From Gracilaria vermiculophylla (Eukaryota; Rhodophyta; Florideophyceae; Gracilariales; Gracilariaceae), in contig JAHNZQ020000308.1 in NCBI GenBank assembly GCA_019155205.2, forward strand, positions 406,690-454,773: DNA of 48,084 nt, written 5' to 3'. The translations under genes were made by a program, and so were the position numbers. The notes beneath the pieces were generated by a model. It ran no database searches, had not been told where the DNA came from, and saw only the letters and a program-made list of their open reading frames with translations. Positions within the stretch are counted from its first letter, which is position 1. Each line of letters opens with the position of its first letter. Of this stretch, positions 1 through 48,084 are shown piece by piece.

Positions 1-178
1 CTCTGCTTAGTGAGTTAGGGTGTGCTTCGAGCTGAGTTGCGCGATGGTGCGGCGAAGTAGCACTATATAAGTTGTGACTTGAGCACCTCCAAGTAAACTC
101 CGAGCTAGAGCTGGCGAACTTCCTTTCCTTCCCCCATCCTTTCTTCAACTTTCCCTTTCCCAGCTATAACCTCTAACA
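1..178 (+). repeat. 3' part of a copia-like LTR, plus orientation, cut by the window edge
   Basis: Positions 46-119 align with the reverse complement of 2948-3019 at roughly 80% identity by eye. They share a TATA box (TATATAA at 64-70), the string CACCTCCAAGTAAA and the string GCTAGAGCTGGCGAAC. The LTR at 5187-5772 contains the same block in more diverged form. The fragment probably ends near 178 (CTCTAACA). No clear primer-binding site follows it. Because the match at 2948-3019 is inverted, the interval 1-3450 has inverted LTR arms rather than a normal direct LTR pair. Confidence 0.6.
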
Positions 179-406
179 ACCGCAATACGGAATGTCCGGC
201 GGGAACGCGCAAGTACAGAAGTGGGCACTTACCCCATACCCTCGCGTGAGGAAAGACCCAACCACTTGGAGCAACAAGCGAGGCTGGTCGTTCCGCCGGC
301 TTCATCGGGAGATGGACCGCGATCATTGCCTGACGTCACAAACCGCGTGACAACGAAGCCGCACACTGCGGACCGCGGGAACGCCCCATAAAGGGTCGGA
401 CAGGTC

Positions 407-1195
407 ATGAAAGGCGCCCGGGATGTCGCGTCAGAAACGGCCAACCCTTCAAAGGGAACGGTTAACGAGAGCGACAAACGGCACCCCGTACTCGAAAGCC
501 TTGGGCCGAACGAGGGGAAGACGCAGGAGATTCCGGAAAAGCGCTGCGTGAACTACAACGAACCTCCCTCGTCAAGGGTCAAAACGTCCCATATGTCTCG
601 GATGAACAGGCCAGAGCCACGCGGACAACCCCTGCCACCATCAAGACTGGGGGAAGTTCGTCACCTCGCAGTGAGGGATGAGTACCGCGGAGTGCACGGT
701 CACCGCCCTTATCGGGATGTCTCGGAATTCGCCGCAGCCGCTATGCCCAGGCCGGGAGCGTCACCCGTGAGCGGGAACGCGCAGCCGCCGGGGCATCCGT
801 ATGGCACGCTTACGAATCCAATCCGGGAAGTGACACCCACGCATGTGGAACAGCCCACACAACCCGCACAGGGGATGTCAACCCGCAACCGGGAAACGCC
901 GCCGAAGCAGCGCTATGAATACGATGTACGCTCTGTAAGGAAAGCCGAGTGGGTTCACACGGTTCAGGGCGCCGCGTCCCGTGCATTCGCAATCCCTTCA
1001 CAGGGAGACTTTCGTTTTGGGGTGGTAACAACAACCCTGGAAGGCTGGAATGTCTACTCACAGGAGTACGTAGTGGAGAGCATCGTCGGCCACTCCTGGA
1101 ATCAAGACGGTATACTGCAGTACCGCGTACGTTGGTACGGCTACGCCCCAGAATGGGATACTCTCGAACCAATCGAGCACTTTCCCAGATCATAA
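407..1195 (+). CDS. Chromodomain ORF, probable pol-tail remnant or short two-ORF unit gene
   Basis: A 262-codon ORF opens at an ATG about 340 bp downstream of the TATA box in the LTR fragment at 1-178. Only the last ~45 residues are recognisable. They form a chromodomain core (YVVESIVGH, then YRVRWYGY, then DTLEPIEHFP) that closely matches the end of the E2 pol protein (VDHIVSHR, YRVRWYGY, EPPEHIP). Chromodomains at the end of Ty3/gypsy integrases direct integration by binding modified histones. The upstream ~215 residues are polar and rich in Pro, Arg and Gly, with no RT, RNase H or integrase motif. In-frame codons after the stop resemble the pol tail further (QYHRHA against RRYHAN), so the TAA may be secondary. 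It converges with the unrelated minus-strand ORF ending at 1376. It is either a decayed pol 3' end fused to other sequence or a real small gene. Confidence 0.55.
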   Translation: MKGARDVASETANPSKGTVNESDKRHPVLESLGPNEGKTQEIPEKRCVNYNEPPSSRVKTSHMSRMNRPEPRGQPLPPSRLGEVRHLAVRDEYRGVHGHRPYRDVSEFAAAAMPRPGASPVSGNAQPPGHPYGTLTNPIREVTPTHVEQPTQPAQGMSTRNRETPPKQRYEYDVRSVRKAEWVHTVQGAASRAFAIPSQGDFRFGVVTTTLEGWNVYSQEYVVESIVGHSWNQDGILQYRVRWYGYAPEWDTLEPIEHFPRS

Positions 1196-1375
1196 CTGGT
1201 ACAGTACCACCGCCATGCGGGAACCGCGCTACCGTCTACGTTGCACAAAGCCCAAGTGGGGTAACTATCATGCCGCATACGTGGAACACTAGCCACAAGT
1301 GGATCACGTTTACTCCACATGGATACAACGCTACCATAAGCCCTAGTCGGGAAACGATCGGGCACCGGCGAATGG

Positions 1376-2725
1376 TTAACCACTGCCCCCAGGTGGGGAA
1401 GGACCCCCGCGAAAGCGGTTCGCGAGCGCATCATGCATCGCGGAGACGTCACCCCCCGCCTCGTGGGCACTCAAACCGGAATTGCAGAAGAACCTCGCGA
1501 TGATCTCGGCCTCGCCGGCACTGCTCGCGTTCGTGCCCGGCGCTGCCGCGCCCGTCGCGTGACCAGCCGAGCCGAGTCCAGCACCCCCTCCATGGGAGCC
1601 GACTGCTGTCGCAGACGTGCCCTTGCTGGGGACATTCGGCGGAACATTGCCCACCCCGGACGGGGAACGGCCACTAACACCGCCCGCGGAGGCGACATGC
1701 ATTGCATATGGCGCTTCACCACCCGAGTCGGAATCGTTATCTACCATGGGATCACCACTCAAATATGCCTGTTGGTAGTCGTCCGAATCGACGATCCCAA
1801 TGGGGTGCCCTTCGGGAATCCGGCGTGGCGCTTCGCGAAGATCTCTTGCCTCTGCGGCCGTCAGTTCTCTATACTCCCAGGGGTCGAAGAACACATAATC
1901 GCCCGCGAGTGCGGTATTGCGCCCGAGACCGGGACGTGAACCAGCGGCCGCTTGGTCACGCTTGCTCTGCGTTATGGGGACCTCACTCCAATCGACTCCG
2001 TCGATGAAATCGAGGAGAGTCAACAGCTCCTCGGCGTTCTCCTCGCCCTGAAGGGGAACACGCAGATCCAGACTTCGGACCGCCGCCCGTACTCGGGGAG
2101 GGGTATACCACAAGCGATATTGGTCGTACGCCTCAGAGAGGATATATGCCGCTACGCGGGCAGCCCACTCCGTGACCACCACGGACCATAACCCCGCGTG
2201 GGGATCCGTCATGAGATACGACCCCATATAGGTCAGCACCGGGGGAAGTTCGACGTAGCACCCGCGACAGACCTCTGACGCTGCCCACCAATCGGGGAGA
2301 GGTACATACCTACCGTGCCGGTGCGGAGCCGCGATGCGTTCGACTTCTACGTTTTGATATGGAACGAAGTACCCGAGTCGGGATCGCCAACGCCGTTCGA
2401 AACGGATGACGTGCTGCTGAAAGTTGTACCGATAGTCCCGTGAGAGATATCGGAACTCTGCCCGAAGAATCGGTCGATCCCAACATAGGGCTTCTTGCCG
2501 AGCGATCGGGATACGGCACCATGCGAATGTTTCCAACGCGGCTAAGCGCTCGCAGTACTCGACCTCCCCGCGTTTGCGGTACAACTCGATGTCAAACCGA
2601 AGGCCCGGAGGTATCGGCGTCTCAAACGGCGCGCGATTCTGCCGCTGATACGCGATGGTAACGAATGCCGTGTTGGAAAACAGATGAGCTATTTGCGCTA
2701 TACTCTCTTGTGACACAGGGCGCAC
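1376..2725 (-). CDS. Convergent ORF of unknown function (antisense-ORF family, form 1)
   Basis: An uninterrupted 449-codon frame with no known domain. It resembles the plus-strand ORF of E2 (8515-10605) in ordered motifs. GYF is followed by Tyr and Trp positions, then LMTDPHAGL (E2: VLDPHDSL), TEWA (TEFA) and AYIL (AYLQ), and then an acidic Tyr-rich stretch with DSDDYQQAY (GYDDGYAY). The C-terminal third is Gly/Ser/Ala-rich low complexity. It has no CCHC zinc finger and no protease, RT or integrase motif. The frame opens with GTG at 2725 just after a stop. An ATG about 19 nt upstream is in another frame, so a one-base indel or a splice may hide the true start. It runs toward the chromodomain ORF and ends 180 bp from it. 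A TATA box lies upstream at 2996-3002 in the flanking LTR. It could be the first ORF of an element starting from that LTR, or the antisense gene of a chromovirus remnant. Confidence 0.6.
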   Translation of the reverse strand: MRPVSQESIAQIAHLFSNTAFVTIAYQRQNRAPFETPIPPGLRFDIELYRKRGEVEYCERLAALETFAWCRIPIARQEALCWDRPILRAEFRYLSRDYRYNFQQHVIRFERRWRSRLGYFVPYQNVEVERIAAPHRHGRYVPLPDWWAASEVCRGCYVELPPVLTYMGSYLMTDPHAGLWSVVVTEWAARVAAYILSEAYDQYRLWYTPPRVRAAVRSLDLRVPLQGEENAEELLTLLDFIDGVDWSEVPITQSKRDQAAAGSRPGLGRNTALAGDYVFFDPWEYRELTAAEARDLREAPRRIPEGHPIGIVDSDDYQQAYLSGDPMVDNDSDSGGEAPYAMHVASAGGVSGRSPSGVGNVPPNVPSKGTSATAVGSHGGGAGLGSAGHATGAAAPGTNASSAGEAEIIARFFCNSGLSAHEAGGDVSAMHDALANRFRGGPSPPGGSG

Positions 2726-2886
2726 AGTTCACCATTTGAACTATCAACACGCCCCCTCGCCCTGTACTTCCTTACAGAACGAGACCTCAAGCTTACAGTA
2801 GCCAATCTTCACTACTGCTGTACACCTGTACAATTTCTCAGGCTCAGGTCACTTCTGGGAGTCGAACCCAGGGTCTTAGCGATTAT

Positions 2887-2900
2887 CTGGGCCCATAACC
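2887..2900 (-). other. Primer-binding site for a half initiator tRNA-Met
   Basis: On the minus strand, GGTTATGGGCCCAG directly follows the end of the LTR at 2901-3450. The plus strand CTGGGCCCATAACC matches the anticodon arm of eukaryotic initiator tRNA-Met. Insect copia primes from the 5' half of that tRNA, using this same segment. The surrounding bases do not fold as a tRNA, so this is a priming site and not a tRNA gene. Confidence 0.65.
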
Positions 2901-3450
2901 TATTGGAGGTCAGAGGGGCAAGGAAAAGTGGGAGGGATATTAAGAATGTTCGCCAGCTCTAGCTTGGATTTACTTGGAGGTGCCTCGACCACGACTTATA
3001 TAGTGGTTCAGTCGCACCGATTAGGTTGCATCAGAAATTACACAACAGAGGCGAGACACTCAATAGTACCAATCATATTGTAACATGACACAAATGTACT
3101 AGCCACAATTCCATAATGCTTACAACAGCGAGGCACAACAAGGCATGACAGTTCCGTACACTCACGAGACCATGACAATGCACAAATTGACTCAACCACC
3201 TTACTCTCTCTGTAATCCCCCACCACTCGTGTCTATACAGCAATGTGTGTGTATAGTTACCATGACAAGGCTTATTACACCAGACCATATCTGGTGTACA
3301 TTAAACCGAGTTTGCAATGTGCCTGGAAACGATATGGTAGTGAACAACGTGCTGAATAGCACATCTGCACACGTGTACCACAAAGAGACAACATTCAAAA
3401 CCGCCCATGGTCCCCGGAACATTTGGTTGTCCGTGACAGCACAGGCCCTT
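2901..3450 (-). repeat. Copia-like LTR, minus orientation (LTR-B)
   Basis: The reverse complement of this segment aligns along its whole length with 5187-5772 (LTR-C), at perhaps 60-70% identity by eye. Shared blocks include an ATAGCACA(T/G)CTGCACACGT string, a GCACAACAAGGCA string, the TATA region and the GGCACCTCC segment. The TATA box is at 2996-3002. In its own orientation it ends just before the initiator-tRNA-Met primer-binding site at 2887-2900. A decayed copia pol tail lies immediately on its other side (3460-3550). Short frames inside it, such as one starting near 3145, are LTR sequence read by chance. Confidence 0.6.
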
Positions 3451-3459
3451 CATTTAACA

Positions 3460-3550
3460 CTTCCTGTATCAGAAATGGCGGAAATGCTGGAGCGGAGTTC
3501 AAACTCAACACTCATCAGCTATGTCGCCAGCGGAGAATTTGTAATGAAGT
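3460..3550 (-). pseudogene. Decayed copia-type pol tail (RNase H end)
   Basis: Read on the minus strand, the segment gives YKFSAGDIADE, then stop-interrupted codons, then TPLQHF. This is the pattern of the copia pol C-terminus (Tyr, Thr, Asp-Met, Ala-Asp, Leu-Thr-Lys-Pro-Leu, Phe), and it parallels the better copy at 5036-5140. It is followed by a purine-rich stretch and then the LTR, the normal order at a 3' end. Internal stops make it non-functional. Confidence 0.4.
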
Positions 3551-4142
3551 CTGGAACACTCGTCGGGACGCGTCCCGTACGCGTTCACAGGCGGAGTTCG
3601 GGTACTATACTCCTGAAACAAGCTCACGGAAGAGACAGAACTCAAACCCAGGGCGGAAGAAAAGTTAATAAAGTTTCTTCTTTGGGAGGACTGGCAGGGG
3701 TACTAGCTTTGCTACGCTAAGAGTCAGAACCCCTGATCCCCGGTGACTCTCTCGGGGTGAGGTACAGTTGATCACCTACGACACCCTGCGTATTTCAGGG
3801 TGCGGCGCTTTAGTGGCCCTACGTGATTTCCCAGGGAGGTTAGTAGCCAGAGATATGCGTTCACCAGTTGACCCTTGCTGATCACTTGCGGGAAACGTAG
3901 CGCGGTTCTTCGGCGTGGTATGGTTGCTCGCACGCTTCCAAGCCAATTTCACCGACTTTCGTACTCTACTGGCGTAGAGCAGGATATTGTCGTCTTCCTC
4001 GCCTCGTGTCCGGGGATTAGTGATCGGGGATATGCCTTCACCACGCGCCGGGGGAAGAATGAAACGGTACTCAATCTGCCGGACCTTTTTAGAATCCAAA
4101 AGAAAAGTTAAAAGAGCGTGACGTCTGCGATCAGTCGACGCT
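3551..4142. other. Internal remnant of a minus-oriented element, no recognised gene
   Basis: This is the stretch between the pol tail above and the primer-binding site at 4143. The only notable frame is a minus-strand one at 3776-4099 of 107 codons. It starts about 45 bp after that primer-binding site, where gag should begin, but it has no motif I can name. The plus strand around 3714-3760 is mildly repetitive. I see no host gene. Confidence 0.4.
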
Positions 4143-4156
4143 CTGGGCCCATAACC
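4143..4156 (-). other. Second half initiator tRNA-Met primer-binding site
   Basis: The plus strand CTGGGCCCATAACC is identical over 14 bases to the site at 2887-2900 and is complementary to the initiator tRNA-Met anticodon arm. It sits at the end of a TGTTGG-starting LTR candidate (4157-4445). Two independent copies beside two LTR-like sequences support this as the priming site of the local copia-like elements. Confidence 0.6.
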
Positions 4157-4445
4157 TAACGCAAGGCACGCATGTATGGAAAAGTATAGGATAGAAGTAG
4201 GAAGAGGAGGAAATAAGAAAGTAAAACAATGAAGACTGTCAGCCTTGAGGCGACCAGTTTACTCTACGCTCGACGATTGCAACCCATAAATACCCTACCG
4301 CGGGCGTTTCACCGTCTTCGCAGAAAGCGAAGACGGCTATTGCGCCATAACATGCCACGTTTCTTGTGTGTTCAGCTGAACAAGAAAAGCTCGGGCAAAC
4401 TAGAGCATCACAATTTCAAATAACTTTATCAATCAAAAACCAACA
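4157..4445 (-). repeat. Candidate copia-like LTR of another family (LTR-A)
   Basis: On the minus strand this 289-bp segment begins TGTTGG, a typical copia LTR start, and ends directly at the primer-binding site (4143-4156). It holds a TATA-like TATTTATG and a perfect hairpin at 4312-4336. It is not clearly alignable with LTR-B or LTR-C, and no second copy was found in the window, so the call rests on boundaries and context. Confidence 0.45.
4312..4336. repeat. Perfect inverted repeat in LTR-A
   Basis: CCGTCTTCGC, AGAAA and GCGAAGACGG form a 10-bp perfect stem with a 5-base loop. It lies upstream of the TATA-like sequence in the orientation of the LTR. It could be an RNA hairpin, a factor-binding palindrome or a terminator-like structure. 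Confidence 0.75.
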
Positions 4446-5035
4446 CGGTCAGCATATTAAATCCATTGCTAGTTCCTTGATCCAGAAGTAGCTCGGAAAA
4501 TCAACAATTTTCGTGCCTGCACTCCAATCCCCATGCGCAGCCCACAATCGCACATTGCACACAAACCGGCCATTCTAGGCTATAAACGCGCCCCCTCTCT
4601 ACCTGCATAGCCAGTCAACTACTGCAGATCTTTTCCACTCACAGCGCGCCACTTGGGTTGATCCTCTCTACAGCGACATACAATCCACAACACTTGCAGA
4701 CACCACGTTGCCCAAGGTCAGTTGCAGTAGCAAATCATATTTCCGTTTCACGTTGGGTTCGGGCAGAGGCGCAGGTGCGCTTTTGCGAAGAAGAAGCAGG
4801 TGCGCTTTTGCGAAGAAGAAGCAGGTGCGCTTTTGCGAAGAAGAAGCCCAAAAGTGCCCATCGTCCCCTGCATCTTGGGATGTAAGACTAGGCTGAGCGA
4901 CTGACAGGCACTCGGCCATGTCTGACCATCAAAATGGACAATTGAGGCTGCATTGATCTTGCTCGGAACAAAGTGGGAAAAAAACGGACCAAACACATTG
5001 ATATTCGTTATCTTTTCACGCCAGATGCGTTGTAG
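4446..5035. other. Unassigned stretch with a TATA-like site and a tandem repeat
   Basis: No coding frame is credible here. A TATA-like CTATAAA occurs near 4580, followed by GC-rich sequence, as at a promoter. A threefold 25-bp tandem repeat lies at 4771-4845. The part just before 5036 presumably belongs to the copia remnant whose pol tail follows. Confidence 0.35.
4771..4845. repeat. Three perfect tandem copies of a 25-bp unit
   Basis: The unit runs from GCAGGTGCGC through TTTTGCGAAG to AAGAA and occurs three times without change at 4771-4795, 4796-4820 and 4821-4845. The unit length is not a multiple of three, so it shifts frame and is unlikely to be coding. Identical units point to recent expansion. 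Confidence 0.9.
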
Positions 5036-5140
5036 AACAAGTCCACTGTGTTGCATTACTGTTACACAGATGATATGATGGGAGACATGCTTACTGAGCC
5101 ATTCGGAAAATTGAAGTTGCAGGAGTTCAGAAGTGCAGGC
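5036..5140 (+). pseudogene. Copia-type pol C-terminal remnant
   Basis: The frame reads HYCYTDDMMGDMLTEPFGK, followed by LQEFR. This matches the well-known end of Ty1/copia pol, just after RNase H (Tyr, Thr-x-Asp-Met, Ala/Gly-Asp, Leu-Thr-Lys/Glu-Pro, Phe-Arg). A TAG at 5033-5035 cuts the frame, and the rest of RNase H and the RT are missing. It is followed at the expected spacing by a G-rich polypurine tract (5175-5186) and an LTR. Confidence 0.55.
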
Positions 5141-5174
5141 GGGTTTCTCTCTCCAAAAGCTTTGAAGTCAGCGA

Positions 5175-5186
5175 CAGAAGGGGGGG
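5175..5186 (+). other. Polypurine tract of the copia remnant
   Basis: CAGAAGGGGGG lies between the pol tail and the start of LTR-C, the usual position of the plus-strand priming site. The equivalent place next to LTR-B reads CAGGAAGTG. Confidence 0.5.
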
Positions 5187-5772
5187 TTTTAGTGAAAGTA
5201 GATTCCTGTCCGTTATACTTGAAGTATGTCGTTGGTACATGCATTTGGCAAAAGAATTATTTCTGTGGGTATACGTGTGCAGCTGTGCTATCCGGCATGT
5301 CGTACACCACCTTATGCTATCCAGGTGTACACACTGCCAACGGAGCTTGATGTACAGCAGATGTAGTTTGATGCAATGTGCATTGTCATGATGATTACTG
5401 ACGCATATTGCCGTGTGGCAACGAATGATGGCGGAATACAGAGTGGGTAGGGTGGTTGAACGAATTGGTGCATTGTCATGCTCTCGTGAGTGTATGTAGC
5501 GGTCATGCCTTGTTTTGAATGACTTGTGCCTTGTTGTGCTTTGTTATTCACAGCAATATTGAATTGTAGGTAACACATTTATGAAATGCTTGAATATAAC
5601 TGTTAGTATTGATTGTCTCTGCTTTGTAGTGTAGGTTTCGGACTGATGGAGTTGGTCCACGTTTGCCACAACATAAGGTGGCCTTGAGGCACCTTCGAGT
5701 AGATCAGAGCCATAGCAGGTGAATTTCGTTTGTATCCCCTCAACTTTCTCATTGTCCCGCTGAACTCCATTA
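5187..5772 (+). repeat. Copia-like 3' LTR, plus orientation (LTR-C)
   Basis: It follows a pol tail and polypurine tract and aligns through its length with the inverted LTR-B (2901-3450), with related sequence in 1-178. The end near 5772 (GAACTCCATTAG) corresponds to the LTR-B end (GACCTCCAATAG). Exact borders are uncertain because the copies are diverged and no TG...CA pair or target duplication is clean. Confidence 0.55.
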
Positions 5773-6334
5773 GTTGAGAGACTGTAGCTAGCCCAGCCCG
5801 GAATGGCGGGATTGTAAGGAGTGCGTTTTCCAACGTCCCGAGACGGGATCGAACACGGTTCAACAGTGTCTCAACCCCATCTTCGAAGGCGGCCGGTCCA
5901 CTAAAAGCTTCCAGTATGGTGTTGATATCTGACCTTAGAAACCGCAAGGCCTGGACCAGCTCCCTTCCGAGGCTAGCGAAAACATCCCCACGTAAGGTGG
6001 AAAACTCCCTCAGAAGGGTTTCATGAGCAGATCGCAAAGCGCGGAATTGCTCTACAAGATCCTCGAACCGGAAAAGTCCAACAGTACCAGGTGCTGTTTG
6101 GACAATCGCCGCGGCGGGAAGCGCTTTAGACGGTCCTGTACCGGGTGATAGACTATCCAGCAAAGCTAAGGAGAGATGTTGATTTTTCGAGCCATGGCCT
6201 ACAGATTTGGGAGCCTGCGCCGCTAATCTCGTCCCAGACCGGATCGGGATCTCTGGAGGCAGCCAGTTGCCTGATTGGTCCCCATCCTGGTGGAAGTGAC
6301 TGCGAGTGCTTACAGGCCCTGTCTTAGATGACTT
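5603..6334 (-). CDS. Hypothetical protein abutting LTR-C, possible gag remnant
   Basis: The minus-strand frame is open from 6334 to 5603 (about 243 codons) with no convincing ATG near the start; the first usable codon near 6163 is TTG. The product is Pro/Gly-rich at first, then predicted helical with heptad-like Leu and Phe (FEDLVEQFRALRSAHETL, then TLENALLTIPPF). The last ~55 codons lie inside LTR-C and are probably read-through. It has no zinc finger, protease or RT. Its composition would suit a gag N-terminal half, but it faces LTR-C head-on instead of following it. I do not recognise the family. Confidence 0.35.
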   Translation of the reverse strand, partial: KSSKTGPVSTRSHFHQDGDQSGNWLPPEIPIRSGTRLAAQAPKSVGHGSKNQHLSLALLDSLSPGTGPSKALPAAAIVQTAPGTVGLFRFEDLVEQFRALRSAHETLLREFSTLRGDVFASLGRELVQALRFLRSDINTILEAFSGPAAFEDGVETLLNRVRSRLGTLENALLTIPPFRAGLATVSQLMEFSGTMRKLRGYKRNSPAMALIYSKVPQGHLMLWQTWTNSISPKPTLQSRDNQY

Positions 6335-7445
6335 CTAAATCCGTGAAAACGGGAAAACCACTGGGGCCTTCCGCAAACAAATCCTCAAGAAGTAGAAACA
6401 AATTCAATTGATCTTTCTTATTTGGAAGATCACTTGTAGTGCAATAGCCCACAAGTGCGGAAAGCACACGAAGACGTCCGAATCTTCCTCAGCAAAGGTA
6501 GTTCGGCTGTAGAGCTCTCTAGAAAGAGCAACAGGACATTGTCAGGTGTAAGACCGAAGTTGCCTCTGCAGCACACGGCAGAAGAGGTATAAGAAAGATC
6601 ATCACGAGCTAGATGTATGAGTGTGCAGTACCTTCCTAGAGGATAGAGATGGGGAATGAAGGGGGAGCACGGGTATGGAGATCCCCAAGCTGGAGGATGT
6701 TCCATAAAGGTGGGAAAATGGGAGGGAGCCGTAAAGCAAACAATGACGAGCTTTAAAGATCCATGTACAAGAATAGAGCACAGGGAGACTAGTACTTTAC
6801 CCAAGTATGGGCTCTTCCATCGAAAAAGGTGGATGAGCAACCTGGAGTGCAATACCGCAAAAGTGGAAATTACCAAAAAGGGTGTTTGAACCTTCCACTC
6901 ATGAGGTACTTCAGAGGCAGAGCCTTCCTCGGGCGAGGCACACTAACCGGGCCAAACCGCGGGGCCAAGCCGTCGCAACGGGTGCAGGAGGAAGAGGAAT
7001 GGAGAAACCGGGAATATGACAAGTCTTTTGCTTACGGCAGTTCCCGTAAATACGTTCAGATGTCCCTGTAATATTTCGAGCTATCTTGGCGCGGCCAGGT
7101 AAAATACTAGCCAGCGCTGGTATAGGGCGAGCCGCGTGAAGCAGGTGGCGGACGTGATCCAAAAATGTGTAAATCGGAGATCCGGTAGGGATATTCTCGT
7201 ACGAGGGCGAACGTAAAAGAAGAGAAGAATAGTCCAGACAATGTTTCTCGGCGCCACGGGTGGTTGGCTTCCGTAGTCCACGGCGTATTTCTCCAAGTTG
7301 GCGAGAGATACCCCCGTGGGTGGCAAGTGACACCGGAGACCCCGCTTGATGTGGTTTACTGGGCGCCACGGCCAAAGTGCCACCCCACTAAGTACTATAG
7401 CTCTAGGGCCGAAATGACCGAAATAATTAAAGAAATAATATAGCG
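6335..7445. other. No recognisable gene; flank into which E2 inserted
   Basis: Only short chance frames are present. The sequence turns GC-rich near 6930-7000 with repeated AACCG-type words. It ends with AGAAG (7446-7450), the left copy of the E2 target duplication. The pre-insertion sequence continued at 17254. Confidence 0.5.
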
Positions 7446-7450
7446 AGAAG

Positions 7451-8003
7451 TGTGGTACAGTCAGCCCTCCTCTCGAGGTAGTAAAGCACAACGTCCGTTA
7501 GGAGTTTTTGCTGACTCCAAAGGCGCGTATCCTTAAAGGTGGTCTCCGGTATCCGCTGTCGCGAGCCGGGGGAATTCTGAAAGGGGATCTGCACAAACCA
7601 AGCGGAGGGGGAGGTTCACTGGGCGGACAATGCTCCTAGAGGCGCTGCTATAATGCGACCTGGGGATCGGCGGCTTAGAAACCTGCGTAGATCGACAAGA
7701 GACTCCAACCGGAAAAGTAGAGGAAGACTCAAGGGTGCTCGTCTTTACTTCCCCAGAGGTGAAGCTCAACCGGCAGGTTAAGTATCAGGCCGGGAGCCCG
7801 CCTCGGCAGGTCTCCCTACTGTGCTAATTACCTGCAAAAGTTATCTAAAATAAATAATAATTCTACCGTACCTCAAGGATACTGTAGCGCACGCAGGCGA
7901 GATTATGCACCACGTGGCCCAGCTAATAAATTACGAACCCTCTTTAAGAATATTATGCCTTAAGGGCAAACCACCCTATTTCCGTAGGAGCCACTGGACT
8001 ACA
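7451..8003 (-). repeat. 3' LTR of E2
   Basis: The left LTR starts TGTGG on the plus strand and ends ACTACA, so it is bounded by TG and CA on either strand. It matches 16696-17248 over its full 553 bp with scattered substitutions. E3 carries the same LTR family at 17500-17721 and 24443-24997. Confidence 0.9.
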
Positions 8004-8016
8004 TACCCCCTTTCCT
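8004..8016 (-). other. Polypurine tract of E2
   Basis: On the minus strand AGGAAAGGGGGTA sits immediately before the 3' LTR, the required place for the plus-strand primer. The E3 counterpart just before 24443 is decayed (AGGAACGTGG). Confidence 0.8.
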
Positions 8017-8514
8017 AAATTACATCTCGTCTTCGAGGTGCATCTTCCGCTTTCTTGATCCCTAAGGTGGCTCCTATCGGTGTTGTGGCACGTGCGGCCT
8101 CCGGCGGTTTGCCCGTTCTCTCCTTCTGGCGTTCCTTCTCTTCTGCATACTCCCACGCGGCGTATTGCCACGGGCTCGCGTTTCACTCCTTGCGGCGTTC
8201 GTGGCTGAGCTCCTCCTTCACTCGGCTGCATCCGCTCCTTCTTGGTGTCACCCTTCGGTGCTGCTGCGCCAGTCGGCAGCGCGAGTATTCGCATTCTCCG
8301 GCGCGCCGCGCGCGGTGCAAGCGCGCAACGTCCGTGGACGGAGCATGGGTCAGTCCCGCGAGGATACCGACCCCCTGGTGGCGTTAGCCACTCTGACTCC
8401 TCCGAGGTTACTCCTTTTGGCAACACCCGCTTCTTCGCGTCCGCCCGTCCCATCTCCGTGAAGGCGCCGGACTCATAAGTTTCTCGTCCGCACCTCCGCC
8501 GTTCTCCGTTGGAT
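8017..8514. other. GC-rich leader between the E2 antisense ORF and the 3' LTR
   Basis: This 0.5-kb segment is pyrimidine-rich on the plus strand, and many overlapping frames stay open because of its GC content. No TATA box is visible on the plus strand. If the antisense ORF has its own promoter, it must lie here or in the LTR. Confidence 0.4.
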
Positions 8515-10605
8515 ATGAAGGCGCGCCCCGCGATGGTGCTCCATAACTCGCCCGATGCCGGTCGCCCGGCTTCGCCTCGGATTCCACTGTGGCGGCTCGA
8601 TACGGCTCCCTCCACGGTGGTGCATATGGCTTCGAATCGATCCCCGAGTGGTGTCAGGTCTCTCTCCTCATGTGCAACCACGCGTTCGGTCGCCATCCAC
8701 CCTGCTTCGTACACATTCGGAATGTCCTCTCCTACTCCGGCGCCGACATCCCCTTCAAATCCTGAGGTGTATCACACCTCGACCGGAGCACCGTTCCGTC
8801 CAGGAGAACACTTCGATCATCGCGCCACACGGGTGTTCGTTCCGTTCCACGATAGGCGCGTGAGTCTCCCGTGTCCCGTGGAGGATTTCATTCACCATTT
8901 CGGGCCGTACCTGCAGGCGTTGCGATTCCGCGCCGTCCCGGAGATTTCGTGGAACGACCAGAAGCGGAACCGCGTCGATGCATACCGCGCCCATTGGCTT
9001 CACACTCCAGTACATGGTTACAATGCTCCGAACACGGTCGGAAACTGCGACACTCCATATTTGAGGTGCGCTGAAGAACGGGAGATCCAGGCGCGACTCA
9101 AAGTACTGCTCCATAAGGAGAGCTCGTACCAGAGAGCGGGGCGAACGGGAAGCCTTGCCGATGGACGCTCCGCCCTTGCGGTGCTACCCTTCGATCCCCC
9201 AAACGACCGCCTGTACTGGATCAATCGGAATCAATGGGGGACGCATCTCACGGACGAAACTCACGTACGCACCGCATTCGGGTACTTCTACGGATGACAT
9301 AACACTAAATTCCATGATATGCCCTCCGGGCAACGTCCGAAGTACTACCTGAACGTGAACGACTCCTGGAGGGAACATTGGGTTTCCCTGTATCTCTGCG
9401 TGGCGACTCCCATAACCTTCGCGTATCATACCTCTGAGGTTCTGGATCCACATGACTCCCTAGGGCGGTTCGTCATGTTGGTCGCCTCGACGGAGTTTGC
9501 GGTCGGCACCCTGATGGCGTACCTCCAAGCGGCGGACGAAGGCGTAACTTCCTATACCCGATGCCGCAACGGCCGCCTCTACCGGGAGTCGTCGTATCAG
9601 CCGACCGCCGGGCGTTTGCTCCCCTCATCGGCGTCCATCATACGGGTCCTGCGCTCCTTCGGCATCCAAAACCTGGTTAAGGGAACCGCATGGAGCGAGT
9701 CCGAGGCGGAGATACTGTTGGATTACGACCTCCAGGTGGCGAGGAGTGACACACCGGGTTTCCTCTGGTACGACTACGGCGAGGACAAGTTTCACCCCAT
9801 TGTGAGGAGTCCAAATGGATACGATGACGGGTATGCATACCCTGCCTTTCCCCGTCTGTCGCCATATCGGGTTCCTCAGGTGCCACGGCTTCGAGTACTC
9901 GACTACGACCCTTTCATGGAGAGTCTGGCGTTTGATGCGCCCCGTCGGTTACCGGCTCCGTCCCAGGATATGGGCGCACCTCCGGAGGTGATAACTCCGC
10001 GACCCGCCCCGGAGCCGAGTGCTCCCGCAGTGGTCGCCGGCGTGTCTCCAACGGAAGAGGATGAGATTACTCCCGTCCCGGTACGTTCGGCCCCATTGGT
10101 GCAACCCCGATTGCGGAGCGTCCCTGCGCTGAGTACTCAGCCTCGCCTGCGGAGCGTTCCAGTTCCCGCGCCGGCGTCAACTCCGGCGTCACCGACTCCA
10201 CCCTTGGCATTGCCGTCCTCCACTGCGTAACACGCGGAATCCCGTCGGGGAGCTCCTGTCTCAGCTGGTCCGCCGTCTGCAGCTCCCTCCGTGGCGGTTG
10301 TTGCGCCATCAACGGAGGTGGCCGCATCTGGTGCACCGTCGGGAGGAGTCTCCTCTGAGGCTCTGGAGGCTGCCTTCCAGGAGTTGGTGCAGGCGTGCCT
10401 GGTGACAGGCAGTCCTGCTCCGGCTTCTCCTAAGGAGGCTCTGCGCGAGGCGCGTGCTTGGGTCTTAGAGCTCCATAAGGCCCGAACAGACCGAACCTCG
10501 ATGGCGGCCCTCAAGGACAGCCTGGCGGAGTTCTTTGACAGCCAAGCGCTAACAGCAAAAGCGCGCCTCGAAGCGGAGTATTCGACGCGGTTCGGTAACC
10601 TGTAG
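8515..10605 (+). pseudogene. Antisense ORF of E2, unknown family (two in-frame stops)
   Basis: Three consecutive plus-strand frames (to 9297, 9319-10230, 10291-10605) are in the same phase, separated only by a TGA at 9295-9297 and a TAA at 10228-10230. They therefore represent one gene of about 630-700 codons. The start is the ATG at 8515 or, more likely from composition, the one at 8722 (MSSPTPAPTSP). The middle part resembles the 1376-2725 protein: GYFYG, YYLNVNDSW, VLDPHDSL, TEFAVGTLMAYL and later GYDDGYAY. The C-terminal third is Pro/Ser/Ala-rich, ending in a charged helix (LTAKARLEAEYSTRFGNL) that recurs in E3. No known domain is visible. It lies between pol and the 3' LTR on the strand opposite pol and ends 240 bp from the pol stop. 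Some plant LTR elements carry antisense ORFs in this place, but I know of no family match. Confidence 0.65.
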
Positions 10606-10845
10606 GTGATAGGACCCAGACCAATAAACGATCCTTCGGATGGAGCAGAAACTCCACGAACGGTAGTTCAAACATGCATAAGCCGTGCCCGCGAGCTCAG
10701 CGACACAAAGTGCCGCCGTAAGAGCATGCGAAAAAGCGAGCACAGCATCCTGGAGGCGAAAAAGATAACTCCAAGGGGGGAAGACGACGAAGACGAAAAA
10801 CATGTCCGTTTGGGGGCCCCCTGCTCCTTTCCTAAACGAAAGCGC
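10606..10845. other. Convergent spacer between pol and the antisense ORF of E2
   Basis: The sequence separates two convergent stops. It is recognisably conserved in E3 (about 23879-24132): both contain GAGTT(A/T)TCTTTTTCGCCTCCAGG and a GCGGCGGCAC block in pol orientation. It may hold the processing signals of both transcripts. Confidence 0.5.
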
Positions 10846-13800
10846 CTATGTGGAGAGGCGTTTCCGCACCAGATTGGCGTGGTACCTCCTAAGGAAGTTC
10901 TTCGGGATATGTTCCGGAGGTTCTTCCGTGTCGTCTTTCGAGGTGTACCCATACCAGCGGACGCGGTACAGTACTCCTGCAGGGGTTGGTCGATGCGAGA
11001 CGATATGGTCCACCGCGTAGAGGATGTCACCTTCATGGGTCAGGATGGCATCGGGATCCTCCAGGATTGGTTCACCGAGAGCGGTGATGCGGTTCCCAGT
11101 ATCCCATGGAGTCGTCGCGCCTGAGGTGGTTGAATGAAGAATCTCCGCTCGTTGTCCCTGAGGTGGGGTGGCGGGCATTCCTGGAAGGCTGGGCGTTGGG
11201 ACTTTCGTCACCCTATCACGGGAGACGACATCCCTGAGCCCGTTCACCTCAATGGCGACAGTATCTCTATAGGTGGCAAGGACTTTGAAGGGCCTTGAGG
11301 TTGTCGGCGATACCTTGCGCGTGATGTCCGGCGGTTCGTCGGAGTTTTCCTCGGGTTTATCGAGGAACACCTCGTCGCCTTCCTTCAGGTGAGGACCTTC
11401 CATAACCTTTCGGTCGAAGTCCTGTTTGTATCTTCTCTGCGAGGCGTTGAGCCTCTCCTTCGCGAGGGAGAGTGCGTTCTCATATCGCCTTAGGATGGAG
11501 CATTTGGCTTGCGCCGCTGTTGGCGTCTGTGGCCCATCCGCCGGATGCGCCGTGGCACGTACCGCAATGACAGCACTTGGCGGAATGCGCGAGAGCACAA
11601 AATTGAAAGGAGCAGTCCCCGTGGAGCGGTGCACCTGTAGGTTGTATACATACCTGAGGGGTCCCACATATGCGTCCCAATCCTTCTGGTGGTCCACGAC
11701 GTAGTGCTTCAGCCTCGAGGCGATGGTTTTGTTGAACCTTTCCGCCTGGCCGTTTGTCTGGGGATGATAGGCAGTTGTAAACAACTGCTTCATTCCCAGC
11801 ATTCCGGAGACGGCGCTGAAGAGTTTCGCCTGGAACTGGGGGCCATTGTCCGTAAAGAGGTATAACGGTGTCCCGTAGGGATAAACCCAATGCTCCAGAA
11901 AGGCGTCGGCAATCACTGCTGCAGTGCTGCTCCGGAGGGGGATGGCACGCGTGATCTTGGAAAAGCGATCCGTGATCACGAGGATAAATCGATGCCCTCG
12001 CTCCGTGTTGGGGAGAGGATCCAAGATGTCCATAGCCACAAACTCCAACGGTTCTGAAGGTGGGAACATCGTGAGCGGTGTCCGGTGTCTCCGTATACTC
12101 CCCCTAGCGGCGGCACAGGAATAGCAACCCGCCACTGTTTGGAAGGCGTCGTTAGCCATGTTCGGCCAATAGAACGCCCTCCGCATGGGGAAATACATCA
12201 GAGATCTACCGGGGTGCCCGGCGAGACGAGGATTGTGCGAGAGATACAACACTCTCGCCCGTAGCGTCGTCGGCACCACCTTTTGGAGAGCTCCATCCAG
12301 GGGGGCGCGGCGTACAAGCACGCCGTCTCGGTCAACGTCGAATGACGATGTAAAACTCCCCACAGTGGCGAGGCACTCCTTGCAGTACGCATCCGTACTC
12401 TGCTCCTTCAGAAACTCCGCTACGGTAATGGGGAGAACTTCTTTCTCCTCCTCGACAAGAGCCATCACCTCAGGGAGTCCACTGTACTTTCCTCCAGGTT
12501 CACAGCATTCCAAACAATCTCCATCGGATCCTTCTTTTCTGTCGGTGTCATGGATGACCAGACACGGGATGGTGTCCTCCAAAGGTGTTTTATCTTCCCC
12601 ACTGGTGGAGATTCGTGAGAGCGCGTCCGCTGCCTGGTGTTTGAGGCCAGGGCGGTGGACGATGTCATACTCGAACTCCAGGTGGCGTAACCTCCACCTT
12701 TCCAGGCGACCGGAAGCATCCGTCAAGGACAGTATCCACTTCAATGGTGCGTGGTCCGTCCTCAAGGTGAAGCGCGAGCCTTCCAGGTATGGGCGTAAAA
12801 GCAACACCGCCCACACGATGGCGAGACATTCGCGCTCCGAGGTGGAATAATTCCGTTCCGTAGGGGTGAGGTTGCGACTCCGATACCCGATGGGTTGAAG
12901 TCCACCTTCAGGTTGTTCCTCTAGGAGGGCACATCCGACCTGGTATTTACAGGCGTCAGTGTCCAGCACCATTCGGCCGTGCCGCTTCGCCAATACCAAG
13001 ATTGATGGTTCTATCAGTCTCCTCTTCAGGGTGTCGAAGGCTACAAACTCCTCTTCCGTCAGGAGAGCCAATTGCGTCGGCTTTTCCTTCTCCAAGAGGC
13101 AATTTAACGGCGCCACTATACGGGAGAAATTGGGTACAAACCTCCGGAAGACGTTACACAACCCAAGGAAGGAGCGGAGCTCCGTCTGGTTTGGGGGAGG
13201 GCGAGCTTCCGTAATGGCGTCCTGAGTTTTCCTAGAAACCTGTAGGCGGCTCAGGAGCACAATGTGCCCCAGGTAGTCCACCGACGACTTGAAAAAGAAA
13301 CATATCTCCAGTTTTAAGGTGAGGCCAGCATCCTTAAGGAGTTGGAGCACGTGCTTCACATAAATGAAGTGCTCCTCCACGCTGCGGAAGTATATGATGA
13401 CGTCATCGATATAAACCAAGGCGTACTGCCACTTCACCTTTGACAGGATAATGTCCACCGCTCTTTGGAACGTAGCGGGTGCATTCTTCGATCCAAATGG
13501 CATCCTTAGGAATCGGAAGATCCCACAGTGCGAGGTGAACGTTGTCTTGTACTTATCGGAGTCGTCCATCTCAATCTGCCAGTAGCCGCTATTGGCATCC
13601 AGCGCGGAGAAGACGGACGCATGGCCGAAGGAGTCGATACACTCATCCATCCGGGGTATCGGGTACGAATCGCGTACCGTCACCTCGTTAAGGCGCCTGT
13701 AGTCGATACAGAACCTTTAGGAGCCATCTTTCTTCTTGACAAACACCACCGGGGAGGCCATTTTGGAATTGGAAGGCTCTATAACGCCCTTCTCCAGCAT

Positions 13801-15006
13801 CCGGTGGACCTCATTGCGTTCAAAGTCGCGCGCGTGGGGTCCGGCCCTCCTCGGGAGTTGATGTACCGGCTTCGCATCCGGTGTGAGCTGGATCCTGTGC
13901 TTGGCCAGGCTGTCCGGACCCAGGTGACCAGTCCACATATCCTCAAATTCGGATAGCATCTCCACTGTCCTATGGCGATACCCTTCGAAATCATCGCCAA
14001 TTTGGAGCTTCTCCTGCCAGGTCGCAGGATTCTCTTCCTCTGGAGCCGTTGAAGTCGCTTCCATCTCCACGGTGGCGATAGCATCGCGGTCCGCAAGGTC
14101 TTCCGCTCGTAAAAGGTGAGCCAGTCCTGCAGGGGCGGGTAGTGCCAGCCCGACGACAGTTCCTTTCTGGAGCCGTAACGGCAACTTCTTCAGGTTAGCG
14201 AGCACAACCCGAAAGGGGATGTTCGGTATTACTTCCATAACACCGTTCGCCATCATGGAGTCCTGCTTTGTCGTCAGGTGTGGACTCCCCTGTAGAAATG
14301 AAAGGCCAGATGCAGAGGTCTGCACCAAGACTTCGGCCTGACTCCTCGCGGGTATTTCGATGCTCTTCACCACGCGGAGCTTATTCGACTGCGTCTCCTT
14401 CGGAAGGGTACCCACTTGACGCGTGTTCGCGTCCGGTCCGGGAGATGCGGACACAATACCTACAGGGGCAGCGTCATGAAACGTCACCTTCCGCAGGCGT
14501 GGGTAGAATGCACGTACATATCGATCCACGAAGGAAGTGCCCTATATGCATTGTGCGGCCAAGTTGGTCGCCACGAGGAACCATATTTTCACCTGTAAAG
14601 AGCCCAACCGGAGGTACAAGGGGACTGCGCCGAAGATGGTCAGTGCTCGTCACGACGCATCGCGTACCGTCCGGAGCTTGCCAGTCCTCAAGGAGCCGAG
14701 AGCAGACCGCGGGAACACGTCGGCGTGCACCAGATTGGGGCCAGCTCCGGTATCAAGGATAGCGCGCACCGTGGTGGAGGCGAGCGGGGAACATCCTATA
14801 GAGGCGAAGACATTGTAATTCTCACGGCGGAGCGTGCAAACAGAATCCTCAAAGGAGTCGAATGGGTCCAACGGGATTGGGGGGCCCGCCGATTCTGTAT
14901 CGACGGAGCAGACGGCTTCTCCCTCTTTCCTAAAGGCGACCTCCGTAGAGCTGAGGCTCGATGTTGGAGAGCCACGCGGAGCCTCTACGCGTGGCTCTGG
15001 GGGTTT
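10846..15006 (-). pseudogene. E2 pol: protease, RT, RNase H, integrase, chromodomain
   Basis: All pieces are in one phase, broken by TGA 14650-14652, TAG 14542-14544 and TAA 13717-13719. The protease active site is ILDTGAGPN, upstream of the first stop. The remaining positions are counted in the last open block, from 13683. RT has YIDD at residues 91-94. RNase H has DTDA at 241, TSERECLAIVWA near 281 and TDHAPLKW near 309. Integrase has an H-x6-H...C-x2-C zinc site (483, 490, 520, 523) and catalytic D552, D612, E648 with 35 residues between the last two. A chromodomain follows at about 888-935. Pol lies in the -1 phase relative to the end of gag. Apart from the stops it is nearly complete, and those stops could be mutations or sequencing errors. 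Confidence 0.85.
15000..15006 (-). promoter_or_regulatory. Candidate -1 frameshift site between gag and pol of E2
   Basis: In gag phase the codons GAA AAC CCC give the heptamer A-AAC-CCC, of X-XXY-YYZ form, five codons before the gag stop. E3 has A-AAC-CCT at the same place (20128-20134), and both have pol in the -1 phase. This heptamer is not among the strongest known slip sites, so the call is tentative. Confidence 0.3.
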
Positions 15007-15188
15007 TCCTGGTTGGAGAGGGGCTGGTTTCCAGGCGCGGACGGCTGCTGCGGTTGTGCAGTGTGATGCGCCGTGTTCCCTGGAGGTGCAACCGGCTGGG
15101 ACACCGGCACTTGCGTTGCGGGTGCCAGTGACAGCGGGACAGGCTGCACTCCTGGTGGAGCACGGTAACCGTAGTTTCCTTGAGGGGA

Positions 15189-15288
15189 NNNNNNNNNNNN
15201 NNNNNNNNNNNNNNNNNNNNNNNNNNNNNNNNNNNNNNNNNNNNNNNNNNNNNNNNNNNNNNNNNNNNNNNNNNNNNNNNNNNNNNNN
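15189..15288. other. Assembly gap of 100 N inside E2 gag
   Basis: Exactly 100 unknown bases, a conventional gap size, so true length and reading phase across it are undefined. The missing part would cover the middle to late gag. Confidence 0.95.
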
Positions 15289-16539
15289 GTAGAACTGAAA
15301 GCACCAGACGGCGGCACCTTCATGGACACCATTGGTGTTACACGCCGAACGGAAGCGCGTGAGAAAATTCAACACCGAGATGGGGTCTTCGCCTGAGAAG
15401 GAGTGCTTCTTCATTAGAGTATCCACACGGCGCTGCATCTTCGTGAGTCATTTAGCAACCGACGCGTCGTAGATTGTGGAGCGATCATTTAACCTGTAGG
15501 TGTCGTAATCCACCACTTTGGCGAAGAGGTCATTAAGCGGGACGACCTTTCTGACCCTTCTGCTCTTCTCCTTGGGAGGTATACTGTCCTCCGAGCTGGA
15601 GCTGTTTACGGATTCGGAGTCTGTGCTTCTCTCCGAATTGGTGTCTTGCTTTCTTCTTTTCTCCCTCGGTTTCTTTCTTCTTCTTTCCTTGAGGTGGTCT
15701 GGGTTGCTGACGATACCCCCGTTATCGCGATCCACCCGAGGAGTATCCTGTCCTTCTCTCCTTAGGTGAACTTCGTCGCGACCGGTATCTTGTCCTCCTC
15801 CGCGGGGAGTCAGGTCCAAACGGTGCATAGAAAGATTCTTGAGGTGGTCCCGTTTCCCTACGGCAGTATCCTTTCTTCCTCTGGCGTAGAAGGTGGCAGT
15901 ATCCTTTCTTTCTCTGCCCGTGGTCACCTTAGGTGTTGATAGAGGGAACCTCTCCTGTACGGATGAATAACTTTGAAACGCCGCTGCGGGGAGCAGCTGC
16001 GCGGTTTGGGAGCGAACCTCCGCACGGATAACATATGAGATCACCTTGAGGAAAGGATCGGAATCCAGCAAAGCATCCACAGCACGGTGAGCGCTCTCCG
16101 ATGCGATGTCCTACACAAGGGCGTGGCGGCGCGCTCCGAAGTGGACTTCAACACCTGCAGGATTTCTTTCGACCAGCTCTTGTGAGAGCCAATCCGTAAG
16201 GCGCGGGGCCAGGGACTCCAAATGGGTGTTAGCCTCCGGGTGTTCCCGTCCCTGCAGCTCCTGAGGTGGAGGCTGCGATGCCGTGTGCGGTGCTTCAACC
16301 TTCACATCGGCGTTCTTCAGAGGTGCTGTGGGGGATTCCGCTTGCCTCCGATCACGCATTCTCCTAAGGCGATTCCTGAAACGATGCACAGAGTAGCCAG
16401 GATTCCAAAGGAGACTTTCAGGGTCCTCCAGTGTTGCGGCCATCTCCTGGGGAACGCTGCGCGTGCTGCACCCACCGACGGAGCCGGTTGCTTGAGTATC
16501 CTGTAGGGGGGTTTCCATGGGATGTTCTGAGGGGTCCAT

Positions 16540-16695
16540 AGGAGAGTAGGTCGGGGGTAATTTGCTTCCACTTCCGAATCACCTTATGGAAGGATTCCAC
16601 TGTTGGGGGTTGGTCGTTGCAAACTAGAAACACGGTTCTGCTGCGACTTGTGCGAATTATTTAGGAACTGTGACCTTCTCAGTCGGGAGACCAGT
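16540..16695 (-). other. E2 leader with primer-binding site at 16684-16693
   Basis: After the 5' LTR and a 2-base spacer the minus strand reads TGGTCTCCCG. E3 has TGGTCTCCC at the same place (17724-17732). The complement ends GGGAGACCA, like the 3' end of eukaryotic tRNA-Tyr as I recall it from yeast. Only 9-10 bases are shared, so the primer identity is a suggestion. Confidence 0.6.
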
Positions 16696-17248
16696 TGTGG
16701 TACTGTCAGCCCTCCTCTCCAGGTAGTAAAGCACAACGTCCGTTTGGAGTTTTTGCTGACTCCAAAGGCGCATATTCCTAAAGGTGGTCTCCGGTATCCG
16801 CTGTCACGAGCCGGGGGAATTCTGAAAGAGGATCCGCAAACACCAAGCGGAGGGGGAGGTTCACTGGGCGGACAATGCTCCTAGAGGCGCTGCTATAATG
16901 CGACCTGGGGATCGGCGGCTTAGAAACCTGCGTAGATCGACAAGAGACTCCAACCGGAAAAGTAGAGGAAGACTCACAGGTGCTCGTCTTTACTTCCCCA
17001 GAGGGGAAGCTCAACCGGCAGGTTAAGTATCAGGCCGGGAGCCCGCCTCGGCAGGTCTCCCTACTGTGCTAATTACCTGCAAAAGTTATCTAAAATAAAT
17101 AATAATTCTACCGTACCTCAAGGATACTGTAGCGCACACGGGCGAGATTATGCACTACGTGGCCCAGCTAATAAACTACGAACCCTCCTTAAGAATATTA
17201 TACCTTAAGACCAAACCACCCTATTTCCGTAGGAGCCACTGTACTACA
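16696..17248 (-). repeat. 5' LTR of E2
   Basis: It is the same length as the left LTR and is bounded by TG and CA. It is followed on the right by the target duplication AGAAG at 17249-17253. On the minus strand it runs directly into the primer-binding site. Confidence 0.9.
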
Positions 17249-17253
17249 AGAAG

Positions 17254-17499
17254 TACTAAATTAACCGTGCAAGGCAGGGGCCAACCGGCGCTCATAATGT
17301 GGCCATCTGAACGCGTGCAGCTACCGTGCGCGTTTCACGGCGCCCTACACGCACCGTGCCGGTTAATTTGGAACCCACCGCGTAAACGGACGCGAATCGC
17401 CCTTGCGGCATTAACCGTTCTCATAAGTGCGGCCTAACTGGAATTCAGTAAACCGGCAAAGTGCCGAGGAAAAAACTCCCCGAAGGACGATGCAATTCA
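17254..17499. other. Unassigned GC-rich spacer between the two head-to-head elements
   Basis: No coding frame is credible. AAATTAACCG (about 17257) and CGGTTAATTT (about 17362) form an inverted repeat spaced by ~100 bp, and TTAACCG-like words recur in between and after. It replaces the first half of the E3 5' LTR, which is not recognisable here. Confidence 0.45.
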
Positions 17500-17721
17500 C
17501 CGCCGATCCCTAGGTCGCCGCATAGTAGCGCCTGTAGAAACATTTTGCGCCCAGTGAACTTCCTAATCCGATTGGATCTTTCCGACCCGCTTGCAGGACT
17601 CCCCCGGCTCGTGACCGTGGTTACCGGAGACCAACTTGAGGAACTCGTGCCTTTGGAGTCACGAAAACTCCAAATGGACGTTCTGCGCTACCACCTCCAA
17701 AAGAGAACTGCAGGTACCACA
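17500..17721 (+). repeat. Truncated 5' LTR of E3
   Basis: From CGCCGATCC to GGTACCACA it aligns with the last ~220 bp of the E2 LTR read on the minus strand, including GAATT/GACTCCCCCGGCTCGTGA-like and GGAGACCA blocks. It is followed after two bases by the primer-binding site TGGTCTCCC at 17724-17732. Confidence 0.75.
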
Positions 17722-17876
17722 ACTGGTCTCCCAACTTCGAAGTCTAATTTTCTAAAAGAATCACAAGAGTCACAACAGAAAAGTGTTATTAATTTGCAAC
17801 GATTGGCACGCAACAGAGGAATTATTCATTAAGAGGATACGGAAGTGGAAGGAAGTCACCCCCAACCTACTCCTAT

Positions 17877-20149
17877 ATGGACCCCATGGAACCCTCAATG
17901 GAAACCCCCCTGCAGGACCATCGGGCAATCGACTTCGTCGGTAGGCGCAGCACTTACAGAGCTCTTCAGGAGACTGTCGTCAGAATGGAGGACCTTGAAA
18001 GTGTCCTTACCAACTATGTCTCCCATGTGGATCGTTTCAGGAATCGCCTTAGGAGAGTGCAAAATCGGAGGCAAGCGGAACACCCTGAGACACCTCTGGA
18101 AAATATCAACGTGAAGGTTGAAGAACCGCACACAGTATCACAGCCGCTACCTCAGGAGCTGCAGGGACGAGAACATCCGGATGCTAGCTCCCTCTTGGAG
18201 TGCCTAGACCAACATCTTACGGATCTGCTTTCTCAGGAGCTGGTCGAACGAATCCCTGTAGGTCTCGAGGCACATTTTGGAGCGCGCCACCACTCCCTTG
18301 TGGAAAAGATTGCATCAGAGAGAGCTCATGTTACCATGGATGGCTTGCTGCATTCGGAACCCTTCCTGAAGGTGATCTCAGATACTATCTGTGCCGAGGC
18401 TCGTTCCCAAACTGCGCAACCGCTCGCCATAGCGGCGTTTTAAAGTCATCATTCTGTACAAGTGAGGTACTCTCTATTAAACCCTATGGTTATCTTGGGC
18501 AGTGAAGGACCGGATTTGGCCGGCCTCTACGCCATAGGAGGAAAGAATACTGCCGTAGGAAAATGGTAACACCTCAGGAATACTTCTATGAATTATCTGG
18601 ACCTGTCACCCCACGCAGGAGGACGGGAGACCGGTCGCGAAGTACTCCACCCAAGGAGAAAAGGACAGGATACTCCTGGGGTGGATCGGGATCATGGGGG
18701 TATCGTCGGTAACCCAGACCACATAAAGGAAAGATGCGGAAAGAAAGGGAGGGAGAAAAGAAGAAAGCGAGACACCAATTCGCAGAGAAGCTCAGACTCC
18801 GAATCTGTAAACAAATCCGGCTCGGAGGGCGGTATACCTCTTTAGGAGAAGAGCAGAAGGGTCAGAAAGGACAAAATGCATAACGACCTCTTCGCAAAAG
18901 TGGTTGATTATGACACCAACCGGTTCAATGATCCCTCCACTCTTTACGACGCGTCGGTCGCTATACGACTCACGAAGATTCAGCGCCGCATGGATATTCG
19001 AATGAAGAAGCACTCCATCTCAGGTGAAGACCCTATTTCGGTGTTGAATTTTTAACGCGCTTCCGATCGGCGTGAATTATCAATCGTGTTCATGAAGGTG
19101 CCGCCGTATGGTGCTTTTATTTCTAGCTCACAGGTCAAGCGCACTCGCTGGTGCAGCCGCGCCTCACGGAAGAGCGCACCATTGTGGATGATCCTGGAAG
19201 GGGGATGTTGACGACGTACCCCAAGGTGGTGAATTTCCTCCTTAAAAGATACGCAACGCATGAGGTAACAGCCGATGCTGATGCTGAATTCACCTCCTAA
19301 AGGCAGGGTGCAGGAATGACCGACACGAAATTTTCACAAAAGATACGGATGAAGGCCTTACGGTGTGGGAAAGTGTACTCCAAATCGGGGCCAAAGTCGT
19401 GGTTTCCAAAAGGACTCCTTCCTCCCCTCCACGCCAGGGTCCGACATCACTTGACAACGCACCCAAAAACAACATATATGGAGCTAGCACATATCGCGGA
19501 AGCCTATGAGGATACTCATAGTGCCACTCGCCGCAGCCACGGTTCACTTTCGGACAAACAGACGGCCGCAAGGAACCGTTATACATCCGCCTCAACGTTG
19601 GACTCCAGCACCTCAGGTGAGGTCGACAAGCTCACGCTCGAAGGAGAGCAAGAGGCCCTCCCTCTTACATTCGCCTCATTTTAGGTAGCACCTTCTATGA
19701 CGAGGACACTCTCGTCTCCTAAGTTTTTCGCCTCGGCAGGATCGTACAGCAGTGTCCTACTCGCGAACCCTCGAGGCTACCCACCGTTTTGCAGGACTTG
19801 CTTAACTCGAGAGTCAGTACACTGTACTACTCTCACCCCGGCATTAAGGGCTGCCATCCTGCAGGAACGGGGGAAGCATTCCCACAACCTGAAAGACACA
19901 CCAATGGAGGGTGGAAGTTATCAAGCCGCGTATCACGATATTTGCTCCCCTCAATGAAACTACGGTTACCGCGCTCCAGTTGGAATGCAGCCTTTTCCAC
20001 TTTCACTTGCGCCGACAGCGCAAGGGCCAGCATCAAAACAGGCTGCACCTTAGAAGAACACGTCGAATCCCAATGCGCAACCACAGCAGCCGTTCCCCAC
20101 TGCACCTCATATCCCCTCCAACGATTAAAACCCTCAGGGTCATGCATAG
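17877..20149 (+). pseudogene. E3 gag, degraded
   Basis: An intact N-terminal block of 188 codons starts at the ATG at 17877 (MDPMEPSMETPLQD) and matches E2 gag (HRFRNRLRR against DRFRNRLRR, then PQELQGREHP in both). The frame then breaks several times. Recognisable later parts are the charged segment near 18650-18830, MKKHSISGEDPISVLNF near 19000, and the Pro/Gln-rich tail (NAQPQQPFP) ending at TAG 20147-20149, at the same point as in E2. It cannot give a full-length product. Confidence 0.75.
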
Positions 20150-23100
20150 GGGCTCTGCGTGGCTCCTTTCCGTCAACCCACGGCCCAACAGAGGTCTTCT
20201 AGGAAAGGGGAGAAGCCATTTGCATGGTTGATGCAAAATCGGCGGACCCCCCAATCCATTTGGACGCATTCGAAACCTTTAAGGACTCTGTTTGCACGCT
20301 CCGCCGGGAGAATTATAAGATTTTTATCTCTATAAGATGTTCGTCAGTCGTCCCCACAATGGTGGGCGCTATCGTCGATACCGAAGCGGGCCCCAATCTG
20401 AAGCACGCCGACGTGCTCCCGCGGTCTGCTCTCGGCTCCTTGAAACCTGGCAAGCTCTCTTCGGTGCGAGACTTGTCGCGTCGAGCATTTAACATCATCG
20501 GCGCATTTCTTTTGTATCTCCGGCTGGTCTCCTTACAGATAAGGGTGTGGATCGTCGTGATGACCAACTTGGCAGCACAATACATCACGTGCAATATACC
20601 CACGCGTGTGCTAGGGGAAGTTTCACGACGCCGCTTCTGTAGGTATCGAGTCTGCATCTCCGGGACCGGACGCCAATAAACGTCAATTGGATAATCTTTC
20701 AAAAGAGACGCAATCTACTAAGCTCCGGGTGGTGAAGAGTATCAAAATACCGGCGGGGAGTCAGGCCGAAGTTTGGGTACAGACCTGTGCATCCGGCCAT
20801 TCATTAATACAAGGGAGTCTGAATTTGACGAATAAGCAGAACTCCATGATGGCAAATGGCGTTATGTAGATAATGCCGATTGTCCTCTTGAGGGTCGTTC
20901 ATGCCAATCTGAAGGAGTCATCTTTGCGGCTTCAAAAAGGATTTGTCGTCGGATTGGCCATACCCGCCCCAGCAAAACTTGCTCATCTTCTGCATATGGA
21001 AAACCTTGCTGAGCGCGATGCAATTGCCACCATGGAAGCCAAAGCGGCAACGACGACTACAGAGGATGGAAAGCCTGCCACATGGCAGGAGAAGCTCCAA
21101 ATTGGCGAGTGTTTTAAATCTATAGCCCTAGGATAGTGAAGATGCTATCCGCCTTCGAGGACATGTTGGCTGGTCGCCTTAGACAGGTGAGCCTGGCCAA
21201 GCACCAGATCCTACTGAAACCAAAGACAGAAGTGGTACACCAAATCCCGAGAAGAGCCGGGCCCCATGCGCGTGTATTTGAACGCGATGAGGTCCAGTGG
21301 GTGTTGGATAAGGGCGTTGAGGAGCCCCCCAATTTCGAATGAGCCTCACCAGTGGTGTTCACGAATAAGAAAGATGGCTCCTTGAGGTTCTACATTAGCT
21401 ATAGACGCCTCAGCGAGGTGATGGTACGGGGTTCGTACCCCATACCCCGTATGAAGGAATGTATTGACTGCTTAGGTTGAGTGTCCATTTTATCCACGCT
21501 GGACGCCTACAGTGGCAACGAACCAGGAGAAGTTCCGCTCATTCCCGGGGTTCTATAATGTCTTTCGGAGGTTTGTCTCTAATTTCTCCCGTATTACGAA
21601 GCCGTTGTATCGCCTCTTGGAGAAAGATAAAACAACGCAATGGGTCTCTTTGACAGGCGAAGAGTTCGAAGCCTTTCACACCTTGAAAAGGAAACGAATG
21701 GAGCCAGCGATCTTGGTCCTTTCTAAGCAGAACGGCCGAATGGTGCTGGACACAGATGCCTGTAAATATCAGTTCTGATTTGCCCTCTCACAGGAACAAA
21801 CTAAAGATGGAAATCAACCTATTGGATACTGGAGTCGCAGCCACCCACCGACGGAACGGAAATATTCCACCTCGGAGCGCGAGGGCCATGCCATTGTATG
21901 GGCGGTCTTGCTTTTTTGCCCATACATGGAAGGCGCGCAGTTCACCTCGAGGATGGACCATGCACCACTGAAGTGGATACTGTACTTGACGAATGCTTCC
22001 GGAATCCTAGAGAGGGGGGGACTATACCTCCTTAAGTACGGGTTTGACGTGAGCCAGCGCACTGGGATAGTAACCAGGTGGCGGACGCTCTGTCGCGTAT
22101 TTCCAACGATGGAGAATTCAAAACCCCGTTAGAGGACACTATTCCGTGTTTAGTCATCGAGAACGCCGACAGTAGAGAAGGCTTCGAAAAAGAATGCTTG
22201 GAATGCTGTGAACCTAAAGGTATGTTTTGTGGACTGCCGGAGGTGATGGCTCTCGACGGGGCGGAGAATAGGGTTCTTCCCATGACCATGTCGGAGTTCC
22301 CGAAGAAGCATAGAACGGATGTGTACTGCCAGGAGTGCCTTCCTACCTTGGGGAGTCTAATATCTTCATTCTAAGTCGATCAAGACGGTGTAATTGTATG
22401 CTGCGATCCCCCGGACGGTGCTCTCCATAAAGTGGTGCCGACGAGCCTACACGCGAGGATACTGTATCTCTCGCAGTACTCTCGCGTTGCCGGGCGTTTC
22501 GGTGGATGGCGCATGTATTGTACCACGAGAAGAGAGTTTTTTTGGCAGCATATGGCTAGTAAGGCCTTCCAAACGGTGGCGGACTGCCACTCGTGCGCCG
22601 CTACTAGGGGTAATATCCGCAAACACTGAACCCCGCTTATCCTGTTCCCGCCCTCAAGACTTTTGTAGTTCGTGGCCATGGATATTTTGGGGCTTCTCTC
22701 CATGTCGGAGAAAAAATACCGATTTATCATCGTGATCACCGATCGGTTCTCGACGATCACTAGCGCCTTTACCCTCCTGAGCACCACTGCAGCAGTAATT
22801 GCCGACGCCTTAATAGAGAACTCCGTTTACCCATATGGGATCCCGTTCTATCTCCTCACGGACAACGGAACCCAGTTCGCGGCGAAGCTATTCAGCGTCA
22901 TCTCCGGAATGCTGGGGATGAAGCAGTTGTTTACAACTGCCTATAACCCCCAGACCAACAGACAGGCGGAGAGGTTTAACAAAACCCTCGTCTCAAAGTT
23001 GAAGCACTACGTCACGGACCACCAGAAGGATTGGGACGCATATGTGGGCCCGCTCACGTATGCATACAACTTGCAGTTGCACCGCTCTACGGGTACCGTT

Positions 23101-23878
23101 CCTTTCAATCTGGTGCTTTCGCGCGTCCCACCTAGTGCCGTTATCGTAGCTTGAGCCACGGCGCACCGGACGGGTGGGCCACAGGCACCAACAATGGCTC
23201 AAGAAAAGCGCTCCATTTTAAGGCTCTATGATGACGCAACCTCCCTCGCAATGGAGAGACTCAACGACTCGCAGAGTAGATATAAACGGCATTATCACCA
23301 GAAAATGAAAGAAGGCCCTCACCTGAAGGAAGCCGACGAGATTTTTCTCGACAAACCTTGGGAGACATTTGATGAACCACCGGATGTCACGCACAAGTTA
23401 GCTCCAAGCACCTCAGGGCCTTACAAAGTCCTTGAAACCTACAAAGACACCGTCGCCATCGAGGTAAAAGGGTTCCGAGACGTCGTCTTATGCGATGAGG
23501 TAACGAAAGTCCCAACGCCCAGCCTTTCGGGAACGGCCGCCACCTCACCTCAGTGGCCACCCGTGGATATTTTTTCTCCAACCATCTCAAAAGCAACGAA
23601 ACCGATGGATACGGTAAGTCCCATCACACCTCTCGGTGAACCTTTGATGGAAGCCCTAGACGCCATCATGGCCACTCAAGGTGATATCCTTCATGCGGTG
23701 GACCATATTGTCTCTCACAGGCAGACCCCTGCAGGACTACTGTACCGCGTTTGACGGTACGGTTTCACCTCAACGGTGGACACGAAGGAACCCCCGGAAC
23801 GCATTCCGGAGAATTTCTTCAGTGAAAACACACCAACCTGGAGCAAAAACGCATTTCCACATAGGCGTTTCCGTTTAG
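20128..23878 (+). pseudogene. E3 pol, degraded and lacking the RT core
   Basis: The protease motif is changed to IVDTEAGPN near 20370 (Gly to Glu next to the catalytic Asp). The sequence up to YRRLSEVMVRGSYPIP (about 21400-21440) matches E2. After LDAYSG (about 21510) it jumps to the segment matching NQTELRSFLG of E2, a loss of roughly 130 codons that includes YIDD. RNase H (DTDACKYQF followed by a stop), the integrase zinc site (with CHSCAA), the core (MDILG, LTDNGTQF, RQAERFNKT, all three acidic residues kept) and the chromodomain follow in broken frames. It is inactive. Confidence 0.85.
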
Positions 23879-24132
23879 AAAAAGGGGAAAGGTCCCAAAA
23901 CGGAGTTGGTTCTCGTTCTCCGCTATCTCCTCCTCACCTGGAGTTTTCTTTTTCGCCTCCAGGCCGCCGTTGCACGCTTATCGTGCGCTTATGCGGCGGC
24001 ACCTCTTGTCGCTGGGCGCTCGGGCACGGCCAACGAGTACTGCAATCACTCGTCAAATAGCCGCTGCGCCACCTCATGGGTATTTTACTCTGTCACTACG
24101 TGGGATCAATTTCGTCGCCGGCTTTCCCACAC

Positions 24133-24381
24133 CTACAGGTCACCAAACCGCGTCGCATACTCCGCTTCCAGACGAGGCTTTGCTGTTAGCGCATGGCTCT
24201 CAGAGAACACCGTCACGGTCTCTTTGATGGCAGCCATCGATGCTCGGTCCGCACGGGCCTGATGGTCGTCGCCACACAGAGGTGCGGTGAGACCCAATGG
24301 TCCCTGCAGGAGTCCCACTATACAAAACGGTGTGTGGCATAGTGGGAAGACCGTTATGGCGTCAACGCCAATAGGATCCAC
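24133..24381 (-). pseudogene. Tail of the antisense ORF in E3
   Basis: The last ~40 codons match the end of the E2 antisense ORF almost residue for residue (ARADRASMAAIKET against ARTDRTSMAALKDS, then LEAEYATRFGDL against LEAEYSTRFGNL). It lies at the same place, just after pol and on the opposite strand. The ~600 codons that should lie toward the 3' LTR are deleted, since the LTR starts at 24443. Confidence 0.75.
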
Positions 24382-24442
24382 TTATGGATCGATATGTAAG
24401 AAGATACACCTCAGGGACGTGGTACAACTCAGGAACGTGGTG

Positions 24443-24997
24443 TGTTGTACAACGGATCCTAACTTGAATTTGCCCTGTGGCGTCACGACGAAATATTGCT
24501 ATGAATGGTTCGTACATTTTTAAATGCGCCTTGTCGTGCATTATTCGGCCCACTAGTGCTTCAGTACTTCTGAAAATTTGTAGAATTTAGATTTGTATTC
24601 GTTAATTGATGCAGGCAGCTATTACAGTATCGAGACCTGTCAAGGCGGGCTCCCGGCACGGGATTTAATCCGCCAGTCGCGCTCTATTTCTCATAAAAGA
24701 AAACCAAGCACCCTTGCGTTTTCTTCTACATTTTCTGGTTAGAGACTCTTGTCGAACAGCTTCAGGTTTCTAAGCTGCCAATCCTAAGGTCGGCCCATAG
24801 CAGCGCCTGTAAGAGCATTGTCCACCCAGTGCATCCTTCTCTTCGCTTGATGCTCGAGAACCCCTTTTCAGGATTCTTTCGGCTCGTGACCCTGATTACT
24901 GGAGACCGCATTTAGGTACTCGCGCTTTTGGAGTCACCAAAAACTCCGAACGGACTTTTTGTGGTACCACCTCTAAAGGTGAACTGAAGGTAATATA
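24443..24997 (+). repeat. 3' LTR of E3
   Basis: It starts TGTTGTAC, like the E2 LTR start TGTAGTAC on its own strand, and aligns through GGGCTCCCGGC, GAGACTCTTGTCGA, CAGGTTTCTAAGC and CTCCGAACGGAC to about 24997. The final CCACA of the family has become ATATA. At 555 bp it is nearly the E2 length. Confidence 0.8.
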
Positions 24998-25938
24998 GTC
25001 CTTAAGAACAGTAGTGCTAAACAAGAAAATAGAGAAATTCGGAATATATAAATTAGTAACTGTCCATATTGGCCGCCACTGTGCACTGTTCTTTACCAGG
25101 CACCGGTCCTCCTGGAAGTTCTTTGTGCTGTACGTGTATCACAAATGCCACCAACCGCATACATGGGACTAAGTCATATTATTTTTCTACCGTCGGTTTC
25201 TCAGTAAAAGTCCATATGCAAGAACTTCCCCAAGAAATAGACATACACTCCAGAAATTCAGACGTATCCATTCTACAGTAGCCGGCGCGCTCAGAAGACT
25301 TAAACGTAACCGGAGACGTATAGAAACTGCTGGATAGGATGGGTTTTGCTCACGGGAGCAAATTTCAAACAGTTTTTGAACTCAAAAACTGTATTAATAA
25401 CTGCTAGAAATCTTTGACAGTTTTAACTGTAAATTAAAATATGATTTTTATGCAAAAACGTTGCATTAGCGTGGTACAACAAAAAAGACGTAAAATAATC
25501 TATTGAGCGTCTCACAGTAAAGATTTGTTCCTGACGAACATATGTTTTTGAAACGGTTTAATGACTCTAATTATTTCTCAAACCCATTTATCTAGGCGTA
25601 CAGTAGACGTTTGGTAGTTTTTTTTGACATTTCACAGAGTGTCATATGTTTTTGAAACATTCTGTACGATACACTTGCTCCAAGAAAACAGAATTCTTGG
25701 TTGTCAACAAGAGGTGGAAGGCTGTGGACACTTTTTAATTTATTTTAAAGATGTGACAATTGTGGCCTTGAACGAGGCCAATTGATCTCATATGAGGCCA
25801 ATTGCGCTATAGACAATACTTCGGGCGTACAGGTAACACGAGTGCATTTCTTTGTAATTCTGAAATGCTAGTGATTTTGGTCTTTTGTGACCTTTTTGGG
25901 TCCTGCTCACATCTGGATGGTCCATAGAACATCCGCAA
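24998..25938. other. AT-rich intergenic stretch between E3 and the first host gene
   Basis: No credible gene is present. Base composition drops sharply in GC after the element. It contains a perfect palindrome (25370-25391), two 16-bp copies of CATATGTTTTTGAAAC (25539-25554, 25643-25658) and two GAGGCCAATTG copies near 25776 and 25795. The CCAAT words could act upstream of the next gene. Confidence 0.5.
25370..25391. repeat. Perfect 10-bp palindrome
   Basis: CAGTTTTTGA, two bases, TCAAAAACTG. It is AT-rich and lies near other copies of TTTTTGAA. It may be the end of a small inverted-repeat element or a transcription-end structure. Confidence 0.7.
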
Positions 25939-26097
25939 TTGATCAACGATGATGTAGAACAATTGCTGCAGTTTGTGAAGAGCTCTCACAAAAACTTCGT
26001 CATTTTGAGCCTGAAACATATTCCATTGGGTTTGGTTCGACGTCTGCAACACGACTATATGCTGTCGCAAGGCTTCATAGGTCCGCTCGCGCGCCAA

Positions 26098-26451
26098 ATG
26101 CACAAAAATGGTCAAGGAAGTGGTCGCAGGTATTCCAGGAAAGATTCTGGTGGACCACATCGCGGGCACCTACGCAGGGGCCGCTCTCGTCCACAACGAG
26201 GTGGTTACCGCGGTCCCGGCGTCGAATTTACTCCAGTGGAAAAAGGATTCAAGTACTTCAAGCTTAGTTTCATCGAAAACCCATGGATCGAGCTTGAAGC
26301 AGAAAGGCTTGCATCTGCAAAGGATGAAGAGATTCAGATTGAAATGGACGACTTGAAGGCTTGTTCCGATGTTGGGCAGAATGTGGCTCTCAATGAGAAA
26401 AACCAGTCGGAGCCTTGGGAGGGAATTAAAAACGCTGCGGAAAGGAGCTAG
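26098..26451 (+). CDS. Small RG-rich protein with an MPLKIP-like C-terminal motif
   Basis: The frame is open from 25939, but the first sensible start is the ATG at 26098 (an alternative ATG is at 26059), giving 117 residues. The N-terminal ~45 residues are Arg/Gly-rich with RGG-type repeats (RRGRSRPQRGGYRG), typical of RNA-binding tails. Then comes KYFKLSFIENPWIELE, which resembles the conserved YFKPSMLEDPW motif of animal and plant MPLKIP (TTDN1) proteins. Those proteins are small, have a Gly/Arg/Ser-rich N-terminus, and are linked to transcription-coupled RNA processing. The rest is acidic. It ends 212 bp from the convergent ELP3 stop. Orthology rests on one short motif plus architecture. 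Confidence 0.5.
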   Translation: MHKNGQGSGRRYSRKDSGGPHRGHLRRGRSRPQRGGYRGPGVEFTPVEKGFKYFKLSFIENPWIELEAERLASAKDEEIQIEMDDLKACSDVGQNVALNEKNQSEPWEGIKNAAERS

Positions 26452-26663
26452 CAGCTACAAAGAAAAGGAAGCAAGACGCTGTTTGATGTTTCCTTATTGC
26501 AGGAAGATATGTGCGGAACGTCGATAACGAAATGTACTTCTCTGTCTGACGCCATGCCTGGAAGGTAGCTCGAAAAGCAAAGGCACGTGGGAAGATATTC
26601 CCGGCAGCATTATGAGATGCACCTTGATGGAAACGCGATCTGGGTTTGCATTGTGACACGCGG

Positions 26664-28334
26664 CTATTTGACCGCAGAATCTTGATGCAACATTTTCACC
26701 ATGTACGGACCTTCCAGATGGTAGCCGAGTTTGCGATAATAATGACGAGTACCAACCCCTGAGATGACAATCATTTTCGATGAGCCATGTTCCACGCGAG
26801 CAATGCGTTCAGCTTCCTCCATGAGTAAAGAGCCGAACCCCTTGTGCTGAAACTTTGCAGGGTCTCGTTCGTGCACTGGCACTACTGATCCGTATACATG
26901 AAGCTCTCGAACAATACTGCTAGGGGCATTTTTCATTTCCGGGCGCACAGCTTTTGCAGCGGCTCCGGGGCGTCTTAAACGCAGCAGGGCGACGAGAATG
27001 TCCTGAGCGGCATCCTCGTACGAGAGAAATGTTTCCCAGCCGTCATTGGCGACGTAGTCGCGACGAATCAATTCGACATGTTGAGGATTGATCTGGAAAT
27101 GTATGGTTTGTATTCCGACCTCGCGAGTTCGCACGTCTCTGCACGGGAGGCCCAGGTCAGCCATTCGTGCCAGAGCAAGTTCGCGCAAATTTCCATGCTC
27201 AACGCCTGAGGACACAAGTGGCATGGGAATATCACGTTGTATGCGGTAGACGCGCACCCAAGGGGGTACTAGCGCCAGTATGCGCGCGACCAAATCTATG
27301 AGCTCAGACGGGGAATAGTTTTTATAGAGACCGTTTTTCCACAGTTCATACAACCCAGTTCCCCGGATGACAAGAGTGGGGTAAATCTTGAGCCCGTCCG
27401 GGCGGAATGCCGGGTTTTCAAACAACTCCTTGAAGGACTCCATGTCCCTCTCCTTGCCCATATTGGGCAAATCAGGCATCATGTGGGATACGACCTTGAA
27501 GCCGGCGTCTTTGGCGAGGCGAAAACAGTCACACACGGCCTGAACGGAGTGGCCTCTGTTGGTGTCTCTGGCGACATCTTCGTACACGCTCTGGACGCCG
27601 ATCTCCAGGCGTGTGCAGCCGTACTCGAGCATGGCGGAAAGGTGGTGCGGAGAGGAGTGATCCGGGCGGCTTTCGATGGTCAATGCGACGCACTTTGCGT
27701 GAGAATGCTCGGAATAGCGCACGGCTTCGAGGACGTCCTTAGAAGAGTGGCCGCTAAGGGCGTCGTGCAGATTGCGGATGAAATAATCTCTGTAGGCGTG
27801 GTCGAGGGACATGAAGGTGCCGCCCATGAGGATGAACTCGACCTTGTCGACATTGTGGCCGAGGCTTTGCAGCTGGTCGACCCTGGAGCGAACCTGAACG
27901 TAAGGGTCATAGCGGGCGCGGATGGCGCGCATGGAGGTGGGCTCGTAACCGGTGTAGCTCTGGGTGGAGTACTCAAAGTCGCTGTCCGGGCCGCCCGGGC
28001 AGTACACGCAGATGTTGCCTGTGGTGGCGATGTGCGGGCAGCGGTGGGGCTTGGACATGACGGCGACGACGGCAATGCCGCTAGCAGTGCGCACGGGTTT
28101 GGCCTTGAGCAGCGGGGCCAGTCGCTGGCGGTGGGACGGTGGGACGGCAGCTAGAATGTCGACTTGCTTTGGGTAGTGGGTGAGGCGGTGGCGCTTGGCG
28201 GCGGCGGCCTTGAGGGCTGCGATGGAGGGGGTTTGGCTGAGATCGGTGTGGCGGATGAGTTGAGCGACGATGTCGGCGATGGCGGCCTTATCGGCGGCGC
28301 CGTGGTGCAGCACCGCGTCGTTGGAGCGACTCAT
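26664..28334 (-). CDS. ELP3: Elongator complex catalytic subunit ELP3
   Basis: A 556-residue protein, the usual length of eukaryotic ELP3. Elongator modifies wobble uridine (U34) of tRNAs to carboxymethyl-type forms. The N-terminal radical-SAM half has the Fe-S cysteines in [15 protein letters not shown] (C99, C109, C112, a C-x9-C-x2-C pattern), then [19 protein letters not shown] and [12 protein letters not shown]. The C-terminal half is a GNAT-type acetyltransferase fold with the acetyl-CoA loop QHKGFG and a Tyr-rich end ([17 protein letters not shown]). I chose the ATG at 28334 because the family homology starts there. The frame stays open upstream to 28685, but that part is GC-repeat translation (poly-Pro). 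It is divergent from the zinc-knuckle gene across a 562-bp shared region. Confidence 0.97.
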
Positions 28335-28516
28335 GGCGGCTGAGGGGAAGCGGTGGGGCGCATGGCGAGCGCGCGTGGGGGCGCACCGACGCGCTCCTAA
28401 CGAGCAAGCACCGCGCGGTGCACTCAAAGGCAGGGAGGAGGTAGGCGCATACAGCGCGCACACGTGGTAATGTGACGCGAAAACGCGCGTGCGCCATTGC
28501 ACCACGCGCGCCGTCT

Positions 28517-28557
<41 letters not shown>

Positions 28558-28896
28558 TGAGGCGGCGGCGGCGGCGTTGGCGGCATGCGTATAAAAAACA
28601 GCAACAGGCACGTAGGGAAGCGATCTGGCGCAGTTGCGGGCGGCTGCTGACGTCTGAGGCACGGGGAAGATCTTGCGACTGGCAAGTGGGCAGTGACTCG
28701 TTACGCGGCAGCGTGCACCACGCTGGCGATCGGGCGCAAGCGCGCAAATCGACGCGGCGGGCAACGCGCACTGTCAAGCGCGCGCGCAGCGGTGCAGTGG
28801 CGCAGCGGCGCAGCGGCCTCAAAAAGCGCGACGGTGGACTGGGCGCTCGCGGCGGAACATTGAAGCACGCGCCACGCGCAGCTGACAGTTGGTGGC
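28335..28896. promoter_or_regulatory. Shared upstream region of ELP3 and the zinc-knuckle gene, with a GGC repeat
   Basis: The region is very GC-rich and separates two divergent starts. An uninterrupted run of about 13 GGC triplets lies at 28519-28557 and a second shorter run at about 28561-28577. No TATA box is evident. Several long frames are open here only because of composition. Confidence 0.55.
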
Positions 28897-28912
28897 ATGG
28901 CACCCCAAACGC

Positions 28913-28949
<37 letters not shown>

Positions 28950-29646
28950 AGGCGGCGGCAGCAGCTGCAACAGCAGCAGCAGCAGCGGCAGCGGCAGCGG
29001 CAGCGGCAGCGGCGGCGAAGTGGTGGGCGTGGAGCAGATGAAGCAGAGGCAGCAGGCGGCGGGCAAAGGGGTGGCGGACGTGCTGCAGAAGAACGCTCGG
29101 TACTTCACGATGGACAACGTGGTGTGCTCGTTCTGCGGGCTCAAAGGGCACATGTCGTACGACTGCGGCGAACAGGAAGAGCAGCAGCGCTGCTACTTGT
29201 GCGGCGGCAAGGGGCACTCGAGCAGGCAGTGCCCCGCGGAGCGCTGTCACGTGTGCAACCGGCGCGGGCACCTGGCGCGCGACTGCTCGGCGCGCGGCGG
29301 CGTGAAGCGGCGGGTGCGGCGGCGGTGCGGGCCGCCGCGGGAGCTGACGATGGCGTGCTACGTGTGCGGCGACGAGGGGCACCTTGACTGCAGCGTGGAG
29401 CGCGCGCGGCGCGGCACGCTGTCGTGCATCAACTGCGGCGCGCGAGGCCACAACGGCGCCAACTGCAACATGCCGTCGGGCGACAGCGTCATCTCCGTGG
29501 CGCTGGAGATGGAGCGCTCGCGCCGCGCCGCGCGCGCCGTCGCGCGCCGCCGCCGCCAGCGCGTCGACCCCGCGCTCGACGACAGCGACCGCTTCCGCCG
29601 CGCGCTGCGCGACCTCGCCATGCAGCGCCGCTTCCGCCGCGCGTGA
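28897..29646 (+). CDS. CCHC zinc-knuckle protein, Air1/Air2 or ZCCHC7-like
   Basis: A 249-residue protein starting at an ATG. A Gly/Glu/Ser repeat tract fills residues 7-41. The conserved part starts with RYF, as in Air/ZCCHC7 proteins, followed by zinc knuckles CSFCGLKGHMSYDC (77-90), CYLCGGKGHSSRQC (99-112), CHVCNRRGHLARDC (117-130), a shortened CYVCGDEGHLDC (154-165) and CINCGARGHNGANC (177-190). The C-terminus is Arg-rich. Air proteins are the RNA-binding subunits of the TRAMP complex, which feeds aberrant nuclear RNAs to the exosome. Five knuckles preceded by RYF favour this over CNBP or splicing-factor knuckle proteins. The fourth knuckle has only two residues between His and the last Cys, so its metal site is doubtful. 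Confidence 0.7.
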
Positions 29647-29879
29647 CGCCCGCGCGCGCGCGCGCGCGCACGCCCCACGTCGAATTACACCCAGTCAACG
29701 AAATTGCTTCGCAATTCAGCGCGCCGTGTAAACATCGCAAGCAAACGCCGCTTCAGCTTCCATCATGGACCGCATCCCCCACGCCCATGCTTTGCTGCCG
29801 CTGCGCGCGACGCACGCGCCCACGCCCCTGTCCTCCCATGTTCTTAACCGCCGCCGCCGCCCTACGACTTCGTCACCCA

Positions 29880-29881
<2 letters not shown>

Positions 29882-29946
<65 letters not shown>
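29882..29946 (+). repeat. 65-base poly(C) tract just before a start codon
   Basis: The tract is C apart from one G at 29912. It ends 20 bases before the ATG at 29967 and so would lie in the 5' untranslated region or core promoter. The opposite strand is poly(G). Exact length is uncertain, as homopolymers are hard to sequence. Confidence 0.85.
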
Positions 29947-29966
29947 TTTCCCCGCCCCCTCCAGAA

Positions 29967-31162
29967 ATGGCCTCGCCGTCGCTCCCCCCCACCAACCCCA
30001 AGTCCTCTCTCGCCTCAACCATGATCGCCCACTACCTCGCCGTCCCCTCCGTCAGAGACTGGCTCTTCAACCGCTCCCCAACCCCCACCGTAAACGCTCT
30101 CCCCCTCACCACCGCTTTCAGCTACGCCTGCATGTACTACTCAACCGCCTCCGACCCCTCCGCCCTGCCCCAGCCCTTCCTCGACTTTGGTGACGTGCTG
30201 CTCTGGCAGCACGTGTACGACGGCATCGCCGTCGGTAACCTCTACAATAAGAACGAGCGTCACGCCTTGGCCCACGTGCGCGACTCCGTGCTCGCGCCCA
30301 ACACGCCGCTGTCCTCACGCCCCCGCACGCGCAACTTTGCTGCTGACCTGCGCGTCGACTACCTCGAGCTCGTCGAATTTGCTTGGATGACCGATCACAC
30401 CCTCATCATCGCCTGTCGCCGCTTGCACCGCTCCCCCGCCGTCCACCACAACCGCCTGGTCCTGTCGTGCGACATTCTCTGCTACGACGCGCTCCTGCCG
30501 CCGCCGTCCCCCTCGTCCCCTCCTTCCTCCCCCTCCTCCTCCTCCTCCTTCTCCTCCTCCTCCAACTACTCCTCCTGTGCACCGCCGTCGCTCGCGTCGC
30601 CCATGCTCACCATCGTGCTGCGCGAGCGCCCCACAGTGTGCCATTTTTGCGGTGTGCGCGGCATGGCGCACTGCGCTTGCCCGCCGTCATTCAAGCGCCG
30701 CGCCCCTGCGCCAGCTGAGCGCCCCATTCAACAACCCCAACTTTATCCACTTCATCACCATCAACAACAACAACCACAACAACAACTTCTACTGCATCAG
30801 CAACAACCTCCCAACTCGCAGGTCCTCATCCAGGCATGGCTCGCGTTTTGCCGCCGCCTCTTCACGCTGGCGCAGAGGGGGACGTTCTTTGTGCACATGT
30901 ACCGTCACCCGCCGCATGCGCGCCCCAAGCTGTTCTATAGCCCCGAACACCCTGTGCCGTACCAGTGTGTGTGTGGCGATCGCTCTGAGACGCTCAAGCT
31001 GCTTAGCCTGTACGTACGGCGCATGCGCCTGTGTCAACGGCTTCTGATGGCCGACTGTCGCTTGCAAAGCAGTCACAGCACGCCCAACGATGCGCCGCTT
31101 CTGCGCGACGCGGATGCGCCGCTTCTGCGCGACGCGGATGCGCCGCCGCGCGTTGCCGTTGT

Positions 31163-31193
<31 letters not shown>

Positions 31194-31730
31194 GCCGCCG
31201 TCGCCCCGGCTCAGCCGCTGCCGACGCAGTGCCACGGCAGCAGCGGCGGCGACGGTTGCGGCGGCGGCGGCGGCGACGGCGGCAGCGGCGGCGGCGGCAG
31301 CGGCGGCGGCGGCGGCGGCGGTGGCGGCGGTGGCGGCGGCGGCAGCGCCAGCCCGAGCACGACGGTGACAGCCAATTCGCGCACATCGTCGGTTCGCGAC
31401 GGCGCAGTGACGGTGGCGGGAGCCACCGCGGCTACAGGCTCGGCGTCGTCGCGACGTAACAACAACATCAATAACAGCAGTAATAGCGACGGCGAGGTGC
31501 GACGGTACATTACGAGTGACGCGCTCAACGTGCCCATGTGTCGCAAATGTGCGCGCCGCTTCCACAAGCGCGGCAATCTCATCCGTCACATTCAAGCGGT
31601 TCACCTTAAGCTGAAACCGTTTGTGTGCACGCTGTGCTCGGCGCGCTTCGGCTACAAGACGCATCTCAAGAGGCACCAGCAAAAGCACCAGCGCCGCAAC
31701 GAAGTGCTGCGGTTTGAACTTCGCGCATGA
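29967..31730 (+). CDS. C2H2 zinc-finger protein, probable transcription factor
   Basis: A 587-residue protein. I chose the ATG at 29967, the first after the poly(C) tract; the frame is open upstream only as poly-Pro and Arg-rich translation. Residues ~20-190 form an unrecognised folded region. Low-complexity stretches follow: Ser-rich, Gln/His-rich, poly-Ala and poly-Gly from GGC/GCC triplets, and Asn-rich. A perfect 24-bp repeat near 31090-31137 encodes DAPLLRDA twice. Two C2H2 fingers close the protein at about 522-574: CRKCARRFHKRGNLIRHIQAVH, given here in two parts as CRKC plus RFHKRGNLIRH, and CTLCSARFGYKTHLKRHQQKH in the same layout. A CHFC...HCAC cluster in the middle might bind another zinc. 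Probably nuclear; target unknown. Confidence 0.75.
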
Positions 31731-31901
31731 CGCACGCCAAGCTAACTGGAGATGCTTGCTGTAAAATGGACCCTGCTCGCGTTTACTTGCGCCACGGGCG
31801 ACTACGACCGGCAAGCCACGACGGCAGCAGCGGTAGCGGCAGCGGCAGCGTTAGCGGTAGCGACAACAGCCGCGGCAGTAGCGCACGTTGCCCGCAGTTG
31901 A

Positions 31902-31978
31902 CAAAACGGACAAAACGGGGGCGTGGCGCGCGCAGCTGTGTCGCGCGCCAGCATACAGCGCGCGTGCGCGCCTTACCG

Positions 31979-32017
<39 letters not shown>

Positions 32018-32152
32018 CGCCCCCCCCCCCCCCCCCCCCCGCCCCCGCCNNNNNNNCAAAACGAAAAAACCGGGGGGGGGCCGCGCGCCCCTCTGTGCCG
32101 CCCCCCCATACACCGCGCGGGGCCGCCCCCCCCCCCCCCCCCCCCCCCCCCC
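31902..32152. repeat. Probable mis-assembled duplication around a poly(C) tract and 7 N
   Basis: Copy A (31902-32016) runs CAAAACGG...ACAAAACGGGGG...CATACAGCGCGCG and then poly(C). Copy B (32057-32152), directly after NNNNNNN at 32050-32056, runs CAAAACGA...AAAAACCGGGGG...CATACACCGCGCG and then poly(C). B reads like A with extra C and G runs and lost bases, as expected from poor reads through a homopolymer. The real locus probably has one copy. Confidence 0.65.
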
Positions 32153-32482
32153 TTTTTCGCGCCCCGCGCTGCACCGCGCCTTTTCTTGGCGCCCCATGCG
32201 ACCCCCCCCCCCCCCTCCGCCCGCACAGCTGTCCTTCTCTCCGTTCCCACCCCCGCCATCGCAGCGGTCACCGTCAAGCGCACAACTCCCCTCCCTTTCC
32301 CCCTCCCCCTCCCCCCATCCCCATCCTTCCCCCCCCCTGCTCCGTCGGCCCCCCCATTCCACTCTTTCCTTCCCCGAACCGACGCATGGTCCTCCCGCCC
32401 CCACGCCTCTCTGTCGCCCTCCCTCTCACGCGCTGCTACACCCTTTCCGTCACCCACCCCGTCGCACCCCACCTAACTACCT
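32153..32482 (+). promoter_or_regulatory. C-rich upstream region of the KH gene
   Basis: This 330-bp stretch precedes the ATG at 32483 and is strongly pyrimidine-rich on the plus strand (CCCTCCCCCTCCC-type runs). No TATA box is visible. Open frames here on both strands result from composition. Confidence 0.5.
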
Positions 32483-34906
32483 ATGGCTCAAGTCACCACT
32501 GACGAGTCCCCATCCACCGCCAGCACCACTCTTCCCGACGCTTCTGCCACCCGCGATCCCCCCTCCGCAAACCCCCCGCCCATGGATCGCCATCCATCCT
32601 CTAAGCCCGCAACAACTCCATCGCAGCTCCGCCTCCCCAATCTGTCCACGCAGCACCACCCCAACGGCTCCGCACAACCTCCCGCCACGCAGCACCCGCC
32701 CCGCAACACCCCGCACCCGCTCGCTCCCGACGCACGCGACGCCCCCGACGCCCCCGACGCCCCCGACGCCCCCGACGCCCACGACGTCCCCGACGCTCAC
32801 GACGCCGCCAACGCCCTCGATGACGTCAACGCCTTCGATGCCGCCAACGCCGCCACCGTTAACGACGCCCACGCTTCGTACGCCCATTCGGCTCCCGACC
32901 CGCCCTACATTGTTTCCCAACCACCCAATGCACCTCCACCGCAAAACCAGCCTCCCCACACACTGCATGCCCCCGACGCGGCAGATGCCCCTCCGCCCCC
33001 CCTCCAACCCCCCGTCCACTCTATGCCCCTCGAAACGTCGCTCCCGTCGCACCATCATCAACCATTCAACGTGACGTCTGCCTTTGGCGATCTCTCCCTA
33101 AACGCCCCCGTCGAGTACCCTTCCGCCCTTCAAGTCATGCCCATCCCGCCGCAGCAAATCATTCCCATTCGCTCACAGCATCCTGCTCAAGTAGCGCATC
33201 ACAACCGACGCCACCACCACCACCATTCCTCTCTACACAACCACCACAACCACCAGCACACTTTTCAGCTGTGGGTTCCGCAGGAGCGTGTAGGCGCCGT
33301 AATTGGCGGCCACGGCGCCGTCATTCGCTCCCTGCAGGAAAAGTCAGGTGCCGCTATTCAAGTGCACAACGACACCATTCGTGACGACCGCAAACTTTTC
33401 ACAATTTTCGGCACTCGTGCCCAGTACGAGACCGCGGCTCAACTCGTCAACCAAATTGTGGAACGATCCCGTCCATCATCGCATTACCCTTCCCATTACA
33501 ACTCCTCGTTGGACACTCGCTCACATCATTCGGCTTCCGTCCAGTCTAACAGCACTCACATGTCAAATAAGCCCTCTACTTCTGACATGTGTAAAACTGT
33601 CTACGTGCCAACTTCGTGCGTCGGTCTCGTAATAGGCCGTAACGGCGAAACTATAAAGAGCTTACAAGATAGATCCGGCGCTGAGATCAAAGTCACCCCG
33701 GACAGAAAGGCCACCCCAGGATCAGATGACCGTTCCATTCTCATATCCGGAACTGAGCAAGCTATTGCCACTGCTCATCAGCTCGTGTCCGAGATTGTCA
33801 ACGACGCCCGTTCACGACGCCCATCCCAATATGGAGGCTTGTCGTCGCCCTCCACCTACAAGCGCCATTCAGTTTTCATGGAAACACTTGCCGTTCCCAA
33901 CGAGAAAGTTGGTCTCATCATAGGGAAGAAAGGGATCACCATTCGAGATTTGCAAATCAAGTCCGGTGCCGTCATCCAAGTCGCCAAGGACGACAGCAGC
34001 GTTCGCAGCGACGGCAGTCGCCCCATCACTATAACCGGATCAAGGGCTCAGATCGAGGATGCCAAGGCGATGATTGCCAGCAAAATCAACGTCAGTATGC
34101 TCACTACCATTCATCCCCCTACTATGTTTCAATCCCCGCTACTTGATCCGCATGGCATACCGCTAGCCCCGGGCCAGCCGCCTGGGCTGCAATATGTCAT
34201 GCCACACGTCTACGAAACAGAGTATTCCAATGGTCAAATGCACACATTTCCTCAAATCGTCGACCTAGCTGATCCCAATAACTCCCAAAGTCGCCATCCA
34301 ATGGCATACATGCCATATTTTTCATATAACAATGTCGCACCAGTGCCACAACATCGCCAGTTCGCACAACAAGCTGCCCACATTCCTTTCAATCCTGCGT
34401 TACATCAACATCAACATCAACCTCCACCTTCTTCACAGCAGCAAGCTCTTCATGATACCTCATCCCCGCCCCAGACACAAGCGGATCAAGAGTCTCAATT
34501 AGCGCCCCCCATGGTTCCCCATCCGCAGCAACAGGTCGATGGAATAACTCCTCCAGTAAATATGGTGGCAGGTGAAGCGAATCCAGGGTTTGTCATGTTT
34601 CCTTCGCATCCATTCCATTCAATGGCCTCGCAGATACAACCCCAGCAAATTTATTCGGGAATGACAAACACGCGCGTCTTCCCGCGAGAGGCACAAGCAC
34701 ACGCACAAGCTCAGATGTATGCTCATGCACAAGGGCAGGTACAAGCGCAGGTTCAAATACAGACGCAGCCACTTGCCCAAGTTCAACCGATGGCTCCGGT
34801 TCCATCAAATAAAAGCACGGAAGGCTCCCACCTTGAACAGCAATCGAACGACGCAGCCCAAAACTTATCACCGATACCTGGTGAGATAGAGCAACCGGAC
34901 CGATAA
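32483..34906 (+). CDS. Three-KH-domain RNA/ssDNA-binding protein
   Basis: An 807-residue protein. KH1 (~259-327) has the GxxG loop GGHG at 275-278, KH2 (~371-440) has GRNG at 385-388, and KH3 (~466-536) has GKKG at 481-484. Each shows the pattern of Val-Gly-x-Ile-Ile-Gly, then Ile-x-x-Leu-Gln and Ser-Gly-Ala. The domain set resembles the PCBP/hnRNP K and FUBP families, which bind single-stranded C-rich or U-rich RNA or DNA and act in splicing, translation and transcription. The N-terminal 255 residues are disordered, with a DAP/DAH tripeptide repeat at ~83-120 from a 9-bp DNA repeat and a His cluster just before KH1. The C-terminus is Gln/Ala-rich. The spacing of two close domains and one further away is not decisive for a subfamily. 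Confidence 0.9.
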   Translation: MAQVTTDESPSTASTTLPDASATRDPPSANPPPMDRHPSSKPATTPSQLRLPNLSTQHHPNGSAQPPATQHPPRNTPHPLAPDARDAPDAPDAPDAPDAHDVPDAHDAANALDDVNAFDAANAATVNDAHASYAHSAPDPPYIVSQPPNAPPPQNQPPHTLHAPDAADAPPPPLQPPVHSMPLETSLPSHHHQPFNVTSAFGDLSLNAPVEYPSALQVMPIPPQQIIPIRSQHPAQVAHHNRRHHHHHSSLHNHHNHQHTFQLWVPQERVGAVIGGHGAVIRSLQEKSGAAIQVHNDTIRDDRKLFTIFGTRAQYETAAQLVNQIVERSRPSSHYPSHYNSSLDTRSHHSASVQSNSTHMSNKPSTSDMCKTVYVPTSCVGLVIGRNGETIKSLQDRSGAEIKVTPDRKATPGSDDRSILISGTEQAIATAHQLVSEIVNDARSRRPSQYGGLSSPSTYKRHSVFMETLAVPNEKVGLIIGKKGITIRDLQIKSGAVIQVAKDDSSVRSDGSRPITITGSRAQIEDAKAMIASKINVSMLTTIHPPTMFQSPLLDPHGIPLAPGQPPGLQYVMPHVYETEYSNGQMHTFPQIVDLADPNNSQSRHPMAYMPYFSYNNVAPVPQHRQFAQQAAHIPFNPALHQHQHQPPPSSQQQALHDTSSPPQTQADQESQLAPPMVPHPQQQVDGITPPVNMVAGEANPGFVMFPSHPFHSMASQIQPQQIYSGMTNTRVFPREAQAHAQAQMYAHAQGQVQAQVQIQTQPLAQVQPMAPVPSNKSTEGSHLEQQSNDAAQNLSPIPGEIEQPDR

Positions 34907-37900
34907 GAATTTGGACAAAACATCTGGAGCTCCACAACTGACAACAAATGTGTAACTACGCCCCACAGAAGCCCGCCCCTTTCATCACCATGTACATATG
35001 GTGAGCAGCGTCCTCTCCCTGAGCTCGGATCTGCTCCAGATCTTTGAAATTTGGCTCGTTCGACGGTGGAGGTATATGGAGTAGATCGCCACATTTCGTA
35101 ACGATATCGCCCTCTAAATAAACCATCACGTCGGGATTGTCGATTTCTTCAAAACTTTTCCTCTCTTCAAGTATCCGAGTTGCGTGTTTGATGTGAAAGC
35201 TTCGTTAGACTTGCTGGTTGAACCGTCAGGTTCCAGCACGAAGATAGGGCGTGGGAAGGCTGCCAGACCGCCTCACGAAAGCACGCAAGGTTTGGCCCGC
35301 AGATCAACCTTTGTCTGAACAGAGGTGGAAAACATCATCCATCATGTACAGTACAGCTGGCTTTACAGCATTGGTCACATGTATAACAGGTTGACGGGTT
35401 AGGATGGCTAACAAGACTTGGGAGAACCAAAAATCACGTGCACCGAATGGAATCCAGTTAATCATATGCACTGCTGAGCATAAAACATACTGTTTAATCA
35501 TTTGAGTAATGGAGTGTTCAAAGATAGGAAAGGGTCACCAATTGGTGCCCCTTCCCCTACTGGCTAATTGTCGTTGATCTCAGATGCAGCAAGGCAACAA
35601 CTATTTTCTCTAATGACCAGCGTACTACATTCTTGACGACCAGACACGCATTTCCAGAAGATAGTGCACTCGAAAACGTTCGGACCCGACTCTTATTTGG
35701 TTATGCCGTTTAGCTTGTGCATACGTACGCATACAAAAAGAAGCATACGCAGGTGCATCGCAGTATTTATATTCTGTACCTTTTTATGTTATATTCTGTG
35801 GCTTAATGATTTCAGAACGATCGAAATCATGTCCACGAGGAGGGTAGTTCTCATTCTTGAAAGAAGAAAACTTCGACGCCCTAATCATAGGCAATTATCT
35901 TTTGTCGTATCGTTTTGCGGGCTGTCAGCTGCTGAATGTCACACATTTGAGTATTTTATGAACAGCAGTACAAGAAATGAGTTGGGTTAATAATCGTTGT
36001 GCCACATTGCGGACAATTTGTTTCCATACTCAAGAAAGAGCCTCCATTGCGTAAAGAGAGGGCAAGAGCAACCTCTTTACATACTTTCGAGTTGTTCTTT
36101 TCATTGGAGGAAACGCTCCCACACATGACAGTTCATCGAACTGTGAACTTACTGGCTTTCTCAGGCATCTGAAGTATTATCGCAATTAGCTCGACAAGAC
36201 CATTGGCCATCAACATCACCATACTGCGTATCGCAGACAAATAGAAATTATAACTTTCTGTTCCGCACTGCCCTCAGAACACAGTACTATGAAGTAACGT
36301 TTGGTTAAAGGTATTTAATCATAGGGAGCTCATGTTAGTACAGCAAAAGGCAGGATTTCTTTCTGGCCAGGGGTGATTTCAAAAGAACAGACAACCGGCA
36401 AATTCAGGGCTGAAAATATTACTATCAGAAAGAGTTCAGGTGCCCCACTGGTCTGCAAGACATCAAAGCACGGCTTTAAGCACAAAAGAAAGCACCGCTT
36501 TCAGAAGAAGAGGGACGCAAAAAAGATTTGAGAGAGATATGGGGCGCAGAAACTACGCTAGCACATCGGTTTTCAAGACACAACCCATCATTGCACCCAG
36601 TCGCGAGCTGCAAATACTAGGAAGTGCTGCGCTGCAATTGTGTGCATGGGATTAATAAGGACTGCGATTATGTGCTGATGCGCTGTCACAAAACTCGAGC
36701 GAAACAGTACGTAATCAAGAACGCAGCAGCGGCAAATCGGTGATACAGTACATACTTTTGCAGAAAGTCCCATCAAGGGTTCTGGCCTTCTTGAGGAAAA
36801 TGGAATATGTAGATAATTGCTACTTATTTGGAATGTACTTCAGCTCATCCAGGATTGGTTCGCTTTTCAATCGCCGTCTAAAAGCCGGATGAATGTTGAT
36901 CACAGACAGACCTCTGCCTAGCCGCATCAAAGAAGAAGGCCAAGTGTTAGTGTTTGATGATCAGCCTCCATCGGTTTCCCTGCTTCTTTTTAGAGATTGG
37001 CATTTCTGTCATTTTGCCTCACAGATGACATGAGGGTGGAATGTGGAAAAGGGTTTTGTGGTCTGTTGCGTGGCACAAGACGGCCCAGAAAACGATCCCT
37101 CACGTCGCGCCTTAATCGAGGTGGTCCAAAGAAAATGACAAAACCGATGCTTTGACGAAGGTGAAACGGTGTCAATCGATAGTGACAGAATGCCCTCGAA
37201 ATCCGAGACTTGTTACAAATCACACACTTCTCGCAACAGGAAACAGTAATAAATCGTTAGCTACTTCAGCTTGAGTCGCTAATGGAACGTTATGTGTAGC
37301 CTACACGTACCCAAGGGTAATTTAATCGGGATCTGTATGAATCGTTGCAGCCTATGCACAGAAACTGTTCATTTGCCCTGTCCTGATCGGTCTGGGCCAG
37401 GCTTATCCAAAATAAGGCCAATTTAATGAAATCATATCTAAATATAGAGCAGCAAAAGTAAGGAGTAATCGATATTCGTAACATGAAGTCCATTGTTTCG
37501 CGATGCAGTAGCGCTTGTAAACAAGCAGCATTTTCATTTCATAGTCCGGGTTCCCCAGCAGGTAGCCGTCATCAAGTTTCTGCTCAACGTTCCAGTTCCC
37601 TAACTCTGGATTTTTTTCGCAACACCGATATCATCCATGACCACAGTCTTCCACTGAGCCCAGTTGAAGCTAGAACACGTTGACAATTACCGATGATAGC
37701 TTCAGTTCTCAACCTGATGCTGTCAAGGGTAAATGCGTTAATCCCAACGGTTAACTGCTCATGTCGCACCATCCGATATTTTGATTTGTTACTCTTTGCT
37801 CTAAAGAGCAGCTAGCTAGCTTGAAAGTTGGGAAAGTCTTTTTGGAAATGATCTTCGTACAATTAAGCAATAGAACAGCCTATCGTCAGCACAAACGCCC

Positions 37901-40206
37901 ATTTCTCTCGACAAATCCCTTTCCGTTTTGTCTTGTACAAGAAGCGGTTTAATGACGATTCGAGCCACGCAGCCTGCGAACAATTAGGATGCGCATACCT
38001 TGTACATTTGAAGTACTTGCCACTGACAGAGACTTTTCTGGAGCGAGTGCCGGAGTAGCCGCGTCAAGCATTTGATCAATATCCTCGAATTCGCAATGTT
38101 TGTTCGGCCTGACTGCTACGAAGGCCTTCGTATCCGCATTCCGCGTTCTTAACTCCACACCCTAATCTTTCTCAGAAATGCAGCGGAAGATTGCCATATT
38201 TTGCAAGCATCCAGCGGCTCTTGCCTTTTCGTATACTGCTTGAGACGTGTCTGGCTTGTGCGGGTATTCACAACAATCAGAAACCTTCATTCTCCGTGAC
38301 AAAATAGGAACGGCTCCGCGAGATACACCCGCCATGGTCGCACTTGAATTTGAAGGTCTGAAAGTGCCCGGGGGTGTTCGAGGTCAAAATGTAGGATGGG
38401 ACAAGCTTGAGAATTTGCGATTTAAGCGATTTACTACAGATGATCCTTCAATTGAACGGCGCAAACGAAGCTAGCTTCTTTTCCCGCCGGGATAATGATC
38501 GCAATTGTAATCTGCCCCGCTAATGATGACAAGTATTCACATGTCCAATCACCCGTATTGCACTCCCCGAACTGATAGACCGTCGAAGCCATCTCAGCGG
38601 CTTGTTCCATATGCCACATGGGAAGAATTTCCGCCGAGATACTGTGTCCTTTGTAGTCTGGTACTTCACGCTAAGTTGGATCGACAATTGAGAATCGAAC
38701 ACGAGTTTTTCGCACCGCTTCAGAAACGTGCCCATGCCACTGACTTGTAACTCGACCTTCCCGTCCGATCCTCTTACTCTGTTGTCTCAGTTCCTCCTTC
38801 GCCAGCAATCCCGCCCGACCTGCCGATTTCAACCACGTGGTCGAGGCCGGGTATAATACAGTGATTCTTCCAGACCGTTCGCGAGGGAGGTGTGACACTC
38901 GGTCCATTTCTAACCCTTCCGCCCGCGCCCCCTCGGTCTACACTATCCACCACACGAGGCGGCACCGTCAGGCCCGGGCTGGTCTTCCCTAGCGAGCGGC
39001 GGAGGCTAATAGAGCTTGGGTAGGTCTAGGTCACTGACGTGGGCATCAGTTAATGTCCGCACGGTTCCCCTCATCGCCGCCTAGACCGCCTTCCTGCCCC
39101 GACCCGCCATTTGTAGCGGAGCTATATCGCTTGATGTCTTTGACGCGTACGACCGGCGAGCCATCGCCGCCACGACCGATAGCGCCTCTTATGTCAATGA
39201 ATTCAGCGAGGGTTTCGAGAAAATTTGTAGCGGGCGGGTCTTTGATATGGAAGGTGAATCTGTTTAAGGCCCGATGGACAACGGTGTTCTGAGACGATGA
39301 GGACTTCGCTTTACACAGGTAGAGAGAATCCGATCCATAGAGCTTCGAATCTAAGTTCCCCTGAGGCACTGAAGATTCTCTGGCTCCCCGCGTAGCCTAC
39401 GATTCCTCGATCGCCGTCAGTGCCGTCGCATCCTTGGGAAACCAGTTGCAGATGTCGGCCTAGCTTCGGGTGTGTGACTGCGATTGTAACGATGCTGAAA
39501 GGGAGCAGAAAAGCGGAACGGGTGGGTTGTTCTCAATTGGAATCTTATCGGCGGAGACAAGATTCATTTGTGAATACAAAAACGGTACTATCTTGATGTG
39601 GGTGCGATAGCGCCTTCTATAGAATGCAACGACGTGGCTCTTCATCGGACGTGCGGTTTATCCTTCGTGAGTTTCAACCCTGGTTGATAATAAGCAATCG
39701 TGACGAGCCCAACGGAAAAAAAGGAAACTAAATGTACACACGATTAAGCTCGGACCAAGTGCCATGAAGGCTCGTGGTTTCTTGAACTTTAGTATGGACG
39801 GCAAATATACGCTGTGTAAGTACTTACCCCTCTGCCACCAATTCAACGGTGCTATTGATCACAGCAACATCCATTTTTACCACAATACAATTCCATCGAG
39901 CTGCACCAGAGGTTTGAGCTCTGGGAAGTACGGCGCTCTATCCTTTGAAATAGGGCCCTAAGGTATTTGGCAGCAAGTTCGTCGTGTACAATCTGCCATA
40001 TCTTAGGGAAGAACGACGGCTTCGAAATATCAATTACGCCGTTATGCATTAGTTTACAAGACTGACACCAGCTGTTCTGCTTCCGATATGCTCATACATC
40101 ACGAATTTGAGAGGGTAACCGCATCTCCGGTTCATTTGAAAAGAGTTGGCGACGGCTTATTAAGTTCTGACCTTGAATATGAGTAAATTCGGGGGTTGAC
40201 TATGCT
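34907..40206. other. 5.3-kb interval without a recognisable gene
   Basis: The longest frames are around 70-110 codons and lack motifs (for example 38247-38474 plus and 39046-39369 minus). Composition is mixed, with a GC-rich patch at about 38740-39130. I found no tRNA, snRNA or rRNA signature, no LTR copy from the left part of the window, and no repeat longer than a few tens of bases by eye. It may hold a noncoding RNA, a decayed element, or regulatory sequence. Confidence 0.5.
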
Positions 40207-41307
40207 CTACATTAATGTTTGGGATGGAGCCGAACTCGGGGATTGGTTTACTTCTTTCTCCCCAGACAAGAAGACGCAAGCAGCAAAATGGATTCCAGAA
40301 TCATTATTTCTCAAAGTGCGTTCCACCTCGTCAACGAATAATGCCTTGGTAACTTTTTCAAATCTGGCAAGCAAGTGTGCAAAAGGCATTCCTTTCGAGC
40401 TTCCCGAGGGCATTTCATCTGAAAGCTTTTCACATACATATCGAACAGCGTCAAAGCAGTAGTCTTCCACGACACCAGAGATGTCCAAACATTCGCACAA
40501 ATCCAGGGACTCGTCATAGAGCCAGCGTAAGTTGTTATCACCTTCTTCCTCTGATTCGATCTCTGAGCGAAACCAAGTCTCAGGCAGTTGCGCGCTACGA
40601 TTCTTTTCCTCGCTGTCGTGTAATGTGCGTATGCAGTTCGCAAGTAGGCACTCCACTCGCTGCACGTCATACACAGCCGTAAGCCTCACTTCCTTGACTG
40701 TTTGCCGCACTGCTCGTTCCACTTTGCTTGCTATTGCTTCAATGCTCACGGGATGCAGAACGCGGCGGCATAAGTCAAGAAATCTCCTTGAAGTCTTCGA
40801 TTGTAAATCTCCATCGGGCAGGCTTTGCACTGGCGCATCTCCGTAATAGCCGGTATATCGAGCGAGAAGATTAATCTGCAGCGAAACAGTAGCATATACA
40901 TTTGAAGCAAGGTAGATCGCGGTAACGAGGTGGGTTGTACTCGCAATTTTAAGCTTTTCCCATAGTAAAGCTTTCTCTTGCAACCCGGGGCGTTCTCTCA
41001 ATCTACTGAGAACTGCAGAGCATTCAATGTATTTGCACGCAGCCAAGACAGCTCCCAAGTCTGGTAGTAATGCCAGATAAGCTGTTCGAATCGTGTTCTT
41101 GTTTGATAGAAACACTGCTCGAAGACTGCGCGCTCCAGCGGCTCTTTCGGCTTCAATACTTGAATTCACTGTGTTTATCTGCCTTCTGAAATAAGAGTAG
41201 GCGACTGCCAAACCGCCAGCAGTGAGAGTTAGTAAAGTGATGCGCCCGGGATTTCTTCGTATGATTCGCATCAACTTTCCAAACTGCCCTGGCGGAGCGG
41301 ATTGCAT
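40207..41307 (-). CDS. PEX3: Peroxisomal biogenesis factor 3 (peroxin-3)
   Basis: A 366-residue protein, close to the 370-residue size of other PEX3 proteins, from the ATG at 41307. PEX3 anchors in the peroxisomal or ER membrane and docks the chaperone PEX19 for insertion of peroxisomal membrane proteins. A basic patch and one hydrophobic segment (RNPGRITLLTLTAGGLAVAY, about 19-38) form the N-terminal anchor. The diagnostic block LLWEKLKIASTTHLV followed by YATVSLQINLLARYTGYYG matches the conserved PEX3 core (WEDLKI...RVQLNI...GY). The C-terminal half is helical and less conserved. It is followed on the same strand by nothing close. The kelch-b561 gene lies upstream in the same orientation, 742 bp away. 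Confidence 0.85.
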   Translation of the reverse strand: MQSAPPGQFGKLMRIIRRNPGRITLLTLTAGGLAVAYSYFRRQINTVNSSIEAERAAGARSLRAVFLSNKNTIRTAYLALLPDLGAVLAACKYIECSAVLSRLRERPGLQEKALLWEKLKIASTTHLVTAIYLASNVYATVSLQINLLARYTGYYGDAPVQSLPDGDLQSKTSRRFLDLCRRVLHPVSIEAIASKVERAVRQTVKEVRLTAVYDVQRVECLLANCIRTLHDSEEKNRSAQLPETWFRSEIESEEEGDNNLRWLYDESLDLCECLDISGVVEDYCFDAVRYVCEKLSDEMPSGSSKGMPFAHLLARFEKVTKALFVDEVERTLRNNDSGIHFAACVFLSGEKEVNQSPSSAPSQTLM

Positions 41308-42049
41308 CTTACAAAAATTTCCGGAGAAGATTCAAAGTGGTTGCTCTAGGATGACACGGGTGTTGAAGGAGCAGGCAGTTGTAGCACTTTCCAAAAAGGA
41401 GCTATGTATCTTAGACTTAATGTCATCCGCGTGATTATGTTCGTCGAGTGAGCTCTCTTACAAAACGCTGATGTGAAGCGGAGGTCGGTAATAGAGCAAC
41501 AGAAGAATACCTTACATAGCGGAGCAGGACAGCACCGACCGGTGTTGCTCACCACAACCGGGTCACTAGTACAGAAAAAGTACAATATTTCTGCACAGGT
41601 CAATGTTGAAGTGCAAAGTACATTATCACAAAGATACTTCATGTACCCTTGTACAGTACGTGTATCAAGTGTACGGGACCACAGCTTTCATACAATTGCC
41701 AAAAAGAACGCCATTTGCACAGTGACTGGCAAAATTTTAGTCCCTCTACCTCTCACAAAAAACGCACAAATACGACAATACCAGTTCTCCCTATGCAGCC
41801 ATCGCGATCTGCCCCCCCCAAGTTAGTTTACTGTTTCTCCGGGGCGATTGTTTATCTTTTGGCTACAAAGCAGTTAAACGGAGCATTCACGTCATTTATG
41901 GACGTTCAACCTTCTACTTCAGTTACTTTACAGGCAGTACTGCTTGTTGCATTCAATTTGTTCTAGTCCCAGGACGACGCCATCCGAAAAACTTTTTCTT
42001 TTTATATGCTTCGCATTCATGTCTTTGGTGCACAGGGCTTTTACCGTAC
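41308..42049. other. Intergenic region upstream of PEX3
   Basis: The region contains no credible gene. It must hold the PEX3 promoter (minus strand) and the 3' end of the kelch-b561 transcript. A GTGTATCAAGTGTACGG-type imperfect repeat occurs near 41660. Nothing else stands out. Confidence 0.4.
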
Positions 42050-44437
42050 TTAATATGCGTCAGGATCGCGATATGTGAACATAGAGGTCGCTTCCGAGAT
42101 TGATCTATGCATGTTTAGAATGTCAAGGTCTTCTTCAGCTATCTCATTCTCCGCAGCACTCCCGCGAACTGTGTTTTTCTCTTCAAACTGCTCGTTTTTT
42201 GTTTGCTCCGCCCGTAGCTGAACTCTTTCTTGTTCCACTACTTGGCGCACTGTATCAAACTCCACAAAGTTCTCGATCACCACATATTTCCCACCGTGTG
42301 ATTTTGTTCTTGCTTCCGACACTTCAGGGCCTATTTCATCTCCTGCTCTAACCTCCTTTATACTATCAGATTGCGATATTCTTCGTGCTGGTCCATTTCC
42401 AGAATCTTCGATCCGCAGCTGAGTTGCAGTGTCTCCTCGTATAGATCGCATTACCCTTCCCAGTACAGATGAAGGCCTTTCGACACTTGCTCTGTTGTTC
42501 GAAGTAGCTCTGGTTATTGTGTTTGAGTTCTTTTTTCGTCTCATTAGTTCCATCCAAATGGCAGTGATAACACACAGAATCACGTAAACCAACCAGTGCA
42601 CCCAAAGAATAGTGGGAGCAACGATTAAGAAAAGCCCGAGCGTAATATTGACCCAGCCTAATGCTATGACAATAATGCCGAGAAGCCGATGCAACAGCCG
42701 ACATACTTTGGTTGCTCGACTTAAAACAAGTTTAGGGGCATCTGGCGATGTAACTAACACCAGCACAGGGCTCAATCGCATTTGGGCAACGATTCCCACC
42801 GAAGCTACAACCGGTTGTAAAGAGGCGAGAACAGTCACCGCGATTCCCAATCGAGCATGCAGAAAAGGCGGAGGAGAACTTCGTCTCCCTTGAATCAAAA
42901 TGGCCACACCAACCCAGCTCAAGACGAGCCCAAAAATTTGAAGGAGAAGATGAAGGACGAAATACTTTGGTCTGCCATTTGGATGCTTCAGATATCTCGC
43001 AACGAACGAACCCAGATTCATTAAGACTCCCCAGGCTGTGAACATTAGTAAACCATGTATAAAAGGACGGGATATGTATCGTGTAGAACTTTCAATCACA
43101 TCTGATTCTACAAAGGCATCGAAAGAAAGTTTCATCAAGTCATTGGAAAACTGCCCGTTTTCGAGTTCTCCTCCAAAAAACAAAAAGAATTCTTTTGGGA
43201 TGTCAAGATCATCATTGCCCGTTTCATTTCTGACGATATTCAATGTTGCTCCCTTCCGTGGCATAAATGCCTTCTTCTTCACTTCTTTAGGGCCTTCGAA
43301 GTTAACCCGTTCTCTGAGCCAAGTACGTGCTTGAGTGGAAACAAGGTCAATTTCGCTTCCATCAACTCTGTGGGCGGAAATGATGTGATCGGAGGGCAAA
43401 TAAGTTGTATCCTGAGAGCCGCTGTACAAAACAGCTATGCCCAATCGACTTTCATAGGCACCTTCAAACGAGTTCAGGCCTTGCGCCATGGCAGCCCCGA
43501 CCCTCGGAGCTGGTCCGCGCGGTATTATCTGCCACCTTACGCTTTCTGTGGCTGAGGAAGCGGAAGATGGCTGCAGGAGCGACTCCTTGGCATCGTCACC
43601 GCCTCGTTCTTCTTGTTTGTATTCAAGTAGCCAAACATCATTACTGGGGCACATGCCTCCCGTTCCTTCACTTGCGTAACATCCACCGAAAACAACAATA
43701 TCACGATTCGCTGTGAAAGAACTAGCTTGATACCACATGGAATGAGGATTGTGTGTTGAATACTGTGAAACAGAGCGGCGAAGCTTCGTCCATGTGGCTC
43801 GGTATGGGTCCTTTTCATCGAATGTACACTTGAAAGTGTTGCTAAGAGGGCCTTTTTTGCCATATCCATGACTGACAATAAGGGCTGGCTCAACAGTTCC
43901 ATCTGGTTTGCTAAACCTTTCTAAACTTCCAATCGCACCGAATCGAGGTTCCGGTTTGTCTCCGTCTACAGTTACACGCCGCCAAGTGAAGTTGCGAAAT
44001 TCCATGACCCACATATCTGTATTCAATGATCTTACCCCATCTGAGGTTCCTAGTGCAACGTACAGGAACGGAGAGTTTTCGCCGTCAACGAAGCGATACC
44101 CGCCAACTGCTCCATAAAGAGGAGGAGGTCGTTCACTTGATTCAAGAGCGTCGGATGCGAGGAGGCCCCATTCATTCCGCGCAACAATGAAAGTCCAGGT
44201 ATCAGACTTTGCACCATGAGCATCTCTGCCGCCATGAATGATAAGGAGCGGACCATTCCCAGAATTCACGACTACCGACAGGTGATCGCTACGAGGAGAA
44301 GGGCGCTTTGGCGTTGCACTGTCGAGCGGAGACAGAGAGAATCGATGCTGACCGCTTACACGATGTAGAGTCAAAAACAAGGGAATGAGAAAACAGCTCA
44401 GGAAAGAACTGATCCTCATGCAGTGAAGGCTGCGCAT
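42050..44437 (-). CDS. Kelch-repeat plus cytochrome b561 transmembrane protein
   Basis: A 795-residue protein. A signal peptide (about 1-30, FLSCFLIPLFLTLHRVSG) is followed by an extracytoplasmic kelch-like beta-propeller (about 45-440) with blade motifs such as PLLIIHGGRD...SDTWTF, FLYVALGTSDG...TDMWVM, DIVVFGGCY...NDVWLLEY and FFLFFGGELENGQFSNDL. A cytochrome b561 domain (about 455-630) has five to six membrane helices and the four heme-ligand histidines at 461 (FIHGLLMF), 496 (LHLLLQ), 527 (HARLGI) and 583 (LHRLLG). The ~165-residue C-terminal tail is charged and probably cytosolic. Cytochrome b561 proteins move electrons across membranes, often from ascorbate to ferric iron or monodehydroascorbate. 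The usual partner domain is DOMON, so kelch is a notable alternative. The start could also be the ATG at 44419. Confidence 0.85.
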   Translation of the reverse strand: MRSLHCMRISSFLSCFLIPLFLTLHRVSGQHRFSLSPLDSATPKRPSPRSDHLSVVVNSGNGPLLIIHGGRDAHGAKSDTWTFIVARNEWGLLASDALESSERPPPLYGAVGGYRFVDGENSPFLYVALGTSDGVRSLNTDMWVMEFRNFTWRRVTVDGDKPEPRFGAIGSLERFSKPDGTVEPALIVSHGYGKKGPLSNTFKCTFDEKDPYRATWTKLRRSVSQYSTHNPHSMWYQASSFTANRDIVVFGGCYASEGTGGMCPSNDVWLLEYKQEERGGDDAKESLLQPSSASSATESVRWQIIPRGPAPRVGAAMAQGLNSFEGAYESRLGIAVLYSGSQDTTYLPSDHIISAHRVDGSEIDLVSTQARTWLRERVNFEGPKEVKKKAFMPRKGATLNIVRNETGNDDLDIPKEFFLFFGGELENGQFSNDLMKLSFDAFVESDVIESSTRYISRPFIHGLLMFTAWGVLMNLGSFVARYLKHPNGRPKYFVLHLLLQIFGLVLSWVGVAILIQGRRSSPPPFLHARLGIAVTVLASLQPVVASVGIVAQMRLSPVLVLVTSPDAPKLVLSRATKVCRLLHRLLGIIVIALGWVNITLGLFLIVAPTILWVHWLVYVILCVITAIWMELMRRKKNSNTITRATSNNRASVERPSSVLGRVMRSIRGDTATQLRIEDSGNGPARRISQSDSIKEVRAGDEIGPEVSEARTKSHGGKYVVIENFVEFDTVRQVVEQERVQLRAEQTKNEQFEEKNTVRGSAAENEIAEEDLDILNMHRSISEATSMFTYRDPDAY

Positions 44438-46037
44438 CTAATTTTTAGTTTGCTTCCGAGCTTTGGAGACATGGGAGTACATCTCTCCGTTTTCGAAACC
44501 ACGACCTTCTGAAGAATGAGACCTCCAGTGTTGCATGATAGGAGGAAGAGGGCATACATTCTTGGTTTTGTAGTCGAGGAATTCTACTTGAGAACACTTT
44601 GGCCCTTACAAGCCTGGGCCAAAAGCTTACGCAGAGAGCGTTCGGCGATTGCAGCCGATAACTTTGTATGTGCCCCATGGGTAAATATAGTGACCCAAAT
44701 CAAAGTATGTCGAAAATACTGTACGACGATACGTATAAGATGTTCGACACCAGTCTTGAAGCCGTGAGCTTTGTGACTGCCTCGACGGCAACAGATTGAT
44801 CTGAGGCTGTGATTGAGGATTGTCGAGAGGCAACCTTACAGTCCTGACCGCCGCACTGTACCTCGTGGGAAGTGATAACTTGGTTGTTTAAAGAAATGTC
44901 ATGCCTCGTACCGAAACGCTCGCTCATACAAAATGTTCTCGTTTTCTTATCAAGATTGGTTTCTTATGGTTGGTTGAAGGAAAAGACTGTCATCACGCGG
45001 CAGTGTCCTGGAATGGTACATCACCGTTTTGCCACTAGAGGGCTCATCGCTGTCATTCAAACGGCTCATGTTTAGTATTCACCGACACTGAGTCGCCGAA
45101 AGTTCAGTTGTGTCCTAGCAAGATTGGACTGTCGCTAGTCCCACACAGTAACCATCTGAAACCTGTTTGTTAGGTATCGTGGTTGTTTCTTGTGAGTATG
45201 AGGGGAAAAGCAAAGTTATCATAAAGTTTATCACTGCAGATGCTGGTGTTTCGATGTGAAGTGGCAGTAGTTGAAGAATGCTGGGATAATCTTACTTTTT
45301 TGCTCTGTTGTCTGCGCGATGATGGGCTGGCTTTATCCAAACTTGTCCGGTGTACAAATGCAACCGTATTACATTAACAGCGATGGTGCATCAAATAAGT
45401 TACAAATCGACTCGAAAAGAGGGCAAGCGCCACTTGGGAAATATAAATTGCTGTGACGACACGTACAATGATCTGGAGAAGCAATCTTTACTCTCAAGGC
45501 TGCGGTGGTGAGGTGTTTTTAGTTAAGTTCAGATGAATGCTCATGATTTTCGAAAGGTCACGAGATATTTCATGTTCAAAGATGAGCGGACATTACCTGG
45601 AACATATATTGGCATCCAAATTTCTACGGCCGACTTGAACGGTACAACTTTCTCGAATGCATTAACGCCCTGAAGCTCCGAGAAAGTAGGTTTTTTAAGT
45701 CGACTTCTTACAATGAACAGCAGCCGAGGGTCGCGACGGCGCCCTTTAAGCTCGTAACCGCTTCCCTTGGGAAAGAAGAAAATAAGCCCTTATCGGCCGC
45801 TCTCGGTGTATGACAAGGACCATTTTGCATTTAAGTTCCAAGCCATTCTTTGAGAATATCATCGCCGTCGCGCGTGATATGCGTTTGTTGTGTTTCGCTC
45901 CTCACTCGCTGCTCTACCACGGTTTGCAGCTTCCTTCGAAGCTCTCTGTTTCTTTACACTAAATCCTTCGCCAGACGCTGAGGAACCTGAACGACATCCC
46001 CTATTCTTCATCACAGGGACGTACTGGAAATCTGGAA
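44438..46037. other. Divergent intergenic region between kelch-b561 and the claudin-like gene
   Basis: Its 1.6 kb contain only chance frames (the longest ~80 codons). It lies between two divergent starts and so must carry both promoters. No TATA box, tRNA or repeat was identified. The last 150 bp before 46038 would be the 5' untranslated region of the plus-strand gene. Confidence 0.45.
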
Positions 46038-46754
46038 ATGGTTAAACTGTATCCGGTTCTTGGAGCATGTCTATCCCTCGTCTCTCTTGTCTTGCTTGCA
46101 GTTGGAATCGCAACAAACTCGTGGATTGTGTTGCGTAGGGTAGACGATCGCTTGAACCCATGGATGAAGAACACTAAATTGAGTGCAGCAGAAATTGGAG
46201 TGGGCATGCCCAGAGATCTTACGGAGATTACATACAGTGTGGCAAACTATGGATTGTGGATTGGATGCCACAAAGAACGAAGAAATGCTGTATCCTGTGC
46301 ATACATCGGCCTTCGTTGTCTATCTGATGTATGTTGGATTAGAAAAACGAGCGAGTCGAGTACAAAGACGTGTATGAAACAAAGAGTCAGCCCAGTTGTG
46401 AATTGCACGGCATATCAGGCCGTACGCGGTCTGCTCATTGTTGCATTACTTTTTGTAGTCACAGGTTTTTCCATACAACTTGTGAGCTTGATTTCCATCA
46501 ACCGTTCCCTTGCAATGCTCGCCGGAGTCATTATCTTTGTTTCCGGTTTATTCACAATGACGGGGTTTGCGGTTTTCTACAGTCAAAACTGGGCTAAGAC
46601 CACGTTGTCGTCACTCGGAAACCTGGGGTACAGTTTCAAACTGGTTATTGCTGCATGGCCAATAAGCTTATTAGCAGGAGTGCTGTCTTGTATAGCCGCG
46701 AGCATGGGACTGCGACATAAGGATGTCTCGGACTATAGTGCAAGCAATTATTAA
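46038..46754 (+). CDS. Four-pass membrane protein with claudin/PMP22 signature
   Basis: A 238-residue protein with four membrane segments (about 6-28, 130-152, 157-180, 201-222). The large first extracellular loop has the superfamily signature: Trp29, then GLW at 72-74, Cys77 and Cys87 (W-GLW-C-C). QAVRGLLIVALL at the start of helix 2 matches the conserved QAARALM-type entry with Arg. Two sequons (NCT, NRS) are present. In animals this superfamily forms tight junctions or myelin and includes calcium-channel gamma-like subunits; fungal SUR7-type proteins are distant relatives. The role in this organism is unknown, perhaps plasma-membrane or cell-contact organisation. The start is the first ATG in frame. 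Confidence 0.7.
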   Translation: MVKLYPVLGACLSLVSLVLLAVGIATNSWIVLRRVDDRLNPWMKNTKLSAAEIGVGMPRDLTEITYSVANYGLWIGCHKERRNAVSCAYIGLRCLSDVCWIRKTSESSTKTCMKQRVSPVVNCTAYQAVRGLLIVALLFVVTGFSIQLVSLISINRSLAMLAGVIIFVSGLFTMTGFAVFYSQNWAKTTLSSLGNLGYSFKLVIAAWPISLLAGVLSCIAASMGLRHKDVSDYSASNY

Positions 46755-48084
46755 GAGTCAAAATGTTTCGAAAATATGCAATCAAAAGTTAGAAAGATAA
46801 ACAGTACTTTGGCTTCAAGCCGAGTTTTGGGCGAATTGTTGCACATAAGACGAGTCGCTACATATTTATCGGATTTGTACCAGGGTTGAATGGATACCAC
46901 CTCAGCACTGAAGGTCACCAAATATTGCAAACCGTTGTATGTCCCAATGACCACAGGGCTGACTTGCATCTCTGTCAGATTTTGTTATAAGGACCGCGGA
47001 CGTGGGTTTCAAAGGATGTACTATACCTAGCCTTGGTAAGGTACCTTACATGACGAAAAGAACGTAAATCACTTTAGGAGAGCTGTGGTTTCTAGTTCCC
47101 TGCCAGGTTCCCTCAACGACAAGAATAGGAACTTGAGATTAGCTCAAATCTGAAAATGAAAAATTGAGACTTGCCTTGCTTCCGTGGGTGGTTTTTCAAG
47201 AGCTGTCCACTTTTGAGCTTTTCGTCACCATTTTATTTCCGCAGTTGCAGTCAAAACACACTTCACGAGAAAGCTCTTCGCAAAGCCAACGTACTTTACA
47301 ACGTCCAAGACGCTACGACCATATTTCCCCCCCAAATTCTCAGCAAATGAACAATATTAAGAAAACAATGTTTACTCACATCAACGTCAACCGGGCTTCC
47401 TGATAATACAACGAAAGTAGTCTATTCTCTACCACATTAGAGATGTATAAAACCAACATCGCATGGGTTAAATTCCAGCAAGAAAATGACAAACATAAAA
47501 TAACGTAGTGAATAGCTTAAACCGAAGATGTAACCGTAGACACTCAAGCGATCTACTCAATGAATCCCAAACGTCACCTCATTGGACAAAATTTGTCAGC
47601 TCGCCAATTATTATCGCCCATTTTGGTACTGCATCGCTGAAAGACTTCTTAATATCCTGTGCCCATAAAAGTAGCTCTAATTAGAGAAATACAGCAAAGA
47701 AGTAACAAAAATTTATATTTCATGAATAGATCTATATCTTAACAAAACTCCACATAACAATGAACTAACAATGCAATTAGACACGAGCGTAGTTTACTAT
47801 TGGGTCATTCTGGCATCAGGCTAGCGACAGGGTCTTTTCTTGAATGCTCGCGCCAGTGACATGACAAATGTTGTTTGAACAGGCTACTGACTCTGCGCGT
47901 ATGGTGCAGTTAGGAGGTGAACGGTCACCGTTTCTGTCAGATCAGCGTAGTGACTTTTTGCGTGTCACCCTCCGTTTTCGCAACGCATGTAGATGTACAA
48001 TTTTGCAATTCGAAGTCACTTCTGCACACTGAATGTCGCACTTGTGAAACAAGACTCACACTCCTTACCAACACTTTGTCTTGA
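46755..48084. other. No recognisable gene at the right end
   Basis: The sequence is AT-richer, with frames up to ~80 codons and no motif. The 3' end of the claudin-like transcript must lie at its start. I see no transposon sequence. Confidence 0.45.

Follow-up and report, generated by a model that had tools for sequence, protein, structure and literature searches.

The window, a stretch of 48,084 nucleotides of Gracilaria vermiculophylla DNA, contains an LTR retrotransposon (E2, 7451-17248, minus strand) in which a long reading frame runs on the strand opposite to pol. We asked whether this antisense frame (aORF) is a gene of the element and what its product might do. E2 is a chromovirus, a Ty3/gypsy element with a chromodomain, in which LTRs, a target-site duplication, RT, RNase H, integrase and a C-terminal chromodomain are all present (Table 1). 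The two LTRs differ at 23 of 553 positions, and the 5-bp duplication is perfect on both flanks. The purine-rich motif adjoining the 3' LTR is presumably the polypurine tract.

Table 1. Coordinates in the window of E2 and of the related elements E1 and E3.
Feature	Position	Strand	Basis or remark
E1 pol tail with chromodomain, convergent to E1 aORF	407..1195	+	Pfam
E1 aORF fragment, N-terminal part missing	1376..2670	-	DNA and protein comparison with other copies
Target-site duplication AGAAG, left of E2	7446..7450		
3' LTR of E2	7451..8003	-	553 bp, TGT...ACA
Putative polypurine tract, adjoins 3' LTR of E2	8004..8015	-	element strand GGAAAGGGGGTA; seen in sequence
aORF of E2, antisense accessory frame, two internal stops	8515..10605	+	alternative start ATG 8722
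pol of E2: RT, RNase H, integrase, C-terminal chromodomain	10846..13683	-	Pfam
pol of E2, upstream part	13717..14529	-	no Pfam match; 31% to the same place in an E1-type element
gag region of E2, by position	14650..16080	-	two frames, partly masked N, no Pfam match
5' LTR of E2	16696..17248	-	LTR comparison
Target-site duplication AGAAG, right of E2	17249..17253		
aORF tail remnant in E3	~24136..24264	-	43 aa, 65%, E 3e-15

The aORF sits between the pol stop and the 3' LTR. As the original prediction had it, three plus-strand frames fall in one phase, which extends over 8503-10605 and is interrupted by just two stops (9295 and 10228), giving a frame of ~630-700 codons. Both stops are rare among 30 aligned copies, being present in two and one of them, respectively, with the window included. 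An in-frame ATG is found at 8515 in 26/30 copies and at 8722 in 24/30, and the terminal stop at 10603 is kept in 25/30 (TAG in 24, TGA in one). The frame had also been described as convergent with pol and lying opposite to it; convergence was borne out, but the stops at 10605 and 10846 are ~240 bp apart and the two frames do not overlap, so that the aORF does not face pol coding sequence.

The arrangement is not confined to the window. Within the genome searched (44.8 Mb in 27 contigs) there are at least 132 matches to the middle piece of the E2 aORF, at least 146 to its N piece and at least 95 to the E1 protein, all lower bounds, with 130 of 686, 146 of 616 and 94 of 431 first-look candidates, respectively, having been scored. 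A convergent pol adjoins the aORF in 26 of the 29 E2 loci inspected, and a convergent chromodomain is found in all ten E1-type loci inspected, that of the window among them; an antisense ORF is thus present in other family members. Starting from pol, for which 134 of 1120 candidates were scored, 33 of the best 60 of these 134 matches have a convergent aORF match within 6 kb, and some of the other 27 may carry an unscored aORF. Random placement (1000 rounds, with assumed sizes for contigs C12 and C22) gave 0.9 on average and never more than 5. An antisense frame between pol and the 3' LTR in many copies is the arrangement termed aORF-3R, known from Grande, RIRE2 and Retand, and supports the view that the aORF is an accessory gene resident at this place.

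The frame is under selection. Across 30 aligned E2 copies (the window and loci L010-L038), the median pairwise dN/dS in the aORF frame is 0.378 over 8503-10608 and 0.344 from 8722 on (435 pairs), with 0.627 upstream of 8722. Since the loci were selected by similarity to the middle piece of the aORF, that piece is biased and may favour low dN/dS, yet among the thirds from 8722 on (0.244, 0.276 and 0.508) the lowest value still belongs to the N-terminal one, outside the selection query. The other frames of this DNA give 1.12 and 1.26 on the plus strand and 0.985, 0.441 and 1.28 on the minus strand (four of the five range from 0.985 to 1.283); the minus frame at 0.441 shares its wobble position with the aORF and has 600 stops, whereas the aORF frame has 112. 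Within the pol part of these copies, dN/dS is 0.452 (354 pairs) in the frame chosen as the one with a median of 1 stop per copy, and 1.05-1.07 in the other two frames of its strand (medians of 7 and 11 stops). Similar behaviour is seen in the E1 type (8 copies), where the aORF frame has a dN/dS of 0.542, the other frames of its strand 0.98 and 1.17, and the pol-strand frames 0.90, 0.58 (the wobble-sharing frame, 0.581) and 1.10; stops number 0-4 in the aORF frame versus 7-24 in other frames. Given a dN/dS of 0.34, lower than that of pol (0.45) and than the ~1 of most other frames, and given that stops are avoided, the aORF is almost certainly a real protein gene under selection, as had been argued from its conservation.

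The relative of this protein in E1 turned out to be less complete than predicted. The 1376-2725 protein had been called intact, but DNA similarity to the compared copies ends at 2669-2670 in four of four cases, and a 687-codon frame in another copy is matched by the protein only from residue 244 onwards. In one E1-type copy, which was read in pieces, aORF and pol are enclosed between terminal direct repeats (393 aligned bases, 92%). Pol is just 44% identical over 601 residues between E1-type and E2 elements, and the two families are therefore well separated. BLAST gave no significant match between the E1 and E2 aORF proteins (best E 1.8 and 0.5). Profile-profile comparison did detect similarity: three profile pairs gave probabilities of 39.7% (E 3e-4), 31.4% (E 5e-4) and 47.0% (E 2e-4), and all 30 E2 copies gave a probability of 79.9% (E 1.4e-5) and a score of 51.5, compared with 13.8-22.2 in six decoy comparisons, of which the pol decoy is an out-of-frame translation and serves as a decoy only. 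For another, earlier pair of profiles the score was 40.0, whereas 150 column shuffles reached at most 26.8 and a single reversed profile 30.4. The best alignment covers ~145 columns, and its motifs (GYF - N.E - Y - P...Y - DP - TE.A - AY) come in much the order originally described. Judged by these profiles, the E1 and E2 aORF proteins are homologous. The aORF tail also recurs in E3, as first noticed. E3 (17500-24733), which adjoins E2, is related to it but inverted and more decayed, with pieces at 70-84% identity; most of its aORF is gone and the tail is left.

By sequence, the aORF protein has an N-tail of low complexity followed by a conserved core. Next come an acidic stretch and a linker rich in Pro and Ala, and the C-terminal tail is again conserved. 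No Pfam family was matched beyond chance by four window pieces (three of E2 and the E1 protein, E up to 1), 14 E2-type members or 15 E1-type members (E up to 0.1), the best values being 0.039 in one of the 14 E2-type members and, with the E1 protein of the window, 0.18. A search of the PDB found no relative, and no fold match was found; the structure models are poor, and no fold therefore backs a regulatory role. Outside the genome, a search with the E2-type protein gave no homologue, and the E1 type has homologues in Gracilariopsis chorda, Agarophyton chilense and further assemblies (5 + 6 matches, 8 distinct proteins). Agarophyton belongs to the Gracilariaceae (Rhodophyta), as does Gracilariopsis. 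The initial statement that no homologous family could be recognised consequently holds for Pfam, but uncharacterised homologues do exist in these two species. Like the 1376-2725 protein, the eight homologues (P0001-P0008) are strikingly poor in lysine; together the eight have 15 K versus 271 R and 104 N. In seven E1-type frames K/(K+N) is 0.21, E/(E+D) and Q/(Q+H) are 0.49-0.50, and K/(K+N) is 0.37-0.61 in the other five frames of E1-type DNA. This poverty is specific to lysine and to the E1 type, being absent from the E2 type, and would fit avoidance of ubiquitin tagging.

Elements with a defective aORF have multiplied. We read ten pol copies, namely ten of the first eleven among the 27 lacking a scored aORF match, and eight of them share an internal aORF deletion of one of two types. 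The first (six copies: L054, L055, L081, L083, L084 and L085) has its left end at 8617-8678 and its right end at 9873-9875 in window coordinates; the second (L056 and L082) runs from 8828 or 8805 to 9960 or 9957. L083 has, in addition, a piece matching window 9181-9471 beyond the LTR, taken as a neighbouring copy. The remaining two copies comprise one with a bigger loss (7800 to 10450) and one that is masked. Because junctions are common to different loci, each deletion is suggested to have arisen once and then been copied. Core-less elements have thus spread, and the aORF product is therefore either supplied to them in trans or dispensable. The tail that they retain has a pooled pN/pS of 0.62 in the first type and 0.65 in all eight, with 0-2 stops, compared with 0.57 in full copies (one of 38 rows, L021, was left out for too little sequence). 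Such a bias in core-deleted copies is unexpected if the whole protein alone matters. Among the 24 of 30 copies that passed a coverage filter, aORF distances are not significantly correlated with pol distances (r 0.24, p 0.11), and the two parts therefore seem to recombine between copies; aORF distances do correlate with those of the upstream region (r 0.52, p 0.005). As a side observation, the distance pattern across window 7819-11727 suggests template switching between copies.

Overall, we favour a reading in which at least two chromovirus families carry the aORF as a resident accessory gene, encoded between pol and the 3' LTR on the strand opposite to gag-pol, whose product is most likely a trans-acting nuclear regulator of the element's life cycle; this reading is on balance probable. 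Expression of the gene would require a separate antisense transcript that begins upstream of the aORF, either within the 3' LTR or in the ~500-700 bp gap separating LTR and ATG. Its product would be a soluble protein that acts in trans on the life cycle of the element, and action in trans is itself rather probable. The protein may be located in the nucleus and act on transcription, RNA handling or integration, although we put a regulator in this narrow sense at slightly under an even chance. Among the roles considered, control of transposition in trans fits best; as a counter-point, the core-deleted copies may mean that the aORF is dispensable.

Other roles can be weighed against the same data. 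The protein could be a structural or packaging helper, such as a second capsid or a chaperone-like protein, provided in trans to core-deleted copies. Trans supply would fit the two deletion lineages, and a low-confidence model has short C-terminal helices, but aORF proteins match no capsid or nucleocapsid family in Pfam, zinc knuckles included, and have no PDB relative, and we regard this role as unlikely. To a similar degree we doubt a silencing suppressor or anti-host-defence protein: fast divergence speaks for it, the aORF being barely alignable between families whose pol is 44% identical, and the lack of any Pfam domain against it. It is less probable still that the antisense RNA is the functional product, acting either as dsRNA or by interfering with the pol transcript. 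The 3' ends of the convergent transcripts could overlap, and such RNA roles are named in PMC7264820, but selection here tracks codons. An env-like protein, as had first been proposed, or a movement protein, used for leaving or entering cells, is very improbable: env-like genes typically occupy this place between pol and 3' LTR (PMC7264820, in part), but the aORF is on the opposite strand and five proteins lack any trans-membrane stretch by hydropathy (peak mean over 19-residue windows, 1.65). That the aORF is a chance frame, or a passenger captured once and now decaying, is barely credible, for although the window copies are broken and 27/30 copies have 1-6 stops between 8722 and 10602, frame-specific selection in two families, homologues in other species and a constant place contradict it.

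Returning to the trans-acting accessory gene, several known systems resemble it in part. The Chlamydomonas element REM1 is, like E2, a Ty3/gypsy element of an alga with a gene in inverse orientation; its product, ORF3p, carries a PHD finger and a chromodomain, neither of which was found in aORF proteins with Pfam. HBZ of HTLV-1 is likewise encoded antisense; it is a short bZIP protein, whereas the aORF has 600-700 codons and no bZIP match in Pfam, and the nuclear regulatory product that is a feature of HBZ would be shared by the aORF under our reading. HBZ and related antisense retroviral genes are named in the consulted parts of PMC11963269 and PMC7264820. According to the same excerpts, plant Grande, RIRE2 and Retand elements carry antisense ORFs, some with nuclear products, for which a regulatory function is proposed (PMC7264820, PMC11963269); the aORF is like them in its place, opposite strand, many copies and proposed regulatory role. 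Grande gene23 is reported to have a dedicated promoter upstream and a product located in the nucleus, both features of Grande. Unlike E2 with its chromodomain, Retand belongs to a non-chromovirus lineage, and its antisense ORFs carry TRP28 (PF04195), which is reported to be restricted to flowering plants. TRP28 was unmatched in the three E2 window pieces, the E1 window protein and the 14 and 15 members, and we therefore file the aORF as the same kind of gene but a separate protein family. It is best read as a new family that would be analogous to the antisense proteins of Grande and Retand, relatedness to them not being detected.

In the literature excerpts consulted, antisense accessory genes belong to elements of flowering plants and to a small number of retroviruses; a weak search, covering open-licence papers and the openings of abstracts, found none in a red algal or chromodomain element. 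Here, frame-specific selection acts on an antisense gene of chromodomain elements with red algal homologues, no Pfam match and more than 100 genomic matches. Since one 45 Mb genome harbours both full and core-deleted lineages, it offers a natural test of whether such proteins act in trans. More tentatively, and with the odds against it, the aORF proteins may form an old red-algal chromovirus family, unrelated to described ones, of antisense-encoded trans regulators, with the core-shedding deletion lineages as cheaters. If true, antisense regulators would have been acquired independently in red algal and land plant elements.

The remainder of the window holds host-type genes: ELP3 (26664-28685), a KH-domain protein with three KH stretches (32483-34906), peroxin-3 (40207-41307) and a Kelch and cytochrome b561 protein (42050-44437). 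The region 28001-33000 is GC-rich (63-73%); long C runs and GCN-type repeats occur in it, and both of its strands carry overlapping frames. A protein at 46038-46754 matches the PMP22/claudin family (E 4e-12), which is unexpected in an alga.
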